DNA from: Anaerolineales bacterium
Lineage (GTDB): Bacteria; Chloroflexota; Anaerolineae; Anaerolineales; UBA11579
Reading direction: 5' to 3'
Assembly: GCA_019637805.1 (NCBI GenBank)
Contig: JAHBVB010000002.1
Coordinates: 451,981 to 515,980, forward strand
Length of the DNA stretch: 64,000 bases
In this document: in pieces, positions 1 through 64,000 of the stretch
Layout of the letters: every line of letters begins with the position of its first letter
Numbering within the stretch: position 1 is the stretch's first letter
Notes under the pieces: generated by a model
What the model was told of the DNA's origin: nothing
Databases searched by the model: none
Seen by the model: the letters and a program-made list of their open reading frames with translations, nothing else
Made by a program: the position numbers and the translations under genes

Positions 1-138
1 GAACGCACCTCGGCCGGGTGCGTCAATGTCACGCAGGAAGACGCCAAGCACATCTACCGCTGGACCTCGCCCGAAGTGCCGTACTATCCCGGCAAAACTG
101 AACTGGCCGGCACGCGCGTGCGCGTGATCGAAGGCTAA
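1..138 (+). CDS. L,D-transpeptidase (YkuD family), C-terminal fragment
   Basis: Only the last 45 codons are in the window; the gene starts upstream and ends with TAA at 136-138. The fragment reads ERTSAGCVNVTQEDAKHIY and onward. The S-x-G-C-V-N block matches the catalytic cysteine motif of YkuD-type L,D-transpeptidases, which form 3-3 cross-links in peptidoglycan or anchor proteins to it outside the membrane. The final segment (TPYY-like, then a short basic strand ending in IEG) fits the end of that fold. It lies three bases upstream of ccdA, so the two may be cotranscribed. The family call rests on this one motif, since the rest of the domain is outside the window. Confidence 0.7.
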   Translation, partial: ERTSAGCVNVTQEDAKHIYRWTSPEVPYYPGKTELAGTRVRVIEG

Positions 139-141
139 CGC

Positions 142-1044
142 ATGCTGACTGCCCCCAGCTTCGGCTTGTCCTTTCTGGCCGGACTGGCTTCTTTTCTCTC
201 CCCTTGCGTCTTCGCCCTGGTGCCGGCTTACATCAGCTACCTGGGCGGGCGCACTTCAGCGGTCGGTGACCAACAACCGGCCACCCGCCAGGCGCTCTCG
301 CATGGTCTGGCTTTCGTGCTTGGCTTCAGCCTGGTCTTCATCTTGCTCGGTCTAGTATCTTCCGCCCTGGGCGCCTTGTTAGCCAGCTTGCAAGGCACCA
401 TCGCCAAGATCGGCGGCCTGCTTGCCATCGTGCTGGGTTTGCAGCTGGCCGGCATCATCCACATCCCTTTTTTGGCTTACGACCTGCGTCCGCAGAACAA
501 ACTGCAGCAGGAGCGCAGCTACCTCTCCTCTGCCATGATGGGGATTTTCTTCTCTGCAGGCTGGACGCCCTGCATCGGCCCGGCGCTCGGCGTGATCCTC
601 ACGCTGGCTGCCAATGGCGGCTCGCCCGTGCAGGGCGCCTTGCTGCTGGCGGCCTACTCTGCTGGTCTGGCCATCCCGTTCTTGCTGGCCGCCGGCCAGA
701 TCGGCTGGGTCACCTATTTGCTGCGCCGTTTCCCTCGGCTGGGGCAGGGTGTTCAGCGCGCAATGGGCCTGGTGCTGGCCTTTGTCGGCGTGCTGCTCTT
801 CAGCGGCCGCTTGGCTACGCTGGGGACCCTGGGCTCCTTCTTCGATATTCTGGATGAGGGCCGTGTAGGGCTGTGGCTGCTGATCGCCATCGGCCTGGCG
901 CTGCTCCTCGGACTTGTGCCGGGTTGGTGGGCCCGCCGCCAGGGCAAGCCGTTTGTGGAGTATTGGTTCCTGGGCGCCGGCCTCAGCCTGCTGATTTTTG
1001 CCGCGCTCTATTTTTCCGGGGCCTTGTCCTTCCTCACGCTTTGA
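142..1044 (+). CDS. ccdA: CcdA-type cytochrome c biogenesis / thiol-disulfide transmembrane protein
   Basis: This 300-residue polytopic membrane protein matches the CcdA/DsbD-beta family, which passes reducing equivalents from cytoplasmic thioredoxin across the membrane to extracytoplasmic thiol proteins. The two family cysteines are visible in proline contexts, SPCVFALVPAYISYLGG near residue 20 and GWTPCIGPALG near residue 140. About six to eight hydrophobic helices follow the expected pattern. The length is slightly above the usual 220-240 because of extra C-terminal helices. The next gene is a TlpA-like lipoprotein two bases downstream, the natural electron acceptor, so the pair probably forms one redox relay. 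The start ATG follows the upstream TAA directly. Confidence 0.9.
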   Translation: MLTAPSFGLSFLAGLASFLSPCVFALVPAYISYLGGRTSAVGDQQPATRQALSHGLAFVLGFSLVFILLGLVSSALGALLASLQGTIAKIGGLLAIVLGLQLAGIIHIPFLAYDLRPQNKLQQERSYLSSAMMGIFFSAGWTPCIGPALGVILTLAANGGSPVQGALLLAAYSAGLAIPFLLAAGQIGWVTYLLRRFPRLGQGVQRAMGLVLAFVGVLLFSGRLATLGTLGSFFDILDEGRVGLWLLIAIGLALLLGLVPGWWARRQGKPFVEYWFLGAGLSLLIFAALYFSGALSFLTL

Positions 1045-1046
1045 CC

Positions 1047-1541
1047 ATGAAGTTGCGGTGGCTGGGTTTGCTGTTGATCTGGGCTGTAGCCGCTTGCCAG
1101 CCGCCGGCTTTCAACCGGCCCTCGCCTGAGGTCGGGGCGCTGGCCCCGGACTTCGCCCTGCAGAACTTGCTGGGTGAAACTGTCCGCCTCGGCCAACTAC
1201 GCGGCCAGGTGGTGCTGATCAACTTCTGGGCCACTTGGTGCGGCCCCTGCCGATTGGAGATGCCCGCCATCCAGGCGCGCTATAATCACGGCGGGTTCAG
1301 CGTGCTGGCTGTGGACTTTGCCGAGCCGGCCCCGCAAGTGCAATCCTTCGCCGATGAATTGGGGCTCACCTTCCCCATTCTGCTGGACCCGGATGGTGCT
1401 GTGCAGGAGCTATATCGGGTGCGCGGCTACCCCACCAGCTTTTTTGTGGACCCCCAGGGCGTCATCCGCTTCTTTCACATCGGTGAGATGAGCGAAGCGA
1501 TACTGGATCATTATCTTGCCGAATTGGGAGTGCTGCCTTGA
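1047..1541 (+). CDS. TlpA/ResA-like thioredoxin-fold lipoprotein
   Basis: This 164-residue protein begins with a short lipoprotein signal (MKLRWLGLLLIWAVAACQPP; lipobox A-V-A-A-C, lipidated Cys17). A redoxin domain follows, with the active site W-C-G-P-C at about residues 64-68 (Cys65, Cys68) and a cis-proline segment GYPTSFFVDPQG near residue 135. TlpA/ResA proteins reduce extracytoplasmic disulfides, for example in apocytochromes or other cell-envelope proteins, using electrons from CcdA. The ATG at 1047 is chosen because it directly follows ccdA and yields the signal peptide; a longer upstream reading frame overlaps ccdA and is not credible. Its stop overlaps the next gene by four bases. 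Confidence 0.88.
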   Translation: MKLRWLGLLLIWAVAACQPPAFNRPSPEVGALAPDFALQNLLGETVRLGQLRGQVVLINFWATWCGPCRLEMPAIQARYNHGGFSVLAVDFAEPAPQVQSFADELGLTFPILLDPDGAVQELYRVRGYPTSFFVDPQGVIRFFHIGEMSEAILDHYLAELGVLP

Positions 1542-2527
1542 TCACTGTGACCCTTTACACCAAAGACAACTGTTCACTGTGTGAAACGGCCAAGCAGGAT
1601 TTGCTGGCCCTGCAGGCCAAGATTCCGCATAATTTGGCCCTGGTCGATATTGAACAAGACCCTGAGCTGAAAGCGGCCTTTGGTACGCGTGTGCCCGTGG
1701 TACAGGCCGGTCCGTATACGGTTGAGGCGCCGTTTGACCGCCGCAAGCTGGAAGCTACGCTGGCGGCCGCCAACGACCGCCAGGAACAGATGGCCGGCGA
1801 TCCCAAGTTTGAAGCCCGCAAGGCGCGCGGCGGCCAGATCAGCGGCAGCGACCGTTTCACCGCTTGGCTCGGCCGCAGTTATATGCTTTTGCTCAACCTG
1901 CTCTTATTCCTGTACGTTGGCCTGCCTTTCCTGGCCCCGACACTGATGAATGCCGGCTACCCGCAACTGGCCCGGCCGATTTATGGCATGTATGGCGCAC
2001 TGTGCCACCAGCTGGCCTATCGCTCCTGGTTCCTCTTCGGCGAGCAGCCCTTCTACCCGCGCGCCGCGGCGGGCTTGGAAGGCTACCAGAGCTTCCAGCA
2101 AGCTACAGGGATCAACGAAGACAACCCCTCCAGTCTTTTGGAAGCGCGCCGTTTCATCGGCAACGAGCAGATGGGCTACAAAGTCGCCTATTGCGAACGC
2201 GACATCGCCATCTACGGCAGCATGCTGATATTCGGCCTGGTGTTTGCGGCCTCGGGCCGCCGTTTGCGCGCTCTGCCCTGGTGGCTTTGGGTGCTGGTGG
2301 GCATTGCACCCATCGCGGTAGACGGCTTCAGCCAGCTCTTCAGCCAAATCCCCGGTTTCAACCTGTGGGTGCACCGCGAGAGCACGCCACTTATCCGCAC
2401 CATCACCGGAGCGCTGTTTGGCCTAACTACTGCCTGGTTCGGCTTCCCCATCCTGGAAGAATCAATGGCTGAGACGCGCCTGGCTGCCGCTACCAAGCAG
2501 GCGCGCCTCAAAGGCAAATCCCGCTAG
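1538..2527 (+). CDS. Glutaredoxin-like domain fused to DUF2085 membrane domain
   Basis: This 329-residue protein starts with TTG inside the TGA of the preceding gene (4-base overlap, typical translational coupling). Residues 1-80 resemble the glutaredoxin/DUF836 type: LYTKDNCSLCETAK gives a C-x-x-C active site, and the following T-R-V-P-V-V segment contains the cis-proline. Residues 105-310 have about four membrane helices and the DUF2085 landmarks CHQLAYRSWFLFGEQ and YCERDIAIYGSMLIFG. DUF2085 has no proven function. Fusion and gene order with ccdA and tlpA suggest that the module takes part in thiol exchange at the membrane; that part is inference. Confidence 0.78.
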   Translation: MITVTLYTKDNCSLCETAKQDLLALQAKIPHNLALVDIEQDPELKAAFGTRVPVVQAGPYTVEAPFDRRKLEATLAAANDRQEQMAGDPKFEARKARGGQISGSDRFTAWLGRSYMLLLNLLLFLYVGLPFLAPTLMNAGYPQLARPIYGMYGALCHQLAYRSWFLFGEQPFYPRAAAGLEGYQSFQQATGINEDNPSSLLEARRFIGNEQMGYKVAYCERDIAIYGSMLIFGLVFAASGRRLRALPWWLWVLVGIAPIAVDGFSQLFSQIPGFNLWVHRESTPLIRTITGALFGLTTAWFGFPILEESMAETRLAAATKQARLKGKSR

Positions 2528-2532
2528 CCGTC

Positions 2533-3318
2533 ATGCCGTTTCAGACCGCTGTTGGACTGCGCTTCTTTCAATTTGACCTGTTCAAGTCCAGCGGGGTCAC
2601 TCAGGCGATCTTCACCCGCCAGGGTGGGGTGAGCCAGGCGCAGTGGACCTCGCTGAATGTGGGCGCCACCGTCGGCGATGACCCCGAGAACGTGCGCCAG
2701 AACTTGGAGCGCAGTTTTGCCGCCCTGGGCCGCCCGCGCCACTCCCTGTTCGACAGTTGGCTGGTGCACGGTACCCACGCCCTGGTGGCCGAAGACCCGC
2801 GCCCGGCCGACCAGGCCAAGCCGCCCCAGGCAGATATCCTGCTGACCAACAAACCGGATGTGACGCTTTTCATGCGCTATGCCGACTGCACGCCGATCCT
2901 GCTGGTGGACCCGCGGCGGCGTGCCGTGGCCTTGGCGCATGCCGGCTGGCGCGGCACGGTGCAGCGCGCCGCCGCCCGGGCCGTGGAAGCCATGCAAGCG
3001 CAATACGGCAGCCAGCCGGGTGATCTGCTGGCAGGCATCGGGCCTTCGATTTCTGCCCGGCACTATCAGATCGGCCCTGAAGTCGTGGACGAGGTACAGG
3101 CAGCTTTTGGCGGCCAGGCGGCGGACTTGCTGCCGCAGTATAACGAGCGCACGCATTTTGACCTGACCGCCGCCAATCAGCTCATCTTGCAGCAGGCTGG
3201 GGTGGGGCAGATAGAGCAAGCCGGGCTGTGCACCTACGCGGACTCGCAGGATTGGTTCTCCCATCGCGGCTCCGGTGGCCAAACCGGCCGCTTCGGCGCT
3301 TTGCTGGCTCTGGCATGA
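2533..3318 (+). CDS. pgeF: Purine-nucleoside phosphorylase/polyphenol oxidase family protein (YfiH/LACC1 type)
   Basis: This 261-residue protein belongs to the YfiH/PgeF family (formerly multicopper polyphenol oxidase). Known members cleave purine nucleosides by phosphorolysis or deaminate adenosine, and PgeF edits peptidoglycan precursors that carry serine. Family hallmarks are TRQGGVSQAQWTSLNVG near residue 35, the zinc-site segment RYADCTPILLVDP near 115, HAGWRGTVQRAA near 140 (His, Cys and His ligands) and GIGPSISARHYQIG near 170. The end FSHRGSGGQTGRFGALLAL is also typical. The next gene (yggS) overlaps its stop by four bases, a neighbourhood seen in many bacteria. Confidence 0.9.
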   Translation: MPFQTAVGLRFFQFDLFKSSGVTQAIFTRQGGVSQAQWTSLNVGATVGDDPENVRQNLERSFAALGRPRHSLFDSWLVHGTHALVAEDPRPADQAKPPQADILLTNKPDVTLFMRYADCTPILLVDPRRRAVALAHAGWRGTVQRAAARAVEAMQAQYGSQPGDLLAGIGPSISARHYQIGPEVVDEVQAAFGGQAADLLPQYNERTHFDLTAANQLILQQAGVGQIEQAGLCTYADSQDWFSHRGSGGQTGRFGALLALA

Positions 3319-4034
3319 GCCGTTTGCAAGAACTGCGCAGCAATTTGGATGCGCTGCAGGCGCGCATCGCCACCGCCGCCCAGCGGGCGGGTCGGGATAC
3401 TGCCGATGTGCGCCTGGTGGCGGTGAGCAAAGGCCATCCGGCGCAGGACTTGGCAGCTTTGCATCAGTTGGGCGTACATGACATGGGTGAGAGCTACCTG
3501 AGCGAAGCGTTGCCGAAGCGAGCTGAGCTGCCACACTTGCCAGGATTGCGCTGGCACATGATCGGCCATGTGCAAAGTCGCAAGGCGGCCGACGTGGCTG
3601 AGCATTTCGATTGGGTGCATTCGGTGGACAGCCTGCGGCTGGCCGGCAAGCTCAGCGCTGCGGCTGGCGCCGCTGGTCGCAGGTTGGCAGTGCTGCTGCA
3701 GGTTAACCCCAGCGCCGAGCCCAGCAAGCACGGCTGGCTGGCTCACGATGAAACGCATTGGGCCCGGGCGCTGCCTGAAATCGAGCAGGCGCTCCAGTTG
3801 CCGGATTTGGACATCCGTGGCTTAATGTGCATGGCCCCGTTCACGGACACGGCCGAGCAGGCCCGGCCTTATTTTGCCCGCACCCGAGACTTACTTGCAG
3901 ACTTGGCTCGGCGCTTTCCCCAGGTTGGTTTGGATCAACTTTCCATGGGGATGACAAATGACTTTGAGGCAGCCATCGAAGAAGGCGCCACCCTGGTCAG
4001 GGTGGGCACCGCCGTCTTCGGGGCGCGCCCCTGA
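3315..4034 (+). CDS. yggS: YggS/PROSC family pyridoxal-phosphate homeostasis protein
   Basis: This 239-residue protein carries the alanine-racemase-like PLP-binding barrel of the YggS family. The PLP lysine is in VRLVAVSKGHP near residue 37, and the terminal block LSMGMTNDFEAAIEEGATLVRVGTAVFG matches the phosphate-binding end in pattern. The family controls free PLP levels and amino-acid pools and is not a racemase. The GESYLSEALPK stretch replaces the common GENYVQE motif. ATG 3315 overlaps the pgeF stop (ATGA), so expression is coupled. yggT and yggU follow, completing the classical yggS-yggT-yggU order seen near cell-division genes. Confidence 0.92.
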   Translation: MSRLQELRSNLDALQARIATAAQRAGRDTADVRLVAVSKGHPAQDLAALHQLGVHDMGESYLSEALPKRAELPHLPGLRWHMIGHVQSRKAADVAEHFDWVHSVDSLRLAGKLSAAAGAAGRRLAVLLQVNPSAEPSKHGWLAHDETHWARALPEIEQALQLPDLDIRGLMCMAPFTDTAEQARPYFARTRDLLADLARRFPQVGLDQLSMGMTNDFEAAIEEGATLVRVGTAVFGARP

Positions 4035-4044
4035 CGGAGAAGGC

Positions 4045-4290
4045 ATGGTTCAATTGATTCGCTTGATCGTGGATGTGCTCACTTGGATGGTCGTTTTGCA
4101 TGTCCTATTGGGGTACATACTTCCGCCATATCATGCCCTGCGTGAAGCACTGGAACGCCTTGTGGAGCCGATGCTGGCGCCTATCCGCCGCTTTATGCCT
4201 CCCATGGCCGGGCTGGACTTCAGCCCGCTGGTGTTGATCTTTGTGCTGCACCTGTTGGGAAACATGCTCACCCGCTTGCTGGTTTTCTAG
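4045..4290 (+). CDS. yggT: YggT family membrane protein
   Basis: This 81-residue protein has two hydrophobic helices (about residues 5-25 and 55-78). Between them is the family segment LVEPMLAPIRRFMPPMAGLD, the usual P-x-R-x-x-P pattern of YggT proteins. Function is unknown, although the family is often linked to cell division or osmotic tolerance. It starts ten bases after yggS with AAGG as a ribosome site and is followed two bases later by yggU. ATG 4045 is preferred to an upstream in-frame start that would overlap yggS. Confidence 0.88.
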   Translation: MVQLIRLIVDVLTWMVVLHVLLGYILPPYHALREALERLVEPMLAPIRRFMPPMAGLDFSPLVLIFVLHLLGNMLTRLLVF

Positions 4291-4292
4291 GC

Positions 4293-4607
4293 ATGGCCAA
4301 GTTTAACAAACTGTCTGACGGCCGACGGGGGGCCGCCTTGGCCATTCGTGTCACGCCGCGTGCCAAGCGCAATCAGATCGTCGAAATCCTGCCGGATGAC
4401 ACCATCAAGATCCGCCTGACTGCGCCGCCCGTGGAGGGCAAGGCTAACGAGGCGCTGATTGCCTTCCTGGCCGAGGTGCTGGATGTGCCCCGCTCCCATA
4501 TTGAGATCATCGCCGGCGACACCGGCCGCGACAAGCTGGTTACCATCATGGATCTGGACAGCGTAGAAGCGCAAGCGCGTATTTTGAAGAGGCTGCAAGT
4601 GCTGTAG
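4293..4607 (+). CDS. yggU: YggU family protein (DUF167)
   Basis: This 104-residue soluble protein has the DUF167 core: LAIRVTPRAKRNQIV, then IRLTAPPVEGKANEALIAFLA, then DTGRDKLVTI near the end. These motifs are diagnostic of the YggU/C15orf40 family, whose function is unknown. It is the last gene of the redox/yggSTU operon; a GC-rich hairpin lies about 70 bases downstream. Confidence 0.9.
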   Translation: MAKFNKLSDGRRGAALAIRVTPRAKRNQIVEILPDDTIKIRLTAPPVEGKANEALIAFLAEVLDVPRSHIEIIAGDTGRDKLVTIMDLDSVEAQARILKRLQVL

Positions 4608-4679
4608 TTCTTAGCGATTAGCCAACTTCTGAACCCCACAAATCCAACTGATAGACTCGCGAAGTCGAGCAAAAATGTA

Positions 4680-4701
4680 GGGCCGGTCTTCAGACCGGCC
4701 C
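4680..4701. terminator. GC-rich hairpin between convergent genes
   Basis: A ten-base arm GGGCCGGTCT and its exact complement are separated by two bases. On the minus strand the hairpin is followed by TACATTTTT, so it fits an intrinsic terminator for the zinc-ribbon gene. On the plus strand the U-tract is missing, but it may still end the yggU transcript. Confidence 0.6.
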
Positions 4702-4727
4702 GTTGCATGCTGATTCAGTCATCGCTA

Positions 4728-5429
4728 TCAGCCCGCGTACAGAATACGCTTACAGGCGGCGCAGCGGGACAGCTCGCTGGGTGAGCGGGCGGCTTGCAGC
4801 AGCGCTGCCGAGAGTTCCATGCCGCAGGCACTGCAACTGTCGCCAGTCACCTTGGCCACCGCCATCCCGGCTTTGCTGCCTCGCAGCTGGGTGTACAGCG
4901 CCAGCGCCTCGGCCTCAACGCCGTTCAGGGCCAACTGGCGGTCGCCTGTTAGCCGCTCCACCTCAACCTGCAGTTCAGCCTGTTCAGCACCCAGGGTTTG
5001 GCTCTCGGCGCCGCGTTGGGCGATCACCGCTTCCAGGTTGGCTTGGGCGGCTTCCCGCGCGGTGCTGCGCTCTTCACTGGCCGCCAGCTTTTCCAGTTCA
5101 GCATCTTCCAGGGCGCCTAGCTGGCGGGTGAGGACTTCGGCCTCAGATTGCAGGTCTTGCAGCTCTTTGGGATTCTTTACCTTGCCGCCGTAGAGTTGGT
5201 CTTGGTTTTCCTTAAACTTGTCGCGCACAGCCTTGACGGCTTCGCCAGCCTGGCGCAATTCGTCCTCGGCGCTAAAGTTGGCATGCTGGGCTGTTTGCAG
5301 GCTTTGCTGCGCTTCACTTAATACGGAGTCCTCGGCTAGCTCGCGGGCGATCTCGGCCAGGCGGTTGTTGGCCTGGTCCAGTTGACTGTCTATTTGCTGT
5401 AAGCGGAAAAGCTTGAAAGAAGGGTTCAC
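4728..5429 (-). CDS. Zinc-ribbon coiled-coil protein (C4-type, CT398/DUF164-like)
   Basis: This 233-residue protein has a long charged coiled coil (about residues 10-180, LFRLQQIDSQLDQ and onward) and a C-terminal zinc ribbon with two C-x-x-C pairs, CSACGMEL near residue 200 and CAACKRILY at the end. This is the architecture of the DUF164/CT398 family, which is widespread, possibly nucleic-acid associated, and without a settled role. The start is taken as GTG at 5427-5429 (MNPSFKLF...). A longer reading frame runs upstream to 5807, but its added part covers the divergent hydrolase and looks random. A TATAAT box ends eight bases before the GTG, so the mRNA is probably leaderless. Confidence 0.8.
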   Translation of the reverse strand: MNPSFKLFRLQQIDSQLDQANNRLAEIARELAEDSVLSEAQQSLQTAQHANFSAEDELRQAGEAVKAVRDKFKENQDQLYGGKVKNPKELQDLQSEAEVLTRQLGALEDAELEKLAASEERSTAREAAQANLEAVIAQRGAESQTLGAEQAELQVEVERLTGDRQLALNGVEAEALALYTQLRGSKAGMAVAKVTGDSCSACGMELSAALLQAARSPSELSRCAACKRILYAG

Positions 5430-5436
5430 AGCGCTG

Positions 5437-5442
5437 ATTATA
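5437..5442 (-). promoter_or_regulatory. -10 box of a probably leaderless promoter
   Basis: On the minus strand a perfect TATAAT is followed by seven bases (CAGCGCT) and then the GTG start of the zinc-ribbon gene. With the usual 6-8 base distance from -10 to +1, transcription would start at or next to the first codon, leaving no room for a ribosome-binding site. No such site is visible. Confidence 0.5.
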
Positions 5443-5489
5443 GTGCAGGCTGGGATTAGGGTACACTTTCCGCTGATGGTGTTAGCCCG

Positions 5490-6425
5490 GTGATCGGTAG
5501 CTCGTCCGCACAACAACTTGAAACGGGGGAAATTCAGCCGCCGCCGGTTACTTATGGCTTTGTCGATTTGCCCATGACGCGCTTGCATTGCTTGCACTGC
5601 GGGGACGGGCCGCCCTTGATCATGGTTCCGGCGACGATTTCCAAGATCGAGAACTGGGTGGGGCTGGCCCAGTTCATGGGGCAGCGCTTTCGCGTCACTT
5701 TCTTCGAGCTTCCCGGTCATGGCCAATCCAGCCTGCTTTCGCCTGGGCCGTTCAGTTCGGCACGGCTGGCGGAGGTAGTTGGGGCCTTGGCCGATGCGCT
5801 GGGGCATTCCCGGTTTTCACTGATGGGCTTTTCCTTCGGCGGTATGCTGGCCATGGCTGCTTTGCAGCACTTGCGGCCGCGCGTCGAGCAGGTTATCCTG
5901 GCTTCGCCGGCGCTCACCTGGCGGGCTTTCACCTTCTCGCCGGCCCGCCGCCGCGGGATCCTGCGGGCAGCCCGCCTGCTGCGCCGGCCAGGCGCCCGCT
6001 CTGCCGTACTGCGCTTGGCCAAAAGCCCGGCCTTCGGCCGGGCTTTTGGCCGCTTGCTGCGTTGGTTCGGCCGCGTCGAGGGCACCATCCCCATGCGCGA
6101 AGTCTTTGCCAAGCTCACCGACAGCACACTGGAAACGCTTTCCTATCAATTCGGCGAGACGCTGGAATACGAATTCCCTGAGGCGGAGCCGCCCTTCACC
6201 CAACCGTGCTACTTTGGCATGTCCGTGCGCGACCCGCTGTTGGATTTTGAAACCACCCTGGCCGCCGCCCAGAAGCTATTCGCCAACCTGACCGTGCAGC
6301 GCTTCGACTTTCCTTACCACCAGCCGCCGCAGCCGCCCAGCTTTGCCGAGGTGAACCGGGAATATGCTAGATTGCTGGATTGGGCGGGCAACAAAAAAGC
6401 TGCTGGCACAAGCCAGCAACTTTGA
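5490..6425 (+). CDS. Alpha/beta hydrolase
   Basis: This 311-residue cytoplasmic alpha/beta-hydrolase begins at GTG 5490. The nucleophile elbow is GFSFGGM near residue 113, preceded by the ELPGHGQSS segment near 75 that corresponds to the usual D-x-x-G-x-G-x-S loop. A plausible catalytic aspartate is in SVRDPLLDFE near 252, and a late histidine is in FPYHQPPQPP near 280. The substrate cannot be inferred. The gene is divergent from the zinc-ribbon gene and immediately followed by tRNA-Gln on the opposite strand. A perfect 16-bp inverted repeat lies inside the coding region at 6017-6051. Confidence 0.8.
   Translation: MIGSSSAQQLETGEIQPPPVTYGFVDLPMTRLHCLHCGDGPPLIMVPATISKIENWVGLAQFMGQRFRVTFFELPGHGQSSLLSPGPFSSARLAEVVGALADALGHSRFSLMGFSFGGMLAMAALQHLRPRVEQVILASPALTWRAFTFSPARRRGILRAARLLRRPGARSAVLRLAKSPAFGRAFGRLLRWFGRVEGTIPMREVFAKLTDSTLETLSYQFGETLEYEFPEAEPPFTQPCYFGMSVRDPLLDFETTLAAAQKLFANLTVQRFDFPYHQPPQPPSFAEVNREYARLLDWAGNKKAAGTSQQL
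6017..6051. repeat. Perfect 16-bp inverted repeat inside the hydrolase gene
   Basis: GGCCAAAAGCCCGGCC is followed by TTC and its exact reverse complement. The repeat is in frame and encodes SPAFGRAFGR-type residues. The RNA would form a very stable hairpin with a UUC loop and an A/U-rich interior run, resembling a terminator or attenuator. Confidence 0.6.
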
Positions 6426-6427
6426 GG

Positions 6428-6498
6428 ATGGGGATTCTGGATTCGAACCAGAGCTTACTGAGTCAGAGTCAGTCGTCCTACCGCTAGACGAATCCCCA
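6428..6498 (-). tRNA. tRNA-Gln (anticodon CTG)
   Basis: Read on the minus strand, the gene folds into a complete cloverleaf of about 71 bases. The acceptor TGGGGAT pairs with ATCCCCA, with U1-A72 as is usual for tRNA-Gln. The D arm is GTC/GAC around AGCGGTAG. The anticodon stem ACTGA/TCAGT encloses loop CTCTGAC, anticodon CTG. The T arm TCTGG/CCAGA encloses TTCGAAT. The CCA end is not encoded; CCT follows. It sits at the left border of the AT-rich secretion locus. Confidence 0.93.
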
Positions 6499-6550
6499 AT
6501 ATGTTGGCATTTTACCCTAAAATAAGCGACGCGAGTAGTGTGTGGACGGC

Positions 6551-7294
6551 TTAATCGAGTTGCCAAATAAGCATATCATCGAAATGTATCTCGTCACCTC
6601 CGCCCATGTAAAAGCCAACACCACCGCTAGAGATGCCATTGCTGTTTGTCTTCAAGATAAGCTTGTTATCTATATAAAATCGGAGATCAGTACCCTCAAC
6701 CTCAAAGCGCATCGTATACCATTTATTTCGAAGAATGGATACACGACCATTCCCAAACAACTCGTAATTCCCATTCAGGTATTGGGCAAACTGAATATTG
6801 GTGTCGTTGCTGTTAATAAAAACATTATAGAAAGAACTGCCCGTATCAGCCCGGACGCAGAAAAATACTCCACCGCTGCGGATACGCACGCGAGCTTCAA
6901 AAGCGTAATTTTCCCATTGTGAGGTTTCAGCTAACCAGGCTTGCGGATAATTTTCAGGACCTGTGCCAACCCAGAAATAGTTGCTGCCTTCTTGTTCAAT
7001 TGTCCATGTGCTGAAGTAGGTTTCCCAGCCTTGGGCTCGTCCGTCTTCAAAATCCTCCTCGTAGAGGATACTTGACAACGGGACATTCGTGGGGCTTGGG
7101 CTCGGCGTGCGAGTGGGGCGCAGCGTGTTTGTGGGTTGGGGCCGTGGTGTATCAGTGTTGGTCGGCAATTGAGTGAAAGAGGCGGTTGGCTCTGGGGCCG
7201 CCGCGGGCAGCAATGGCTGGATCAAGCCAATTGCTAACCTGACGACGAACAGCGCCACGATCGCGGTCAGAGTGATCTTAAGCCAAGTGCTCAT
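6551..7294 (-). CDS. Membrane-anchored surface protein with LamG/DUF1080-like C-terminal domain
   Basis: This 247-residue protein begins MSTWLKITLTAIVALF. One N-terminal membrane helix (about residues 5-26) is followed by a Thr/Pro-rich linker (about 30-70, TPT-type repeats). The C-terminal beta domain contains EEDFEDGRAQGWE, NYAFEARVRIRSGG and HFDDMLIWQLD. The latter pattern (F-x-D...E-x-R-V-R...F-D-D) resembles jelly-roll LamG or DUF1080 carbohydrate-binding folds. ATG 7294 is chosen because the adjacent paralogue starts identically and GGAG lies eight bases upstream; an upstream TTG is less likely. It is the last gene of the left arm of the secretion locus. Function is unknown. Confidence 0.7.
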   Translation of the reverse strand: MSTWLKITLTAIVALFVVRLAIGLIQPLLPAAAPEPTASFTQLPTNTDTPRPQPTNTLRPTRTPSPSPTNVPLSSILYEEDFEDGRAQGWETYFSTWTIEQEGSNYFWVGTGPENYPQAWLAETSQWENYAFEARVRIRSGGVFFCVRADTGSSFYNVFINSNDTNIQFAQYLNGNYELFGNGRVSILRNKWYTMRFEVEGTDLRFYIDNKLILKTNSNGISSGGVGFYMGGGDEIHFDDMLIWQLD

Positions 7295-7407
7295 TCGGTG
7301 CGCTCCAAGTTCCTGGGTGGTAAGCAAACAGTGTACAAATCGCCTTGGACTCGTAGGTCTGGCAGTTAATGCTAACGCTAACCAATTTGCTATCTCGAAT
7401 AATCGGG

Positions 7408-7959
7408 CTATTTCCTAAAATAAAACAATGTCAGGTCATCACCCCACCCAATCACCCGTGGATAATAGGCTCTTAAGGACCCATCTCGAATTGAAAGATA
7501 GACCTGTCTTCGGTAGTATCCGCTGAAGACAAGATGGATACCATTGTTCGTGCTGATTTGGTCGGGCGTGATCGAATATCTACTGACCACCGCTACGTAA
7601 TGACGGTTTGAGGGGTCGCCTCCCAGATCAAGACCTTTGACGATAATGGTCATGTGATTGACGTTGTCTGGGTCGGCAAAGATCTCAAAACTGGCGGGGA
7701 TCGGATAGTACTCTGGTTGCGCAGCGGTAAGGTTCCATAATCCAAAATATTCAGAATATGGGGAAATTGTAGCCGTGGGAGTCTTGGTCGGACTACTTGG
7801 CGTACGAGTAGGGGCTGTGGTCTTCGTGGGATGTGGGGTGAAAGAGGGAGTTGGCTCTGAGGCCGCCGAGGGGAGGAATGGCTGAATCAGGCCAACCGCC
7901 AACCTGATGGCAAACAGGGCGACGATCGTGGTCAGAGTGATCTTAAGCCAAGTCCTCAT
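7408..7959 (-). CDS. Membrane-anchored surface protein, paralogous N-terminus, different C-terminal domain
   Basis: This 183-residue protein starts MRTWLKITLTTIVALFAIRL, nearly identical to the start of the downstream neighbour. It has the same single membrane helix and a Thr/Pro/Ser linker (about residues 33-68). The C-terminal part (about 75-183: EYFGLWNLTAAQPEYYPIP, then SRYSITPDQ, then GDDLTLFYFRK) shows no similarity to that neighbour and I do not recognise it. Even the DNA at the 5' ends of the two genes is conserved, which points to recent duplication with domain replacement. It begins 13 bases after the YukD-like gene and is probably in the same transcript. Confidence 0.65.
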   Translation of the reverse strand: MRTWLKITLTTIVALFAIRLAVGLIQPFLPSAASEPTPSFTPHPTKTTAPTRTPSSPTKTPTATISPYSEYFGLWNLTAAQPEYYPIPASFEIFADPDNVNHMTIIVKGLDLGGDPSNRHYVAVVSRYSITPDQISTNNGIHLVFSGYYRRQVYLSIRDGSLRAYYPRVIGWGDDLTLFYFRK

Positions 7960-7972
7960 GACGTGTTCCTGG

Positions 7973-8413
7973 TTAGCCTGATGGGCGTATCTTCTTCCAA
8001 GAAGCGGGCACGCTTGGCGTTTTTCGCCGCTCCTGTGGGTCCAAGGACGCGGCTTGCTGGACGGCTTGCTGCCGGGCGCGCTCGCTATTGCGTTGTGACG
8101 TGGTTGTGAAGAGCGGTTCTGCGTCTTCCGGCTTTTGGGTAACTTCTTTAGGCAGCTTGCTGCCTTGATGGAGGATTAGGGTCATGCTGTTTTTTATGCC
8201 CGCCTCTTCTAGTGAGAGGTTCTGGTTCAGTGGTTCGCCCCCCAGCGTAGTAAGCCAATATTGAAAAGGTTGTCCGTCGGCATCATTTGCGGGGCAATCC
8301 AAAAACTTCTGGATCGGCAGGATCAGTTCCCTGATTGGAATGTTTGCCCTGATCTCAAGTTCTGCAGGGTGCTTGTTGCTGCCTAAGAGGATGCCGATGA
8401 TTATTTTGTTCAT
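7973..8413 (-). CDS. YukD/EsaB-like ubiquitin-fold protein of the type VII secretion locus
   Basis: The 146-residue protein has a ubiquitin-like N-terminal half (about residues 1-82). Strand one is MNKIIIGILLGSNKHPAELE, then IPIRELILPIQKFLD as the helix, and a final strand NSMTLILHQGSKL after LNQNLSLEEAGI, the standard ubiquitin-fold order. YukD/EsaB proteins are small cytoplasmic regulators or components of WXG100/EssC secretion systems. The polar C-terminal tail (85-146) is extra compared with the usual ~80 residues. It lies between the WXG100-M23 gene and the anchored surface proteins, which supports the role. The family call comes from fold pattern and context, not from a unique motif. 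Confidence 0.65.
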   Translation of the reverse strand: MNKIIIGILLGSNKHPAELEIRANIPIRELILPIQKFLDCPANDADGQPFQYWLTTLGGEPLNQNLSLEEAGIKNSMTLILHQGSKLPKEVTQKPEDAEPLFTTTSQRNSERARQQAVQQAASLDPQERRKTPSVPASWKKIRPSG

Positions 8414-8424
8414 TAGTTATGATT

Positions 8425-9345
8425 TCAATCTTTGAGTAGCTTATTGGGATCTTGCTTTCCTAACACTTTCCACTCATCATACGATCCAACACTGTCGGAA
8501 GACCCCACGGCAAACTCTAAGTGCAAATGGATGCCTGTAGATCGGCCATCATTTCCCATGGTTGCTATCTCTTCCCCGGGTTTTACTTTCGTCCCCTCTT
8601 TCACACTGATGGAGTCCAGATGTGCATGGTAAGCATACAGCGACTGTCCTTTGGAAAGGCCGTACTCCTGCTCTAGTTGCTTTTGAATTTCTTTACTTTG
8701 GTTATCGTATTTATATTCCGTTATTAATGAATTCCCATATCCATAATTTATGCTGCTATCTTTGAGGGCATTTTCTCCTTCAACGGAATCTGGGGCAATA
8801 GTCCCTGCACTGACTATGCTCGTCCAGACAATGGTTCCCGGCATCATTGCAACAATTGGCAGGTTTTGGCCACCGCCACTAATGTCTACTCCTTTGTGTT
8901 TCTCTGTAACTCCACGCTCAAACTTCGCCCCTTCACCTACAGGCTTTGTTATTTCCTTTTGCCTCGCCTGAGGGAAAGGCTTTTCTATAGGTGGGGGCGC
9001 ATACTTTATTTCTCCAGTAGTCTGGTCGATAGTGAAATTGGAAATGCGCGTAAGTGGAGCAATGCACTGGAGGGTCTGCCGGTTGGCTTCATCAAAGAGG
9101 GCAGCTCTGCGGTTCAACTCCTTTTGGAGTTCACTTAAACCGCCTGCCAACTGGCCCGCCCGGCTCTCCACACCCCCTAAAAGCTCCCTGATCTTTTGGG
9201 TCAATTGGCCCTCATAGACGTCATTGTTCACGCTGTTGATCAGAACCGAGATCTGGCCTGAAACCGCACGGAGATCGTCCGAGGCTTTTTGAAGGTCCCG
9301 GGCCTGCTTCCTAAGTTGCTCAGTGTTTACAACAATCTTGCTCAT
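8425..9345 (-). CDS. WXG100-like domain fused to M23 peptidase
   Basis: This 306-residue protein has an N-terminal WXG100-type helical hairpin (about residues 1-95). It starts MSKIVVNTEQLRKQARDLQK, with Y-E-G at 44-46 where the turn motif W-x-G is expected. A Pro-rich linker (about 125-150) leads to an M23 metallopeptidase domain. The zinc-site motifs are H-K-G-V-D near residue 160 and H-L-H-L-E near residue 280, with YAYHAHLDSIS between them. M23 enzymes cut peptide cross-links in peptidoglycan. The WXG100 half would make it a substrate of the locus ATPase. No signal peptide is present. ATG 9345 is preferred over the upstream frame start because GAGGG sits before it. It is divergent from the WXG100 cluster. 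Confidence 0.8.
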   Translation of the reverse strand: MSKIVVNTEQLRKQARDLQKASDDLRAVSGQISVLINSVNNDVYEGQLTQKIRELLGGVESRAGQLAGGLSELQKELNRRAALFDEANRQTLQCIAPLTRISNFTIDQTTGEIKYAPPPIEKPFPQARQKEITKPVGEGAKFERGVTEKHKGVDISGGGQNLPIVAMMPGTIVWTSIVSAGTIAPDSVEGENALKDSSINYGYGNSLITEYKYDNQSKEIQKQLEQEYGLSKGQSLYAYHAHLDSISVKEGTKVKPGEEIATMGNDGRSTGIHLHLEFAVGSSDSVGSYDEWKVLGKQDPNKLLKD

Positions 9346-9373
9346 GTAAGTCCCTCGGCACCTTGTTGCACTC

Positions 9374-9388
9374 ATGTTATACTAACAT
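9374..9388. promoter_or_regulatory. Dyad in the divergent intergenic region of the secretion locus
   Basis: ATGTTA TAC TAACAT is a perfect six-base dyad with three central bases, inside the 78-bp gap between the two divergent arms. The same bases overlap possible -10 boxes in both directions (TATACT on plus, TATAAC on minus). It is a plausible operator for joint control of both arms. Confidence 0.35.
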
Positions 9389-9423
9389 AACTAACACTGA
9401 GGTTAGGTGGCAAGTGCCTCAAA

Positions 9424-9717
9424 ATGAACCAGCAAATTCACGAATCTGAAGCAACGCCCGAGGAAGTGTATGCGATTGCGCGAGAGGTTGAATACCTCGC
9501 TGATCAGGTGGACAAGATCGCCTGGCAGGTGGCGCGGGCCGGGCAGGAGTTGGATGGCGGCTGGATAGGCACGGCCAAGACGAAATTCTTTTTGGCTTTT
9601 GCCCCGCTTCCACGGGAAATTACCAGTTTCTCGAAAGATCTGAGGGGCAAAGTCACCCAAATAAAAGTGATTCGAGTGATCGTGCAAGTGGTTCGTTGGG
9701 TGGAGGACCAGTTCTAA
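9424..9717 (+). CDS. WXG100 family protein
   Basis: This 97-residue, mostly helical protein has a central turn GGWIGTAK giving W47-I48-G49, the defining motif of WXG100/ESAT-6-like secretion substrates and partners. The N-terminal helix (YAIAREVEYLADQVDKIAW) and C-terminal helix (FSKDLRGKVTQIKVIRV) would form the usual antiparallel hairpin. It is the first gene of the right arm. Its TAA overlaps the ATG of the next gene, so both WXG100 proteins are probably made together, possibly as a heterodimer. The C-terminal tail VVRWVEDQF is somewhat hydrophobic. Confidence 0.8.
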   Translation: MNQQIHESEATPEEVYAIAREVEYLADQVDKIAWQVARAGQELDGGWIGTAKTKFFLAFAPLPREITSFSKDLRGKVTQIKVIRVIVQVVRWVEDQF

Positions 9718-9983
9718 TGCCTCAATTAAGTCTTGAGCCGGAGGAGTTTGAAAAGACTTCACTAGAGTTTCGCGATGCTGCCAAACAGTTGGTTGAAATG
9801 GGGGGACGCCTGGACGAAAGAATCGAGACCTTGGCCAAAACTTGGGAGCAATCTTCGGAACACGAGCTTATTAAAATTTATAAAGAATGGCGAGTTCAGA
9901 TTGGGGAATTTGCGACCAATTTGGACAAGATTGCCGAGCAGTTTGAAGCTGTGACTGAAAGTCTGTATAAGGCTGATAGCTAG
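9717..9983 (+). CDS. WXG100-like protein
   Basis: This 88-residue helical protein starts at ATG 9717, overlapping the stop of the preceding WXG100 gene. The first helix contains FRDAAKQLVEMGGRLDERI. The turn region TWEQSSEHEL has W43 at the expected place, but E-Q instead of x-G. The second helix is FATNLDKIAEQFEAVTESL. Length, helical-hairpin layout and coupling support membership in the WXG100 superfamily; the exact motif is degenerate. Confidence 0.65.
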   Translation: MPQLSLEPEEFEKTSLEFRDAAKQLVEMGGRLDERIETLAKTWEQSSEHELIKIYKEWRVQIGEFATNLDKIAEQFEAVTESLYKADS

Positions 9984-10029
9984 TCGGAAAAAAGAAAAGG
10001 CAATCCACAAGGAAAGCTAGGAGATAAAA

Positions 10030-10311
10030 ATGTCAGATATTCGGGTTAATCTTGACCAGATGGAATCGTCAGCGAATGATTTAATGAAGGCCAAAGCGGG
10101 TATGCATGATGGACTAAATAATCTTGATAACAAAATGAACGCGATTCGTGAAATGGTCAGTGACCGCTTGCGGACGGATATCGAATTTTTTATGGCGGTT
10201 AAAGCCAACTTGGTTAAGGAATTTCAAGAATTGGACAGACTTAAGGCCGAGCTCGATGAAGCGGTGGTCGATTTCCGTAATGCGGGTAGTGGCGGGATTT
10301 CCAAAGAATGA
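10030..10311 (+). CDS. WXG100-like protein (REMVS subgroup)
   Basis: This 93-residue helical protein has a strong ribosome site (TAGGAGA) six bases before ATG. It lacks a W-x-G turn. It shares the central block IREMVSDRLRTDIEFF with the 10465 gene (IREMVSPRLKRNIETW), so the two form a local subfamily. The last third (EFQELDRLKAELDEAVVDF) is repeated in a decayed copy just downstream. It is presumably a secreted or chaperone-like partner of the locus. Confidence 0.6.
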   Translation: MSDIRVNLDQMESSANDLMKAKAGMHDGLNNLDNKMNAIREMVSDRLRTDIEFFMAVKANLVKEFQELDRLKAELDEAVVDFRNAGSGGISKE

Positions 10312-10323
10312 TTTTGAGTACTC

Positions 10324-10425
10324 ATCAAGGCAAGACTTCTTGAAGAATTTGATGAGCTGGACAGGCTTAAGGCTGAACTTGACGATGCATTGGAAGGCTA
10401 TTGGGCCGCCGAGCAATTTTTCTAA
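10324..10425 (+). pseudogene. Remnant of a duplicated WXG100-like gene
   Basis: Thirty-three codons plus TAA read IKARLLEEFDELDRLKAELD and onward to AEQFF. They align without gaps to the end of the preceding gene (VKANLVKEFQELDRLKAELD...). There is no start codon: the same frame has a TGA at 10315-10317, and the first two thirds of the gene are missing. This is best explained as the surviving 3' end of a tandem copy. Confidence 0.65.
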
Positions 10426-10464
10426 TCGAGAAACTAACCGGTAAACAAGAAAGGAATCTCACAT

Positions 10465-10728
10465 ATGACCGACGTTAAGCTAACAACAACTGATATCTTT
10501 GATGTGTCCAGCCAATTGACTTCAAAGGCCGAGGAGATCAGTGGCGCTACTGTGGCGGCCAATGGCCAGGTGGCTCGCATCCGCGAGATGGTCAGCCCTC
10601 GCCTGAAACGGAATATTGAAACCTGGGACCAACTGAAAGACAGTATTGACCAGGCTGTCGAAGCCCTGCGCGAAGCTTCGAAAGAGCTCCAGGCGATTGG
10701 CCAGGCCAACGAGGACGCCAACAGATAG
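10465..10728 (+). CDS. WXG100-like protein (REMVS subgroup)
   Basis: This 87-residue helical protein shares RIREMVSPRLKRNIETW with the 10030 gene. The two predicted helices are FDVSSQLTSKAEEISGATV and LKDSIDQAVEALREASKEL. A tryptophan (near residue 54) sits in the TWDQL turn, without the glycine. It is the last of the small WXG100-like genes and is followed by a 16-bp hairpin before the ATPase gene, which may set their relative expression. Confidence 0.6.
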   Translation: MTDVKLTTTDIFDVSSQLTSKAEEISGATVAANGQVARIREMVSPRLKRNIETWDQLKDSIDQAVEALREASKELQAIGQANEDANR

Positions 10729-10759
10729 CGAAGACGGGTCCATAAATTTGTAGTCCATG

Positions 10760-10797
10760 AAACAAGAGTTTGGCGTTATTGCGCCAAACTCTTGTTT
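10760..10797 (+). terminator. Perfect 16-bp stem-loop between WXG100 genes and the ATPase gene
   Basis: AAACAAGAGTTTGGCG and its exact complement flank a six-base loop (TTATTG), 15 bases before the ATPase ATG. The right arm ends in TTGTTT, then GGG. There is no long U-tract, so it may act as a partial terminator, attenuator or mRNA-stabilising 3' end for the WXG100 transcript. Confidence 0.55.
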
Positions 10798-10811
10798 GGG
10801 ATTGGTGAGCC

Positions 10812-13800
10812 ATGACATTTAACCGCCCTCCACGCGTTCAGAAGACCATCGAGAAGGAAAAAGTAAAAATTCCTTCTCCAGAAAATTTGCCTTCCAAGCC
10901 CACAATCAACTGGCTCACGGTGGGGTTACCGATCGTCGGGGTCGGGTTGGCCATCGTAGTGATGATATGGGTATCCGGCGGTGCCGGCGGAGGCCTGTCC
11001 TATGTCACTTTCCTGCCCTTTATCCTGGCTTCGGTTGTGGCTTCTGTCTTCACCTATTCCTCCCAAGTCAAGCAATACGAAAAATCGGTTGCAGAGGCCA
11101 GCGAGTTCTATTCAGCAGAACTGAAAGACACCCGCAAGGAATTGATACGCATTACTCAGGCGCAGACCGAGGTTCTTCAATACAACAACCCTGATCTGGC
11201 AGCCTGTTTTGAACTTGCCGAAAGTAGTGCTTATCGCCTTGGTGAGCGCCGTCCTGAGGATGCGGATTTCCTCAGCCTGCGCATTGGCGCGGGCAGCCTG
11301 CCTTCAGAGATCGAATTCGAAGGGCCAACCCTTACTGACCGAAAGAATGAATTGATCAGAATGGTCAAGGTCGGTGAGCAACTAAAAAAGGATTTCTCAG
11401 AACTGACAAACGTTCCGGTGGCGGTTAGTCTGCGAGAAGTGGGCAATGTGGGGATCAGCGGAAAGAGGAGCGAATGCCTGGAGGTCGCCCAGGCAATGCT
11501 GGTGCAACTGGCCACGCATCACTGGCCGGGCGAGTGCAATTTTCTGGTGTATTGCAATTCGGCGTTGAAAGTCGATTGGCGTTTCGCCGAAATACTTCCC
11601 CACAAAAGCCATTTGTTGCCCACTCCGGTGAATGAGCTTCGTAAGGAAGCCATGCTGCAACTGGAGCGAGAGATTCTAGCCAGGGAAGCGGTAGGCAAAA
11701 AACCACCTGCAACCAAAGATGCCGAGGCGGCAAAGAATTCTCTTCCCGCACTGATTGTCTTTTTTGACAATGTGTCCAGTGTTTATGATTACCCTGCGAT
11801 AGTCCAGATTCTGAAAAAGGGCGCGCAATTCGGCATCTACGGTGTCTTCCTCACGGAACGATTTGAGGATAGCCCGAGCGATTGTGGCGGAGTGATCACG
11901 GTAAGCAGCACTGGCCTGAAATTCGAAAAGACTGGCCCGGAAGGAACCGCGGTACTGGATGTAACCACCGACAGCGCCAGTTCTATTGACAAGCTGCAGT
12001 TTGCTAAGTTGCTTTCAGGTGTGAATTGGAAGACAGTAGAAGATGCATCTGTACCGCCCGCGCAGATTTCTTTCTTTTCAATGTTTGGCATTAGGAAGCC
12101 CGCCGAGTTGCCGCTTGAAAAATGGTGGAATGGGCAATTTGAAAAGCCCTATGAGCAATTGGGCCGGCTTAAGGCCCTGATCGGAAAATTCTCGCCAACT
12201 GCCGATCTGGTGCTGGACCTCAGCGATAAGGACGATGCGCACGGCCCGCATGGTTTTATTGGCGGCGCAACCGGCTCCGGCAAAAGCGAATTGTTGAAGA
12301 CCATTATCCTGTCTCTGGCCATAACTCATCATCCTTTTGATCTGAACTTTGCTTTGATCGACTTTAAAGGGGGCGCAGCTTTCGAGGAATTGGAGAGCTT
12401 GCCGCACGTTGTGGGGTTGATGACCGATATTGAGCACAATGAAAGTTATGCGACGCGGGTCATCCAGTCACTAACTGGAGAAGTCAATTCGCGTAAACGT
12501 ATTCTGGCGCAGGCTCAATCTTCAGGCAGCTTGGAGAAAACGAACATCGCCGATTATGAGCTGTTGCCGGTTAAAACACCACTGCCGCGCCTGGTGATCA
12601 TTTTTGATGAGTTTGCGGAGTTTAAAGACAGGCATCCAGAGGAATCCAAAAAACTTATCAGTATTGCCAGGGTGGGGCGCTCTCTAGGCATTCACTTGAT
12701 CCTTTGCACGCAGAATCCCGGCGCGGCGGTTGATAACCAGGTGAAGCAGAACTCTCGTTTCCGCATAAGCCTGAACATGAATTCGCCTGAGGACAGCCGT
12801 GAGATCATTGGTATTCCCGATGCTTATCGGCTGCCTGCAGGCAGGGGCTATTTCCGCATCAGGCAACCCCAGTTGTTCCAAACTGCCTACGCTGGCGGGC
12901 GCTATACCGAAGGCGAGGAAGATAAAACGCAGCTGCGTGGCATTGTTGACCACATCATCCAATTCAATGAGAGGTTGAAGATCCCTACTCCGCCCAATGT
13001 TTGGGAAAAACCATTGCCCTCCAGGCTGAACCTGACCTTGCTTTATCAAAACGAGAAGATCCAAGTCAGCTGGGATGGACAAAAGTGGGCCGCTGGCAAT
13101 CCGCGCTTTGCTACGATTGGATATTATGACGATCCGACGAATCAAAGGCAGCCAATGCTCCAGTTTGGCGGGCCGGATCAAAGTGCTCATTTAGTCATAA
13201 TAGGTGCACCCGGCGCTGGCAAGAGTTCGGCATTGGCTGCCATAGCCTTGGATCAAGCCTATAGATATTCTCCCGAAGAAGCCAGCATCTACATCATAGA
13301 CTTCGGTATGAAGAACTCGCTGAAGGCTTTGGCAAACCTGCCGCATACAGCCCGGGAGGGCGGCCTTATCTCAGGAGAAGAACATGAGCGTATTGCGCGG
13401 TTGTTCAGCATGTTGCGCTCTGAGATCGTTCATAGAAGTTCCGTGTTGCGTGGAACCAATATTAACGAATTCAACGACAAAGCGGCTAAAACAGACAAGC
13501 TTTGCAGTATTTACCTGCTTATTGATAACCTGAGTAAACAGGTAAATGAAGCTTTGCCCGGTTTCAAAGATCAACTTCTGGAAATCGTCTCTTCGGGACA
13601 GGGGTTGGGTATCCACGTAGCTATAACTGCGGGCAGTTGGGCGGGAATTCCCTACGAGATCTCAGACCTGATTGATGCCAAAGTCTCTCTGCGACAGTCT
13701 GATGACCGGCTGTATGGCGAGATCGTCGGGCCAGTGCCTAAACATTTAACCGCTACTCCGGTTGGCGAACTCAAGAACCCCGGGTGGGGTCTGGTCAACA

Positions 13801-14825
13801 CCAATCCGGTGATGGAAGTGCAGTTGGCTTTCCCGGTTGCTGCTGAGACAGATAAAGAAGGGGAGAGCAACCTTGAAGAAGTTATCAATACAATGGCGAA
13901 GGCTTGGTCCAGGAGGCGCCCGCAGGATGTGAAGGTCTTGCCCACCCATGTGTACTCTAAAGAACTTGTGGACAACTACTTGCAGCATTCAAATGGGTCG
14001 GAGCGCGATTCACTGACCACTCCGGTTGGGCTAGGGCTTGACGGCTTGGATGAAGTCACTATCTCACTTGCGAAAGATGGGCCAGTTATATTGGTTGCCT
14101 CAACTGTTAGTGGCAAGGGCAAGACCGCATTCATTCAAACCTGGTTGTTGGAACTAGCTCGCTCCTACAGCAAAGACTTAGTCCAATTTGTGATTGTGGA
14201 TTTTCATTCAAAATCATATGGTCAGTTCCGAGATCTGCCGAATGTCCGCAGATTTGTCAGTACCAGCGAGCAGATGGAAGAAGCAGTAAAAGATCTGGAA
14301 GAGGAAGTTGCGAAACGGCAAAAGAAGATCGATGCAGCCTACGCAAAATCCCCAGAGCAGTTTGATGAATATAACATCGTCAACGAATTGGGTATGGTAT
14401 TGGTGGTCATTGATGATATGGCAAACTATCGAAAACGCGGATCACCAAAACAGACAGAGCTTGACAAGCTGTTCAGCATCGGCGCTGATTGCGGTTTGCG
14501 CTTACTTGCCGCCGAGAACATTGGTCAGCTTGGTTCGACATACAACTCAGTGGTTCCGCATTTGAGCAGCAGCAATTGCGGGATACTGCTGGGTGGTTCC
14601 GACGGCGTCGAGTCTTTTAACGCCAAAATGCCCTACGGCCAAAAAACTGCCAACCTGCCCCCGGGGCGTGGCTATATGATCAGCAATGGCGTTGTCAGTA
14701 CCTTTCAGACCATGGCTTACTGGCCGGAGGGGGAGGACGCCAAGCAGCATCTTAAACAAAGGCTGGACGAACTGAAACCGCAGCCGGAAACTCGACCACG
14801 CCCCAAAAAGGCTAAAGTAAGTTAA
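10812..14825 (+). CDS. FtsK/SpoIIIE-type ATPase of type VII secretion (EssC/EccC-like)
   Basis: This 1337-residue membrane ATPase has two N-terminal helices (about residues 33-55 and 62-82), a long cytoplasmic stretch and three tandem FtsK-type modules. Walker A motifs are GGATGSGKS at 484-492 (intact), GAPGAGKSS at 798-806 (intact) and STVSGKGKT around 1104, where the first glycine is replaced. Walker B of module one is VIIFDEF near 600. The segment FLSLRIGAGSLPSE near 155 resembles the linker domain of EssC/EccC proteins, which bind WXG100 substrates and drive export. The N-terminal FHA domains of Firmicutes EssC are absent, as are recognisable EssA, EssB or EsaA partners nearby. Confidence 0.88.
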   Translation: MTFNRPPRVQKTIEKEKVKIPSPENLPSKPTINWLTVGLPIVGVGLAIVVMIWVSGGAGGGLSYVTFLPFILASVVASVFTYSSQVKQYEKSVAEASEFYSAELKDTRKELIRITQAQTEVLQYNNPDLAACFELAESSAYRLGERRPEDADFLSLRIGAGSLPSEIEFEGPTLTDRKNELIRMVKVGEQLKKDFSELTNVPVAVSLREVGNVGISGKRSECLEVAQAMLVQLATHHWPGECNFLVYCNSALKVDWRFAEILPHKSHLLPTPVNELRKEAMLQLEREILAREAVGKKPPATKDAEAAKNSLPALIVFFDNVSSVYDYPAIVQILKKGAQFGIYGVFLTERFEDSPSDCGGVITVSSTGLKFEKTGPEGTAVLDVTTDSASSIDKLQFAKLLSGVNWKTVEDASVPPAQISFFSMFGIRKPAELPLEKWWNGQFEKPYEQLGRLKALIGKFSPTADLVLDLSDKDDAHGPHGFIGGATGSGKSELLKTIILSLAITHHPFDLNFALIDFKGGAAFEELESLPHVVGLMTDIEHNESYATRVIQSLTGEVNSRKRILAQAQSSGSLEKTNIADYELLPVKTPLPRLVIIFDEFAEFKDRHPEESKKLISIARVGRSLGIHLILCTQNPGAAVDNQVKQNSRFRISLNMNSPEDSREIIGIPDAYRLPAGRGYFRIRQPQLFQTAYAGGRYTEGEEDKTQLRGIVDHIIQFNERLKIPTPPNVWEKPLPSRLNLTLLYQNEKIQVSWDGQKWAAGNPRFATIGYYDDPTNQRQPMLQFGGPDQSAHLVIIGAPGAGKSSALAAIALDQAYRYSPEEASIYIIDFGMKNSLKALANLPHTAREGGLISGEEHERIARLFSMLRSEIVHRSSVLRGTNINEFNDKAAKTDKLCSIYLLIDNLSKQVNEALPGFKDQLLEIVSSGQGLGIHVAITAGSWAGIPYEISDLIDAKVSLRQSDDRLYGEIVGPVPKHLTATPVGELKNPGWGLVNTNPVMEVQLAFPVAAETDKEGESNLEEVINTMAKAWSRRRPQDVKVLPTHVYSKELVDNYLQHSNGSERDSLTTPVGLGLDGLDEVTISLAKDGPVILVASTVSGKGKTAFIQTWLLELARSYSKDLVQFVIVDFHSKSYGQFRDLPNVRRFVSTSEQMEEAVKDLEEEVAKRQKKIDAAYAKSPEQFDEYNIVNELGMVLVVIDDMANYRKRGSPKQTELDKLFSIGADCGLRLLAAENIGQLGSTYNSVVPHLSSSNCGILLGGSDGVESFNAKMPYGQKTANLPPGRGYMISNGVVSTFQTMAYWPEGEDAKQHLKQRLDELKPQPETRPRPKKAKVS

Positions 14826-14845
14826 TACTCGCTCTGAAGGTGACC

Positions 14846-15676
14846 ATGAACTATCAAAATAGAGCTTCTTCGACAAATCCCGCTTTGGTTGTATTCCTGA
14901 TCGACATCAGCGGATCGATGGCGGCAAAGATGCCGGACGGAAGGCCACGGCATGTGGTCGTGCAGGATGCTCTGCAGGTGGCGATTTCCAAGTTGGTTCA
15001 GAACTCCTTTCAGTCTGGGCAGGTAAGACCTCGCTACAGGCTTTTGGTTTTAGCTTATTCAGAAGAGATTTGGGATATTTTTGGTGGGATTAAATACATT
15101 AGCGACGAAGAGTTCAATATTACCGAGCTGCCACCCATGACGAAGACCAATCCAGCTGCAGCCTTGGAGCATGTCAGAGAAGTATTGGCTGAAGATATTG
15201 CGAAATGGAGTGATGAACACCTGCGCTATTGCCCGGCACCGGTAGTGATTCACCTGACTGACGCGGAAGTATCAGAAAATTTTGAAGACCCCGAGCCGGT
15301 TGCCGAACAGATCAGGCAGTTGAAAGTGCCTGATGGAAATGTGTTGCTAACCAACATCTACATATCGCCATATTTGAAAATTAACGCCGAGAATTTCAGT
15401 GAGTGGGAAGGTTTTTATCCTGAAGACAGCAGTGGGGATGTGTTTGGGGATAAGTTGCTTAGGATGTCCTCCCCCTTGCCAGAGGCATATCACGAAGCAC
15501 TGAAAGAAGATGGGCATGCTGGATTGAAGCCAGGCACGCTCATGTTCTACCCCGGTATAAACGCCGACTTTATTAAAGGCGGCCTTGTTGTGAGCGGCGC
15601 CAGTAGAGTTGCGGATGCTAGAGCTTATAAAGATGAGGCTGCACCTGAAAGAGGCAGAGATGTCTATCCTGAATGA
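14846..15676 (+). CDS. VWA domain protein (TerY-like)
   Basis: This 276-residue soluble protein carries a von Willebrand A domain (about residues 14-180). The metal-dependent adhesion site is visible: FLIDISGSM gives D20, S22 and S24. KTNPAAALEH supplies the threonine near 100, and HLTDAE the acidic residue near 135. TerY-like VWA proteins act with PP2C phosphatases and kinases in phosphosignalling triads, and the next genes encode those activities. ATG 14846 is preferred to GTG 14840 because GAAGG lies just upstream. The last ~90 residues (FYPEDSSGDVFGDKLL and onward) are unassigned. Confidence 0.78.
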   Translation: MNYQNRASSTNPALVVFLIDISGSMAAKMPDGRPRHVVVQDALQVAISKLVQNSFQSGQVRPRYRLLVLAYSEEIWDIFGGIKYISDEEFNITELPPMTKTNPAAALEHVREVLAEDIAKWSDEHLRYCPAPVVIHLTDAEVSENFEDPEPVAEQIRQLKVPDGNVLLTNIYISPYLKINAENFSEWEGFYPEDSSGDVFGDKLLRMSSPLPEAYHEALKEDGHAGLKPGTLMFYPGINADFIKGGLVVSGASRVADARAYKDEAAPERGRDVYPE

Positions 15677-15728
15677 AGCTGCTTGGCGGTCTGCTTGTTA
15701 TCCCCCTGCAGCCGTTTAGGAGACTAAC

Positions 15729-17036
15729 ATGACAACCATTGCAATTGACCAAACTTCAAGAACACTTCCCATCCCAACCATCAAACATGGCAATTTTGAG
15801 ATTCGCTATGCGTTTTATCCCAAGCTTGAGCTATTTCAGGGTGGGGAAAGAGGAGAAGATTATCTGGTATTCCGGGTTGAGGGTAACAGACTTGCTTTTG
15901 CTCTGTGTGATGGGGTTGGCGGATCTTATTACGGCAGTGTAGCTGCTCAAACAGTAGGAGAAATATTAGTTGATACTTTGTGGAAGGAGTCCTCTGTCAG
16001 TTCAGCCTCCCATGGTGGGTTAACAAAGAAACTTTTGGATGTCCTCAATGCCAGACAAAGCAAGCAGATAGCTGATACCGAGTTGCGCAGAAAGACCGAA
16101 CAGTTGAGCCCAAATCTGCGCAAGCGCTTGGTGGGGCTTCAAGAACAGTCAGGTTCCCAGTCTAATTTTGTTTGTGGATTGGTAGACCTGGATGTGGAAA
16201 ATTCCAATTCCATCTGGTTGCTGTGGCTCGGGGATGCCAGATTAAGGGTTTATCAACAGGGGAAGTTGCAGAGTCCGGAGTTAACTGGGGCAGGCCAGCA
16301 AGCTTGGTCCAGCCATCTTGGGGTTTTGGGTCAGATAGAAACAGCTGCCTTTAGCCTAAACCAGGTAGACCAGATCATTGCCTATTCGGATGGTTTGGAC
16401 CCCGCTGCGACTCTTTTGGATCGCCCCATCAGCGATGGGGATCTAACCAAGGCCATTAGTGACTCCCAGCAGGAAAAGGATGATGATGTTTCTTTTCTGG
16501 AGATTAGACTCCTGAAAAATAATTATCAATCTTTGGATGAGCTTGCACCTCGAATCCGCAGCCTGTTGAATCAGCCGCCGGAAGCAAAAAAGAAGACCCA
16601 TAAAACTGGACAAACCGCTGAATTGGGTGAAGCGAGTCAACTCGGGGTAAAGGAGAACATCGGCAAGAAGAACAAGCCACTTCAATGGGTGTTTGGCGCA
16701 ATTGCAATGGCGCTTTCTCTTGGTCTTGGCTTGGTGCTGGGTGGCAGACCCGCCATTTACTCTATCACTCAAGGAGACAGCCATCGTACAGCAATTGCAC
16801 AAACATCAAGCGCGATGATCGAGAACATAGTGGCGACTCTATCCACACTCTCATCGATTGAAGTGCAGGCTGCACAGTCTACGATGCAAGCGGACATCGA
16901 AGCAGCCGTCGGGTTTACCCTGGATGCCGCCTCAGCGGAGCAGAGTCAAACCGAAACGCTTACGCCTACGGGAACTGCAGAGACAACGCCCGCTGTGGAA
17001 GCTGAAAACACTGCCACGCCAGAAAGCGAGGATTGA
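15729..17036 (+). CDS. PP2C-type protein phosphatase with C-terminal membrane helix
   Basis: This 435-residue protein has an N-terminal PP2C domain (about residues 20-260). The metal-binding motifs are GEDYLVF (D44), CDGVGGSYYG (D61-G62), IAYSDGLDP near 220 and DDVSFLEI near 255. It therefore looks catalytically competent for dephosphorylating Ser/Thr. A membrane helix follows at about 320-340 (VFGAIAMALSLGLGLVLGG), then a Thr/Ser-rich extracytoplasmic tail ending in TPESED. It lies between the VWA and kinase genes and presumably reverses the kinase. Confidence 0.82.
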   Translation: MTTIAIDQTSRTLPIPTIKHGNFEIRYAFYPKLELFQGGERGEDYLVFRVEGNRLAFALCDGVGGSYYGSVAAQTVGEILVDTLWKESSVSSASHGGLTKKLLDVLNARQSKQIADTELRRKTEQLSPNLRKRLVGLQEQSGSQSNFVCGLVDLDVENSNSIWLLWLGDARLRVYQQGKLQSPELTGAGQQAWSSHLGVLGQIETAAFSLNQVDQIIAYSDGLDPAATLLDRPISDGDLTKAISDSQQEKDDDVSFLEIRLLKNNYQSLDELAPRIRSLLNQPPEAKKKTHKTGQTAELGEASQLGVKENIGKKNKPLQWVFGAIAMALSLGLGLVLGGRPAIYSITQGDSHRTAIAQTSSAMIENIVATLSTLSSIEVQAAQSTMQADIEAAVGFTLDAASAEQSQTETLTPTGTAETTPAVEAENTATPESED

Positions 17037-17038
17037 GA

Positions 17039-17668
17039 ATGTCAGCAACAAAGAAGACGACTGTGCATAAGGGCCTTCCGAAGCCAGTCAAACACGATCG
17101 TATATTGAAGTACCTGGGTTACTTTGTGGCTGGCGGCGTGCTGCTTGCCTTGCTGATACTCTTGTTCAAGGATTCCCTCGCTTTAATTTCCGCCGGATTG
17201 AGGCAAGGGGGCAATTTTATGTATCTGCAAATTGTGGTCGGTGGTTTGATCTCTATTCTCGTGGCTGCCATCCAAGTCGGCGTTTTTAGGCAGCGAGTAA
17301 AATCTCGGCAGCTTTTATTTGTCGGCTTGGCGGGTGCCGGGGGTCTTTTGGGAGGACTTGTCGCTGGCTGGCTACTGGATAGCTACATAATTGTTGATGG
17401 GTTTTCTACAGGTGCAATTGTTGGCGGGGTTATGGGTCTCGTTGCTGGATATACTCAAACATTACTAATGAGCCGAGAGAGAAGTGTCTCAACGTGGGTT
17501 ACCTATAATTCTCTTAGTTCGGCAATCATCTACGCCGTCGGCTGGCAAATCGGGTGGGGCTATGATGCGAGCAAATTTGCAGCCGGGGCCTTTTTTGTAA
17601 TGCTCGGTGCTGGCCTTGCCTTAGTCGTTTTCCTCAACAATTTTCAGCAAGATTTAGAATTTTCCTAA
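17039..17668 (+). CDS. Multi-pass membrane protein of the secretion locus
   Basis: This 209-residue protein starts two bases after the phosphatase stop. A basic N-terminus (MSATKKTTVHKGLPKPVKHD) is followed by about five to six hydrophobic helices, several rich in Gly (LAGAGGLLGGLVAGWLL; FSTGAIVGGVMGLVAGYTQ). I recognise no family. Its position between phosphatase and kinase, and the lack of other membrane components, make it a candidate for a channel or assembly subunit of this system; that is inference only. Confidence 0.65.
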   Translation: MSATKKTTVHKGLPKPVKHDRILKYLGYFVAGGVLLALLILLFKDSLALISAGLRQGGNFMYLQIVVGGLISILVAAIQVGVFRQRVKSRQLLFVGLAGAGGLLGGLVAGWLLDSYIIVDGFSTGAIVGGVMGLVAGYTQTLLMSRERSVSTWVTYNSLSSAIIYAVGWQIGWGYDASKFAAGAFFVMLGAGLALVVFLNNFQQDLEFS

Positions 17669-17682
17669 TTGGTGGTCATAAC

Positions 17683-18969
17683 TTGAGTCAGTTTGATCCC
17701 ACGCCAGACACTAAACTCCTGATTGATGGAGAAGAATATGCTTTTACACAGCAGCGCGGAGTTGTCTACGCAGAAATCGGCAAAGCAGCCAAGACCTTTC
17801 GAATAAAGAATTCAGAGGGAGCGTTTTTTGCTCTTAAGGTCTTCTTTCCCGGCTTCCGGGGCGCCCGTTTGCTCAACAACAATCATAAGATTAAGCAACT
17901 GTCGCAAATACAGGGGTTGCGTATTGCTCAACGCAAGATTTTGGCGAAGTCTAAATATCGTCAATTGATTGAAGAACATGGCGCCCTTGAAAACAGTATC
18001 CTTATGCCTTGGGTAGAAGGACAAGCATGGGCCAATTTTCTGGACAGTAAGATTGCATTTTCCCGAGAGGAAAGCTTGCAATTAGCGAAATCGCTGGCTA
18101 CTTTGCTGGCTAATTTCGAGGGGCAAGGGATAGCTCATTGTGATTTATCCAGCAAGAATATTGTGTTTAAAGGCAAGGGAGAGGACATTCAATTTGTCGA
18201 CATTGAGGAAATATATAGTGATGGGTTTGTTCCACCTAGCGCAGATCGAATGCCAGCGGGCAGCCCAGGTTATTCGCCGGGTTGGATTCGCAAGTATGGA
18301 CTGTGGCAAAGGGAGGCTGATCGCTTTGCAGGAGCTATTCTCTTGGCAGAGATTCTTGCTTGGTCAGATGGCGAAGTCCGCTCTTCTTCTGCCGGAGAGA
18401 CATTTTTCTACGCCGATGAAGTAGGTGGGACGAAAACGAGCCACCGGTTTACCCTCATCAGGAATAGGCTTAACGCGCTAAGCAAAAAGTTGGAGAAGTT
18501 GTTTGTCCAGACTTGGTCGGCTTCGAAGATTGAAAGATGTGCTTCATTAGCTAGTTGGCACCATGCGATCCAAGATTTGGATAAAAGTTCTACAAATTTA
18601 CCAAAACCGCAGACATCTGCGGTCTCGCAGAAACCAACTCTGCAAGTTTCACCAACCATGATTGATTTTGGTACAGTCGATTCTAGAAAGAAAGGGCAAA
18701 TTGCAAATGCGGTAAGTATTTTAATTAGGAATACGGGGCATGAGAAAGTAGAGGTCAAGTTAACTCGACCAAACTGGATACTACTTTCTGAGACCCAGAT
18801 CAGCTTAGGGCCCGGAGAATCCCAGGAGATTCAGTTGTATTTATTGGACAACATGCCCACTCCGGCAAAGGGTGATTACTATCATTTCGTGAAAGGCCTT
18901 GTTATTGATAGCAATGGGGGTAATTGGGTATTGGGTGGAAAGTACCAAATTAAGAGAGGCTTTTTCTAG
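17683..18969 (+). CDS. Protein kinase-like protein with C-terminal Ig/ASH-like domain
   Basis: This 428-residue protein starts at TTG 17683. The kinase-type domain covers about residues 1-300. The candidate ATP-binding lysine is K52 in FALKVFF. The catalytic loop is H152-C-D154-L-S-S-K-N159, and the metal-binding segment is V-D173-I-E in place of D-F-G, as in some atypical bacterial kinases. Residues 319-428 (LQVSPTMIDFGTVDSRKKG ... VSILIRNTG ... WILLSETQ) resemble an immunoglobulin-like ASH/Hydin beta domain with the pattern P-x-x-I-D-F-G. Together with the VWA and PP2C genes it completes a TerY-P-like triad. It is the last gene before a 44-base palindrome. Confidence 0.75.
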   Translation: MSQFDPTPDTKLLIDGEEYAFTQQRGVVYAEIGKAAKTFRIKNSEGAFFALKVFFPGFRGARLLNNNHKIKQLSQIQGLRIAQRKILAKSKYRQLIEEHGALENSILMPWVEGQAWANFLDSKIAFSREESLQLAKSLATLLANFEGQGIAHCDLSSKNIVFKGKGEDIQFVDIEEIYSDGFVPPSADRMPAGSPGYSPGWIRKYGLWQREADRFAGAILLAEILAWSDGEVRSSSAGETFFYADEVGGTKTSHRFTLIRNRLNALSKKLEKLFVQTWSASKIERCASLASWHHAIQDLDKSSTNLPKPQTSAVSQKPTLQVSPTMIDFGTVDSRKKGQIANAVSILIRNTGHEKVEVKLTRPNWILLSETQISLGPGESQEIQLYLLDNMPTPAKGDYYHFVKGLVIDSNGGNWVLGGKYQIKRGFF

Positions 18970-18972
18970 AGG

Positions 18973-19016
18973 ATTCGCTGGTGAAGCAGAATTCGAATTC
19001 TGCTTCACCAGCGAAT
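18973..19016. terminator. 44-base perfect palindrome between convergent genes
   Basis: The sequence from 18973 to 19016 is its own reverse complement (22-base arms; centre GAATTCGAATTC). It starts four bases after the kinase stop and ends 76 bases before the end of the convergent MFS gene. In RNA it would form a 20-bp stem with a minimal loop in either direction. There is no U-tract, so a bidirectional transcript end through hairpin strength alone is likely but not proven. Confidence 0.6.
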
Positions 19017-19092
19017 GTTTAGATTATCACAACGGGTTTTTCACTAGCTAAGGCGCACCTATCCGCTAACAATCCATATACCGTTGATCGTT

Positions 19093-20385
19093 CTAAGCCG
19101 CGATAATTTGCTTGCGCGGGTCTGGCAGGTATTTGATGCACAGCCAGAGCGCAGCGATGCCTACGGCCAGCACGGTGGCGAAGAGCGCCTGGTGCGAGAG
19201 GCCGTCCACGATCAGGCCGCCCACCAGCGGAGCGATAGTGAGCACTGGGGCCATAAAGGTGTTGTTGATGCCGATGAAGCGGCTGGTCTGCTCCGGCGGG
19301 GCCAGCTCGAAGACCATGTTGGCGTCGCCTACGCGCTGGACCGCATACATGCCGCCCATGCAGACGGCGATGATGTAGAAGGCCAACGGCGAGGCGGCGG
19401 TGAGCGAGAGGACGCCGGTGAGAATGAACAATACGCAGTCGAAGACGTAGACCATCTTGTAGCCGTGGCGGTCGCCCAGCCAGCCCAGCAGGAAGCCCAT
19501 CAGGGTCTGGGTGAGCAGGATGATCATGGTGAAGACCCCGACCGCGCCGCTGTCCAGGCCGAAACGGCTGATGGCGTAGATGGCAAAGAAGGCATTGCCC
19601 ATCAGGCCAAAGTTCATAAAGCTGCGCACCAAAAGGTAGCGCTTGAAGCCCAGCGATTTACGGATGTGCTGAGGGATGGTCTTCAGGAAGGTTTTGAGGT
19701 CTTCCGTCTTGGTTTGGATGGGGAAAGGCACTTCGCGGAAGCTGGCGATGAAGAACGGCGAGATGAACGAGGTGCCAAAACCCAACCAGAACAAGTAGCG
19801 CAGGTTGATGGGGAAATCGTAGCTGTTGAGCAGGTGCGTAGCGATGAGCGAGGCGGCCAGGCCGATCAGGCCGCCCAGGGCGCCGTTGAAGCCAAAGAAC
19901 AGGCCGCGGTTGCGGATGATGTTCTTGCTGGTGAAATCGCCGTAGGCCGGGCCGATCAGCCCGTTGGTCACGGAGAAGACCAGGAACGAGATCATCAAGA
20001 TCAACAGCGCCAGCTCATTACTGATCAGCCCGGTGAATTGCGCCACCAGGGCAATCGCCAGGATGCCGACGCGCTCGGTGGCGGCGATCCAGAAGATCGG
20101 CCACTTGCGGGTGGGGCGGCCGTTGACCAGAAAGGCGCCGATCAGTTGCGGGAAGAAGTAGCCCAGGTAGTAGATGGCTGGCACCAGCCCGATATAGGCG
20201 GGGTGCTCGGTGAGTTTGGAGACAAAATACGGAATGATCGTATCTTGCGACAGCATCGCCACGGAGAAGGAAAAGAAAGACGAATCCAGCGCCAGCATCA
20301 GGAAATTCCAGCGATAGTTCTTCTCCACCGCCTCGATGTAGTCGGGGAAATCCTGTTTGATTTTTTGGATATCGGTGCTTAGCAT
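19093..20385 (-). CDS. MFS transporter
   Basis: This 430-residue protein has about twelve membrane helices in two halves separated by a cytoplasmic loop (FREVPFPIQTKTEDLKTFLK near residue 215). The GWLGDRHGYKMVYVFD segment near 300 matches the major-facilitator loop motif G-x-x-x-D-R-x-G. The N-terminus is cytoplasmic and charged (MLSTDIQKIKQDFPDYIEAV). It ends the long nucleoside operon, 15 bases after the first phosphorylase gene, and is a candidate nucleoside or nucleobase permease. The substrate cannot be read from sequence. Confidence 0.82.
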   Translation of the reverse strand: MLSTDIQKIKQDFPDYIEAVEKNYRWNFLMLALDSSFFSFSVAMLSQDTIIPYFVSKLTEHPAYIGLVPAIYYLGYFFPQLIGAFLVNGRPTRKWPIFWIAATERVGILAIALVAQFTGLISNELALLILMISFLVFSVTNGLIGPAYGDFTSKNIIRNRGLFFGFNGALGGLIGLAASLIATHLLNSYDFPINLRYLFWLGFGTSFISPFFIASFREVPFPIQTKTEDLKTFLKTIPQHIRKSLGFKRYLLVRSFMNFGLMGNAFFAIYAISRFGLDSGAVGVFTMIILLTQTLMGFLLGWLGDRHGYKMVYVFDCVLFILTGVLSLTAASPLAFYIIAVCMGGMYAVQRVGDANMVFELAPPEQTSRFIGINNTFMAPVLTIAPLVGGLIVDGLSHQALFATVLAVGIAALWLCIKYLPDPRKQIIAA

Positions 20386-20400
20386 CGTAGTGCGACTTGC

Positions 20401-21180
20401 TTAGCTTTTGGCTTTCGCGCGGTCGGCCTCAATCAGGGTCTTCAGTGCTTCCACGGCTACGCGGATGGGTTTGTTGATGTCGAACTCGCGGTTGAACTGC
20501 TCGACTTCTTGCGGAGTTTCCGGGCGCTTGTAGATGTTGGCCATCAGCATCACGCCGCCGGCGCGTACGCGGTGAATGCTGCCGATGACGAACAAGGCAG
20601 CCGCCTCCATTTCGGAGCAGACCGCCCCGCCGTCCGTCCAAGCCTTCCAGCGGTCGTGCAAGCGCTTGGCGACCGGCATGCGTTCGGGGGTCACTTCGCC
20701 GTAGAAGGAGTCTTTGGACTGGCTGATGCCGACGCGATAGGGCAAGCTCAGGTCCTGGGCGGCTTTGCGCAGCGCCAGGGTCACATCCAGGTCGGCCACG
20801 GCCGGGAACTCGATGGGCATGTAATGGCTGGTGGTGCCTTCGTCGCGGATGGCTCCGCTGACCACGGCCACTTCGCCGTTGATCGTGTCGGGCTGGATGC
20901 CGCCGGAGGTGCCAACGCGGATGAAAGTGTCGGCGCCGATGGCGACCAGCTCCTCCATGGCGATGGCGGCCGAAGGGCAACCAATGCCGGTGGAGGTCAC
21001 CGAGACTTTCTCACCAAGCAGCGTGCCGGTGAAGGTGCGGTACTCACGCTTGTAAGCGATCTCTTTGGCATCGTCAAAATACGAAGCGATCAACTCGGTG
21101 CGGCCAGGATCGCCGGGCAGCAGCACATAACGGCCCACGTCACCGGGCTTGAGGTCAATGTGGTGTTGTTTTTGGTCCAT
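20401..21180 (-). CDS. Nucleoside phosphorylase (uridine phosphorylase family), copy 1
   Basis: This 259-residue enzyme belongs to the PNP/UDP family, which phosphorolyses nucleosides to a base and ribose-1-phosphate. Visible motifs are VLLPGDPGR near residue 20 (phosphate site), YKREYRTFTGT near 45, RVGTSGGIQPD near 90, SQSKDSFYGE near 155 and CSEMEAAALF near 190 (ribose-binding S-E-M-E). It is closest to copy 3 (both contain GGIQPDTINGEVA) and is one of four tandem paralogues downstream of an ECF importer. All keep the catalytic motifs, so differences probably concern base preference. Confidence 0.85.
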   Translation of the reverse strand: MDQKQHHIDLKPGDVGRYVLLPGDPGRTELIASYFDDAKEIAYKREYRTFTGTLLGEKVSVTSTGIGCPSAAIAMEELVAIGADTFIRVGTSGGIQPDTINGEVAVVSGAIRDEGTTSHYMPIEFPAVADLDVTLALRKAAQDLSLPYRVGISQSKDSFYGEVTPERMPVAKRLHDRWKAWTDGGAVCSEMEAAALFVIGSIHRVRAGGVMLMANIYKRPETPQEVEQFNREFDINKPIRVAVEALKTLIEADRAKAKS

Positions 21181-21183
21181 GAT

Positions 21184-21936
21184 CTATGTTCCTTGGGCGC
21201 GATCGCGCTCGATGAGGATCTTTAAGGCTTCGGTGACCGTCTGCAGCATGCGGGTCAGGTCACGATAGGGTTCCATTTTCTGAGGGGCTTCCTGGTTGGC
21301 CATGATCTGCATCACGCCGCCGCAGCGTTTGCGATGGATGGCCGCGATGGCGAACAGGGTGGAGGCTTCCATTTCCGAGCAAATCGCCCCGCCAGCGATC
21401 CAGGCCTTCCAGCGGTCCAGCAGGTGGTCCGCCACGGGCATGCGCTGGGGGGCGTGCTGCCCATAGAAGGAGTCCTTGGACTGGCTGATGCCGACGTGGT
21501 AGGGCGTGCCCAGCTTCTCGCAGGCCTCGCGCAGTGTGGCGACGATATCAATGTCGGCCACGGCGGGGAACTCGATGGGCAGGTAGTGGCTGCTGGTGCC
21601 CTCGTCGCGGATGGCGGCATTGACAATCGCCAACTCGCCGGGGATCAGGTGGGGCTGCATGCCACCGGAGGTGCCGACCCGGATGAAGGTATCCGCGCCG
21701 ATGGCGATCAGCTCTTCGATGGCAATCGCCGCTGAAGGGCAGCCAATGCCGGTGGAGGTGACTGAGACTTTCTCGCCCAGCAACGTGCCGGTGAAGGTGC
21801 GGTACTCGCGCTTGTAGGCGACTTCTTTGGCGTCGTCGAAGTAGGAGGCGATCAGCTCGGTGCGGCCGGGGTCGCCGGGCAGCAATACATAGCGGCCGAC
21901 ATCGCCAGGTTGCAAGTCAATGTGATGTTGTTTCAT
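21184..21936 (-). CDS. Nucleoside phosphorylase family, copy 2
   Basis: This 250-residue paralogue of copy 1 is three bases upstream of it in the operon. The core motifs are kept (LLPGDPGR, REYRTFTGT, RVGTSGGMQPH, SQSKDSFYGQ, CSEMEASTLF). It diverges after residue 205: ANQEAPQKMEPYRDLTRMLQ replaces the KRPETPQEVEQF-type loop. The specificity segment reads HLIPGELAIVNAAIRDEG instead of DTINGEVAVVSGAIRDEG. This suggests a different nucleoside preference, but which one is not evident. Confidence 0.83.
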   Translation of the reverse strand: MKQHHIDLQPGDVGRYVLLPGDPGRTELIASYFDDAKEVAYKREYRTFTGTLLGEKVSVTSTGIGCPSAAIAIEELIAIGADTFIRVGTSGGMQPHLIPGELAIVNAAIRDEGTSSHYLPIEFPAVADIDIVATLREACEKLGTPYHVGISQSKDSFYGQHAPQRMPVADHLLDRWKAWIAGGAICSEMEASTLFAIAAIHRKRCGGVMQIMANQEAPQKMEPYRDLTRMLQTVTEALKILIERDRAQGT

Positions 21937-21956
21937 TGTCCCAAGTGCTCCGGCTG

Positions 21957-22733
21957 CTAGGCCTTGGCGCGGTCCGCTTCGATCAGGGTCTTGAGGGCTT
22001 CGACCGCTACGCGGATCGGCTTGTTGATATCGAGGGCCTTGGCGAACTCCTCGATCTCTTCCGGTGTTTCGGGGTGCTTCTCAAACTTGGCCATCATCAT
22101 CACGCCGCCCACGCGCACGCGGTGGATGCTGCCGATGACGAAGAGCACCGCAGCTTCCATCTCGGAGCAGATCGCTCCGCCATCGGTCCAGGCTTTCCAA
22201 CGGTCCAGCAGACGGTTGGCGACCGGCATGCGCTTGGGCGCGTGCTGGCCGTAGAAGGAGTCCTTGGACTGGCTGATGCCGACGCGATAGGGCTGTCCCA
22301 GGTCTTGGGCGGCCTTGCGCAGCGCCAGGGTGATGTCCAAGTCGGCCACGGCGGGGAATTCGGCCGGCATGTAGTGCAGAGTAGTGCCCTCATCGCGAAT
22401 GGCGCCGCTGACGATGGCGACCTCGCCGTTGATCGTGTCTGGCTGGATGCCGCCGGAAGTACCGACGCGGATGAAGGTGTCGGCCCCCAGCGCGATCAGC
22501 TCTTCGATAGCGATCGCCGCCGAAGGGCAGCCAATCCCGGTGGAAGTCACCGAGACCTTTTCGCCCAGCAGGGTGCCGGTGAAGGTGCGATATTCGCGCT
22601 TATAGGCGATCTCTTTGGCGTCATCAAAGTACGAAGCGATGACTTCGGTGCGGCCTGGGTCGCCGGGCAGCAGCACATAGCGGCCGACATCACCGGGCTT
22701 CAAGTCAATGTGGTGTTGCTTTTGTTGGTCCAT
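21957..22733 (-). CDS. Nucleoside phosphorylase family, copy 3
   Basis: This 258-residue paralogue is very similar to copy 1 over its whole length, including SGGIQPDTINGEVAIVSGA and the C-terminus VEALKTLIEADRAKA. The phosphate, ribose and S-E-M-E motifs are intact (CSEMEAAVLF). Its ATG overlaps the last base of copy 4's stop region, so translation is tightly coupled. The near-identity to copy 1 marks these two as the most recent duplication in the array. Confidence 0.84.
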   Translation of the reverse strand: MDQQKQHHIDLKPGDVGRYVLLPGDPGRTEVIASYFDDAKEIAYKREYRTFTGTLLGEKVSVTSTGIGCPSAAIAIEELIALGADTFIRVGTSGGIQPDTINGEVAIVSGAIRDEGTTLHYMPAEFPAVADLDITLALRKAAQDLGQPYRVGISQSKDSFYGQHAPKRMPVANRLLDRWKAWTDGGAICSEMEAAVLFVIGSIHRVRVGGVMMMAKFEKHPETPEEIEEFAKALDINKPIRVAVEALKTLIEADRAKA

Positions 22734-23500
22734 CAGTGCTGTTCCTTTATATGGTCTTGTTGGATCAGGATCTTCATGGCCTCGATGGCGGTGTCCAGGG
22801 TTTGTCCCTGGTCACGCGCCGCAGGCAGCGGGGTGGCGGCGGTTTGGTTGATGGCCATCAGCAGCACCGAGCCTACCCGCTTGCGGTAGATGCTGCCCAG
22901 GATGAACAGAATGGCTGATTCCATTTCGGCACAGATCGCGCCCCCCGCCGTCCAGGCCTGCCAGCGCTCTTGCAGTTCGCTGGCAATTGGCATGCGTTCG
23001 GGGGCATGCTGGGCATAAAAGGAGTCCTTGCTGTGCGAGAACCCAACATGGTGGGGCAGCCCCAGCTGCTGGGCAGCCTGGCGCAGCGCCAGAAGTACAT
23101 CCAGATGCGGCACCGCCGGAAATTCTACCGGCAAGTAATGCTTGCTGGTGCCCTCATCCCGAACGGCTCCGCTGACAATCGCCAGGTCGCCAGGCATGAT
23201 GTGCGGCTGCATGGCGCCGGAGGTGCCCACGCGGATGAAGGTGTCCGCCCCGAGCATGATCAATTCCTCGATGGCAATCGCCGCCGAGGGATTGCCAATC
23301 CCTGTGGATGTTACCGAGACCTTCTCGCCCAGCAGGGTGCCGGTGAAAGTGCGGTATTCGCGTTTGTAGGCTACCTGACGCGCATTCTCAAACCGCGCCG
23401 CGATGGCTTCTGTGCGGCCGGGATCACCCGGCAAAAAGACATAGCGGCCCACATCGCCGGGTTGCATGTCGATGTGGTGCATTCGCTGCGCAGCGTTCAT
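22733..23500 (-). CDS. Nucleoside phosphorylase family, copy 4
   Basis: This 255-residue protein is the most divergent of the four but keeps LPGDPGRTEA, REYRTFTGT, RVGTSGAMQPH (Gly to Ala in the G-T-S-G-G motif), HSKDSFYAQ and CAEMESAILF (Ser to Ala before E-M-E). It is the first phosphorylase after ecfT in the operon. A start at MHHIDMQPGDVG, seven codons in, is also possible because the paralogues begin close to that point. Confidence 0.82.
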   Translation of the reverse strand: MNAAQRMHHIDMQPGDVGRYVFLPGDPGRTEAIAARFENARQVAYKREYRTFTGTLLGEKVSVTSTGIGNPSAAIAIEELIMLGADTFIRVGTSGAMQPHIMPGDLAIVSGAVRDEGTSKHYLPVEFPAVPHLDVLLALRQAAQQLGLPHHVGFSHSKDSFYAQHAPERMPIASELQERWQAWTAGGAICAEMESAILFILGSIYRKRVGSVLLMAINQTAATPLPAARDQGQTLDTAIEAMKILIQQDHIKEQH

Positions 23501-23525
23501 CGTCTCGGGCTACCAGCATCCCGGC

Positions 23526-24416
23526 CTAGGCGGTCAGCACCAGCCTGAGGGCAAAAGCGATGAAGAGCAGGAAGCCGATGCCTGCCCCGAAGAACAGGAT
23601 CAAGGCGAAGGTCGGCGAGAAAGTCAGCGTGCGGCTCCAGTCCAGGGTCTTGTCCACCAGCAGCCAGTAGGTCATGGCGCCGCTAAACAGCGCGCCAGCA
23701 GCCAGCACCAGCGCATCTTTGAAGCCAAACTGAACCTGGCGGTAGCTGGTCTTCTGGCCGCTGCTGCCAAAGGCGCGTGATTCCAGCGAGATGGAGAGCT
23801 GCTGCACGCGCTCAATGGCGCCGACGAAGACCGGCACCATGCTAGGCAGAATCGCGGCAAAGCCGGTGCCCTTCAGGCCGCGTGACTTCTGCGCCTTGAG
23901 CACGGTGTTGAACTCGCTCTGCAGAATGGGGATCAACTGCAGGGTCATGGTCAGGATGAAGTTCATCGTGTAGGGCAGGCCCACCTTTTGCATGGAGGCA
24001 AAGATGTCGCTGGGGTGCGAGGTCATGATCATGACCATGGCGAAGGTGGTCATGCACATGATGCGCAGCAAAAGTGAAAGCCCGCTGTAGATGCCTTCTT
24101 GCCAGATAGTGAAAGGTCCCACCGCCACGATCGGCGTCCACGGTTGCGGGAAGGCCGGGGCAATGCTTTGCAGCAGGATCAGCGTAAGGCTGATGGGGAA
24201 CAGCACCATCACCACGCGCAGATAAGAAGGCCAGATCTGCGCGATGGTCACGAACAAAAGACCCAGCAGAAAGACGCCGCCCAGGATGACAGGGTTGCGG
24301 GTGATGAATGAGATCACCAGAATGCCCAACACCCAAACCATCTTGGGGATGGGGTTGATGCGATGGATCGGCGAGTTGCCGGGAACTACAGAGATGGGGA
24401 CTGCAATGCCTTGCAT
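23526..24416 (-). CDS. ecfT: ECF transporter transmembrane subunit EcfT (CbiQ family)
   Basis: This 296-residue membrane protein has about six helices and the CbiQ/EcfT coupling segments. These are two short helices with A-R-G-like motifs: LKAQKSRGLKGTGFA near residue 165 and LSISLESRAFGSSGQKTSY near 210 (S-R-A-F-G). They dock into the two ATPase grooves. The N-terminus SVVPGNSPIHRINPIPKMVW is typical of the family. It follows the two EcfA genes and precedes the phosphorylases, giving a complete importer for a nucleoside-like substrate. Confidence 0.9.
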   Translation of the reverse strand: MQGIAVPISVVPGNSPIHRINPIPKMVWVLGILVISFITRNPVILGGVFLLGLLFVTIAQIWPSYLRVVMVLFPISLTLILLQSIAPAFPQPWTPIVAVGPFTIWQEGIYSGLSLLLRIMCMTTFAMVMIMTSHPSDIFASMQKVGLPYTMNFILTMTLQLIPILQSEFNTVLKAQKSRGLKGTGFAAILPSMVPVFVGAIERVQQLSISLESRAFGSSGQKTSYRQVQFGFKDALVLAAGALFSGAMTYWLLVDKTLDWSRTLTFSPTFALILFFGAGIGFLLFIAFALRLVLTA

Positions 24417-24437
24417 GAGTTTCTCCTCCGGAAGCCG

Positions 24438-25250
24438 CTAGGACTTCAGCTCTTTCAGCATCTCGTCCACCGAGAGCACCACTTTGCCCTTCTTCAGGTT
24501 CAGGGAAAGTTGGGTGATCTGCGGCGGGGCCAAGTGGGTACTTTCCATAACCTCGCTCATGGCGAACACTTTGCGCGGGGTATCGTCGGCGATCAAGTGC
24601 GCGTCGCGCATCACCAGCAGGCGGTCCACCACTTCGGCCAGCAGGATCATGTCGTGTGCCACGCAGATCACGGTGTGGCCGTTCTCGCGCAGGCGATGGA
24701 TCAGCTTGTATACACGCTGGGTAGTGATGTTGTCCTGGCCGGTGGTCGGTTCGTCCAAAATGAAGATGTCAGGGCGCATGGTGAAGATTGAGGCCATGCC
24801 GACCAGCTTGCGCAGCGGGAAGCCGATGCGGTAGGGGTGCAGGTCGCGCATTTCTTCCAGGCCAAAGAATTCGATGGCTTCTTCGCGGCGGGCCTCAATT
24901 TCGGACTCGTCCACTTTTAAGTTGCGCGGCCCAAACTCCAGCTCATCCTGCACCGTGCGGGCGAACAGTTGGTGGTTGGGGTTCTGGTACACATAGCCCA
25001 CCTTGGCAGACATGGCCTGTACGCTTTGCTTTTCGGTGTCTTCGCCATCGATCAACACGCGGCCACTGGTGGGCTTCAGCAGCGAGTTGAGGTGTTTGAC
25101 TAAAGTGGTCTTGCCGGAGCCATTCTGGCCGATCAGGCCCACGATCTCGCCGCGGTTGATGGTCACAGACACATCATCCAACGCGGTCACGTTGCCGCGT
25201 GAGTACACATGGGTGACATTCTCTACTTGAACAATGGGTTTAGCGCTCAT
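24438..25250 (-). CDS. ECF transporter ATPase EcfA, degenerate signature motif
   Basis: This 270-residue ABC ATPase has Walker A GQNGSGKTTLVKHL near residue 40, Q-loop YVYQNPNHQLF near 90, Walker B IFILDEPTTGQD near 170 and H-loop CVAHDM near 205. The C-terminal extension is usual for EcfA. The signature motif L-S-G-G-Q is not present; at that position stands GFPLRKLVGMAS. In an asymmetric pair this would leave one composite ATP site altered. The adjacent ATPase keeps a perfect signature. The gene is 11 bases downstream of that ATPase. Confidence 0.87.
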   Translation of the reverse strand: MSAKPIVQVENVTHVYSRGNVTALDDVSVTINRGEIVGLIGQNGSGKTTLVKHLNSLLKPTSGRVLIDGEDTEKQSVQAMSAKVGYVYQNPNHQLFARTVQDELEFGPRNLKVDESEIEARREEAIEFFGLEEMRDLHPYRIGFPLRKLVGMASIFTMRPDIFILDEPTTGQDNITTQRVYKLIHRLRENGHTVICVAHDMILLAEVVDRLLVMRDAHLIADDTPRKVFAMSEVMESTHLAPPQITQLSLNLKKGKVVLSVDEMLKELKS

Positions 25251-25261
25251 AGTTTCCTCTC

Positions 25262-26119
25262 TCAGCGCAGGCTGGCCACAGCTTCGTCCAGGGTCACGGG
25301 GTAACCTTTGCTGAACTTGCGGGTACCCTTCTTGGCGAGCTTGGCCGACAGCTCAGTGACCTGCGGAGTGCGCAGACCCAAGCGCTCAAACAACGCGGTT
25401 TCGCTGAAGACTTCCTTGGGCGTGCCATTCAGTACGATCTTGCCTTCGTCCATCACGATCACACGGTCGGCATAAGCGGCCATCACTTCCACTTCATGCT
25501 CGGCCATGACGATGGTCATGTTCTCTTCTTTGTTCAGCTTGGCGGCCACCGCAAAGATCTCTTCCTTGCCGATCGGGTCCACGTTGGATGTGGGTTCATC
25601 CATCACCAGGATCTTCGGGCGCATAGCCAGCGCAGAAGCGATCGAGAGGCGCTGCTGCTGCCCGCCGGAGAGGGCGAATGGCGAGCGTTCCTCCAGACCG
25701 GACAGGCCCACGATCTTCAACACTTCCGGGATGATGCGGTTCATCTCTTCGAAGCTGAAGCCGATGTTTTCCATACCGAGGGCGATTTCCTCTGCCACGC
25801 TCATTTGGCTCAACTGGAATTCCGGATTGTCAAAGACCATCCCTACCAACTTGGCCATCTCGCGTACAGAGGTGACCTCGGTATCCTGTCCGTAGACAGA
25901 GAACTCGCCAGAGAATTCGCCCATAATGCTGTTTGGAATAACGCCATTGATGCACAATTGCAAAGTGGTTTTGCCCGCGCCGTTCAGGCCCAACAGGGCC
26001 ACATACTCACCTTCATAAATCGTCAAGTTGATGTTTTCGATGGCGAATTCACGGTCGCTGGCGGCTGCGTACCCGAAACTCACATCTTTAAACTCGATAA
26101 CAGGTTTTCCTTTGGCCAT
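25262..26119 (-). CDS. ecfA: ECF transporter ATPase EcfA
   Basis: This 285-residue ABC ATPase has Walker A GLNGAGKTTLQLCI near residue 43, Q-loop MVFDNPEFQLSQ near 92, an intact signature LSGGQQQRLSIA near 147, Walker B ILVMDEPTSNVD near 170 and H-loop MAEHEVEV near 207. It powers substrate uptake together with the second EcfA, EcfT and the S component. The paired energy-coupling ATPases use the same operon order as many ECF importers. Confidence 0.9.
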   Translation of the reverse strand: MAKGKPVIEFKDVSFGYAAASDREFAIENINLTIYEGEYVALLGLNGAGKTTLQLCINGVIPNSIMGEFSGEFSVYGQDTEVTSVREMAKLVGMVFDNPEFQLSQMSVAEEIALGMENIGFSFEEMNRIIPEVLKIVGLSGLEERSPFALSGGQQQRLSIASALAMRPKILVMDEPTSNVDPIGKEEIFAVAAKLNKEENMTIVMAEHEVEVMAAYADRVIVMDEGKIVLNGTPKEVFSETALFERLGLRTPQVTELSAKLAKKGTRKFSKGYPVTLDEAVASLR

Positions 26120-26206
26120 TGTGGCTCCTTGGTTCAGATAAGAGCGAGGGCAAGACGGAGTACGCCCTGCCCTCGCTCCTTACTCACTAGCGAAAGAAAT
26201 TAAAGC

Positions 26207-26428
26207 CTATTCTTCGCTATCAAAGTTGCCAAAGATCACGCCCAGGCCGGCCAGGATGATAATCACACCCAGCACATACACAGCACCAAGCAAGATCGAG
26301 AACGGTTCGCTGCCCACGAATTCCAGGTCAGCGATGTTCTGGGAGGCACCCGGCAGAAAGAGCATCATCAGACCGATGCCGATCACGCCGGCGCCCAAAC
26401 CCTCTTTTGCACCAACAGTCTTGTTCAT
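26207..26428 (-). CDS. Small two-helix membrane protein in the ECF operon
   Basis: This 73-residue protein starts MNKTVGAKEGLGAGVIGIGL. It has two hydrophobic helices (about residues 12-30 and 44-66) separated by a short polar loop (SQNIADLEFVGSEP) and an acidic end (FGNFDSEE). I do not recognise a family. It sits between the S component and the ATPases with normal spacing, so it is likely a real gene and possibly an accessory subunit of the importer. Confidence 0.65.
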   Translation of the reverse strand: MNKTVGAKEGLGAGVIGIGLMMLFLPGASQNIADLEFVGSEPFSILLGAVYVLGVIIILAGLGVIFGNFDSEE

Positions 26429-26451
26429 CTCTTGAAATCCTTTTCTGGTTC

Positions 26452-27129
26452 TTAGTTGGCCACAGCGATAGCGATCAGCATGACCGCCACACCGATGACC
26501 ACACCGACAACCGGCAGAATGATGCGGTTCAGGCCTTCGGCCTTCGGCAGCATCAGGTTCTGGGTCAGGTTAGCAGGCAGGGCCTCGATGATCGCCAGAG
26601 CCACATAACCGGAGATGATCTTGTCAGCCAGGGAGACCAAGATGTTGGACGAGAACACCGAGACGATCAGGTTCTGGCCCATCGCCAGGAAGGCAGCGGT
26701 CATCACATCGGAGAAGTGGCCGGTAGCGCCGCCGAAGATGAAGACGTAGATCGGCACTGCGGTAACGGAGCACAGGAAGGCAACCAGAATGTTGAGCAGG
26801 AAGAAGCCCACATTGGTCTTGCCCCAACCCCAACGGTGACCGTAACCCCAAACCAGCGCGCCCACCACATTGACTACGGCGAAAGGCAGGCTGATGGGGC
26901 CGGACAGGAAGGAGTTAACGATGTTCGTGATCGCGCCAACCAGCGCACCCCACCAGGGGCCAAGCACGATCGCGGTCACGGCGGTACCGATCATGTCCAA
27001 GAAGATCGGCAGTTGCAGAGCGCTGCGGATGGTGCCACCAACGATGTTAAGGGCGGCAGCCACGGGTACCAGTGCGACCACATAGGTCAACGGAATGCGA
27101 GCCGCACGGGTCTTTGCTTTTGAAGCCAT
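26452..27129 (-). CDS. ECF transporter substrate-binding S component
   Basis: This 225-residue integral membrane protein has about six helices: IPLTYVVALVPVAAALNIVG at the start, then IFLDMIGTAVTAIVLGPWWGALVGA near residue 42 and LSGPISLPFAVVNVVGALVW near 75. The pattern G-T-x-x-x-x-x-L-G-P-x-x-G-A-x-x-G is common to ECF S components of the ThiT/HmpT/QueT-like fold. The phosphorylases and nucleoside hydrolase around it argue for a nucleoside or base. It is the first gene of the operon, with a strong AGGAGGA site and a long leader upstream. Confidence 0.8.
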   Translation of the reverse strand: MASKAKTRAARIPLTYVVALVPVAAALNIVGGTIRSALQLPIFLDMIGTAVTAIVLGPWWGALVGAITNIVNSFLSGPISLPFAVVNVVGALVWGYGHRWGWGKTNVGFFLLNILVAFLCSVTAVPIYVFIFGGATGHFSDVMTAAFLAMGQNLIVSVFSSNILVSLADKIISGYVALAIIEALPANLTQNLMLPKAEGLNRIILPVVGVVIGVAVMLIAIAVAN

Positions 27130-27159
27130 ATTGAGATCCTCCTACATAAAATGTGTAGT

Positions 27160-27270
27160 TTAGTGTCCCTGCAACGATAATGAGTGTTGCAGCCCCATGG
27201 ACGCGGGTTTCTCCTCGGGGATTAGCCAATCGCAGGGGCGCACGGTAACAATTCCGTGGAGGAGCGCTCC
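27160..27270 (-). other. Possible structured leader RNA of the ECF/nucleoside operon
   Basis: The untranslated leader between the divergent genes (27130-27598 has no gene) contains a cluster of complementary segments. They are CACGG/CCGTG (27241-27258), GGAGCGCTCC (27261-27270), GATT/AATC (27220-27231), CCCC/GGGG (27193-27220) and CTGCAAC/GTTGCAG (27169-27192). The last competes with a longer-range CCCTGC/GCAGGG pairing (27167-27172 with 27232-27237). A short CTACA/TGTAG hairpin touches the ribosome site of the S-component gene. It does not match the purine, THF, preQ1 or TPP aptamers as I know them. Confidence 0.3.
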
Positions 27271-27333
27271 AAGATAAAAGCGGCTATGGATCTACGTAAC
27301 TTGTGCGCATCACCTCCATTCCTGATACTAGGT

Positions 27334-27376
27334 ACAAAAACACCACTCTTGCATAAGAGCAAGAATGGTGTTTTTA
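27334..27376. terminator. Terminator-like hairpin inside the divergent intergenic region
   Basis: AAAAACACCA, then CTCTTGC, a short loop, GCAAGA and TGGTGTTTTT form a long, nearly perfect hairpin with A/U-rich ends, so it would end in U residues in both directions. It is upstream of both divergent genes. It could therefore act as an attenuator in a minus-strand leader starting near the TTGCAA dyads, or block readthrough. Confidence 0.5.
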
Positions 27377-27561
27377 AGTAGACTTAGATTGGTGGAATAT
27401 GAAGTACAAGCCCTGGGTGTTGCTTTTCGGAGCGACAACTGCAGATGTGACTTGCAGCAACTCCGTGGGGGAGATAGTAGAAATCTCTCACGCTTGACGG
27501 TACTGAATACCGATGGTGTAATGGATATACGTCTACAAACGTTTGGGCAGTATACCATACA

Positions 27562-27582
27562 AATTTGCAAATTCTTGCAAGA
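27562..27582. promoter_or_regulatory. Paired TTGCAA dyads, probable GntR operators
   Basis: Two overlapping perfect palindromes, AATTTGCAAATT (27562-27573) and TCTTGCAAGA (27573-27582), have centres exactly ten bases apart, i.e. one helical turn. They lie 17 bases before the GntR gene start and overlap the region where a minus-strand promoter (TATACT, 27550-27555) would have its -35. This fits autoregulation plus control of the ECF operon. Confidence 0.45.
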
Positions 27583-27598
27583 TTAAGAGGTATAGCCA

Positions 27599-28378
27599 TT
27601 GAGCGGTTTGCCAACGATTGATCATCAGGGGCCGGTGCCAATTTACTTGCAGTTGGCAGACTGGATGCGTTCTCAGATCCTGGGCGAGCAGTGGCCGCGC
27701 GGCCACCAACTCATCGCTGAAGAAGATCTGGTAAATCTATGGGGTGTCAGCCGGGGCACCATCCGCAAAGCGATCGAGAAACTGGTTGAAGAAGGCTTGC
27801 TGATGCGAGTGCACGGCCGGGGCACTTTTGTCTCGTCCAAATTGGTGGAGCAACCCCTGGCTGAGGAGTTGATCACTTTTTCCGAAGACCTGATCGCCCG
27901 CGGCATTGATTTCCAAACCCATGTTTTGCAGCAGCACTATATTGCCCCCACAGCCCGTACCGCCAATGTGCTGCAGGTGCCACCGGGTGAAACGGTTTTT
28001 TATCTAAACCGGGTGCGCGTGGTGGAAGGCGAGCCGGTGGTGGTATTGGACAATTATGTATACAGTCCACAGTGCACCGGCATTGAGCAAGTCGATTTCA
28101 CCCGCTTCCGCCTGTTTGAGACTTTGGAAGAGACCTATGGCGTGCTGCCCGCACGCGGCCGGCGCACCTTTGAAGCTCAGCTGGCCGAGGGACGCGTGGC
28201 GGAATTGCTCCAGGTGGGCGAGGGCAGCCCGGTGATGTATATGGAACAGGTCACCTCTTTGGCGGATGGCACGCCAGTCGAATTTTCCAACCTGTGGCTG
28301 CGCGCCGACCGTTACCGGATCTCTGCCAATGTGAGCCGCCAGCGCGTCACCCAAAAAACCACCAGCCTGCAAGCCTGA
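27599..28378 (+). CDS. GntR family regulator, HutC/UTRA type
   Basis: This 259-residue regulator has a GntR winged helix (about residues 13-80). PIYLQLADWMRSQILGEQWP leads into EEDLVNLWGVSRGTIRKAIE and ends in VHGRGTFVSS. A UTRA effector domain follows (about 95-245), with VPPGETVFYLNRVRVVEGEP and VEFSNLWLRADRYRI. HutC-type GntR proteins usually bind the pathway metabolite or a sugar phosphate. TTG start 27599 follows AGAGG. It is divergent from the ECF operon and cotranscribed with the nucleoside hydrolase and sugar kinase, so it probably controls nucleoside salvage. The ligand is unknown. Confidence 0.88.
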   Translation: MSGLPTIDHQGPVPIYLQLADWMRSQILGEQWPRGHQLIAEEDLVNLWGVSRGTIRKAIEKLVEEGLLMRVHGRGTFVSSKLVEQPLAEELITFSEDLIARGIDFQTHVLQQHYIAPTARTANVLQVPPGETVFYLNRVRVVEGEPVVVLDNYVYSPQCTGIEQVDFTRFRLFETLEETYGVLPARGRRTFEAQLAEGRVAELLQVGEGSPVMYMEQVTSLADGTPVEFSNLWLRADRYRISANVSRQRVTQKTTSLQA

Positions 28379-28406
28379 AGTCCGCACAAAAAACAAAGGA
28401 GTAGTT

Positions 28407-29333
28407 TTGAAAATCGAAAAAGTCTTCTTTAGCCATGATGGGGGCTTAGACGACTATCTGTGTGTCATGCTTTTGATGAGCCTGGCGCACGTGGAAACCC
28501 TGGGTGTGGTCGTTACTGAGGCCGACTGCTATATCGATCCAGCGGTGGGAGCCACGCGCAAGATCCTGGACTTGATGGACGGCGCACATATACCCGTGGC
28601 GGCCAGCACCGTGCGGGCGCGCAATCCCTTCCCGCGCCGCCTGCGGCGCACATCCTGGCAGATCGACAATCTGCCGATATTGAATGCGCGCGGCGAAGTG
28701 AGTGCCCCGCTGGTAGGTGAACCCGGCCAGCAGTACCTGGCGCGGGTGCTCAGCGAACTGGAGGAGCCGATCACCTTCCTGGAGACCGGCCCGCTGACCA
28801 CCCTGGCCGAAGCGCTGAAGATCGCGCCGGAGGCGGCCAGTAAGGTGAGCCGCATCTTATGGATGGGTGGGGCGCTGCATGTGCCCGGCAATGTGCGCCC
28901 TCATGAGGATGCCAATATTGACGGCAGCATGGAATGGAATGTCTACTGGGATCCTGAGGCGGCCTACGACATCTGGCAGACGGACATCCCGGTGGTGCTG
29001 TGCCCGCTGGACATCACCAACACCGTGCCGCTGACGCAGGACTTTATGAGCATGCTGGCCGCGCAGTACGACTACAAGATCTCCGACCTGGCCGGGCAGG
29101 CCTATGCCCTGGTGCGTCACCAACCCTACTACATGTGGGATGTGCTCACCACTGCCTATCTGGCCTGGCCGGACCTTTTCACCTTGAAGGAAGAGCGCGT
29201 CGAGATCGTGCCGTACGGCGCCAGCCAGGGGCGCACCAAACCCTCGCCGGATGGCAAGCTGGTGCAGGTAATGCACACGGTTGACACGGCGCGGTTGAAC
29301 GCCAACCTGGCCGCAGCCTGGAAGCGCAACTAG
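28407..29333 (+). CDS. Inosine/uridine-preferring nucleoside hydrolase family protein
   Basis: This 308-residue enzyme of the IUNH family hydrolyses the N-glycosidic bond of ribonucleosides. The N-terminal calcium-site motif reads H-D-G-G-L-D-D-Y (residues 10-17) instead of D-x-D-P-G-x-D-D: the first Asp is replaced, but the ligand aspartates after it are kept. Other family segments are ETGPLTTLAEAL near 130, MGGALHVPGNV near 155, EWNVYWDPEAAYDIW near 178 and CPLDITNTVPLT near 205 (late calcium ligand). TTG 28407 follows AAAGGAG. The next gene, a sugar kinase, can phosphorylate the released ribose. Confidence 0.85.
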   Translation: MKIEKVFFSHDGGLDDYLCVMLLMSLAHVETLGVVVTEADCYIDPAVGATRKILDLMDGAHIPVAASTVRARNPFPRRLRRTSWQIDNLPILNARGEVSAPLVGEPGQQYLARVLSELEEPITFLETGPLTTLAEALKIAPEAASKVSRILWMGGALHVPGNVRPHEDANIDGSMEWNVYWDPEAAYDIWQTDIPVVLCPLDITNTVPLTQDFMSMLAAQYDYKISDLAGQAYALVRHQPYYMWDVLTTAYLAWPDLFTLKEERVEIVPYGASQGRTKPSPDGKLVQVMHTVDTARLNANLAAAWKRN

Positions 29334-29336
29334 ATC

Positions 29337-30281
29337 ATGGCTCACACTGGGCGGGTGACTGTGGTGGGCAGCTTTGCAGTGGGCATCACCCTACGGGCTT
29401 CACGTTTCCCCGTGGCGGGCGAAACCCTGCCCGGCCGCGACTTTGACATGGGGCCGGGCGGCAAAGGCTCCAACCAGGCGATTGGCATCGCCCGCCTCGG
29501 GGTACCCAGCGCTTTGCTGGTCAAGATCGGCCAGGACCAGCTGGGCCAAATGGCGGCCCCGCTGTACGCCGAGGAGGATGTGGATGCCAGCCACCTGATC
29601 ACCTCTGCTGAGCGCAACACGGGGGTCGGGCTGATCGTGCTTAACCAGGCCGGCGAGAACTTCATCGTGCTGGATATGGGCGCCAATGAACTGCTCAGCC
29701 CGGCCGATGTGGCCGCGGCCGAGGACTTGATCGCCGGCAGCCGGGTGGTAATGACCGTGTTGGAGATCCCCATCCAGACCGCGCTGGCGGGCATGCGCCT
29801 GGCTCGTAAGCATGGCGCCATTTCCATCCTAAACCCGGCCCCGGCCCAGAGCTTGCCGGATGAGTTGCTGGAGCAGGTGGATGTGATTACCCCGAACCAG
29901 ACTGAGCTGCGCCTGCTGAACGGCCTGGCGCCGGATGCGGAAATAGATCGCGTCCAGATGGCCCAGGCCTTGCAAGCGCGTGGGGTGCGCAATGTGGTGC
30001 TGACCCGCGGGGCGCAGGGCGCCATGCTGCTGGCCGAAGACGGCAGCGTGCATGAGGTGCCCGGATACACTGTGGACGTGGTGGACACCACGGGCGCCGG
30101 CGATGCCTTTAACGCCGCTTTGGGGGCGGCCCTGGCGGAGGGCAAGCCTTTGCTGGAAGCGGTTCAGTTCGCGGTGGCGGCCGGCGCATTGGCTTGTACA
30201 AAACTGGGGGTGGTGCCGGCGCTGGCCCGCCGCTCAGACATTGAAGCCCTTACAAGTGCTCAGGCAAGAAGGGAACTGTGA
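29337..30281 (+). CDS. PfkB family sugar kinase (ribokinase-like)
   Basis: This 314-residue kinase has the PfkB N-terminal signature DMGPGGKGSNQAIGIARLG near residue 38 and the C-terminal signature DTTGAGDAFNAALG near 250, with catalytic Asp in G-A-G-D. ITPNQTELRLLNG near 182 is also typical of ribokinases. It begins four bases after the nucleoside hydrolase gene, which would release ribose, so ribose to ribose-5-phosphate is the most natural reaction. A kinase acting directly on nucleosides is an alternative. Confidence 0.87.
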   Translation: MAHTGRVTVVGSFAVGITLRASRFPVAGETLPGRDFDMGPGGKGSNQAIGIARLGVPSALLVKIGQDQLGQMAAPLYAEEDVDASHLITSAERNTGVGLIVLNQAGENFIVLDMGANELLSPADVAAAEDLIAGSRVVMTVLEIPIQTALAGMRLARKHGAISILNPAPAQSLPDELLEQVDVITPNQTELRLLNGLAPDAEIDRVQMAQALQARGVRNVVLTRGAQGAMLLAEDGSVHEVPGYTVDVVDTTGAGDAFNAALGAALAEGKPLLEAVQFAVAAGALACTKLGVVPALARRSDIEALTSAQARREL

Positions 30282-31588
30282 TGAACACGACCACCAAGTA
30301 CCTCCCCGGCCAACACCCGCGGGCACAGTGGATGCGCATGGATGCGGCAGGCATATTGAAGCGCTTCTTCTTTCTGGAGCGCGCCCTGGTGGTGGCCCAA
30401 TCCGGTTGGCTGGCGAGCATTGCGCCGGTACCTATTAAAACCGGCCTGCCGGAATTCGCCTGGCAGGATGCCGAAACCGCCGATGATCTGCGTGAGCGCA
30501 TCTTTGAACTACGCTTCCCCAGCCGCTTGATGGAAGTCGATAAGGACGCGGCTCTGGTGAACCTGTACCAGGCGGCCATCCATGCGCCCAGCGCCGGCGC
30601 CTTCTTGTTGGGCCTGCAACGTGTGCTCAAGCCCGCCCTACGGGATGCCTATCGCCAATACCTGACCAACACGGACGCTATTGCGGATGGGCCGACTTTG
30701 CGCTTTATCCGCTTGGCCGAGCGGGAGAAGACCGAGCAGATCGAAAAGCTGGGCATCTGGGCGGCGGAGCTGCTGGAGGGCGACCCAGCGATGGCCGAGC
30801 AGGCTGAACGCTGGGCGGCTGGTTTGCAAGCCGCGCTGGACGCTCTGGGCGGCGTGAGCCTCGAGCCACAGATGCCTCAGATTGCTATGCCGGAGCTGCC
30901 CGAGCACAAGCCCTTTGCCTTGGCGCAAGACCCGGCCCGGGATGAGCGCTTCAACCGCGTGCGCTTTTATTGGCCTGACATCGTCGATCCGAACTTTGCT
31001 TATGGGGAGGGCATCAACCTGCAGATGCGCAGCGCCATCAGCCATTTTAATGAAGTCTGGGCGGTGGAGACGGCCGGCGCCATTCTGCACGCCTTTGCCG
31101 ACGAGCTGGGCTGGGATTTCATTCATGACGCCGCTCACTGGGCCTATGATGAAGCCCGCCATACTCAAATGGGCCTCAACCGCCTAATCCATTGGGGCTT
31201 TGACCCAGCCGAACTTCCGCTGGGCGACTATATTTACCAAAGCGCCCACGGAGAAGACCCCATCTATCGCCTCGGCATGCTTTTCTTCTTTGAAACCAAG
31301 AACATCGGTCACAAGAACGTGCGCATCAAAGCTTTCACCGAGTATAACGACGAGGTCAGCCGCCACGACATGGACTATGACTGGGCCGATGAAACCATCC
31401 ATGCCAGCTATGGAGCCCACTGGTTGGGTGAGTTGCTCAAGAACCGTCCTGAAAAAGAAGTGGACGAAGTGCGGGCTTACTGTGGTGAACTGGTGGCGAA
31501 GACCGTGGCTACCTGCACGGATCAGGAACGGGCGGAGATCCGCTCCATGGCGGAAAAATTGCTGGTCAAAGCCAGCAGCCTGGCCTAA
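30281..31588 (+). CDS. Ferritin-like (diiron-type) helical protein, DUF455-like
   Basis: This 435-residue helical protein starts with ATG 30281 overlapping the ribokinase TGA (ATGA). The second half contains ferritin-like helices with E-x-x-H patterns: ISHFNEVWAVETAGAIL near residue 255, AYDEARHTQMGLNRL near 290 and FFFETKNIGHKNVRIKAF near 345, followed by ASYGAHWLGELL near 375. These fit a dinuclear metal site. The N-terminal half (FPSRLMEVDKDAALVNLYQ) is unassigned. Cotranscription with nucleoside catabolism genes is unexpected. A terminator follows within ten bases. Function is unknown. Confidence 0.6.
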   Translation: MNTTTKYLPGQHPRAQWMRMDAAGILKRFFFLERALVVAQSGWLASIAPVPIKTGLPEFAWQDAETADDLRERIFELRFPSRLMEVDKDAALVNLYQAAIHAPSAGAFLLGLQRVLKPALRDAYRQYLTNTDAIADGPTLRFIRLAEREKTEQIEKLGIWAAELLEGDPAMAEQAERWAAGLQAALDALGGVSLEPQMPQIAMPELPEHKPFALAQDPARDERFNRVRFYWPDIVDPNFAYGEGINLQMRSAISHFNEVWAVETAGAILHAFADELGWDFIHDAAHWAYDEARHTQMGLNRLIHWGFDPAELPLGDYIYQSAHGEDPIYRLGMLFFFETKNIGHKNVRIKAFTEYNDEVSRHDMDYDWADETIHASYGAHWLGELLKNRPEKEVDEVRAYCGELVAKTVATCTDQERAEIRSMAEKLLVKASSLA

Positions 31589-31594
31589 CAACAG

Positions 31595-31623
31595 AAAACG
31601 CCGCCTGGTCAGGCGGCGTTTTT
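31595..31623. terminator. Intrinsic terminator between convergent genes
   Basis: AACGCCGCCTG and CAGGCGGCGTT pair around GT, flanked by an A-run before and a T-run after. This is a classical bidirectional rho-independent terminator for the ferritin-like gene and the convergent XRE gene. Confidence 0.9.
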
Positions 31624-31638
31624 ATTTAAGGTGTGAGG

Positions 31639-32322
31639 CTAGTCGCGGCTCAGCACGACCCACAGCGCGCGCATGGGTGTTTCGCCGGTGTTGGAGAGGC
31701 GGTGCGGAGTGGTCGAGTCGAAGATGATGCTGTCGCCGGGTCCGAGCACGTAACTTTCAAAGGCCAGTTCCACCAGCAGCTCACCTTCCAGCACCAGCCC
31801 AAATTCGCGGCCGCTGTGGCTGGACATGGTCTTGCCGGACTGGGCTTGCGGCTGGTAACTGATCTCCAGAAATTCGGCGTCGGGTTCCGCGCCGGTGGTC
31901 AGGCGCGCCCATTGAATGCCGCTTTGCAATTCGATCAGCGGGCGGTTGTCGCGCTGCATGATCGGCTCTTGCTTATTGACCGGGTCAAACCCGGCCACGC
32001 GCGCATCGCTGCCTGCTGAGAGCATGGCTTCGCGCAGCTTGCTGGCGGTGTATTCCTGCGGTTCCAGCACGGCTTCGCTGGCCTCAGGGTTTTCACCGTT
32101 CTCAGAAGGGAAGAAGTAGTCCAGCGGTACGTTCAACGCTGCGGCGATCTTGTACAGGGAGCGTACCGAGGGGTAAGCCTTGCCCGTCTCGATCTGGCTG
32201 AGCATGCTCGCGCTGATCTCAGCCGTGCTGGCCAACTCGCGCAGGCTCATTTTATGGCCCTGGCGCGCGGCGAGCAGCTTCTTGCCTATGCTTACTGCAT
32301 CTTGGCGGAGTTCTTCTTGCAT
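31639..32322 (-). CDS. XRE family regulator with C-terminal cupin domain
   Basis: This 227-residue protein has an N-terminal helix-turn-helix of the XRE type (about residues 13-68). The first helix is IGKKLLAARQGHKMSLRELA, followed by ISASMLSQIETGKAYPSVRSL. A C-terminal cupin (about 150-225) contains SHSGREFGLVLEGELLVELA and LGPGDSIIFDSTTPHRLSNTG. XRE-cupin regulators generally sense small metabolites and control adjacent transport or catabolic genes. It is divergent from the M24-like gene, whose promoter is flanked by two identical 11-base repeats; the nearer repeat is 18 bases from this gene's start, so autoregulation is likely. Confidence 0.88.
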   Translation of the reverse strand: MQEELRQDAVSIGKKLLAARQGHKMSLRELASTAEISASMLSQIETGKAYPSVRSLYKIAAALNVPLDYFFPSENGENPEASEAVLEPQEYTASKLREAMLSAGSDARVAGFDPVNKQEPIMQRDNRPLIELQSGIQWARLTTGAEPDAEFLEISYQPQAQSGKTMSSHSGREFGLVLEGELLVELAFESYVLGPGDSIIFDSTTPHRLSNTGETPMRALWVVLSRD

Positions 32323-32339
32323 AGCTAAATGGTACCCGA

Positions 32340-32392
32340 TTGTTCAATAGAAATTGACAAAAACGGGGTTTCCCCTATAATTTGTTCAATAG
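32340..32392 (+). promoter_or_regulatory. Sigma-70 promoter flanked by direct repeats (probable XRE operators)
   Basis: TTGACA (32354-32359), a 16-base spacer and TATAAT (32376-32381) form a near-consensus promoter reading toward the M24-like gene. TTGTTCAATAG occurs at 32340-32350 and again at 32382-32392, exactly 42 bases (four helical turns) apart, just outside -35 and over +1. The arrangement suggests repression by the adjacent XRE-cupin protein. The spacer contains GGGG...CCCC. TTGTTCAA recurs at 32541-32548 in the leader. Confidence 0.65.
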
Positions 32393-32579
32393 GACGCAAC
32401 AAAAGCGGCTTTGTACGGGCCGTAATGATCATCATCAATGAAAACTCAAGGCAAGACTCATGATTTGGTTTCGAGCTGCCTTTCTGCGCGCAACTATATC
32501 ATTTTTTATTTATCTGCATCTGCCTCTTGGGCCGATGTGTTTGTTCAAACTCCACTACAGCAGAAGATGAGAGGCCGCC

Positions 32580-33974
32580 ATGCTTAGAACGTACGGGACC
32601 ATGGGTGTGGATTGGGAGCAGCGCGTCGATTTTGACCGCCTGCGCAAAGCCCGCCTAGCCCGGGTGAAGCAGAAGTTGAAGGAGTCGGAGATCGGCGCGT
32701 TGCTGTGCTTCGACATGAACAACATTCGCTATATCACCAACACGACGATTGGCACCTGGGCCATCGACAAGCTGGGCCGCTTCTGTTTGCTGGCCCAGGA
32801 CGATGAGCCGATCAACTGGGACTTCGGTTCGGCGGCCAAACACCATACTCTCCATGCGCCCTGGCTGGGTGAGGGGCGCTCGCGAGCGGGCATCTCCACA
32901 CTGCGCGGCGCCATGCCTCCCGGCGCCATGCGCGCCGAGGATGTGGCCCGCAAGATCCGCATTGAGCTTGAGGAGCGCGGCCTGCAGAACGAACCGCTGG
33001 GCGTGGACGTGGTCGAGCCACCGGTGCTGTTCGCTCTGCAGGCCGAGGGCATTACCGTGGTAGACGGCCAGCAATTGATGCAAGACATTCGCGTGATCAA
33101 AACCGAAGATGAGATCACCCTGCTCAATATGGCCTGCATGATGGTGGACGCCGCCTATGAGGAACTGTATCGCTTCATGAAGCCCGGCGTGCGCGAGAGC
33201 GAAGCGGTGGCCCTGGTGAACAAGGTGCTCTACGAGTTGGGCTCCGAGCATGTCGAGGGCGTCAACGCCATCTCTGGCGAGCGCTGCAGCCCGCACCCGC
33301 ACATCTTCAGCGATCGCGTGATGCGCCCGGGCGATCCGGCCTTCTACGATATTCTGCATTCCTATATGGGCTACCGTACTTGCTACTATCGCACCTTCGC
33401 CATCGGTTCTGCTTCACAAGCGCAGGTGGATGCCTATAAGCGCTGTCGCTATTACCTGGATGCAGCCATCGACGCCATCCGCCCCGGTGTGACCACTGCT
33501 GATGTGGTCAAGCTGTGGCCCAAGGCGCAGGAGTTTGGCTTCCCCAACGAAGAGTCCTGCTTTGCCTTGCAATACGGCCACGGTGTTGGCCTGGCGATCT
33601 GGGAGAAGCCGGTCTTCAGCCGCCTGGTTTCCTTCGACAGCCCGCAAGAGATCGAAGAGGGCATGGTCTTTGCCTTGGAAACTTATTGGCCGGCCAGCGA
33701 TGGCTGGTCTGCCGCCCGCATTGAAGAGCAGATGGTGGTGACCAAGGACGGTGTGGAGGTCATTACCCGCTTCCCGGCTGAGGAGTTGATGGTGGCCGGC
33801 AAGCGCTACTTCACCACCGAGGGCTGGCTGCCCACCATGCGCGACACGCAGTCGCACCGCAACATTGACTACAGCGGCGTCAGTTACGGCGGCGCAGGCC
33901 TGCCTGATGATGCGCCCGGCCTGGATGGCAAGGTGGACGGCAAAGTCAAACCCGCCAACGCCAAGAAGAAGTAA
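32580..33974 (+). CDS. M24 family (creatinase/aminopeptidase-like) hydrolase
   Basis: This 464-residue protein has a creatinase-type N-terminal domain (about residues 15-160, LKESEIGALLCFDMNNIRYI) and a C-terminal pita-bread M24 domain (about 170-410). Expected metal ligands are partly kept: Asp in FYDILHS, His in QYGHGVGLAIWEKP, Glu in VFALETYWP and Glu in ARIEEQMVV. The second Asp (usual S-D-x-T-R-T-F) is replaced by Cys in RTCYYRTF, as ligands are also lost in creatinase. The substrate may thus be a small C-N compound rather than a peptide. The Lys/Gly-rich tail (DGKVDGKVKPANAKKK) is extra. It is the first gene of the XRE-controlled operon, with GAGAGG six bases before ATG. Confidence 0.8.
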   Translation: MLRTYGTMGVDWEQRVDFDRLRKARLARVKQKLKESEIGALLCFDMNNIRYITNTTIGTWAIDKLGRFCLLAQDDEPINWDFGSAAKHHTLHAPWLGEGRSRAGISTLRGAMPPGAMRAEDVARKIRIELEERGLQNEPLGVDVVEPPVLFALQAEGITVVDGQQLMQDIRVIKTEDEITLLNMACMMVDAAYEELYRFMKPGVRESEAVALVNKVLYELGSEHVEGVNAISGERCSPHPHIFSDRVMRPGDPAFYDILHSYMGYRTCYYRTFAIGSASQAQVDAYKRCRYYLDAAIDAIRPGVTTADVVKLWPKAQEFGFPNEESCFALQYGHGVGLAIWEKPVFSRLVSFDSPQEIEEGMVFALETYWPASDGWSAARIEEQMVVTKDGVEVITRFPAEELMVAGKRYFTTEGWLPTMRDTQSHRNIDYSGVSYGGAGLPDDAPGLDGKVDGKVKPANAKKK

Positions 33975-33985
33975 TCAGGCCAGCC

Positions 33986-34846
33986 ATGCACTTCGTCTCC
34001 AGCCTGAGCCAGATCGCCGCCGAAACGCCGGACGGTTATGAAACCGCCAGCCGAGGTTTCACGCGGCAAACCTATGTGGACCGCGCCAAGGGCTCGGTGC
34101 ACATGGGTGTGGGCATCTGCGCGCTGGATGAGGGTGGGGCGATCGAGCATCATCTTCATTCGTTTGAAGAGAGCTTCTACGTTTTGGAAGGCCAGGTCAG
34201 CGTGCAGATCGGCGACCTGGCCTTTGTGCTGCGCCCGGGCGACTACGGGCTGATCCCTACCGGCAGCGCGCACGCCTGGCGCAACGCCGGCGACGCGCCG
34301 GCGCGCTGGCTGGAGATGCAGGCCCCGCAGCCACGCTCACTAGACTACGGACGCGATACGTTCTTTGTCCCCGGCGAGTTCCCCGCCAACGCGCAGCCGC
34401 TGGATCCGGCCGCGGCGGGCGGGCTGATGCTGGGCCACTTCGACGAGAGCCAGCTGCCCAAACCCGGCGCGCCCTCAGAGATGGAAGGCTTTGACCCCAC
34501 CACGGGCGTGGCGATCAAGATGTTTGTGGACCGTTCGTCTGGCGCCCTGCACCAGTCCCTGTTTCTGATCCAGTACCAACCTGGCGCCAAGATTGATCCG
34601 CACGACCACACCTTTGAAGAGTCCTACTACATCCTCAGCGGGCGCGTGCGCGCCCTGGCCGATGGCCAAGCCCATGAACTGGGGCCGGGCGATGTGATCT
34701 GGACTGGCGTGGGTTGCATCCACAGCTTTGAGAACGCCGGGGACGAGCCAGTGACCTGGCTGGAAACGCAGGCCTCCCTGCCGCCGGCCAAAGAGGCTTT
34801 CCGCTTTGAGCGCGATTGGGCGGGCAAGTACCCGCAGAGCAGTTAG
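33986..34846 (+). CDS. Bicupin protein, (S)-ureidoglycine aminohydrolase-like
   Basis: This 286-residue protein has two cupin domains. The first (about residues 45-115) has EHHLHSFEESFYVLEG and RPGDYGLIPTGSAHAWRN. The second (about 180-265) has DPHDHTFEESYYILSG and GPGDVIWTGVGCIHSFEN. The H-x-H...E...H ligand set is present in both. The pattern and length resemble ureidoglycine aminohydrolase (AllE), which binds manganese. A paralogue at 48627 lies in the same island. Substrate unproven. Confidence 0.72.
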   Translation: MHFVSSLSQIAAETPDGYETASRGFTRQTYVDRAKGSVHMGVGICALDEGGAIEHHLHSFEESFYVLEGQVSVQIGDLAFVLRPGDYGLIPTGSAHAWRNAGDAPARWLEMQAPQPRSLDYGRDTFFVPGEFPANAQPLDPAAAGGLMLGHFDESQLPKPGAPSEMEGFDPTTGVAIKMFVDRSSGALHQSLFLIQYQPGAKIDPHDHTFEESYYILSGRVRALADGQAHELGPGDVIWTGVGCIHSFENAGDEPVTWLETQASLPPAKEAFRFERDWAGKYPQSS

Positions 34847-34853
34847 GAGCAAG

Positions 34854-35711
34854 ATGGCGACAATTGGCTTTATTGGGTTGGGCGTGATGGGCAGCCGCAT
34901 GGTGCAGCGTTTGCTGGCGGCCGGCCACAGCGTCACCGGCTACAACCGCACCCGTGCCAAGGCGGAGGACTTGATTGCCGCCGGTATGAGCTGGGCGGAT
35001 ACGCCGCGGGCCGCCGCCGAAGCGGCCGACATCGTGCTCAGCATTGTCAGTGATACCAAGGCCCTGCAGCAGATTGCTGAAGGGCCGCAAGGCGTGCTGG
35101 CCGGCCTTTCCGCCGGCAAGATCTATGTGGACATGAGCACGGTCAGCCCGGCGGCCATCCGCGAGCTGGCGGCCAAGGCGGCCGGGCTGGGCGCGGCCAT
35201 GCTGGACTCGCCCGTTTCGGGGAGCGTGGCCACGCTGGAGCAAGGTCAGTTGACCATGATGGTGGCCGGCGACCCTCAGGCTTTCAAGCAGGTCGAACCG
35301 GTCTTGCTCGACATTGGCATGAAAGCCACGCATGTGGGCGAGAGCGGCCAGGCGGTTTCGATGAAGATCGCCGTCAACCTGAACATTGCGGCCCAGGTGC
35401 TGGCTTTGAGCGAGTCCGTCTTGCTGGCTGAGAAGGCCGGCATCCCGCGCCAGACCGCGTTGGATGTGCTGACCAACAGTGTGGTCGCCTCGCCGCTGAT
35501 CAAGTACAAGTCGCCCTTCCTGATCGAAATGCCGGACCAGGCCTGGTTCACGGCCGATATGATGCACAAAGATATTGGTCTGGCCCTGGATTTGGCCGAG
35601 GAAGTCGGCGCGAATTTACCCGTGACACAAACCAGTCAGGCCTATTTCAAACGCGTTCAAGAGCTGGGCCTGGGCGGCAAAGATTTTGCCGTAGTGATCG
35701 AGGCCCTTTAG
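34854..35711 (+). CDS. 3-Hydroxyisobutyrate dehydrogenase family NAD(P)-dependent oxidoreductase
   Basis: This 285-residue enzyme has a Rossmann N-terminus IGFIGLGVMGSRMVQRLLAA, VDMSTVSPAAIRELAAKA near residue 98 and LDSPVSGSVATLEQGQL near 118 (substrate loop). ESGQAVSMKIAVNLN near 165 supplies the catalytic lysine region (K-x-x-x-N), and DMMHKDIGLALDLAEE lies near 240. The family includes 3-hydroxyisobutyrate dehydrogenase, tartronate-semialdehyde reductase and related beta-hydroxyacid dehydrogenases. AGGAGC precedes ATG 34854. The specific substrate is open. Confidence 0.87.
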   Translation: MATIGFIGLGVMGSRMVQRLLAAGHSVTGYNRTRAKAEDLIAAGMSWADTPRAAAEAADIVLSIVSDTKALQQIAEGPQGVLAGLSAGKIYVDMSTVSPAAIRELAAKAAGLGAAMLDSPVSGSVATLEQGQLTMMVAGDPQAFKQVEPVLLDIGMKATHVGESGQAVSMKIAVNLNIAAQVLALSESVLLAEKAGIPRQTALDVLTNSVVASPLIKYKSPFLIEMPDQAWFTADMMHKDIGLALDLAEEVGANLPVTQTSQAYFKRVQELGLGGKDFAVVIEAL

Positions 35712-35718
35712 GAGCAAT

Positions 35719-36729
35719 ATGGCAAAAGCAGCCAAGCAGACCAAACCCAAAACCAGCAAGTCCGCCACGCCCGACGCCGAAGAGTGGCTGACGATGTACG
35801 AGCAGATGGTGCGCATCCGCAGCTTTGAGGAGCGCGTCAACCTGCTGTATACCTCGGCCAAGATGCCTGGCCTGGCGCATTTGTACATTGGCGAGGAAGC
35901 CATCGCTGTCGGGGTGTGCTCGGTGCTCAACGCCGAAGATTACATCACCAGCACGCACCGCGGCCACGGGCATTGCATCGCCAAAGGTGCCGACGTGGAC
36001 ATTATGTTCGCTGAGCTGCTGGGCAAAGCCGCCGGTTACTGCAAAGGCAAGGGCGGTTCGATGCACATTGCCGACCAGGCCAATGGCAACCTGGGCGCCA
36101 ACGCCATCGTCGGCGGCAGCGCCGGCATCGCCGTGGGCGCGGCCTTCTCGGCCCAGCGGCTGGGCAATGGCCGGGTGGCGGTGTGCTTCTTTGGCGAGGG
36201 CGCCATGGGACAGGGATTTTTGGCCGAGACGATGAACCTGGCCCAGCTGTGGAAGCTGCCGGTCATCTTCGTCTGCGAAAACAACATGTACAACGAGTAC
36301 ACGCACTTTTCTGAAACCACCGCCGGCAACCCAGCGGACCGGGCGCGGGCGCTGGGTATGCACACCGAGGAACAGGACGGACAAGACATTCGAGTGGTAT
36401 ATGAAACCGCCTTGACCGCCGTCGAGCGCGCCCGCCGCGGCGAAGGCCCGGCCTTCCTAATGTTCCACACCTACCGCTATCACGGCCACCATGTGGGCGA
36501 TATCAACCGCGAGTACTACCGTTCCAAGGAAGAGGAGCGCGACTGGGTGGAAAACCGTGACCCCCTGGCCTTGTTTGCCGATTGGCTGCTGGCCAAGAAG
36601 CTGACTGACCGCAGCGTGCTGGACGGCATTGAAGCAGAAGTCAAAGAGGAAGTGGAGCGCGGCGCCCAGTTCGCTTTGGACGCTCCATATCCCGACCCCA
36701 GCGAGGTGAGCACCAATGTCTACGCTTAG
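35719..36729 (+). CDS. 2-Oxoacid/acetoin dehydrogenase E1 component, alpha subunit
   Basis: This 336-residue thiamine-diphosphate enzyme subunit has a Lys-rich start, then YEQMVRIRSFEERV near residue 33, GKGGSMHIAD near 112 and FGEGAMGQGFLAETMNLA near 157, followed by FVCENNMYNEY near 185. The last two form the diphosphate-metal motif, here G-E-G rather than G-D-G. YRYHGHHVGD near 253 matches the phosphorylation-loop region of E1alpha. With the next two genes it makes an E1-E2 complex that oxidatively decarboxylates a 2-oxoacid (or cleaves acetoin) to an acyl-CoA. No E3 gene is in the window. Confidence 0.88.
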   Translation: MAKAAKQTKPKTSKSATPDAEEWLTMYEQMVRIRSFEERVNLLYTSAKMPGLAHLYIGEEAIAVGVCSVLNAEDYITSTHRGHGHCIAKGADVDIMFAELLGKAAGYCKGKGGSMHIADQANGNLGANAIVGGSAGIAVGAAFSAQRLGNGRVAVCFFGEGAMGQGFLAETMNLAQLWKLPVIFVCENNMYNEYTHFSETTAGNPADRARALGMHTEEQDGQDIRVVYETALTAVERARRGEGPAFLMFHTYRYHGHHVGDINREYYRSKEEERDWVENRDPLALFADWLLAKKLTDRSVLDGIEAEVKEEVERGAQFALDAPYPDPSEVSTNVYA

Positions 36730-37726
36730 TGCCGAGAAAACCGGGGTGCGGGTGCTGACCATGGGCGAGGCGATCCGTGAGGCCCTGGCCGAAGAGCTGC
36801 GCCGCGACCCGACCGTGTTCGTGATGGGCGAGGATGTGGCCGAGGCGGGCACCGCCTTCAAGGTGCTGCTGGGCCTGGTGGACGAGTTCGGCCCCGAGCG
36901 GGTGATCGACTCGCCGATCTCCGAGCCGGGCATCACCGGCCTAGGGGTGGGGGCGGCGATGACCGGCATGCGTCCGGTGATCGACATCATGTTCGGCGAC
37001 TTCATCACCCTGACCATGGACCAGATGGTCAACCAGGCGGCCAAGATCCACTACATGTCCGGCGGCAAACTCAAGGTGCCGATGGTGCTGCGCACTACGA
37101 TGGGCGCCTCGCGGCGCTCGGCGGCCCAGCACTCGCAGTCGCTGCATGCCTGGTTCAGCCATGTGCCCGGCCTCAAGGTGGTGGTGCCCTCCACGCCGTA
37201 CGACGCCAAGGGTCTGCTCAAAACCGCCATCCGCGACGACAACCCGGTAGCCTTCTTCGAGGACAAGATGATGTACCAACTCAAGGGCGAAGTGCCCGAG
37301 GAGGAATACACCATCCCCTTCGGTGTGGCGGACATCAAGCGCCCTGGCACGGACATCACCATCGTGGCCACCAGCAGTATGGTGCAGGTTTCGCTGGCCG
37401 CCGCCGAAATGCTGGCTGAGATCGGCATTGAGGCCGAAGTGGTCGACCCGCGCACCACCTTCCCGCTGGACAAAGAGGCCATCATCGAATCGGCCAAGAA
37501 GACCAGCCGGGCGATCGTGGTGGATGAAGGCTACGAGCGCTACGGCGTTACCGCCGAGATCGCTTCGGTGATTGCCGATGGCGCCTTCTATTATTTGGAT
37601 GCGCCGGTGAAGCGCATCGGCGCCATGGACGTGCCGATCCCTTTCTCGCCCGCGCTGGAAGACCTGACCGTGCCCACTGCGGACACCGTGGTGGAGACCG
37701 CCAAGGCCCTTTGCGGCCGCAACTAG
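36716..37726 (+). CDS. 2-Oxoacid/acetoin dehydrogenase E1 component, beta subunit
   Basis: This 336-residue E1beta subunit starts inside the end of E1alpha (14-base overlap). Family marks are FVMGEDVAEAGTAFKV near residue 35, IDSPISEPGITGLGVGAAM near 65, DFITLTMDQMVNQAAKIHYM near 95 and DPRTTFPLDKEAII near 245. E1beta supplies part of the thiamine site and the C-terminal domain that binds E2. Acetoin-type and branched-chain enzymes share these motifs, so specificity cannot be read here. Confidence 0.88.
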   Translation: MSTLSAEKTGVRVLTMGEAIREALAEELRRDPTVFVMGEDVAEAGTAFKVLLGLVDEFGPERVIDSPISEPGITGLGVGAAMTGMRPVIDIMFGDFITLTMDQMVNQAAKIHYMSGGKLKVPMVLRTTMGASRRSAAQHSQSLHAWFSHVPGLKVVVPSTPYDAKGLLKTAIRDDNPVAFFEDKMMYQLKGEVPEEEYTIPFGVADIKRPGTDITIVATSSMVQVSLAAAEMLAEIGIEAEVVDPRTTFPLDKEAIIESAKKTSRAIVVDEGYERYGVTAEIASVIADGAFYYLDAPVKRIGAMDVPIPFSPALEDLTVPTADTVVETAKALCGRN

Positions 37727-37735
37727 GAGCCCACC

Positions 37736-39097
37736 CTGGCTATTGACGTAATTATGCCCGCCCTGGGGATGGCCCAGGAAACCGGCCGCTTGCTGAAGTG
37801 GTACAAGGCCGCCGGGGAGCAGGTCACCAAAGGGGAGCCGCTGATGGAGGTGGAGACCGACAAGGTCACCGTCACCATCGAGGCGGCGGACAGCGGTACC
37901 CTGGCCAATGTGGTTGCCACCGAAGGCCAGGATGTGCCCGTGGGCGAAACCATTGCTCATTTGCTGGCGCTGGGTGAGGCGGCCCCACCGCCGCCCGTGA
38001 TCCGCAGCGCGGCGCCCAGTGCGCCAGCGGGCAAACCTGCCGCCGCACGCCCGCAAGCCTCTCAGCCGCGCCAACCTGCCGCCCAACCGATAGCTCCGGC
38101 GGGCAATGGGCGCGCCGTGGTGGTCAATGCCAGCCCGGTGGCCCTGCGCATGGCGGCCGAAAACGGCATCGACCTGGCGCTGGTCAAGCCGGGCGGGGGG
38201 CGCGTCACCCGCGAAGATGTGCAGGCCTATCTGCAACAGCGGCAGCGTCCGCTTGCGGTCGGCCCCGGTGGGCGCGTCTTGGCTTCGCCCAAGGCGCGTC
38301 GCCTGGCGGGCGAGGCCGGGCTGGACCTGGCGTTCATCCCCGGCAGCGGTCCGGAAGGGGCTGTGCTGGTGATTGACCTGCCGCTGGCCGCGGCGGGGCC
38401 GCAGACTCCGCCGCCATTACCGGCCGGGATGAGCGAAGTCAGCCTGGGCAGCCTGTGGCGCGTGATGGCCGAGCATGTCACCCAGAGCTGGCAGGATGTG
38501 CCGCATTTCTATTTGGTGCGCGAAGTGGACGCCGGGGCGCTGATGGCCGCCCGCCAGAAACTCAAGGGGCAGGGCGAAACCAAAGTAACCTTTACTGATA
38601 TGCTGGTGAAGCTGGTGGCCAAGACGCTTAAGCAGCATCCCAACGTCAACGCCACCTGGATGCGCGGCACACTGGCCTTGATCGAAGACATCAACGTTGG
38701 TCTGGCGGTGGGCGTGCCGGATGGTCTGGTGGTGCCGGTGGTGCACAAAGCCGACCAGCTCAGCGTGCAGGAAATTGCCCAGCGGCGCGGCGAGATCGTG
38801 GAACGCGCCAACCAAAAGGCCCTAGGCCCGCAGGATATTCAGGGCGGCACGTTCACCATCAGCAACCTGGGTATGTACAATATTGATGCATTCAACGCCA
38901 TCGTCAATGCGCCCCAAGCCGCCATCCTGGCGGTTGGGCGCATTGTGGAGCGCGTGGTGGCCCAGGAGGGCAAGCCGGTGGTGCGGCCCATCCTGACCAT
39001 GACGCTTTCCTGCGACCACCGCGTGGTAGACGGCTTGCGCGGGGCCGAGTTCCTCGATACGCTGGCTAAACTGATCGAAGATCCGAATTTGGATTAA
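37736..39097 (+). CDS. Dihydrolipoamide acyltransferase E2, probable CTG start
   Basis: This E2 component has a lipoyl domain (lipoyl lysine in MEVETDKVTVTI), an Ala/Pro linker, two short peripheral-subunit-binding segments (NASPVALRMAAENGIDLALV and ASPKARRLAGEAGLDLAFI) and a catalytic domain ending with LSCDHRVVDGLRGAEFL (H and D of H-x-x-x-D-G). The first ATG (37754) would cut into the first lipoyl strand. CTG at 37736 gives MAIDVIMPALGMAQE, the usual E2 start. It lies six bases after TAGGAG, and no ATG, GTG or TTG exists between the in-frame stop at 37724 and 37754. From CTG the protein has 453 residues. Confidence 0.85.
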   Translation: MAIDVIMPALGMAQETGRLLKWYKAAGEQVTKGEPLMEVETDKVTVTIEAADSGTLANVVATEGQDVPVGETIAHLLALGEAAPPPPVIRSAAPSAPAGKPAAARPQASQPRQPAAQPIAPAGNGRAVVVNASPVALRMAAENGIDLALVKPGGGRVTREDVQAYLQQRQRPLAVGPGGRVLASPKARRLAGEAGLDLAFIPGSGPEGAVLVIDLPLAAAGPQTPPPLPAGMSEVSLGSLWRVMAEHVTQSWQDVPHFYLVREVDAGALMAARQKLKGQGETKVTFTDMLVKLVAKTLKQHPNVNATWMRGTLALIEDINVGLAVGVPDGLVVPVVHKADQLSVQEIAQRRGEIVERANQKALGPQDIQGGTFTISNLGMYNIDAFNAIVNAPQAAILAVGRIVERVVAQEGKPVVRPILTMTLSCDHRVVDGLRGAEFLDTLAKLIEDPNLD

Positions 39098-39105
39098 GGA
39101 GCCTC

Positions 39106-40596
39106 ATGGAAAGCAAACGCCTGCGCGATTCGCAGACCCGCGCTGCAGAGCAAGACGCCGCCAAGACCGAGATGGGCGAATTCGGCGTGCTGCTGGACGG
39201 TAAGTGGCTGAAGACCGGCGATGCCATTGGTGTGCACAGCCCCTACGACGATGCCCTGGTGGCTGTGGTACACCGCGCCGGCCCCGAGCAGATCGAGCAG
39301 GCCATTCAGGTGGCCACCGCCGCCTTCCAGACCACCCGCAAAATGCCGGTCTGGAAGCGGGCTGAGGTGCTGACCAAGGTCAGCCAGGGGATTGCCGCCC
39401 GCCGTGAAGAGCTGGCCCGCACCATCGCCCTGGAAGCCGGCAAGCCCATTCGCACCGCCCGCTTGGAAGTGGACCGGGCTACTTTCACCTTTCAAGTGGC
39501 TGCGGAAGAGAGCAAGCGCATTTACGGTGAAATTGTCCCGCTGGATTGGCTGCCCGGCGCCGAGAACCGCGTGGCGCATGTGATGCATGTGCCGCTGGGA
39601 CCAATTGCGGGCATCGCCCCGTTCAACTTCCCGCTCAATTTGGTTGCCCACAAGGTGGCCCCGGCCATGGCGGCCGGTAACCCGATCATTTTGCGCCCGG
39701 CCAGCGCCACGCCGCTCAGCGCGCTGAAGCTGGGCGAGATCATTCTGGAAGCCGGCTGGCCGGAGGGCGGCTATGCCGTGGTGCCTTCAGCCACCAAGGA
39801 CGCTGCGCCATTGGTGGAAGACCCGCGTATCAAGCTGCTGACCTTCACGGGCAGCCCGGCGGTGGGCTGGGCGCTCAAGGCCAAGGCCGGCATGAAGCGC
39901 GTAACCCTGGAGCTGGGCGGCAACGCCGGCGTCATTGTGCACGACGACGCCGACATTGACTACGCCGCCGAGCGGGTGGCCTGGGGCGGCTTCTCGTACG
40001 CCGGCCAATCCTGCATTTCAGTGCAGCGCGTTTACATTGCCCAAAAGGTCTATGAAGACTTCGCCGAAGCCCTGGTCCCGCGTGTAAAAGCGTTGGTGGT
40101 GGGTGACCCGCTGGATGAGAAGACCGACGTGGGCCCGATGATCGACGTGGGAGCGGCCGAACGCCTGGACAACTGGGTGGGCGAAGCCAAGACCGGCGGG
40201 GGCCAGGTGCTGGCGGGCGGCAGCCGCAAGGGCACGCTGTTCCAGCCCACAGTGCTCAGCTCGATCGACGAGAGTATGTCCGTGTCTTGCCAGGAAGCCT
40301 TTGGCCCCATTTTGGGTTTATACCAGTACACTGATGTGCACCAGGCCATTCGCGCCGTGGATAGCAGTGAATTCGGGCTGCAGGCTGGCATCTTTACCCA
40401 GAATATGGGCATCATCCACGCGGCCTTTGAGGAAATTGAAGTCGGCGGCTTGATGGTGAACGACGTGTCCACCTTCCGCATGGACCATATGCCCTACGGC
40501 GGCGTGAAACAGTCTGGCCTGGGCCGCGAAGGCCTGCGCTATGCGATGGAAGAGATGAGCGAACTCAAACTGCTTACCTTCAACCACCGCAGCTAG
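39106..40596 (+). CDS. Aldehyde dehydrogenase family protein
   Basis: This 496-residue NAD(P)-dependent aldehyde dehydrogenase has the motifs PLGPIAGIAPFNFPLNL near residue 165 (cofactor domain), TFTGSPAVGWALK near 246, catalytic Glu in TLELGGNAGVIV near 267 and catalytic Cys in AGQSCISVQRVY near 304. The ending GGVKQSGLGREG is also standard. It resembles the lactaldehyde, glyceraldehyde-phosphate or succinate-semialdehyde group; the exact aldehyde is unknown. It begins nine bases after the E2 gene, with GGAGCC as ribosome site. Confidence 0.88.
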   Translation: MESKRLRDSQTRAAEQDAAKTEMGEFGVLLDGKWLKTGDAIGVHSPYDDALVAVVHRAGPEQIEQAIQVATAAFQTTRKMPVWKRAEVLTKVSQGIAARREELARTIALEAGKPIRTARLEVDRATFTFQVAAEESKRIYGEIVPLDWLPGAENRVAHVMHVPLGPIAGIAPFNFPLNLVAHKVAPAMAAGNPIILRPASATPLSALKLGEIILEAGWPEGGYAVVPSATKDAAPLVEDPRIKLLTFTGSPAVGWALKAKAGMKRVTLELGGNAGVIVHDDADIDYAAERVAWGGFSYAGQSCISVQRVYIAQKVYEDFAEALVPRVKALVVGDPLDEKTDVGPMIDVGAAERLDNWVGEAKTGGGQVLAGGSRKGTLFQPTVLSSIDESMSVSCQEAFGPILGLYQYTDVHQAIRAVDSSEFGLQAGIFTQNMGIIHAAFEEIEVGGLMVNDVSTFRMDHMPYGGVKQSGLGREGLRYAMEEMSELKLLTFNHRS

Positions 40597-40619
40597 AACG
40601 AAAATTTCAGCAGGATCTA

Positions 40620-41906
40620 CTAGCTGGCTTTCAGGACGTGCTTTTGCGTTTTGAAAGCCAGTTCTTGTAAGCGGCCCAGCTCAAAATTCAGCAGCACTCC
40701 ACCGCGTTTGAGGATCTTGCCGCCCACCAGCACCGTGTCCACGTTGCTGGCGTCCATGGCCCAGGCCACCGCGCCAATCGGGTCATTCACCGGCATAACG
40801 TTGATGTGGTGCTCCTGCAGCAGGATGATGTCTGCCTGCTTGCCGGGGGTCAGGGTGCCTATCTGCGCCTCCAGCCCCAGGGCGCGCGCTCCGTTGATCG
40901 TGGCGTATTCGACCACGTCCCGGGTGGTGATGTGCCCGGGTGACAGGCGCATGGCCAGTTTCTTTTCAAAAGACATGGCGTGCTGCATGGCGATCACCGC
41001 GCGCATTTGAGAGAAGAGGTCGCCGCGGTTGGCAATTTCGGAATCGACGCCCAGGCTGGGTTGCAGCTTGGCGTCCAGGAACCTCTGGATCGTCGGCGCG
41101 CCGTAGCCGGCCAGCATTTCCGTATTGGCGCTGATCGCCACCGCGCCGCCGCTGTCTTTGATGAGGCGCAGTTCCTTGTCCGAGAGCGTATTGCCGTGCG
41201 CGTAGAGCACGTCCGGCCCAAGCAACTTGGCTTTCTGCAACGCGGCAAGCGGTTCCTTGTCTTTTGCGGCCATGCCCACTTGGGCGGAAATGCGGATGCC
41301 CAGCTGGCGGGCCATCCCCCAGTCGCTTTTGATCTGGTCTAATGAAGCCGTGTCCAGGTCGGCAGAGGCCACCGCAAAGCTGATCAGGTCCTGGTTGGAA
41401 TCCAATTGGTCGCTAGGCTGTTCGCCAGCTTTGAGCGATTTGGTGTTGAAGGCAAATACGGAGCGGATGCCGGAGTCCACCAGAGCCTGTAGGTCGGCGG
41501 CCATGTGTTCTTTGGAGCCGCCTACATCTGCATGGTTAAGCACGGTGGTGATGCCTGCATCAATGGCGCCTGCCGCGCTGGACAGGGTGCTGGCGAAGAC
41601 GTCTTCGGGTCGAAAGCTGGCAGCCAGCTGGCTGGCTGCCTTGGCGGCTGATCTGTCTTTGGCGAAGAACTGGCTGCCAGTGTTGCGCAGCACGCCCTTC
41701 CACATGTGGCGATGGCTGTCAATGAAACCGGGCATCACGATCATACCGGTGGCATCGATCACTTCTGCGCCAGGCGCAATCAAGTCCTGTGAAACCGCGG
41801 CGATCTTGGAACCCTCGATCAGCACATCACAACCCACCAAGTTACCAACCTGGGGGTCCAAGCTGAGCACCGTGCCGGACTTGATCAGCAATTTTCGATC
41901 TTCCAT
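40620..41906 (-). CDS. Amidohydrolase family protein with altered metal site
   Basis: This 428-residue protein starts at ATG 41906 (MEDRKLLIKSGTVLSLD), after AGAGG. It is of the cytosine/8-oxoguanine-deaminase type (COG0402). MPGFIDSHRH gives H65 and H67; VLYAHGNTLSD near 232 gives a further His; LGVDSE near 280 gives the late Asp. At the strand-5 metal position the expected His is Gln (ISAQVGMA, Q209), and the catalytic Glu of H-x-x-E is missing. Its paralogue fused to a permease at 46161 keeps that His. The gene is antiparallel to its neighbours and divergent from the importer. It may be a shifted-specificity or inactive copy. Confidence 0.78.
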   Translation of the reverse strand: MEDRKLLIKSGTVLSLDPQVGNLVGCDVLIEGSKIAAVSQDLIAPGAEVIDATGMIVMPGFIDSHRHMWKGVLRNTGSQFFAKDRSAAKAASQLAASFRPEDVFASTLSSAAGAIDAGITTVLNHADVGGSKEHMAADLQALVDSGIRSVFAFNTKSLKAGEQPSDQLDSNQDLISFAVASADLDTASLDQIKSDWGMARQLGIRISAQVGMAAKDKEPLAALQKAKLLGPDVLYAHGNTLSDKELRLIKDSGGAVAISANTEMLAGYGAPTIQRFLDAKLQPSLGVDSEIANRGDLFSQMRAVIAMQHAMSFEKKLAMRLSPGHITTRDVVEYATINGARALGLEAQIGTLTPGKQADIILLQEHHINVMPVNDPIGAVAWAMDASNVDTVLVGGKILKRGGVLLNFELGRLQELAFKTQKHVLKAS

Positions 41907-42079
41907 CAATACCTCTGCCCATGTGTTAAGAGTATTACTTATTGTAATAGATTTCCGCCAAGCGTTTAGTGCAATCAAACACTCTGGCGCAAAAAGCTCG
42001 GTTTGCGCCTGTTTTCACGAATAGAAGCATGGTCTTGTCAAGTCTTAGTGAACAACTTGGGATTTTTGTTTGATAGGAC

Positions 42080-42109
42080 TTGACTAAACTTTCAGTATGC
42101 GCTTACAAT
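42080..42109 (+). promoter_or_regulatory. Promoter of the RbsC-like importer operon
   Basis: TTGACT (42080-42085), 18 bases, TACAAT (42104-42109) reads toward the permease gene at 42186. GTCAAGTC (42037-42044) and its reverse complement GACTTGAC (42077-42084, overlapping -35) form an inverted pair 40 bases apart. TTGTTCA, the core of the XRE operator repeats, occurs on the minus strand at 42055-42049. The rest of 41907-42185 shows no gene. Confidence 0.5.
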
Positions 42110-42185
42110 GCAACATCTCCAGAAGCCAACTTCCCCAATGGTTATGCCAATGACTTTCCTTGAAGCAATGTGTTAAGGGTACACC

Positions 42186-43223
42186 TTGAGCACACGAACC
42201 GATCAAGCCTTTAGAGACTTTCTTACTTCGGTTGTCATCTCATCGCGTTATATCCCCGTGTGGATCGCGACCGTTCTTTTGCTTGTGTTGGCGTATTTTA
42301 TAGCTCCCGGCACTCTTTCCACCGTTTCGTTCACCGCTGTTCTTCCTCTTACTGCTTTTCTTGCCATTGTTAGCCTGGGCCAAATGCTGGTTGTGATGAC
42401 CGGCGGTATTGATCTATCCATCCCGGGCACCATGACTTTGGCCGCTTTCGTAACCGTGGGTGTCGCCGGCGGCTCCAGCGACAATATTTTGCCCGCGCTG
42501 GGCATGGCCTTGGGTGTTTCCGCCCTGATTGGCTTGGTGAACGGCTTCCTGGTGGGTGTCATTCGCCTGAACGCGCTGATCGTGACCCTGGCAGTCGGCC
42601 AGCTGGTGCGCGGCATTCTGCTGCGCTATGCCACCACGGTGGCGAATGAGGCCTCTGTGCCTGGCGCATTGTCACAATGGGCCATCCAGCAGGTGTTTGG
42701 CGCCGGCTGGATCTTTTGGATCGCCCTGATCACCGTGGTGATTGTAAGCCTGGTGCTAAGCAACACCGGCATCGGCCGTCGCTTCCGCGCCGTGGGCGCC
42801 AACCAAGTGGCGGCCCGCATTTCCGGCTTGCGTGTGACCAGCTATGTGGTCATGGCTTATGTGGTGGCCGCCGTGCTGTATGGCCTGGCCGGCTTCCTGG
42901 CCGCCGCTTTCATCCGCAGCCCAACCCAGGGCCTGGGGTCGCCCTACCTGCTGGGACCGATTGCGGCCGTCGTGATTGGCGGCGCTTCGCTCAGCGGCGG
43001 CCTGGCCAGCGTGGCTTCCACGGCCATGGCGGCCTTTTTCCTGACGGTGCTGAGCCAGATGCTGCGAGTTTTGGGCCTCTCCACCGACTTGCAATTCGTG
43101 GTGTTTGGCCTGGCGATCATTGGCGGCATGGCTGTCTCGGGTGATCGTATTGTAGACATGGTCGAGTTCTTATTCCAGAAACGTTTCAGCAAAAATTCAG
43201 AAGAAAGCCACTTAGCCACATGA
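42186..43223 (+). CDS. ABC transporter permease, RbsC/BPD_transp_2 type
   Basis: This 345-residue protein starts at TTG 42186 (MSTRTDQAF). It has about ten helices and the family markers MLVVMTGGIDLSIPG near residue 70 and NALIVTLAVGQLVRG near 130. The coupling loop is GRRFRAVGANQVAARISG near 200, followed by LGPIAAVVIGGASLSGG near 260. It is one of two permeases of a CUT2-like importer for sugars or nucleoside-like compounds. The partner permease is fused to an amidohydrolase. Confidence 0.88.
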   Translation: MSTRTDQAFRDFLTSVVISSRYIPVWIATVLLLVLAYFIAPGTLSTVSFTAVLPLTAFLAIVSLGQMLVVMTGGIDLSIPGTMTLAAFVTVGVAGGSSDNILPALGMALGVSALIGLVNGFLVGVIRLNALIVTLAVGQLVRGILLRYATTVANEASVPGALSQWAIQQVFGAGWIFWIALITVVIVSLVLSNTGIGRRFRAVGANQVAARISGLRVTSYVVMAYVVAAVLYGLAGFLAAAFIRSPTQGLGSPYLLGPIAAVVIGGASLSGGLASVASTAMAAFFLTVLSQMLRVLGLSTDLQFVVFGLAIIGGMAVSGDRIVDMVEFLFQKRFSKNSEESHLAT

Positions 43224-43310
43224 AGGAGGTCAGATGGGACAAACGGTCAATCAACATAAGTTGCAGGCCGTCTAGTTCGTAACCCGCTAGCTAAAAGGAG
43301 AAGATTGATT

Positions 43311-44570
43311 ATGAAACAGGTAGACATGAAGAAATTTGCCATTCTCATTGCTTTGTTTGCAATGGTCTTGGCAGCTTGCGCTGGGACCCCAACCTCTGCG
43401 CCGGCAGCTTCTGGAGAGGACACTGCTCCGGCGGCCGGAGATGAGAGCGTTCCGGCTGGTCGCTCGAGCGAAACCTTTGACGCCGACCCTGAGGTCTTGA
43501 TGAAGACCATGGGTGTCTCTGACGCGTCTGAGGTCAATGAGGTCGTGCTGGCCGCCATGTACCGCGCCGGCCTCCCCGTCAGCGATGAGATGGCCGAACT
43601 GGCCTTGAAGTGTTGGCGTGAGAAGGAATGCGACACCGGTACAGGTGGTGATGTGACCGTGGCTCTGGCTGATGGCTTTGGCGAGAACCTGTGGCGCGAA
43701 GTGACCCACATGGAAATGGTCTTGCAGGCTCTGACCTATCCTGAGATTGGCCGCATCATTTACACCACGGCTATGTTCGACACCCAGCAGGCGATTGCCG
43801 ATATCCGCGGCCTGATCGCTCAGGATGTTGACATCATCGTGGGCTTCCCGGATGCGGGCGATGCCCTGATCCCGGTGGTGCGTGAGGCCACTGAGGCTGG
43901 TGTCCTGTATGTGACCCACTCCTATGGTGTGCTGGGTGACGGCAGTGATTACCTGACCTCGGTGTCTGAAGACGTCTGCTTGCTGGGCCAGGAGTTTGCT
44001 CGCATCCTGAACGAGGAAGTGGGCACCGGTAAGGTCGCCTTCCTGGGTGGCACGCCGGGCAATCCACTGTCTGCTTACTGGCAGGGCTGCGAAGAGCCCG
44101 CCTTGGGCGAGGGCATTGAGCTGGTTGGCGCCGCCGACACCTTCTGGACCCGTGAGGGCTCCTTTGATGCGATGTCCGGCTTCCTCAGCGCTCATCCTGA
44201 TCTGGCTGGTGTAAGCTACGAAGCCGCTGGCTCCTTCATGGGTGGCCTGAGCGCTTACGAAGCGGCTGGCCTGCCGGTAGACCTGGTGTTGACCCTGCGC
44301 ACGGACGAGACTGTCCTGTTCTGCGAATGGATCGACATGGGCAAACCCGATAACTTCAAGATCTACTTTGGTTCGGGTGGCAACTACCAGTCCCGCATCG
44401 CCCTGACGGCTGCCATGATGCACTTGAACGGCTATGAAATTCCGTCCAGCATTGTGATCCCGCCGTACATGCAGCAGGTCAACGAGAGCCACTGCTATCG
44501 CGATCTGCCGGATGATGCCTCGATCTCCTCGATGGTGCCGCATGATGTCGTGCGGGCCATGTACCCCTAA
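43311..44570 (+). CDS. ABC transporter substrate-binding lipoprotein (Peripla_BP_4 type)
   Basis: This 419-residue lipoprotein has signal MKQVDMKKFAILIALFAMVL, lipobox L-A-A-C with Cys23, then an Ala/Pro-rich linker. The periplasmic-binding fold covers about residues 110-400. VTVALADGFGENLWREVTHM starts lobe one, DIIVGFPDAGDALIPVV and GKVAFLGGTPGNPLSAYWQG belong to the hinge region, and VSYEAAGSFMGGLSAYEAAG follows. The about 85-residue segment between linker and fold is unusual. ATG 43311 lies behind AAAAGGAG; an upstream TTG or ATG 43326 is possible. It feeds the adjacent permeases and ATPase. Confidence 0.85.
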   Translation: MKQVDMKKFAILIALFAMVLAACAGTPTSAPAASGEDTAPAAGDESVPAGRSSETFDADPEVLMKTMGVSDASEVNEVVLAAMYRAGLPVSDEMAELALKCWREKECDTGTGGDVTVALADGFGENLWREVTHMEMVLQALTYPEIGRIIYTTAMFDTQQAIADIRGLIAQDVDIIVGFPDAGDALIPVVREATEAGVLYVTHSYGVLGDGSDYLTSVSEDVCLLGQEFARILNEEVGTGKVAFLGGTPGNPLSAYWQGCEEPALGEGIELVGAADTFWTREGSFDAMSGFLSAHPDLAGVSYEAAGSFMGGLSAYEAAGLPVDLVLTLRTDETVLFCEWIDMGKPDNFKIYFGSGGNYQSRIALTAAMMHLNGYEIPSSIVIPPYMQQVNESHCYRDLPDDASISSMVPHDVVRAMYP

Positions 44571-44594
44571 CCACTAACAGGAACCGCTAAGTTA

Positions 44595-46160
44595 GTGGCA
44601 AAGAAGAATCAGAACCCCAGCAGCGAGAGCCTCGCGCTCTCGCTGCTGGGAGTTTCTAAACGGTATGGCACCGTCCAGGCTCTGCAAAATGTGAGCCTGG
44701 AATGCCGCCCCGGTGAGATCCACGCAGTGGTGGGTGAGAACGGGTGCGGCAAATCGACATTGCTGGGCATTGCCAGCGGCTTTGTCGAACTGGACGAAGG
44801 CACTGTCCACATCATGGGCAAACCGCTGACGACCGATTCGCCGGCCAAGGCGCGTGAACTTGGCCTGGGCATGGCCTACCAAGAGATCTCTCAGGTGGCC
44901 ATGATGACCGTGGCCGAAAATCTGTATATGGCTGCTTCCAAGAAGCAGCGTCCTTTTTATTGGAAACTCAAAGATTGGGCAATCCAGATCCTGGCCAAGT
45001 TTGAACTGGATGACCTGTTTGCCGAAGCGCCAGTCTGGAGCCTGGCGCTGGCCGAGCGGCAACTGCTCGAGGTGACCAAAGCTCTGCTTTCCGAACCCAA
45101 GGTCTTATTGTTGGATGAACCCACCACGGCTATGGGCCCGGCTGAGGTGGAATGGCTGCACCGTACCATCAAGGAGCACGCGCAACGCGGGGTGTGTGTG
45201 GTGTATGTTAGCCATCGCTTGCCGGAAGTGTTGGAAGTGGCCGACCGGGTGACTGTACTGCGCGACGGTCGCACGCAGGGCACCTATGATGCCCGCAAGG
45301 TCAGCGAGGCCGAACTGGTCGAGTTGATGATTGGCCGGCCGCTGGACTCCGCCTTCCCGCCGCGTATTGAGATCGGCGAAGAGACCGATGTCGTCCTTTC
45401 GGTCACGGATCTGCATGGGGAATTCTTTGGCCCGCTGAGCTTCACGGCCAGGAAGGGCGAGATCATTGGCATTGCTGGCGTGGAGGGCAACGGGCAGGGC
45501 GACCTGTTTTGGACGCTGTCCGGCGCCATCCCGCCCAAGGGCGGCATTGTTCAGGTAGACGAAAAGCACGTCAATCTGACTTCGCCCACCGGAGCGCTGC
45601 GCTCCGGCATTATGCTGCTGGCCGGCGACCGCAAACGGGATGCACTCTTCCTGGTGTTGGGTGTTACCAGCAATGCTTCCATTCAAGTATTGGACAAATT
45701 TAGCCGGGCGGGCTGGCTGCTTCCGGGCTTGGAACGAAAACTGGTCTCTGAAATGACCCAGCAACTCAAACTGCGCTCTCCATCGCTGGAGCAGCCGGTG
45801 AGTTTTCTGTCTGGCGGCAACCAGCAGAAAGTGGTCATGACGCGCCCCTTCCTGTTCGAGAACGTGCGCGTGATTCTGACCGATGAACCGACCCAGGGCG
45901 TCGATGTGGCTTCGCGGTTTGACATCTACGAAGCCTTGCATACCAAGGCTTCGCAGGGCACGGCAATCATCATCAAATCCAGCGACCCCATCGAACTTTC
46001 CAGCCTGTGCAATCGCGTACTGGTCATCTCGCGCGGGCAGATCGTGCACGATCTGCCCCAGGAACATCTCAGCGAGCGCACCATCATCGAAGCCATGGTG
46101 GGCGGAGCGAAAGTAGGCAATGTGGAAGACCAATTTACGATCAGCGGAAGAGAGGATTAG
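44595..46160 (+). CDS. ABC transporter ATPase with two nucleotide-binding domains (RbsA/MglA type)
   Basis: This 521-residue ATPase starts at GTG 44595. Domain one has Walker A GENGCGKSTLL near residue 48, a degenerate signature SLALAERQLLEV near 150 and Walker B LLLDEPTTAMGP near 172. Domain two has a degenerate Walker A (GVEGNGQGDLFWTLSG near 298), but the signature LSGGNQQKVVMTRPF near 408 and DEPTQGVD near 432 are intact. Such asymmetry is normal for the family. The next gene begins right after its stop. Confidence 0.9.
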   Translation: MAKKNQNPSSESLALSLLGVSKRYGTVQALQNVSLECRPGEIHAVVGENGCGKSTLLGIASGFVELDEGTVHIMGKPLTTDSPAKARELGLGMAYQEISQVAMMTVAENLYMAASKKQRPFYWKLKDWAIQILAKFELDDLFAEAPVWSLALAERQLLEVTKALLSEPKVLLLDEPTTAMGPAEVEWLHRTIKEHAQRGVCVVYVSHRLPEVLEVADRVTVLRDGRTQGTYDARKVSEAELVELMIGRPLDSAFPPRIEIGEETDVVLSVTDLHGEFFGPLSFTARKGEIIGIAGVEGNGQGDLFWTLSGAIPPKGGIVQVDEKHVNLTSPTGALRSGIMLLAGDRKRDALFLVLGVTSNASIQVLDKFSRAGWLLPGLERKLVSEMTQQLKLRSPSLEQPVSFLSGGNQQKVVMTRPFLFENVRVILTDEPTQGVDVASRFDIYEALHTKASQGTAIIIKSSDPIELSSLCNRVLVISRGQIVHDLPQEHLSERTIIEAMVGGAKVGNVEDQFTISGRED

Positions 46161-48617
46161 TTGAACCGGAACAAGGAACGCCTCAAGAAAGCCGCTATCC
46201 GCATCAGGGAGTGGTATCCCCTGATGCTGATGATCTTGCTGATCTATGGTTTGGGCGCCTATTCCGGCTCTCAGTCCAGCGCTTTCCTATCCGAATACAA
46301 CCTCAACAATCTATTGCAGGCGACCCTACCGTTGGCGCTTGTGGCCATGGCCCAGGTCAACGCCATGCTGGTTGGCTACCTGGATATTTCGGTCGGCGCC
46401 ATCATGGCCTTCTGCATTGTGGTGTTGTCCTTTATCGCCACCAACAACGCCACACCTGAGATGGTCTTGCTGGCCTTCGTGCTGGTGCTGCTGATCGGCG
46501 GCGGGGTGGGCTTGTTCAACGCTTTCCTGGTGCGCGGCGTCAAACTGCCGCCCATCATCGCAACCCTGGCCACGCTCAGCATTCTGGACGGCGTCTCGCT
46601 GGTGCTGCGCCCGGTGGCTGGCGGCCAGATCAACTTCGACGCGCTGAGTATCTTCAAGGCCAAGGTCGGCTGGGTGCCGACGGCTTTCATCGTCACGCTG
46701 GTCGTGGCGATCCTGTGGGATATTTGGCTGCGCCGTTCGGCAGGCGGCCTGCGCCTGCGAGCCACCGGTCGTGATGTGCGCGCCGCTCGCCGCCTGGGCA
46801 TCAAGACCAAATTCATCCAGGTGCGTGCTCTGGTGCTCTCTGGCCTGATGGCGGCCGTGGCGTCCTACTTTCTGGCGGTGCAAGTGGGCGTGGGCGACCC
46901 ACGTTCCGGCACCAACTTCGCGCTGATCAGCATCGCTGCCGCGGCCCTGGGCGGTACCAGCCTGATGGGCGGCCTGGGGCACTTCACCGGCGCGTTGGCG
47001 GTCAGCCTGTTTCTCTCGCTGATCAGCAATATGTTCTCGCTGCGCATCATCACCGCCACCTGGATCAACGACCCGATCGTGATGGGCGCCCTGACCATCT
47101 TCGGCCTCATCCTGTACCAGGTGGAAGACCTGCGCCTGCTGATCAAAGAGAACTGGAAGAAGCTGCGCCGTGTCTTTACCGCCACGCGTGAGCGGCGCAA
47201 GGACTACGCCGTGGCTAACGTATTCCTCAACGGCCACAGCGGCAACGGGGTGGTTGCGCCGGTGCCAGAAGACCAGCGTGTGCTGATCAAGGGCGGCACG
47301 GTGCTGACGCTGGATGCCAAGCTCGGCGACTTCCAGAAGGGCGATATCCTGATCGAAGGCAAGAAGATCGTCAAAGTGGCGGCCAATATCACCTCTGGCG
47401 GCGCCCAAGTGATCGACGCCAGCAACATGATCGTGATGCCCGGCTTTGTGGACACCCACCGCCACATTTGGGAGGGCCTGCTGCGCAACATCGGCACCGA
47501 TGTGCCGCTGGAGGGCCGCAACAGCTACATCCGCTTCGTGCTCGGCCGCCTGGGCCGCGCTTATCGTCCCCAAGATGTGTACGCCGGCAACATCGTCAGC
47601 GCTTTCGGCGCCATCGACGCTGGCATTACTACCCTGCTGGATTGGTCGCATATCCAGGCCTCGCCGGAGCACACGGATGCGGTCATCCAGGCGATCAAAG
47701 ATTCCAATATGCGCGTCGTGTTCGCTTATGGCTTCCCCTGGTGGGGCAAGTACGAACCCAAGCAGCCGGGCTGGTTTGTACGCGCGGCGCGCATGCACTT
47801 CACCAGCAAGGACCAGCTGCTGACCTATGCGCTGGCCGCGGCCGGCCCCGAGTTCACCGAATTCGAGGTCACCCGCGCCCACTGGAACATGGCCCGTTCG
47901 GTGGATGCACGCCTGACCGCCCACGTGGGCGTAGGCACCTTTGGCCAGCGCCGCAAGGTGGAGGAGTTCGGCCGCAAGGGGCCGGAACTGATGGGCCCGG
48001 ACACCACCTACATCCACTGCACGACCTTGAATGACACCGAGATCCAAATGATCGTCGACTCCGGCGGCACCGTCTCCCTGGCTGCCCCGGTGGAGATGAT
48101 GATGGGCCACGGCATGCCGCCGACCCAGAAGTTCCTGGACCGCGGTTTGAAACCCGCCCTCAGCGTGGACGTCGAGACCAACGTGCCTGGGGACATGTTT
48201 ACCCAAATGCGCACCATGCTCTCCCTGCAGCACAGCCTGATCCATGAACGTATCCTGGCAGGCGAGTCCAAGGTGCCCAAGCTGATCAGTGAGAAGGACG
48301 TGATCGAATATGCCACCATTGAAGGCGCCAAGGCCAATGGCTTGGACCACAAGGTGGGCACGTTAACGCCCGGCAAGGAAGCCGACATTATTTTGCTGCG
48401 CACAGACCAGGTCAATGTCACCCCGCTGAATGATCCCTATGCAGCCGTGGTGTGGGGTATGGACACCAAAAATGTGGACACGGTGATGGTGGCGGGCAAA
48501 GTGTTGAAGAACAGCGGCCGATTGGTGAATGTGGACCTGAATGCCGTGCGCAACATGGTCTACGATGCGCGTGATCACGTGATCAAGAAGGCGCGCTTCA
48601 GGCTGCCTACTATCTAA
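46161..48617 (+). CDS. ABC permease fused to amidohydrolase
   Basis: This 818-residue single reading frame starts at TTG 46161. Residues about 20-325 form an RbsC-type permease (VNAMLVGYLDISVGAIMAF near 75; LPPIIATLATLSILDGVSL near 130; RLGIKTKFIQVRALVLSG near 215; AAALGGTSLMGGLGHFTG near 260). A charged linker (about 326-372, ENWKKLRRVFTATRERR) leads to an amidohydrolase (374-818). Its metal site has MPGFVDTHRH (H433, H435), LTAHVGVGTF, TYIHCTTLND and LSVDVET. The H-x-x-E glutamate is missing. No stop or obvious internal ribosome site separates the two parts. The standalone paralogue is at 40620. The order suggests hydrolysis of the imported substrate at the inner face of the channel. Confidence 0.85.
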   Translation: MNRNKERLKKAAIRIREWYPLMLMILLIYGLGAYSGSQSSAFLSEYNLNNLLQATLPLALVAMAQVNAMLVGYLDISVGAIMAFCIVVLSFIATNNATPEMVLLAFVLVLLIGGGVGLFNAFLVRGVKLPPIIATLATLSILDGVSLVLRPVAGGQINFDALSIFKAKVGWVPTAFIVTLVVAILWDIWLRRSAGGLRLRATGRDVRAARRLGIKTKFIQVRALVLSGLMAAVASYFLAVQVGVGDPRSGTNFALISIAAAALGGTSLMGGLGHFTGALAVSLFLSLISNMFSLRIITATWINDPIVMGALTIFGLILYQVEDLRLLIKENWKKLRRVFTATRERRKDYAVANVFLNGHSGNGVVAPVPEDQRVLIKGGTVLTLDAKLGDFQKGDILIEGKKIVKVAANITSGGAQVIDASNMIVMPGFVDTHRHIWEGLLRNIGTDVPLEGRNSYIRFVLGRLGRAYRPQDVYAGNIVSAFGAIDAGITTLLDWSHIQASPEHTDAVIQAIKDSNMRVVFAYGFPWWGKYEPKQPGWFVRAARMHFTSKDQLLTYALAAAGPEFTEFEVTRAHWNMARSVDARLTAHVGVGTFGQRRKVEEFGRKGPELMGPDTTYIHCTTLNDTEIQMIVDSGGTVSLAAPVEMMMGHGMPPTQKFLDRGLKPALSVDVETNVPGDMFTQMRTMLSLQHSLIHERILAGESKVPKLISEKDVIEYATIEGAKANGLDHKVGTLTPGKEADIILLRTDQVNVTPLNDPYAAVVWGMDTKNVDTVMVAGKVLKNSGRLVNVDLNAVRNMVYDARDHVIKKARFRLPTI

Positions 48618-48626
48618 GGAGATAAG

Positions 48627-49526
48627 ATGCAAGCGAGGTTTTTGGTCCGCACCGCCGACCAGGCAGATTTTGTCTTGCCCAAGGAGTTTGAAGGCATCAG
48701 CCAAGGCTTCAGCCGCTGGTCGATCGTGAATGGCGAGTCCGGTTCTGTGCACCAGGAGTTCAACATTTGCGAACTGGAGCCCGGTGGCTCGATCGACACC
48801 CACTTGCACACTTTCGAAGAGAGCGTGTATGTGCTGGAAGGGGAACTGATCTGCGAGACCGGCGACGGCGCCTTTGCGCTGGGGCCGGGTGATTACGGCG
48901 TCATCCATATGGCGGCGGCCCATGGGTACCGCAACCGCAGCGATGCGAAAGTGCGCTGGGTAGAAATGCTGGCCCCGCAGCCGCGTCTGTGGAAAGAAGG
49001 CGACGTTTTCCCCATTCAGGCGGCCATCGCTCAAACCGGCGAGCCGATCAAAGTGGACCCGCGTGACCCACGCACGCGCTTTTTTGGCAACATCACCGCC
49101 CAGCACATGGACCCCAGCAAGCAGTCGCAGGAGCTGCTGGCGGTCTCCGGCAGCATGCGCACGGCGCTGCTGGTGTACACCGGCATCAGCGTCAAGATGA
49201 TGGTGGACAGCGACCTGGGCGCTTATTTGCATACCATGTTTATGGTCAAATACATCCCAGGCGGCGGCGCCGGCAGCCATGACCATCCCTTCGAAGAGAC
49301 CTACATGATCCTGGATGGCGAAGTAGAAGCCTGGTTCGACAATCAAACTTTCACGCTTAAGCCGGGCGACGTGGCCTGGGCGGGAGTGGGCTGCGTGCAC
49401 GGCTTCAAGAACAAGACGGATACCACGGTACAGTGGCTGGAAACCTCTGCGCCGCAGTCGCCCGCGCGCTATGCGTATCGCTTTGGGCGTGACTGGGATT
49501 ATTTTGAAGACAAGATCAGTAAGTAA
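48627..49526 (+). CDS. Bicupin protein, paralogue of the 33986 gene
   Basis: This 299-residue protein has two cupin domains. The first has DTHLHTFEESVYVLEG and GPGDYGVIHMAAAHGYRN. The second has GSHDHPFEETYMILDG and KPGDVAWAGVGCVHGFKN. It aligns with the 33986 bicupin over its whole length, including MLAPQPR versus MQAPQPR between the domains, so they are paralogues. It begins nine bases after the fusion gene, with AAGGAG as ribosome site, and is presumably the next step after transport and hydrolysis. An aminohydrolase or isomerase is possible. Confidence 0.72.
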   Translation: MQARFLVRTADQADFVLPKEFEGISQGFSRWSIVNGESGSVHQEFNICELEPGGSIDTHLHTFEESVYVLEGELICETGDGAFALGPGDYGVIHMAAAHGYRNRSDAKVRWVEMLAPQPRLWKEGDVFPIQAAIAQTGEPIKVDPRDPRTRFFGNITAQHMDPSKQSQELLAVSGSMRTALLVYTGISVKMMVDSDLGAYLHTMFMVKYIPGGGAGSHDHPFEETYMILDGEVEAWFDNQTFTLKPGDVAWAGVGCVHGFKNKTDTTVQWLETSAPQSPARYAYRFGRDWDYFEDKISK

Positions 49527-49544
49527 CCGGACGGGAGTGGACTA

Positions 49545-50243
49545 ATGGCTGGAAAAGGCACTGTAGTGGTGGTTGGGGGGACTTCTGAACTGGGCAAGAG
49601 TGTGGCCGTGCATTACGCTGAGAAAGGGCACCCGGTGGTGATTACCGGCCGGGAGCCGGGCCGCGCCCAGCAAATCGCTGCCGAGATCGGTCATGACGCG
49701 GTCGGCATTAACTTCGACCTGAGCAAGCCCCAGGAAATTGCGACTGCCCTGGCGGATGTGAAAGATGTGCTTTATTTGGTGCTGGTCTCTATCTCACGTG
49801 ACGAGAACAGCGTCAAGAACTACGATATCAAGCAGGCAGTGGAGCTGGTGACGCTCAAGCTGGTGGGCTACCCGGAGGTCGTGCATGCCCTGCTGCCACA
49901 CATGCGCCCGGATGGGGCCGTGCTGATGTATGGCGGCATGGCCAAGGAGCGTCCGTACCCCGGCTCCACCACAGTGACCAGCATCAACGGCGGCGTCTCG
50001 ACCCTGGTGCGCGCCATGTCTGTGGAGTTGGCCCCGCTGCGCATTAACGCCATTCACCCGGGAGTGGTGGGCGAGACGCCTTACTGGGCCGACAAGCCTG
50101 CCGGCGTGCTTGAAGCGCTGTCTGCCCGCACGCTGACCGGCAAGCTGGTGACGGTCAAGGACGTTACAGACGCAGCCATTTTCTTGCTGGAGAACCAGGG
50201 TGTCAACGGCGTCAATTTGGATGTAGATGGTGGCTGGTTTTAG
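49545..50243 (+). CDS. SDR-fold protein lacking the catalytic Y-x-x-x-K
   Basis: This 232-residue short-chain dehydrogenase fold has a nucleotide loop VVVGGTSELGKSVAVHYAEK, DLSKPQEIATAL near residue 60, RINAIHPGVVGETPYW near 165 and a C-terminus VNGVNLDVDGGWF. In the active-site helix the usual Y-x-x-x-K is replaced: TVTSINGGVSTLVRAMS aligns Val and Asn to Tyr and Lys. The protein may therefore bind a cofactor without classical SDR catalysis. It is the last gene of the importer operon before a strong terminator. Confidence 0.75.
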   Translation: MAGKGTVVVVGGTSELGKSVAVHYAEKGHPVVITGREPGRAQQIAAEIGHDAVGINFDLSKPQEIATALADVKDVLYLVLVSISRDENSVKNYDIKQAVELVTLKLVGYPEVVHALLPHMRPDGAVLMYGGMAKERPYPGSTTVTSINGGVSTLVRAMSVELAPLRINAIHPGVVGETPYWADKPAGVLEALSARTLTGKLVTVKDVTDAAIFLLENQGVNGVNLDVDGGWF

Positions 50244-50266
50244 GGTACCTGCCACTCTTGGACAGC

Positions 50267-50294
50267 AAAAAAGACCGGCTCGCCGGTCTTTTTT
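50267..50294. terminator. Bidirectional intrinsic terminator
   Basis: AAAAAAGACCGG, loop CTCG, CCGGTCTTTTTT. It is a perfect stem with A- and T-runs, located between the SDR gene and the convergent gltX. Confidence 0.93.
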
Positions 50295-50311
50295 GTTTGT
50301 CTTCGCTAAAT

Positions 50312-51811
50312 CTAGTGTAGCGTTTCCAGCTTCTCCACCGCCGCTCGCAGGCGGGCCAGCACTTTTCCGCGGCCCACGATCTCCATGCTCTCGAAGAGCG
50401 GCGGGCTGATCTGTTGGGCAGTGACTGCATTGCGCAGCATGCCGAAGAACTGCCCAGCTTTCAGGCCCAGCACTTCGGCGGCGGCGCGCAGCGGCTCTTC
50501 CAGGCTGGCGGCCGTGAAGTCTGGCAAGCCCTCAATGATTTCGATGGCCTTGCGCACGGCCGCTGCCGATGGGGCCGCATCCAACCCCTGCCCGAGAAGA
50601 GTGTCTGCAGGCGCAGACACCTCTTCTTTAAAGAAGAAGCCCGCCAACTCAGGAGCCTCATCCAACGTGGTCATGCGGGTCTGGATGAGGGGCACAATGG
50701 GCAGCAGCTGCTCGACGGAGACGGGATAGCCCGCTGCGGCGAAGTAGGGCAGCAGGCGGGTTGCCAGGTCCTCCACGGACAGGGCGCGGATGTGCAGCCC
50801 GTTGAAGTGGTCCAGTTTCTTGAAGTCAATCGCAGAAGGGGAGGGATTGAGCTTGTCGATGTCGAACTTCTCCACCATGTCAGCTAGGGTGAAGAATTCG
50901 GTTTTGTCGTCGTAGCTCCAGCCCATCAGCGCGATCCAGTTCAGCACGCCCTCAGGCAGGTAGCCCATGGCGGCCAGGTCTTTGACGAAGATCGACTGCC
51001 CGGAGAGGCGCATCTGCTCCGTGTCGCGCTTGCTCATCTTGCCCTTGCCGCTGGGCTTGAGGAACACCGAAAGGTGCACCCATTCCGGCTGCGGCCAGCC
51101 AAAGGCTTCGTAGATGTGGGCGTGCAGAGGCAGGCTGGGCAGCCACTCCTCGCCGCGGAAGACGTGGGTAATGCCCATCAAATGGTCATCCACCATGGCG
51201 GCCAGGTGATAAAGCGCGTGGCCATCGGACTTCAACAGCACGCGGTCGTCAATGTTGCGGTTCTCCACGGTGATCTCGCCGCGCAGCCGGTCCACCACGG
51301 TGATGCTGCCTTCTTTGGGCGCCTTGAAACGGACCACATGCGTCTCCCCAGCGGCCACGCGGGCACGGGCTTCTTCCAGCGGCAATTCACGGCAGCGGCC
51401 GGCGTAGTGCGGCTGCTCTTTACGCTCCTGCTGTTCCTTGCGGTCCTGTTCCAACTGCTGCGGGGTGCAAAAACAATAGAAGGCTTTGCCGGCGCTCACC
51501 AGATCTTCAGCGTGCTGGCGGTAAATGCCCATGCGCTGCGACTGGTGGTAGGGCGCATGCGGGCCGTCCACGCCGGGGCCTTCGTCCCAGTCTAGGCCCA
51601 GCCATTTCAGGCTGTTGGTCAGGTCGGCCTCGGCGTTGGGGTCGTAGCGCTTTTGGTCGGTGTCTTCGATGCGCAGGATAAAACTGCCGCCGGTCTGCTG
51701 GGCGATCAGAAAATTGTACAAGGCCGTGCGGGCACTACCCAGGTGGGTAAGCCCGGTGGGGGAGGGCGCAAAGCGCACCCGGGCCGGTTGGGAGGGGTCT
51801 GTTTTTGTCAT
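50312..51811 (-). CDS. gltX: Glutamyl-tRNA synthetase
   Basis: This 499-residue class I synthetase charges tRNA-Glu (and possibly tRNA-Gln in organisms lacking GlnRS). The signature is RFAPSPTGLTHLGSARTALY near residue 13 (H-L-G-S in place of H-I-G-H), and K-M-S-K-R lies in KGKMSKRDTEQM near 255. The insertion region HYAGRCRELP near 135 and the C-terminal anticodon-binding domain (330-499) are complete. It closes the minus-strand cell-shape block, six bases after rodA. Confidence 0.95.
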   Translation of the reverse strand: MTKTDPSQPARVRFAPSPTGLTHLGSARTALYNFLIAQQTGGSFILRIEDTDQKRYDPNAEADLTNSLKWLGLDWDEGPGVDGPHAPYHQSQRMGIYRQHAEDLVSAGKAFYCFCTPQQLEQDRKEQQERKEQPHYAGRCRELPLEEARARVAAGETHVVRFKAPKEGSITVVDRLRGEITVENRNIDDRVLLKSDGHALYHLAAMVDDHLMGITHVFRGEEWLPSLPLHAHIYEAFGWPQPEWVHLSVFLKPSGKGKMSKRDTEQMRLSGQSIFVKDLAAMGYLPEGVLNWIALMGWSYDDKTEFFTLADMVEKFDIDKLNPSPSAIDFKKLDHFNGLHIRALSVEDLATRLLPYFAAAGYPVSVEQLLPIVPLIQTRMTTLDEAPELAGFFFKEEVSAPADTLLGQGLDAAPSAAAVRKAIEIIEGLPDFTAASLEEPLRAAAEVLGLKAGQFFGMLRNAVTAQQISPPLFESMEIVGRGKVLARLRAAVEKLETLH

Positions 51812-51817
51812 TATTCC

Positions 51818-52924
51818 TTATGAGAAATTGAGCGCCCGGTGGCGAGCCACAACCGATTCGACCAGGCCAATACCAAACATGAACGTGAGTAGTGAAGAGC
51901 CGCCGGCGCTGATGAAGGGCAACGGCAAACCGGTGACAGGCAGAACTTGGATGTTCATGCCTACATTAACGATCGTGTGCAGGGCGATGATCACGGCGAC
52001 ACCATAAGCGATCAGCGAACCAAACGTGTCTTGCGAAAGCTGGGCAATCCGTACGCAGCGCCATACGATGAAGAATAGCACGCCTAGAACCGCCATAGCG
52101 CCCACCAAGCCAAACTCTGCGGCAATGGCCGAGAAGATGAAGTCATTGTGACGCACTTTGAGGAATCGCAGTTGGACTTGCGTGCTTTGCCCGTAGCCCT
52201 GGCCTAGCACGCCGCCCGAGCCGATCGTGATCAGCGCCTGTGTCACGTTGTAATTGGCATCCAGCGCCGCTTCAGGGTCTGGGGCCACAAAGTTGATGAT
52301 GCGCTGGCGTTGGTAGTCTTCCAGCAGCGGAAAGCTGACCACCGCGATGAGCAGCGCGCCAAAAATGAACATCAGCAGGTGCTTGACTTCCAGGCCGCTG
52401 ACCCATAACAGGGAAAACCACACGGTCATCAGCACGATGGAGGTGCTGAGGTTGGGCTGCGCCAGGATCAGCGCCACCAACGCCACAGTCGAAATGGCGC
52501 TGCGGAAGATCCATTTGAAGTCTTTGGCGGCGTCCCGGTTGCGGGCAAAGAAATCCGCCAGAATGATGATCATGGTGATCTTGGCCAGCTCTGAAGGCTG
52601 CAGCACGACCAGGCCGATGTTGAGCCAACGCTGGGCGCCGAAACTGCTTTCGCCAGCCACCACCACGAAGAGCAGCAGAATGAACAGGAAGGCGTACAGC
52701 ACACGGCTGATCGAGATCCACAAGCGGTAATCAAACGAGGCTGAGACTAGGATAACGACGAAGCCAATCGCTGCAAAGGTGATTTGGCGGCCAAGTACAT
52801 CCAGTTCGATCAGCTCGGGGTTGCCCGCGATGGCAGAACTGATCATGGCCAGGCCAAAGGTGATCAGGACGGCGACTGCGCCAAGCAGCCAAAAATCAAA
52901 GTGACGCCAAACAGCTGTTCTCAT
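51818..52924 (-). CDS. rodA: RodA (FtsW/RodA/SpoVE family peptidoglycan polymerase)
   Basis: This 368-residue membrane protein has about ten helices with SEDS landmarks. These are FGAQRWLNIGLVVLQPSELA near residue 115 (hydrophilic W-x-x-x-G...P-S-E motif), QPNLSTSIVLMTVWF near 165, GSGGVLGQGYGQSTQ near 232, NDFIFSAIAAEFGLVG near 255 and LPFISAGGSSLL near 340. SEDS proteins polymerise glycan strands with a cognate class B PBP; mrdA in the same block is the expected partner. Confidence 0.92.
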   Translation of the reverse strand: MRTAVWRHFDFWLLGAVAVLITFGLAMISSAIAGNPELIELDVLGRQITFAAIGFVVILVSASFDYRLWISISRVLYAFLFILLLFVVVAGESSFGAQRWLNIGLVVLQPSELAKITMIIILADFFARNRDAAKDFKWIFRSAISTVALVALILAQPNLSTSIVLMTVWFSLLWVSGLEVKHLLMFIFGALLIAVVSFPLLEDYQRQRIINFVAPDPEAALDANYNVTQALITIGSGGVLGQGYGQSTQVQLRFLKVRHNDFIFSAIAAEFGLVGAMAVLGVLFFIVWRCVRIAQLSQDTFGSLIAYGVAVIIALHTIVNVGMNIQVLPVTGLPLPFISAGGSSLLTFMFGIGLVESVVARHRALNFS

Positions 52925-52947
52925 GCTCTATGCAACTTTGGTTAGTG

Positions 52948-53214
52948 CTAGTCTTCAGACTGGCGTTCTGGTCTGCGTTTCAGGGGGATGTCTGCCAGCA
53001 GGCGCTGGGAGCGGCCTTCTTGGGTCAGTTCCAGGCGCACTTGGCTTGGGTCCACATCCACATGGCGAGAGATCACTTCGACGAGCTCGTCTCGCAGGGC
53101 TTCCATGGCGCCAGGCGCCAGGGTGCTGCGGTCGTGAATCAGCACCAGGCGCAAGCGCTCCTTGGCGGTACTGGCACTGCCCTTGCGCCCGAACAGGTCA
53201 CTCAGATTTCTCAT
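52948..53214 (-). CDS. minE: MinE, cell division topological specificity factor
   Basis: This 88-residue protein has a basic N-terminus (MRNLSDLFGRKG), then AKERLRLVLIHDRS near residue 17, the MinD-binding sequence of MinE, and RDELVEVISRHVDVDPSQVRL near 40, the dimer domain. MinE stimulates MinD's ATPase and creates the Min oscillation. It follows minD with one base between them. Confidence 0.93.
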   Translation of the reverse strand: MRNLSDLFGRKGSASTAKERLRLVLIHDRSTLAPGAMEALRDELVEVISRHVDVDPSQVRLELTQEGRSQRLLADIPLKRRPERQSED

Positions 53215-53215
53215 C

Positions 53216-54019
53216 TTAGCCTCCGCCTGTGCGGATCAGCTTGGACAAGCGGCCAAACAGGCCGCCGCTGCCGTTTTCTTCCGTGTAGGCAACTTCCTGG
53301 CCGCTGAGCCGTTTGGCCACATCCCGAAAGGCCTGGCCGGTGCGGCTCTTCTGCTCCAGAGAGATCGGTGCGCCGCGGTTGGTGCTGACCAAAACGGCCT
53401 GGTCATCCGGCACCATGCCGATCAGATCCACCGCCAGCAATTCGAGTACATCGGCCACGGCCAGCATGTCCCCGCGTTCGATCAGTTCTTGGTTGATGCG
53501 GTTGATGATCAGCTTGGCGGGGCCTTTTTGGTCTGCTTCCACCAGGCCAATGATGCGGTCGGCATCGCGCACTGCGGAAACTTCGGGGTTGGTGACGATG
53601 ATTACATCGTCTGCCGGGGCGATCGCATTCTTGAAGCCGCGCTCAATGCCTGCCGGCGAATCGATCAAGATGAAGTCGAACTCCGGGCGCAGCTCATCAC
53701 AAACGCGCTGCATGTCCTTAGGTGAAATAGCGTTTTTGTCGCGGGTCTGTGCTGCCGGGATCAGGTACAGCTCGCCCATGCGCTTGTCACGGATCAAGGC
53801 TTGGCGCAGCTTGCAGCGGCCCTCCACCACGTCCACCAGGTCGTAGACGATGCGATTTTCCAGGCCCATCACTACGTCCAGGTTGCGCAGACCAATGTCC
53901 GCGTCAATGCAGACGACCTTATAGCCCATATCCGCCAGGGCGGCGCCAATGTTTGCTGTGGCCGTGGTTTTGCCCACGCCGCCTTTGCCAGAAGTAATAG
54001 TAATTACGCGTCCACTCAT
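53216..54019 (-). CDS. minD: MinD, septum-site-determining ATPase
   Basis: This 267-residue ATPase has a deviant Walker A ITSGKGGVGKTTATANIG near residue 8, DADIGLRNLDVVMGLENR near 38 and FILIDSPAGIE near 115 (Walker B). The C-terminal amphipathic membrane-targeting helix GGLFGRLSKLIRTG is preserved. MinD recruits MinC to the membrane at the cell poles. It is located between minC and minE. Confidence 0.95.
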   Translation of the reverse strand: MSGRVITITSGKGGVGKTTATANIGAALADMGYKVVCIDADIGLRNLDVVMGLENRIVYDLVDVVEGRCKLRQALIRDKRMGELYLIPAAQTRDKNAISPKDMQRVCDELRPEFDFILIDSPAGIERGFKNAIAPADDVIIVTNPEVSAVRDADRIIGLVEADQKGPAKLIINRINQELIERGDMLAVADVLELLAVDLIGMVPDDQAVLVSTNRGAPISLEQKSRTGQAFRDVAKRLSGQEVAYTEENGSGGLFGRLSKLIRTGGG

Positions 54020-54037
54020 CGTGTCATCCTTATCGGG

Positions 54038-54727
54038 TTATTTGATTGCTTTGCCGGGCTCCCAGGGCTCGGCAATGACTTGTCCATCTCGGACAAAGGC
54101 CACTTCTGGGCTGGGTTGGCCGCGCTCCTGCGGCGGAATAGCAATGTGTCCGGCGATGCGCAGTTGGGTGGGGGCCAGGTCCAGCGCGCACACCACGGCG
54201 TCCTCATTGCCTTCGGCCCCGGCGTGCACCAAGCCGCGCAACCTGCCCCATATGATCACATCACCGCCGGCGATGATCTCGGCGCCGGGGTTCAGGTCGC
54301 CGATTAAGGTCACGTGCCCGGCGTGGGTGATGCTGGCGCCGGAGCGCAGCGTGCGGCGTACCAGCACCGCGTCGGAATTGGGGTCAAAGCTGTGACCCTC
54401 TGCCGATTCTGCTTCGCGCTCCGTCTGGTGGATGCGAGTGGCCAGGCCCATGGCCTGGGCGCTGCGCTCGGTCAGGGGTGAGCGGCTGAGCACGCCCCAC
54501 AGTGAAAGGCCGTGGTCCGAGATCTGGTCTCGCAGGCGGCCCATCGCGGCAGCGTTGATGCCGTGCTCATTCACATCCAGGATCAGCTTGGCGCCCTGCA
54601 AGAAGCCTTTCTGGCGGTCCAATTCGCTGAGCAGCTCTTTTTCCGCCAGACTCCAGTCTCCTTCATTTTCCACTACAGAGACCAATAAACCCTCGCGGAT
54701 GCCTTTGATTTGTACCTTGTCCGTCAT
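54038..54727 (-). CDS. minC: MinC, septum formation inhibitor
   Basis: This 229-residue protein has an N-terminal domain (about 1-100) that inhibits FtsZ and a C-terminal right-handed beta-helix (about 120-225). VLVRRTLRSGASITHAGHVT, GDLNPGAEIIAGGDVIIWGR and LRGLVHAGAEGNEDAVVCAL are the conserved beta-helix turns that bind MinD. An extended -10 element (TGCTATAAT) lies eight bases before its ATG, so the min genes can be transcribed from their own, leaderless promoter within the block. Confidence 0.92.
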   Translation of the reverse strand: MTDKVQIKGIREGLLVSVVENEGDWSLAEKELLSELDRQKGFLQGAKLILDVNEHGINAAAMGRLRDQISDHGLSLWGVLSRSPLTERSAQAMGLATRIHQTEREAESAEGHSFDPNSDAVLVRRTLRSGASITHAGHVTLIGDLNPGAEIIAGGDVIIWGRLRGLVHAGAEGNEDAVVCALDLAPTQLRIAGHIAIPPQERGQPSPEVAFVRDGQVIAEPWEPGKAIK

Positions 54728-54735
54728 TAAAAAAA

Positions 54736-54741
54736 ATTATA
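54736..54741 (-). promoter_or_regulatory. Extended -10 box of a leaderless minC promoter
   Basis: On the minus strand TGCTATAAT is followed by TTTTTTTA and the minC ATG. The TG-n-TATAAT form needs no strong -35. The eight bases to ATG place the transcript start at, or next to, the start codon. Confidence 0.5.
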
Positions 54742-54785
54742 GCATCGCGTACCTGCCCACGCTGGGTCCGCGCGATGGCAAAGCC

Positions 54786-56867
54786 CTAGGGAGCAGTCAA
54801 CTGATTATCGACTTCTTTGATGCCGAAATAGGCCGAGAGCAGCTGGCGCACGATCGGGCCACCGACGGAAGAGCCTTCCTTGCCGTTGTATACAAAGGCG
54901 ATCACGGCAATTTCCGGGTCATCATAGGGCGCATAGGCCAGCGTCCAGGCGTGGCTGGGCCAGTTGCCGTATTGGCAGCGTCCCTGGCTGAAGGCGGTTT
55001 CATCGCAATATTCTGCGGTGCCGGTCTTGCCGGCCACGGCTACGCCAATCGGGTTGTTGTCAAACTCCTGCTGCAGGGTACCAAATTGCACCGCCCCGCG
55101 CATGCCCTGTTGCACGGCTTCGATCACCCAAGGCTCCACCGTGACTTTCTCGCCGGTCGGCCGGCAGGCGCCGATGCCGCTGGGGTTCTCGTATTTTTCG
55201 ATCACGGCGTCGCGCGTCAAATCCCGGATGATGGTCGGCTGAAAGGGTTGGATGACATTGCCATTGCCATCCACGATCTCGCGCAGCAGGGTGGGTTTCA
55301 TCATCACGCCATCGTTGGCGATCGTGGCGGCAGACATTAGGATCTGCAGGGGGGAGGCCAATACATAGCCCTGGCCCACACTGGTGATATAGGTGTCGCC
55401 GGTGGACCAGTTCTCGCCCTGTGAGCGGCGTTTCCAAGTGGGGTCGGGGATCAGGCCGCGGGTTTCGTACGGCTGCTCGATGCCCAGGAAATCGCCATAG
55501 CCCAGGGCGCGGGCGTAGGTGCCCAGGCGGCAAATGCCCAGACCTTCCGGCACTTCCTCTTGGAAACCGCCGCCTACTTTATAGAAATACACATTGCTGG
55601 AGTTGGCGATGCCGCCAATGAAGTTCAGCTGCCCGAAGCCGGCCCGGTTCCAGTCTACGAACTCGCGGCTGCGGCCGGCCTCGCCCTCGAAGAACTGTTC
55701 ACTGACTGTGATCAAGCCGGGGGTTTGAATGAGCTGGTCCACAGACACTACGCCTTCGTTCAAGACGCCTACGGAGGTGACCAGTTTGAATACCGAGCCT
55801 ACCGGGATTTCGGCGCCTACGGCATGGTTCACCAGCGGGTTGGTGGCATCCGCCAGAAGCTGGTCATAGTAGTAAGCGGGGATGAAGCGCGCCATGCGGT
55901 TGTTCTCATAGCTGGGCCAGGACACCATGGCCAGGATCTCGCCCGTGCGCGGGTCCATGGCGATCACCGACCCGCTGGTCATTTCGATGGCGCCAATAAA
56001 GTTGTTCCACAGCTCAATGTCGCGTTTCAAGATCTGGTAGGCGGCCTGTTGCAGGCGCATATCCAGCGTCAGCACTATGTTCTGGCCCGGCTGCGCCTCG
56101 ATGGGCGGATCAATATCGCGCAGGACCTGGCCACCCACGTCCGTCTCCACTACGCGCTGACCCGGCATCCCGCGCAGGACTTCATCAAAGTACAACTCCA
56201 AACCGCCGTAGCCCACTTTGTCCCGGTTGGGCACAAAGCCCAGCGAGCGCATTTGAGGCTCTATCGCCGCCGGAATGGGGCCGAGGTAGCCGATCACCGC
56301 CGCGGTCATTTCGCCGGTAGGGTAGTCTCGTACCGGCTCAACCTGAATATCAACCCCCGGCCAATCCACAGATTTTTCTTTGATGGCCATGGCCATCTCT
56401 CGGCTTACATTGCACTGCAGCTGCACAGAGTCATAGGGGGAAAACGAGGTTTGGATGGCGATCATCTCGCGCAAACCCAGGTTGGTGCCGCAGGGGATCA
56501 GCGGTTCATCCAGCGAGCCGCGCGTCACCGGCAGGCCGGTAAGCTCGGCCAGTTCGAAGATGATCTGCTCGATCTCACCGCTGTCGCCCGGCAGGAAGGC
56601 CGGCACGGCAATGATGTTGTACGAAGCTGTGTTGCTGGCCAGCAGCACCCCGTTGCGGTCGAAGATGACGCCGCGCTGCGGGGCCAGGCTGATCACTTCG
56701 GTGCGGTTGTCATCCGCCTGGCGCAGCCAGTTGCTGTGCTCCAGGACTTGCAAATAGAACAGACGGATGAAGAACAGGAAGAAGATCAGGCCAAAGGTGA
56801 TCAGCACCGTGAGCAGCCGCCAATTCTCCAGTGAACTGCGACTGCCAGATTGCGAAGTGCTGCTCAT
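54786..56867 (-). CDS. mrdA: Penicillin-binding protein 2 (peptidoglycan transpeptidase of the elongasome)
   Basis: This 693-residue class B PBP has one N-terminal helix (about residues 18-40), a dimerisation domain (FDRNGVLLASNTASYNI near 65) and a transpeptidase domain. Active-site motifs are S-x-x-K in IPVGSVFKLVTS near 350, S-x-N in IANSSNVYFYKV near 420 and K-T-G in VAGKTGTAEY near 615. It cross-links peptidoglycan during elongation with RodA and MreBCD. Its ATG overlaps the mreD stop. Length fits PBP2. Confidence 0.93.
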   Translation of the reverse strand: MSSTSQSGSRSSLENWRLLTVLITFGLIFFLFFIRLFYLQVLEHSNWLRQADDNRTEVISLAPQRGVIFDRNGVLLASNTASYNIIAVPAFLPGDSGEIEQIIFELAELTGLPVTRGSLDEPLIPCGTNLGLREMIAIQTSFSPYDSVQLQCNVSREMAMAIKEKSVDWPGVDIQVEPVRDYPTGEMTAAVIGYLGPIPAAIEPQMRSLGFVPNRDKVGYGGLELYFDEVLRGMPGQRVVETDVGGQVLRDIDPPIEAQPGQNIVLTLDMRLQQAAYQILKRDIELWNNFIGAIEMTSGSVIAMDPRTGEILAMVSWPSYENNRMARFIPAYYYDQLLADATNPLVNHAVGAEIPVGSVFKLVTSVGVLNEGVVSVDQLIQTPGLITVSEQFFEGEAGRSREFVDWNRAGFGQLNFIGGIANSSNVYFYKVGGGFQEEVPEGLGICRLGTYARALGYGDFLGIEQPYETRGLIPDPTWKRRSQGENWSTGDTYITSVGQGYVLASPLQILMSAATIANDGVMMKPTLLREIVDGNGNVIQPFQPTIIRDLTRDAVIEKYENPSGIGACRPTGEKVTVEPWVIEAVQQGMRGAVQFGTLQQEFDNNPIGVAVAGKTGTAEYCDETAFSQGRCQYGNWPSHAWTLAYAPYDDPEIAVIAFVYNGKEGSSVGGPIVRQLLSAYFGIKEVDNQLTAP

Positions 56868-57364
56868 TCAGCTTCCTCTACGGGTGAAATTAGTTTGCTC
56901 ATCTCGTTCATTATCCCGTGCAGAGGTAAGATAAAGATTAGGTTTAGCAGCATGGTAGGGATGGTAATTAAGTTAAACGCATCGACCAGATTCAGTGGTT
57001 GGGCCGAGGCCAGCAAGTAAGTCATCGTGATTGCATGCACGGCCAAGGTGGCCAGAAGAGCGCCACTGAACAGGCTGAAGAGCTTTACCTGCCAAATGCG
57101 TTCTGACAGCAGTTGGCAGATGCCCGCTCCGGCGGCATAGCCTGCGATCAGAACCCAGTCTGGCAGTGCGCTGGCGTAGCCCACCATCAGGCCAGCCACC
57201 AACCCCCAGCGCCAGTCGGGCCGGTTACCCGGCAGCATCAACCAGGCCACCAGGACAAGTAGAACTAAATCCGGCGACCCCTGCAGCAGGGTCACGCGGG
57301 TCGCCAGGGTGATTTGCAATAGCGTGGCGGCAAGCAGCAGTAGAACGCCCGTGACGATACGCAT
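56864..57364 (-). CDS. mreD: MreD, rod-shape-determining membrane protein
   Basis: This 166-residue protein has about five helices, typical of MreD: LLLLAATLLQITLATRVTL at the start, GSPDLVLLVLVAWLML near residue 30, DWRWGLVAGLMVGYASALPD near 50. Sequence conservation in this family is low; position between mreC and mrdA decides the call. It begins four bases after the mreC stop. Confidence 0.85.
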   Translation of the reverse strand: MRIVTGVLLLLAATLLQITLATRVTLLQGSPDLVLLVLVAWLMLPGNRPDWRWGLVAGLMVGYASALPDWVLIAGYAAGAGICQLLSERIWQVKLFSLFSGALLATLAVHAITMTYLLASAQPLNLVDAFNLITIPTMLLNLIFILPLHGIMNEMSKLISPVEEAE

Positions 57365-57367
57365 GGA

Positions 57368-58207
57368 TTACGGCGAAGAGAGCAGAGGGGTCAAGTCCAC
57401 AGGTTGAAAGTTTACAATGACCAGCACAATTTCTAGGCGGGTAAAGTCCACCACCGGTTGCACGCTGGCAAGCTGAAAGAGCGCCTGGGCCTCCTGGCGA
57501 ACGTTGCTGACCTGGCCAATAAAGATGTCGCTCGGATACAGACCGCCAATGCCGGAGGTGAAGACAAGGTCACCGGGTTGGATCTGCGTATCGAGCGGGA
57601 TCAAGTCGATGCTGAGCGCGCCGGTAATGCTGCCGGTGACCACGCCGTCCATCTCGGACGGCTGCACCTGGGCGCTGACGACGGAGGCCGGGTCGGTGAT
57701 CAGCTCCACGCGTGAGGCATTGGCGGTCACTTGAGCCACGCGGCCCACCAAGCCCTGCTGAGCTACGACCGGCATGCCGCGGCGGATGCCGTCGTCCGAG
57801 CCGCGGTTGATGATGATGTAATGCAAGAAGGGGCTGGGGTCGCGGCCGATCACCGCGGCAGCCTGGTAGGTGTTTTCTGGGCGTGCGCGCGCAAAGTCCA
57901 GCAGAGCCGAAAGCAGCTCGATCTCGGCGACTTGCTGCTGGAGGGCGATGATTTGGGTTTGCAGGGTGGCATTTTCCGAGCGCAGCTCGGCATTTTCCTG
58001 GCGCAGCCGTGCAATATCTGCAGGGGCGTTGATAAAGTCTTGAATGGCTTGGAAGCGCTCAAACAGAAAGCCCTGCACGCCCAAAACAGGTTGCAGCACT
58101 CCGCTGAAGACAGGGCTCAGGTAACCGCCCAGAGCCAGCACCAGCAAGCCGGCGGCAAGCAAAACCAAGGCGATCAAGCGATAGGGACTGTCTTTTCCTG
58201 GACGCAT
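57368..58207 (-). CDS. mreC: MreC, rod-shape-determining protein
   Basis: This 279-residue protein has one N-terminal membrane helix (about 10-28), a coiled coil (about 60-105, RQENAELRSENATLQTQIIA) and an extracytoplasmic beta domain. In that domain VIGRDPSPFLHYIIINRGSD near residue 118, GMPVVAQQGLVGRV near 142 and ELITDPASVVSAQVQPS near 168 are MreC hallmarks. A TATTAT element 16 bases upstream may give a second promoter. The 91 bases to mreB hold no gene. Confidence 0.93.
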   Translation of the reverse strand: MRPGKDSPYRLIALVLLAAGLLVLALGGYLSPVFSGVLQPVLGVQGFLFERFQAIQDFINAPADIARLRQENAELRSENATLQTQIIALQQQVAEIELLSALLDFARARPENTYQAAAVIGRDPSPFLHYIIINRGSDDGIRRGMPVVAQQGLVGRVAQVTANASRVELITDPASVVSAQVQPSEMDGVVTGSITGALSIDLIPLDTQIQPGDLVFTSGIGGLYPSDIFIGQVSNVRQEAQALFQLASVQPVVDFTRLEIVLVIVNFQPVDLTPLLSSP

Positions 58208-58298
58208 AAGTGCAACAAGCTCGATAATATCCTGCCCCGCTGCGGCTTAAGTGCCGCGCCGGCGCATTCAAACACTATTAATCTGGCGGCGGAGCTGG

Positions 58299-59345
58299 TT
58301 AGTCCAGCTGCAGCAGATGATGGCGATAGGCTTCGATATCTTCTAGCACCACGCCCGCGCCGCGCGCCACGCAGGTCAGCGGATCATCCGCCACCCAGCA
58401 GTGAATGCGCAGATCCTCGCTGATGCGCTGATCCAAGCCGCGGATCAGCGCTCCACCGCCGCTCATGCAGATCCCGGCATCCATCACGTCGCCAATCATT
58501 TCGGCAGGCACTTCATCCACCGTCTCTTTGACCGCCTGCACAATGCTATCAATGATGGGCGAGAGCGCTTCGCGGATCTCGATGGACGAGATTTCCAAGG
58601 TTTCAGGCAAACCGCTGATCAGATTGCGGCCGCGTACCGAGGTAACCTTTTCCTCGGGCAGCGGGAAGGCCGAACCGATCTTCATCTTGACCTGCTCGGC
58701 GGCGCGTTCACCGATCAGCACGTTGTACTTGGTGCGGATGTACTGCAGCACCGCCCGGTCCATTTCATCTCCGGCCAGACGCAGGGACTTGTTGGCCACC
58801 ACGCCGCCCATCGAGAAGACTGTGATCTCGCTGGTGCCGCCGCCAATGTCCACGATCACCGAGCCGCCGACTTTGTCGATGGGCAGGCCGACTGCCAGGG
58901 CCGAGGCGGTGGGTTCTTCGATCAAATAGACTTCGCGAGCGCCGGCCAACAGCGCCGCATCGTTCACGGCGCGCTTTTCCACCTCGGTCACGCCGGTGGG
59001 CACGCCGATCACCACGCGGGGGCGGGGCAGCGGCACGATGCTTTGCTCGTGCGCCTTATTAATGAAGTAAGCCAGCATTTCTTCGGTGATTTCGAATTCA
59101 GCAATCACGCCGTCGCGCAGCGGGCGGACCACGATGATGTTTTTAGGGGCGCGGCCGGCCATTTCCTTGGCTTCTTCGCCTACGGCGATGGGGCGGCGCG
59201 TTTTGCGGTCTACAGTCACCCAAGAGGGCTCATTGATCACGATGCCCTTGCCGCGCACGAACACCAAGGTGTTCGCCGTGCCCAGGTCGATGCCAATGTC
59301 CAAAGAGAAGAATCCCAGGATCCAATTGAGTGGGTTAAAGGCCAT
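58299..59345 (-). CDS. mreB: MreB, rod-shape-determining actin homologue
   Basis: This 348-residue actin-fold protein has an N-terminal IDIGIDLGTANTLVFVRGKG-type phosphate loop near residue 16, VIGVPTGVTEVEKRAV near 105 and IVDIGGGTSEITVFSMGGV near 160. GGGALIRGLDQRISEDL lies near 300. MreB filaments organise the elongasome on the inner membrane. It is the first gene of the minus-strand block; a TATAGT box near 59410 on the minus strand may be its promoter. The upstream 540-base gap is shared with the divergent glmS leader. Confidence 0.95.
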   Translation of the reverse strand: MAFNPLNWILGFFSLDIGIDLGTANTLVFVRGKGIVINEPSWVTVDRKTRRPIAVGEEAKEMAGRAPKNIIVVRPLRDGVIAEFEITEEMLAYFINKAHEQSIVPLPRPRVVIGVPTGVTEVEKRAVNDAALLAGAREVYLIEEPTASALAVGLPIDKVGGSVIVDIGGGTSEITVFSMGGVVANKSLRLAGDEMDRAVLQYIRTKYNVLIGERAAEQVKMKIGSAFPLPEEKVTSVRGRNLISGLPETLEISSIEIREALSPIIDSIVQAVKETVDEVPAEMIGDVMDAGICMSGGGALIRGLDQRISEDLRIHCWVADDPLTCVARGAGVVLEDIEAYRHHLLQLD

Positions 59346-59542
59346 AAATGGTCTGCCTGGCTAGGTGTACAGAATGTCGGAGGGACGGTGCGAAATATTC
59401 ACTGAGTTGTACTATACCCTTGCGGTGTGGATTTTGCGGGCGTACTTGCCAAACAAGCAATTTTACCATGCTGGCTTCCCTTGCAGTTCTGCAAGCGATT
59501 TGGCCCTAATGGTACCCGGTGCACACTCAATTGGCTTGCAGG

Positions 59543-59548
59543 TATAAT
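59543..59548 (+). promoter_or_regulatory. -10 box of the glmS promoter
   Basis: TATAAT stands about 50 bases before the ribozyme-like leader. No good -35 is visible at the proper distance. The 340-base distance to the glmS start implies a long 5' leader. Confidence 0.45.
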
Positions 59549-59595
59549 CCGCTGGACTGGAGTTGCTTATGTAGAAGAGAGATGACTGAGGGAAT

Positions 59596-59770
59596 ACAGC
59601 GCATGGCCCGGCAATGCCGGGTGACGAGGATGAAGGTTTCTCACCTGGGTGAGACTAAGCAGCTCAAGGCTGCGAAAATCGAAGAGCCAGATGTGCCTGA
59701 TGCACGCAGTGCGACACGCACATCTGGGTAGATCAGCGGATGCCTTCCGGGAGTTCACCGCCCCCGACCA
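59596..59770 (+). ncRNA. glmS ribozyme (glucosamine-6-phosphate-activated), probable
   Basis: The leader of glmS contains the elements of the self-cleaving glmS ribozyme in order. The cleavage-site block is A-GCGC (cleavage expected between 59598 and 59599). A P2-like hairpin CCCGGC/GCCGGG covers 59607-59621. TGACGAGGATGAAGGTT (59622-59638) is near-identical to the conserved core of the Bacillus ribozyme as I remember it. AGCGGATGCCTTCCGG (59735-59750) matches the second core strand. Between the core strands about 95 bases form three extra hairpins (59639-59654, 59659-59673, 59687-59727), longer than in Bacillus. Binding of glucosamine-6-phosphate would cut the mRNA and lower GlmS. The 3' domain (P3/P4) could not be assigned by eye. 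Confidence 0.68.
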
Positions 59771-59885
59771 TTTTCCCTCCAATTTGACAAATGCCCGATA
59801 ACACCGCGAGAGCAATCTGGCGGACAGACACGGCATGGCGGCCTTATTGACGATTGGGTTGGAACACAACCCGGAGGTTTTTTGC

Positions 59886-61727
59886 ATGTGTGGAATTGTT
59901 GGCTACATCGGTGAGCAGAACGCGACTCCGATTATTTTGAACGGTCTGAAACGCTTGGAGTACCGTGGTTACGACTCGGCGGGCATTGCCGTGCTGCAAG
60001 ACGAGCGTATTGAGGTGCGCCGCGATGCCGGCAAGCTGGGCCGCCTGGTGACCCTGGTGGATAGTGAGCCCCTGGCCGGTTCGCTGGGCATTGGGCACAC
60101 GCGCTGGGCGACGCACGGCGAGCCGAATGCGCGCAATGCGCACCCGCACATGGGCGCCACCGGCGAAGTAGTGCTGGTGCACAACGGCATTGTGGAAAAC
60201 TACCTGGAGTTGAAGGACGAGCTGCAGGCGGAGGGTGTGGACTTCAAGTCTGACACCGACACCGAGATCATCGTCCATTTGGTGGAACGCTACCTCTCAC
60301 AAGATGTTTCTTTGGAGCAGGCGGCCCGCAAAGCGCTCAGCCATCTGCACGGCCATCATGGCATCGTCATGTTCAGCTCTCAGCAGCCCGACCGTATCGT
60401 GGCCGCCCGCATCGGCAATGCCGGTGGCGTGGTGGTGGGCTTTGGCGAGGGTGAGATGTTCGTTGCCTCTGACCTGCCTGCCATCCTGGAACACACGCGT
60501 GATGTGGTCTTCCTGGAATCCGGGCAGATGGCGCTGGTCACCCGTGAGGGATTGAAGATGAGCACGCTGGACGGGCAGGCGCTGGACTACAAGGTCGATA
60601 CGGTTGCCTGGGATCCGGTGGCGGCGGAGAAGGGCGAGTATCGTCACTTCATGCAGAAAGAGATCCACGAGCAGGTGCGCTCGCTGACCGACACCATCGC
60701 GGGCCGGGTGGATTTTGACAATGGGCGTATCATTCTGCCCGACTTGAACCTGGATGCGGATTCTGCCAAGAAGATCGAGAAGATCTTTATCATCGCTTGC
60801 GGCACGGCCGGCTATGCCGGTATGGTAGGCAAGACGCTCATCGAGCGCATTGCGCGCGTGCCGGTGGAATTTGATATCGCTTCGGAATTCCGCTACCGCG
60901 ACCCGCTGGTGACTGACAAGCATGTGGTGCTGGCCATCAGCCAGTCCGGCGAAACTGCCGACACCCTGGCCGCCATGGCCGAGGGCAAGGCACGCGGCGC
61001 CAAGCTGTGGTCGATCGTCAATGCGATCGGCTCACAGGCCATGCGCATTGCCGACGGCTGCATCACTATGCAGAGCGGCCCGGAAATTGGCGTGGCCTCC
61101 ACCAAGGCCTATACCGCCCCCTTGGTGGACCTGTACATGCTGGCCATCCTGTTGGGCGACCTGCGCGGCGTGCTTAGCGAGGATGACCGCCGGGCGCTGG
61201 TGGCCGAACTGCGCATGGTGCCGGAATGGGCCTCTGCCTGCCTGGAACGCGAAAGTGAAGTCATCGCCGTGGCCGAAGCGATCGTCAATATTGACCATTG
61301 CCTCTACCTGGGGCGCGGCATTAACACCGCCACGGCGTACGAGGGTGCCCTGAAGTTGAAGGAGATCTCCTACATCCATGCCGAGGGCTACCCGGCTGGC
61401 GAGATGAAGCATGGGCCGATCGCGCTGGTAGACCCGGAAATGCCGGTGATCGCCATTGCGCCGCGTGACCCGTGGTACGAGAAAATGATCAGCCAGATCG
61501 AGCAGGCCAAAGCGCGCGGCGGCAAAGTGATTGCTGTTGCCACCGAAGGCGACACGGTCATCCCCGCACTTGCCGACCATGTCTTGTGGATCCCGGATGT
61601 GCCCTGGATGCTCAGCCCGGTCTTCACCGTCATCCCACTGCAATTGCTTGCTTATCACATCGCCAGCCAGCGCGGTTTGGATGTGGACCAACCCCGCAAC
61701 CTGGCCAAGAGCGTCACGGTGGAATAG
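59886..61727 (+). CDS. glmS: Glutamine--fructose-6-phosphate aminotransferase (isomerizing)
   Basis: This 613-residue enzyme makes glucosamine-6-phosphate for cell-wall precursors. The N-terminal glutamine amidotransferase starts MCGIVGYIGEQNATP (Cys as nucleophile after Met removal), with LGIGHTRWATHGEPN near residue 70. Two SIS sugar-isomerase domains follow: VLAISQSGETADTLAAMAEG near 350 and GRGINTATAYEGALKLKEIS near 475. The end is QPRNLAKSVTVE, as in other GlmS proteins. ATG 59886 is fixed by the nucleophile and by GGAGG upstream; an earlier ATG at 59835 is rejected. A terminator follows. Confidence 0.97.
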   Translation: MCGIVGYIGEQNATPIILNGLKRLEYRGYDSAGIAVLQDERIEVRRDAGKLGRLVTLVDSEPLAGSLGIGHTRWATHGEPNARNAHPHMGATGEVVLVHNGIVENYLELKDELQAEGVDFKSDTDTEIIVHLVERYLSQDVSLEQAARKALSHLHGHHGIVMFSSQQPDRIVAARIGNAGGVVVGFGEGEMFVASDLPAILEHTRDVVFLESGQMALVTREGLKMSTLDGQALDYKVDTVAWDPVAAEKGEYRHFMQKEIHEQVRSLTDTIAGRVDFDNGRIILPDLNLDADSAKKIEKIFIIACGTAGYAGMVGKTLIERIARVPVEFDIASEFRYRDPLVTDKHVVLAISQSGETADTLAAMAEGKARGAKLWSIVNAIGSQAMRIADGCITMQSGPEIGVASTKAYTAPLVDLYMLAILLGDLRGVLSEDDRRALVAELRMVPEWASACLERESEVIAVAEAIVNIDHCLYLGRGINTATAYEGALKLKEISYIHAEGYPAGEMKHGPIALVDPEMPVIAIAPRDPWYEKMISQIEQAKARGGKVIAVATEGDTVIPALADHVLWIPDVPWMLSPVFTVIPLQLLAYHIASQRGLDVDQPRNLAKSVTVE

Positions 61728-61755
61728 CCGTTAGCTGTAAGCTCCTCACGGTAAA

Positions 61756-61784
61756 CAAAAAGCGCCGCAACTGCGGCGTTTTTT
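61756..61784 (+). terminator. Intrinsic terminator of glmS
   Basis: CGCCGCA and TGCGGCG (61763-61778) form a stem preceded by an A-run and followed by TTTTTT, about 30 bases after the glmS stop. It may also serve the convergent esterase gene. Confidence 0.88.
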
Positions 61785-61827
61785 GTTGTATTCCGGGGCT
61801 GGATGCTCTTGCTTTCTCTAGTCGGGG

Positions 61828-63015
61828 TCAAAGCCCGTGTGCCCGGAACCAGGCGAGGGTGGCTGCGCGCCAGACCTGCGTGCCGATGCCGCCTTCTAGA
61901 TCGAAGACGTGCTCGCCGTGCGGAATCTCGATGGTCTTCACTTCGACGCCAAGCGAGTGCAGGGTCGCGGCAAAGGCCAGGGTGGGGCCGGGCGGCACCA
62001 AGTGGTCCTTTTCGCCCAGCGTGATCAGTGCCGGTGGAGCTGCGGGCGTGATGTGCGTGGCAGGGTCGATTGCCGCATAGCGGTCGGGATATTCGGCAGG
62101 AGAGCCGCCCGTGTAGTTCTCGAGGTATAAGCGGGCAACCGAGCCCATGACGGGATCCGGGTTGGCATAGAGCGCATGCGGATCGGCCGCCGGGTACAGA
62201 GTGCTCGTGGCGCCGATGCGGGGCAGGTCGCCCGGGCAGGCCGGCGTCAGGGTGCCGGCGGCGGTGCGGGCGGCCACGTTGAGGACGAGGTTGCCGCCCG
62301 CCGAGTCGCCGATCAGCCCAAGCCACTCGATGTCGCCGCCATAGTCGCTCGCATTCGCCGCAGCCCAGACGAGCGCGCAGCCGATCTGGGCCTCCTGCAC
62401 GTCCCAGAGGTGGCGTGTCGGCGTCGAGAGGCTGTAGTCGACGCTGATGACGAGGTAGCCGTGGTCGGCGAACCAGCGTGCGTGTGTGGGAGGCGCAGCG
62501 TCGAGGCGCGAGCCTTCGCTCCAGCCGCCGCCGTGCACGATGACGATCACAGGCGCCGGTCCGGCGCTGCCGACCGGCCTCCAGACAGAAAGGGCCACCG
62601 GCTCGCCGTCGAACAGCAGGTAATCAATGTCGGCGTCCGGCGTGATGTCAGGTGTTGGCGGGGCAAGCGTGGCGAACAGATCAACTGTGACGCCTTCACG
62701 GGCGGCCAGCGCCAACTGCCGGCCGGCGATGACGGCGATCCCTGCCAGCGCGAGCAGGGCAGCAGCGGCAATGACACGACGGCCGCGGGAGTGTGCGATT
62801 CGCAGCAGCCACAGCGCTAGCCCCACGAGGACCATGGCGAAGAGGGCAACCTGGACGATGCGGGCTGACAGGCCGGCAGCGATTATCGAGAGCAGGGGAA
62901 TAGGGACGAACGCGGCCAGCACGAGGAGCAGCAGCACCGCGACGGGAAGCCCAACAAGGGCCGTCGCCCACCACTGCGGAACGCGGTGCGGTATTGGACT
63001 GGCGGATGTAGGCAT
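61828..63015 (-). CDS. Membrane-anchored alpha/beta hydrolase (HSL-type esterase)
   Basis: This 395-residue protein has four N-terminal hydrophobic helices (about residues 15-115) and then an esterase domain. VIVHGGGWSEGSR near 165 is the oxyanion hole, GLIGDSAGGNLVLNV near 240 holds the nucleophile Ser, ITLGEKDHLVPPGPT near 335 the Asp and IPHGEHVFDLEGG near 370 the His. This matches the hormone-sensitive-lipase/esterase group, which cleaves short-chain esters. The active domain is probably outside the membrane. Substrate unknown. Confidence 0.83.
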   Translation of the reverse strand: MPTSASPIPHRVPQWWATALVGLPVAVLLLLVLAAFVPIPLLSIIAAGLSARIVQVALFAMVLVGLALWLLRIAHSRGRRVIAAAALLALAGIAVIAGRQLALAAREGVTVDLFATLAPPTPDITPDADIDYLLFDGEPVALSVWRPVGSAGPAPVIVIVHGGGWSEGSRLDAAPPTHARWFADHGYLVISVDYSLSTPTRHLWDVQEAQIGCALVWAAANASDYGGDIEWLGLIGDSAGGNLVLNVAARTAAGTLTPACPGDLPRIGATSTLYPAADPHALYANPDPVMGSVARLYLENYTGGSPAEYPDRYAAIDPATHITPAAPPALITLGEKDHLVPPGPTLAFAATLHSLGVEVKTIEIPHGEHVFDLEGGIGTQVWRAATLAWFRAHGL

Positions 63016-63092
63016 AACACCTCAGTGCTGCGAGACGTGGACGGCGACTCAGGCCTTCTTGTTATCACCCTCCACTTGGAGGCTTTTACTGC

Positions 63093-63242
63093 GTGAGCTA
63101 TTGCCTGTACACCGGAACTGAATGGTTACACAATAACATGAAGAACCAGCTTGTCAAAGGCGAAAGCTTTGGGATGTATGCTGCTGGAGCAACCCAGGCA
63201 CGCCGTCTTCCACTGGGAAGTGCGCAGTTCCTTTTTGGGTAA
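63093..63242 (+). CDS. Possible small ORF (49 residues), weakly supported
   Basis: From GTG 63093, eleven bases after GGAGG, a frame runs to TAA at 63240 (MSYCLYTGTEWLHNNMKNQL and onward). It fills much of the 63016-63297 gap and ends 20 bases before a terminator hairpin. An inner ATG is at 63138. No family is recognised, and it may be a gene remnant or chance. Confidence 0.2.
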   Translation: MSYCLYTGTEWLHNNMKNQLVKGESFGMYAAGATQARRLPLGSAQFLFG

Positions 63243-63261
63243 CTGTTAGCCGTAGCGATAA

Positions 63262-63293
63262 AACAAAAGCGCCGCCTAGGCGGCGCTTTTGTT
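63262..63293. terminator. Bidirectional intrinsic terminator
   Basis: ACAAAAGCGCCGCC, TA, and its exact complement form a 14-bp stem with A/T-rich ends. It ends the minus-strand ArsR transcript five bases after its stop, and could also end plus-strand transcription from the small ORF. Confidence 0.9.
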
Positions 63294-63297
63294 GTGG

Positions 63298-63606
63298 CTA
63301 TTCGCCTTCCGCGGCCTTTTTCAAATCTCGCAACTTCTCTTCCCAGAAAGCCGCATATTGCTCCAGCCAGGCTTCGACCTGCGAGAGTGGCCCGGCGTCG
63401 AGCTGATACCACAGCTCACGGCCGCGGCGTTCTTGGTGCAGCAGCCGCGCTTGGCGCAGTACGCGCAGGTGCTTGCTCACTCCGGGACGACTGATAGCCG
63501 GGAAGCGCGCCGCCAGGTCCCCGGCGCGCTGCGGGCCTTCTGCCCGCAGCGCATCCAGGATCTGGCGGCGGGTCGGATCCGATATGGCCTGGAAAGGGGA
63601 GCTCAC
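63298..63606 (-). CDS. ArsR family winged-helix regulator
   Basis: This 102-residue regulator starts at GTG 63606. The sequence is FQAISDPTRRQILDALRAEG at the start, then ISRPGVSKHLRVLRQARLLH as recognition helix, then ERRGRELWYQLDAGPL as wing. No metal-binding C-x-C motif is present, so it is the type that pairs with AHSA1 proteins rather than a metal sensor. It starts three bases after the AHSA1 gene; the more usual order is the reverse. Confidence 0.88.
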   Translation of the reverse strand: MSSPFQAISDPTRRQILDALRAEGPQRAGDLAARFPAISRPGVSKHLRVLRQARLLHQERRGRELWYQLDAGPLSQVEAWLEQYAAFWEEKLRDLKKAAEGE

Positions 63607-63609
63607 GGC

Positions 63610-64000
63610 TTAATCTGCCTCCACCGCGGCCTTCAAGTCGCTCAGGTTCTCAGACATGGTCCAGCCCTGGATGTGACCTTCGTAGGCGCCCTTGCCCAAT
63701 GCGGTGCCAAGCTCTTCAAAGCCGGTGTGGGTTAGAGTCACGCGTGTGCCGCGGTCCGTCGGCGTCAGGCGCAGGGTGACCAGCGTGGATACCGGCCAGG
63801 CTTCGCCCTCCTCTGGGTCGTGCTTCCAGGTGAAGGCCAGCTCTTGCTCCGGCATTAAGGTCACTACTTCGCCGGTGAAGCGATATGGGCCTTCACCGGG
63901 CAGGTTGCCCTTCATCTCAAATCGTCCGCCCACTTGGTGTTCAAACACCAGGTTGCGCGCCAGCCATTGGTGCATGCCTTCGAGTGTGGCCATCTTGGCC
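63610..64000 (-). CDS. AHSA1/SRPBCC domain protein, N-terminus outside the window
   Basis: The frame stays open to the window edge. The visible 130 residues match the middle and end of an AHSA1-type START-like fold: VGGRFEMKGNLPGEGPYRFT, then FTWKHDPEEGEAWPVSTLVT, then RVTLTHTGFEELG and GWTMSENLSDLKAAVE. The usual N-terminal VWRALTDP segment would be just upstream, so the internal ATG at 63993 is probably not the start. AHSA1-ArsR pairs are common; the role is unknown. Confidence 0.8.
   Translation of the reverse strand, partial: AKMATLEGMHQWLARNLVFEHQVGGRFEMKGNLPGEGPYRFTGEVVTLMPEQELAFTWKHDPEEGEAWPVSTLVTLRLTPTDRGTRVTLTHTGFEELGTALGKGAYEGHIQGWTMSENLSDLKAAVEAD

Follow-up and report, generated by a model that had tools for sequence, protein, structure and literature searches.

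An ABC importer encoded in the window (the whole 64,000-nucleotide stretch of Anaerolineales DNA analyzed here) carries an amidohydrolase as the second half of one of its permeases. The gene, designated PermB::AH (46161..48617, + strand), is a real permease-amidohydrolase fusion: its 818 codons are open with zero internal stops, and an RbsC-type permease (residues ~1-330) runs through a linker (~331-372) into an amidohydrolase (373-818). The N-terminal half matched BPD_transp_2 (PF02653) at residues 48-314 with 92.5 bits, and the C-terminal half matched Amidohydro_1 (PF01979) at residues 424-781 with 110.8 bits (Pfam gathering cut-offs, 26.8 and 25 bits, respectively). NCBIfam placed the enzyme half in PRK08204 (NF006056; 503 bits against a cut-off of 391). 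The original prediction had described a single uninterrupted 818-residue frame with both parts complete and with H433 and H435 in a THRH motif; the open frame and the two family matches bear this out, and both histidines lie within DTHRH. The fusion, apparently undescribed, unites an importer type and an enzyme family that are each known. Our literature search found no description of such a protein, which is weak evidence, since open-licence papers were searched.

Importer operon and predicted topology

The importer is complete in the window, with PermB::AH as its last gene. It begins with PermA (42186..43223, +), a second, unfused RbsC-type permease matching Pfam BPD_transp_2, followed by a Peripla_BP_4 substrate-binding protein (43305..44570, +; Pfam) whose weak PDB relatives are sugar-type binding proteins. 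The next gene encodes an RbsA/AraG-type ATPase with two nucleotide-binding domains (44595..46160, +; two stretches of Pfam ABC_tran), for which the best NCBIfam matches were AraG and RbsA, both below cut-off. PF02653 exceeded its gathering score in the permease half of the window protein and in 37 of 37 aligned homologues. Judged from these family matches and from an operon with a periplasmic binding protein and a two-domain ATPase, the importer is an RbsC-class ABC importer with two non-identical permeases. The start codon of PermB::AH, a TTG, comes immediately after the stop codon of the ATPase gene and is preceded by a Shine-Dalgarno-like GAGAGGA, suggesting that translation of the two genes is probably coupled. 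In another locus (L024, 1501-3876), a single open frame of 834 aa apparently joins an RbsA-type ATPase to an RbsC-type permease.

We utilized AlphaFold2 to predict the structure of the whole fusion, which gave a mean pLDDT of 75 (86 for the permease alone). The last membrane helix reaches residue ~341, residues 342-372 are of low confidence, and the enzyme follows, so the linker is probably flexible according to the model. Foldseek matches to the permease were topped by HmuU, PsaC and BtuC, all weak (E 7.5e-3 or worse; TM ≤0.47 by query and 0.55 by target). Among the Foldseek and VIA matches listed, which are filled by the enzyme domain, no solved chain joins a permease to an amidohydrolase. 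The basic N-terminus, the basic segment after the last membrane span and the even number of helices beyond the coupling loop favor a cytoplasmic C-terminus, in line with the earlier placement of the enzyme on the cytoplasmic side.

Distribution, origin and selection

With one genome scanned per species, co-linear permease and enzyme were identified on 42 further contigs, at 54-98% identity. The hosts belong to Anaerolineae and Acidimicrobiia, and the isolate Desertimonas flava SYSU D60003 is one of them. The original prediction had proposed looking for the same co-linear architecture elsewhere, and had named a stop or frameshift between residues 330 and 372, or homologues that are always split, as observations that would speak against it. 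Instead, the fusion recurs on these contigs in two phyla, the linker is open in every aligned homologue, and 37/37 of these match both Pfam families. A basic stretch after the last membrane helix (DLKELVKRNYRRARRL in many homologues) is kept, and linker length differs between lineages. Two of the contigs warrant separate mention. In one from UBA6912 (L080, 7049-10141), counted among the 42, the enzyme part is split over two frames by sequencing error or recent decay. In the other (L056), the fused gene lies on a 3.5-kb contig that was binned as Fimbriimonadaceae and is probably mis-binned, its sequence being nested within Acidimicrobiia in the tree.

Within the window genus, 8 of 11 genomes (the window's own included) encode the full fusion at 80-100% identity; one of the three genomes lacking it is rated 96% complete and the others 68-76%. 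Intact fusions were found in ~17 of 296 Acidimicrobiia genomes, and among 298 genomes sampled from the window's class its own was the sole carrier, indicating a patchy distribution. No split ortholog was found in ~750 genomes covering the window's order, the sample of its class and Acidimicrobiia. In that search, every permease match above 43% identity was a co-linear fusion, except for fragments at contig edges. The nearest unfused permease, at ~42-43% identity, is from Desertimonas, and the importer operon around it has no amidohydrolase gene. Besides the fused importer, Desertimonas flava has a second one of this class that is unfused (L098, G151:C23:276500-292500; PermB 42% identical); it includes two genes for binding proteins and lacks an amidohydrolase. 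Plasmid records contained zero fusions.

A maximum-likelihood tree was built from 92 enzyme domains, 42 of them fused. All 42 fused domains formed one clade (support 100/99), and on this tree the fusion arose once and was then kept, with no reversal detected in two phyla. One apparent standalone (L072), the only unfused row inside the fused clade, begins at a contig end and was rejected as probably truncated. Acidimicrobiia fusions are nested within those of Anaerolineae, which suggests that the operon moved from Chloroflexota to Acidimicrobiia. Pairwise distances for the permease and enzyme parts were correlated (r = 0.91, 37 members), as expected under joint inheritance. In the window genus, dN/dS ranged over 0.03-0.16 in the fused enzyme, 0.07-0.27 in the permease and 0.01-0.28 in the linker (leaving out one pair with saturated dS). 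These low values point to purifying selection on all three parts.

Active site and the standalone paralog

The five metal ligands (HxH, the strand-5 His, the strand-6 His and the strand-8 Asp) were invariant in 42/42 fused domains, as were many further active-site residues. The HxxE position, three residues after the strand-5 His, is Val in all 42; of 15 deaminase-type outgroup enzymes, 12 have Glu there. Fused domains also have a new Glu, E645, where the outgroups have Asn. The absence of the HxxE Glu disfavors the usual deamination, and with it deamination of purines, pterins or creatinine, compounds of the kind that the original prediction had named for testing; the active-site sequence favors an enzyme that hydrolyzes or rearranges an ester, lactone or amide. 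By fold, the domain resembles zinc deaminases and chlorohydrolases (MTA/SAH deaminases and AtzA/TrzN; VIA Z 39-41). It differs from them in lacking the HxxE Glu and in scoring far below the equivalog cut-offs, the best COG0402 deaminase/chlorohydrolase score being 164.6 against 609, for N-ethylammeline chlorohydrolase.

The domain also matched NatAM (VIA Z 33), a benzoxazole-forming amidohydrolase (PDB 6sj0) that is a dimer and has a zinc site of His75, His77, His253 and Asp345, with Ala256 three residues after the strand-5 His253 and Glu321 24 residues before Asp345 (PMC7204872). The fusion has H433, H435, H588 and D670, with V591 at the position of the Ala and E645 located 25 residues before D670, an agreement in spacing that makes E645 a candidate equivalent of Glu321. 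Unlike the fusion, NatAM is biosynthetic and soluble, and identity in the structural alignment is ~23%. A NatAM-like enzyme would be expected to act on aromatic carboxylate esters. In these residues, the fused active site looks more NatAM-like than deaminase-like.

A standalone amidohydrolase, also of PRK08204 (404 bits against a cut-off of 391; Pfam, NCBIfam), lies divergently beside the importer at 40620..41978 (-), where the original prediction had noted it. The description of the locus as holding both split and fused forms proved misleading, because this protein is a paralog that split off long ago, shares 44% identity with the fused domain and falls outside the fused clade. A standalone paralog is a constant companion of the fusion: all 28 loci that extend far enough upstream have one. 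The window's standalone has Gln in place of the strand-5 metal His. None of the six standalones from the window genus (0/6, all by this His-to-Gln change) retained the five metal ligands, compared with 10/17 from Acidimicrobiia and 8/8 from other Anaerolineae. A Fisher test on ligand retention gave p = 2e-6, for sequences that are related to one another, and our reading of the tree and the ligand table gives ~5 independent losses. In the window genus, the standalone evolves 2-3x faster than the fused domain (dN/dS 0.14-0.42). The contrast between invariant ligands in the fused domain and their repeated loss in the standalones suggests that catalysis is probably kept in the tethered domain and was repeatedly lost in the free paralog. 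NatAM, a relative by fold, is a dimer, from which, together with co-occurrence and ligand loss, we infer a likely pairing of free paralog and tethered domain; in several lineages the standalone would then be a non-catalytic partner.

Catabolic island and the proposed role of the fusion

A conserved catabolic island of ~15 genes (31639-50243) contains the importer, whose final gene is PermB::AH. The island opens with a PuuR-like HTH-cupin regulator (31639..32322, -; NCBIfam) and an enzyme of the M24 metallopeptidase fold (32580..33974, +), both conserved. The latter is DddP-like, with 125.7 bits against a DddP cut-off of 600 and an E-value of 2.6e-25 to PDB 4s00. A bicupin follows (33986..34846, +; ORF and NCBIfam), then a reductase resembling 2-hydroxy-3-oxopropionate reductase and 3-hydroxyisobutyrate dehydrogenase (34854..35711, +; NCBIfam, below cut-off), and both are conserved in related islands. 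A 2-oxoacid dehydrogenase is encoded by E1 alpha (35719..36729, +; NCBIfam), E1 beta (36716..37726, +; an ORF with island homologues, one of which is a transketolase-type E1 subunit by Pfam) and the lipoyl acyltransferase E2 (37754..39097, +; NCBIfam), of which E1 alpha and E2 are conserved in islands. An aldehyde dehydrogenase (39106..40596, +; NCBIfam, below equivalog cut-offs) is an island member in the window genus. Downstream of the fusion are a second bicupin (48627..49526, +; two Pfam Cupin_2 matches) and an SDR oxidoreductase (49545..50243, +; Pfam, NCBIfam), both found in related islands. Five further Anaerolineae genomes share most of the island genes and two Acidimicrobiia share part of them; a genome from a different family (G026) has an M24 gene at 84% identity. 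DMSP, ectoine and creatine were not adopted as substrates, as the M24 gene scored far below the equivalog cut-offs for DddP, ectoine hydrolase and creatinase. Nor was a substrate adopted from the binding protein, its sugar-type matches being weak.

Gene neighborhoods of unfused relatives provide a lead. Relatives at 40-45% identity, borne on plasmids of Sinorhizobium, Martelella, Cupriavidus and Rhodococcus, adjoin genes for an extradiol dioxygenase, an aromatic hydroxylase, a citryl-CoA lyase and a CoA transferase. In two such loci (L109, 7699-10455; L110, 8950-11663), a PRK08204-type amidohydrolase lies beside an extradiol dioxygenase pair, a citryl-CoA lyase and a CoA transferase, an apparently uncharacterized aromatic catabolic cluster common to several plasmids. 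The nearest unfused amidohydrolases (66-67%; L073, 4297-9338, and L077, ~7977-9335) are free proteins near Liv-type (branched-chain-type) ABC genes, and in L073 the amidohydrolase is followed by a 4-hydroxyphenylacetate hydroxylase-like gene. From these neighborhoods, the substrate is probably a ring or ring-derived compound, a lead whose aromatic link rests on relatives at only 40-45% identity, for an importer whose binding protein resembles sugar-binding proteins. No clear aromatic oxygenase was found in the fused-gene island.

We propose that PermA and PermB would form the channel, so that each transporter would carry one tethered enzyme domain. The zinc-type amidohydrolase on the cytoplasmic C-terminus of PermB would then be a permanent part of the transporter, hydrolyzing or rearranging the compound taken up, which is probably aromatic or related and a small ring, an ester or an amide. 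This reaction would be the first step of the catabolism encoded by the island (M24 enzyme, bicupins, SDR, oxidoreductases and 2-oxoacid dehydrogenase), and the standalone paralog would pair with the tethered domain, as fold relatives can act as dimers. We moderately favor this reading of a permanently tethered first catabolic enzyme with the standalone as its partner, under which uptake is probably tied to the first breakdown step in these Chloroflexota and Acidimicrobiia. More tentatively, the fused domain might be catalytic only as a heteromer with the degenerate standalone, the transporter being assembled with its own pseudoenzyme partner and converting its substrate during or just after import. 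ABC importers have their ATPase dimer beneath the permease and are powered by ATP. Because ATP already drives uptake, hydrolysis is not needed as the driving force that had been proposed; because the ATPases lie under the permease, an enzyme at the mouth of the channel is to be read as a hypothesis. Functional coupling of transport and hydrolysis is plausible.

The fusion might instead fix only stoichiometry and membrane location, with the enzyme drawing on a cytosolic pool and no hand-off. A low-confidence linker of ~30 residues that varies in length between lineages would suit this, as would the related enzymes that work unfused beside other transporters; but a single fusion event with no detected reversal in two phyla and the conserved basic helix after the last membrane span argue against it, and we regard it as unlikely. 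We are more doubtful that the domain is mainly a ligand sensor gating transport (trans-inhibition), like the regulatory domains on other ABC importers. It is predicted to hang from the permease on the ATPase side, and a non-catalytic paralog exists, but a pure sensor would not need the invariant metal ligands and active-site residues.

Two further alternatives concern the polypeptide itself. An internal translation start or proteolysis in the low-confidence linker (342-372) could yield two separate proteins in the cell, and an in-frame GTG does lie near residue 374; this GTG, however, has no strong ribosome-binding site ahead of it, and the linker is open in every homologue, making two proteins very improbable. 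An assembly artefact or a recently lost stop codon has a negligible chance and was excluded, because independent assemblies across two phyla, one of them from a cultured isolate, have the identical junction.

Whether transporters can pass their cargo straight to an enzyme has long been asked, and the separateness of the two proteins in most candidate pairs makes it difficult to test. Here a single polypeptide comprises both and evolves under purifying selection in two phyla; the degenerate paralogs, as putative partners, provide a natural set, and the compact catabolic island could help identify the substrate. Annotation blind to function would call such genes either "permease" or "amidohydrolase", concealing the other half.

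Known ABC-importer fusions carry extra substrate-binding, CBS or ATPase domains. As in those cases, a transporter subunit here has gained a domain by fusion, but theirs bind ligand, regulate or power transport, whereas this one is a catabolic-type hydrolase. Like RbsC/CUT2-type importers for ribose, arabinose and AI-2, the window importer combines a pair of BPD_transp_2 permeases with a two-domain RbsA/AraG-like ATPase and with a binding protein of the Peripla_BP_4 family; unlike them, it falls below cut-off on all equivalogs and one of its permeases bears an enzyme domain. The fused and standalone enzymes both score above the NF006056 cut-off of PRK08204/COG0402 amidohydrolases, and the fused one has their metal ligands. 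The members of that family seen here outside the fused clade are free proteins, whereas the PermB::AH enzyme is a domain of a permease.

Follow-up and report, generated by a model that had tools for sequence, protein, structure and literature searches.

Canonical glmS ribozymes (RF00234) of B. subtilis, T. tengcongensis and Clostridia lie before glmS and combine a cleavage block with helices P1 and P2, a P2.1/P2.2 double pseudoknot, a P3/P3.1 pseudoknot and a P4 with a GNRA loop. Textbook members of the class require almost nothing upstream of the cut, and decay of the 5'-OH mRNA through RNase J is the route taken in B. subtilis. The 2011 abstract by McCown, Roth and Breaker is said to place all but two of 463 glmS ribozymes in glmS mRNAs, and reportedly mentions extra catalytic-core stems in Deinococcus-Thermus glmS variants. 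To our knowledge, the glmS ribozyme is not usually described in Chloroflexota. The RNA analyzed here lies in a window of 64,000 nucleotides from a genome of the order Anaerolineales (Chloroflexota), which agrees with the initial annotation of a glmS-type ribozyme outside Firmicutes. It shares all of the canonical elements, including the place before glmS, but adds two hairpins joined by a linker (hp1-CUAA-hp2), a third hairpin and a helix P0, and has A5 and A63 in place of the C5-G63 pair. We therefore read it as an expanded glmS ribozyme with a complete and standard catalytic core.

When 59300-60100 (801 bases) was compared with all of Rfam by cmscan, RF00234 covered 59587-59846(+) end to end (model positions 1-167 of 167; 35.7 bits, E=1.3e-6), and no other family matched at E<=5. 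The covariance model named in the initial annotation thus recognizes the RNA by E-value, but the score lies 1.3 bits under the gathering cut-off of 37, which is a bookkeeping threshold and not a structural feature. At this threshold the whole window yields only a tRNA and the glmS RNA is not listed, and a genome-wide RF00234 search of the window's own genome gave no match at E<=1e-3. The lineage model R2, built from 14 glmS-linked Anaerolineales sequences, none of them from the window's genus, scores the RNA at 115.9 bits (E=7e-33). The E-values of R2, and of the model R1 built from 13 sequences linked to glnA or glutamate synthase, are rough due to a short calibration. R2 matches at E<=1e-3 in 10 of the 11 genomes of the window's genus, the genome without a match being 76% complete, and the displayed glmS-linked loci of this genus keep the core motifs. 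The location points the same way, as the RNA occupies the 5' leader of glmS with the ATG 40 nt after the RF00234 match. Positions 59587-59846 are therefore very probably a glmS ribozyme in the glmS leader, with predicted GlcN6P-dependent self-cleavage.

The features of the locus are collected in Table 1, with core numbering as in B. subtilis (Bsu) and residue roles after PMC11602151 (in part). The cleavage block AGCGC, TGACGAGGATGAAGGTT (59622-59638) and AGCGGATGCCTTCCGG (from 59735) are found upstream of glmS where the initial annotation had placed them, and the promoter it proposed about 50 bases before the cut corresponds to a consensus TATAAT. The hairpin it called P2 is also present, but is P1. 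A-1 and G1 are 59598 and 59599, followed by C2 and G3 up to 59601. C2-C4 provide the 5' strand of P2.2, which pairs with 59736-59738, and the 5' strand of P3.1 (59758-59762) lies on the 3' loop side of P3. The conserved residues A37-G42, U53, C54, G55 and G64-A68 are all present; among them, G59629 is the active-site G42 and C38-G39 the 5' strand of P2.1, and A52-A56 correspond to 59678-59682 (PMC11602151, in part). The complementary strands of the P2/P2.1/P2.2 double pseudoknot are present as well, except that the outer P2.2 pair C5-G63 is missing. A52 and U53 belong to the cofactor pocket. In a Tte-type core, single mutants at the C5-G63 pair have large activity losses (PMC7125110, in part), which counts against the ribozyme reading. 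The 3' part, described earlier as not obvious, is found by both the RF00234 alignment and the fold, with P3, the P3.1 pseudoknot and P4 with its GNRA loop (GCAA) in place. Because P3, P3.1 and P4 are all present, the architecture is expanded and not reduced as had been suggested, and a reduced or degenerate architecture is ruled out.

Table 1. Positions of promoter, ribozyme and gene features in the window.
Feature	Position	Strand	Evidence
-10 promoter element TATAAT (putative)	59543..59548	+	consensus match only
P0 5' strand GAGGGAA, partner 59773-59779	59588..59594	+	MFE fold of 59579-59850; covaries in relatives
Cleavage block A-1, G1 C2 G3 C4 (AGCGC); predicted cut 59598 / 59599	59598..59602	+	sequence, RF00234; numbering PMC11602151 (in part)
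P1 hairpin, 59606-59612 with 59616-59622	59606..59622	+	RF00234, fold
GACGAGG = G36-G42 (Bsu)	59623..59629	+	sequence; residue roles PMC11602151 (in part)
P2 5' strand GAAGG, partner 59743-59747	59632..59636	+	RF00234, fold
hp1, inserted hairpin in J2/2.1	59639..59654	+	fold; covaries in relatives
CUAA linker between hp1 and hp2	59655..59658	+	conserved in relatives
hp2, inserted hairpin in J2/2.1	59659..59673	+	fold; covaries in relatives
GAAAAUCGA: A52, U53, C54-G55 (P2.1 3' strand), A56	59674..59682	+	numbering PMC11602151 (in part)
Third inserted hairpin, P2.1-P2.2 loop	59687..59727	+	fold; absent from most relatives
CAGCGGA = C62-A68: P2.2 3' strand and G67	59734..59740	+	RF00234, sequence
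P2 3' strand	59743..59747	+	fold
P3 hairpin, 59748-59751 with 59763-59766	59748..59766	+	RF00234, fold
P0 3' strand UUCCCUC	59773..59779	+	MFE fold; covaries in relatives
P4 hairpin, GCAA (GNRA) loop	59804..59823	+	RF00234, fold
P3.1 3' strand GGCGG, complementary to 59758-59762	59837..59841	+	sequence; covaries in sister class
Shine-Dalgarno GGAGG of glmS	59873..59877	+	sequence
glmS, glutamine--fructose-6-phosphate transaminase (isomerizing), 613 aa	59886..61727	+	TIGR01135 777 bits, cut-off 418

Related RNAs occur elsewhere in the phylum. With stricter filters, RF00234 matched 53 of 61 genomes (the window's own and 60 relatives) at E<=1; in 17 of the 61 the score exceeded the cut-off, and many genomes had two matching places. 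For 68 of the 69 listed places, tblastn and ORF reading found glmS downstream of 44, a glutamine synthetase gene downstream of 10 and a glutamate-synthase-like gene downstream of 11; L063, L064 and L068 (E 0.02-0.7) had nothing relevant downstream and were dropped. Across 400 phylum genomes, R1 matched in 114 and R2 in 111 at E<=1e-3. The union of both is 147 places, followed by glmS (124), glnA (7), a glutamate-synthase-like gene (1) or other genes (15). The last group consists of 13 places before an Ada-type gene (AraC HTH plus O6-methylguanine methyltransferase), L090 before a DegT aminotransferase, and L144 at a contig end, so that 146 of the 147 places precede glmS, glnA, a glutamate-synthase-like, an Ada-type or a sugar-aminotransferase gene. 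The hosts include cultured Bellilinea, Levilinea and Longilinea strains, with glnA leaders at L269 (Bellilinea caldifistulae GOMI-1) and L272 (Levilinea saccharolytica). The RNA at L090 (G070:C334) is a canonical-type ribozyme (R2, 143.8 bits) located before a DegT/DnrJ/EryC1 sugar aminotransferase gene (PF01041) and not before glmS.

The insertion of about 95 bases reported initially is 94 nt long, compared to 10 in the Rfam consensus, and does fold as three hairpins (-50.6 kcal/mol, z=-3.1; 1 of 200 shuffles as stable). It is of two kinds, with hp1-CUAA-hp2 (59639-59673) inserted into J2/2.1, preceded by the GGUU that follows P2 and followed by the AUCGA of P2.1, and the third hairpin filling the P2.1-P2.2 loop, which usually has about 5 nt in relatives. 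The insert is not peculiar to the window, as two of its three hairpins, hp1 and hp2, are conserved through the order Anaerolineales. A few loci, for example L004, L018 and L020, have hp1 without hp2. Both hairpins also occur in other classes of Chloroflexota (e.g., L111 and L085), while other families of the phylum keep the short canonical form among the 29 loci displayed. The additions hp1 and hp2 belong to the lineage, the further hairpin in the P2.1-P2.2 loop to the genus, and P0 to the order. In Clostridia, where 13 of 41 genomes had a match and 11 of these 13 ribozymes could be parsed, ten of the eleven have no J2/2.1 insert and L342 has a single small hairpin there. The Deinococcus-Thermus variants are likewise reported to be glmS ribozymes with extra core stems, in another phylum; our RF00234 control search matches Deinobacterium chartae. 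In the window's RNA and its relatives, the joining regions of the glmS catalytic core appear to tolerate and conserve two or more complete hairpins, and the core also accommodates a helix formed with the 5' product. At L349-L354, which lie before glmS in part of the window's genus, the inserts in J2/2.1 and the P2.1-P2.2 loop are much larger and comprise several hairpins each, while the core motifs remain intact.

Among 132 parsed glmS-linked loci, G1, C2, G3, A37-A40, G42, C54, G55 and G64-G67 are invariant. C4 and A-1 are each kept in 130, and U53 is not universal (U in 112, G in 20). Outside these counts stand 30 unparsed glmS-linked loci and two skipped loci with other downstream genes, and at least L045, L058 and L145, which are mis-anchored, are included as exceptions. 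For 21 relatives, drawn from both the glmS-linked RNAs and the sister class described below and aligned with MAFFT, RNAalifold gave 34 pairs, of which 29 had changes on both sides, and these pairs included hp1, hp2 and P0 unprompted. In 14 glmS-linked sequences, 32 of the 40 pairs in hp1, hp2, P0, P1, P2, P3 and P4 change on both sides, with 109 doubly changed cells compared to 34.8 after shuffling (0 of 500 shuffles as high) and 92.2% pairing cells compared to 73.5% shuffled and 40-58% with partners slid. Among 50 sister-class sequences, 41 of 55 pairs changed on both sides in an alignment fitted to a model for P0, P1, P2, hp1, hp2, P3 and P4, with P3.1, P2.1 and P2.2 unmodelled. In P3.1, where covariation was counted for the sister class alone, two pairs are changed on both sides in 21 and 17 sequences, and P2.1 and P2.2 are invariant there and thus uninformative on covariation. 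All of these counts are inflated by relatedness.

Hairpin-bearing folds of single sequences are common in G+C-rich leaders, and the RNA could in principle resemble the class by chance or be another known leader RNA. However, no second Rfam family appeared and the lineage model matched strongly, and with the covariation and the gene context of the phylum places this explanation is already refuted and its probability negligible. It is also highly unlikely that the RNA is a degenerate relic, i.e., a glmS ribozyme that was active in the past and that insertions have since disrupted in this lineage. The Rfam score below threshold and the further growth of the insertions within the genus would fit a relic, but compensatory changes are found throughout, inserted hairpins included, the core motifs are intact in the displayed copies of the genus, and the insert is conserved across the order.

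Helix P0 joins the nucleotides 5' of the cleavage site to the P3-P4 linker, and its 3' strand together with the next C contains CCUCC, which is complementary to the Shine-Dalgarno sequence of glmS. In 45 glmS-linked loci, own strands scored 18.09, a value reached in 0 of 2000 permutations, compared to 15.23 when partners were swapped, and in 20 sister-class loci 15.52 compared to 14.65 (4 of 2000). P0 above chance was not found in the 11 Clostridia loci (8.69 compared to 8.89 swapped; 1298 of 2000 permutations as high). The linker has CCUCC or CCUUCC in 65 of 132 glmS-linked loci (18.2 in shuffled linkers) and in 35 of 40 sister-class loci (5.1 shuffled). A Shine-Dalgarno-like GGAGG is found in the leader, 14-70 nt 5' of the cleavage site, in 76 of the 132 glmS-linked loci (11.8 shuffled), and co-occurs with the linker CCUCC (44/32/19/37, p=0.008, relatedness ignored). 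As a guess, P0 might hold the cleaved leader, which could slow its release and possibly allow re-ligation, and/or it might block the linker CCUCC from the Shine-Dalgarno sequence until cleavage. Self-ligation of the glmS ribozyme has not been reported, according to PMC11602151 (in part). Since P0 is built from the 5' cleavage product, the reversibility of this ribozyme becomes testable.

The enrichment and co-occurrence of these motifs are also what would be expected of an ordinary GlcN6P aptamer, in which the fold is kept, cleavage is lost or irrelevant, and translation is switched via P0 and pairing of CCUCC with the Shine-Dalgarno sequence. Yet the conservation of A-1 and of the nucleotides needed to cleave equals that of canonical ribozymes, and as a pure aptamer would not need them, we consider this unlikely. 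The stretch very probably encodes a self-cutting RNA switch of the glmS type with extra hairpins. By analogy with the known class, this part of the glmS mRNA's 5' leader would bind GlcN6P, the product of GlmS, as cofactor and cleave itself between A59598 and G59599. The downstream fragment with its 5'-OH end would then be degraded, probably by RNase J, so that GlmS synthesis would fall when GlcN6P is plentiful. The window's own genome does encode RNase J (582 bits against a cut-off of 400); this is shown by computation, as are the conservation of sequence and structure, the covariation and the gene context.

Anaerolineales also have a sister class, found across the order, in which AGCG[R]C replaces AGCGC and which lies before glnA, Ada-EamA-glnA operons or glutamate-synthase-like genes (e.g., L008, L033-L037, L039-L042, L047, L053-L055, L057, L058, L070-L084 and 73 of L210-L289). 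Scanning named genomes for the pattern AGCGRCTG...ACGAGGTGGAGGTT gave at least 120 stretches, with 80 loci listed. Among these listed matches, R1 confirms 73 of 80, and the 73 are followed by glnA (41), Ada (16), glutamate synthase (7), EamA (2), another gene (1) or the end of the sequence (6). The seven listed loci without an R1 match include one Anaerolineaceae locus, L230; pattern hits in Paucibacter, Dakarella, Sphingomonas and in MAGs of Archangium, Verrucomicrobiales and Clostridia had no R1 match and were treated as chance. Wherever more than 2.5 kb of sequence follows an Ada locus (13 loci), the gene order is Ada-EamA-glnA; in L234 it is EamA-glnA. Nearly the whole sister class appears to head operons for glutamine or glutamate synthesis, because glnA, Ada-EamA-glnA and glutamate synthase dominate the downstream genes. 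Methylation or export as the regulated function was rejected since glnA follows EamA in those 13 Ada loci, and genes of the N-methylglutamate pathway in place of glnA were rejected since the two GS proteins scanned pass the TIGR00653 GlnA equivalog cut-off. A separate glutamine riboswitch family was likewise rejected, as RF00234 was the sole match at E<=0.1 (in 11 of 13 sister-class loci compared with all Rfam). Genes for glutamine and nitrogen metabolism are the targets of glutamine riboswitches (glnA RNA, Downstream-peptide) and presumably also of the sister class, although the 13 loci scanned have no match to those families.

All 40 parsed sister-class loci keep G1, C2, G3, A37-G42, C54, G55, C62 and G64-A68, with U53 in 38 and A-1 in 38, the other two being mis-set anchors. 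The C4-G64 pair of P2.2 is absent from 37 of 40, which have G, A or U at position 4. When only parsed loci that no pattern had selected are compared, C occupies this position in 130 of 132 glmS-linked but in 3 of 40 glutamine/glutamate-linked loci (Fisher p=1e-31, relatedness ignored). At least L045, L058 and L145 are exceptions by anchor error. The true exceptions are L092 (canonical AGCGCA), L178 (AGCGGCC before a glmS-like gene, unparsed) and the glnA-linked L036 and L040 with U4; L153 is a further apparent exception. All 50 sister-class sequences can form the pairs C2-G66, G3-C65 and C5-G64, and R4 is without a standard partner in G64. From the sequences, the P2.2 of this class has a shifted bulge with R4 unpaired and C5 paired to G64. 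In the T. tengcongensis (Tte) ribozyme, A6C rescues C4A about 24-fold, presumably via a bulge moved inward in P2.2 (PMC7125110, in part), and a natural P2.2 with a shifted bulge can thus plausibly cleave. The engineered C4A+A6C variant has the same kind of shifted bulge, but the sister class is natural, conserved and tied to a different regulon. In the accessible part of the open-licence literature on glmS ribozymes, Chloroflexi/Anaerolineae riboswitches, glutamine synthetase and glutamate synthase (including PMC3766115 and PMC2258182), no report of it was found.

GlcN6P is a feedback inhibitor of E. coli glutamine synthetase. Through the sister class, GlcN6P presumably feeds back on glutamine synthesis in addition to glmS. 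A metabolite-dependent ribozyme would then serve a nitrogen regulon and no longer a single gene, and the supply of cell-wall amino sugars would be coupled at the RNA level to the synthesis of glutamine. That GlcN6P is the signal common to both is favored by L092 (G153:C114), where a canonical AGCGCA ribozyme precedes a glutamate-synthase-like gene (PF01645). A more doubtful possibility is that the glmS fold was duplicated into a second Anaerolineales class for glnA, Ada-EamA-glnA and glutamate synthase, with AGCG[R]C, a shifted P2.2 bulge and a freely varying position 36, and that its cofactor is another amine, e.g., glutamine, and not GlcN6P; P0 would keep the cleaved leader, and the switch might be reversible. 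If true, this would be a ribozyme class whose catalytic cofactor has been changed in nature. The window's own genome has no sister-class copy (the one match is the window's own RNA) and no glutamate-synthase relative at E<=1e-3, and R1 has no match in the flanks of its glnA (45% identity) with filters off.

Some sister-class copies have further features. Of the 13 Ada-linked copies, 11 have a P4-side extension with the conserved loop GUUUAAAAAAAC, as does one copy linked to glnA (L076-L082, L084, L086, L098, L103 and L075). The motif AA[CU][UC]GAA lies near the presumed transcript start, at most 40 nt 5' of the cleavage site, in 30 of 40 loci compared to 0.6 expected. At L241 of Longilinea arvoryzae KOME-1, the sister-class RNA is full (176.8 bits), but no clear gene follows it in the same direction. 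At L042 the glutamate-synthase-like gene is split, with ORF 724-2211 carrying the C-terminal part of PF01645 (262-319) and ORF 2168-3100 the earlier part (61-250). In the window itself, a cluster on the opposite strand (54786-59345) faces the glmS leader, and its ORFs read like a penicillin-binding protein, MreD, MreC and MreB.
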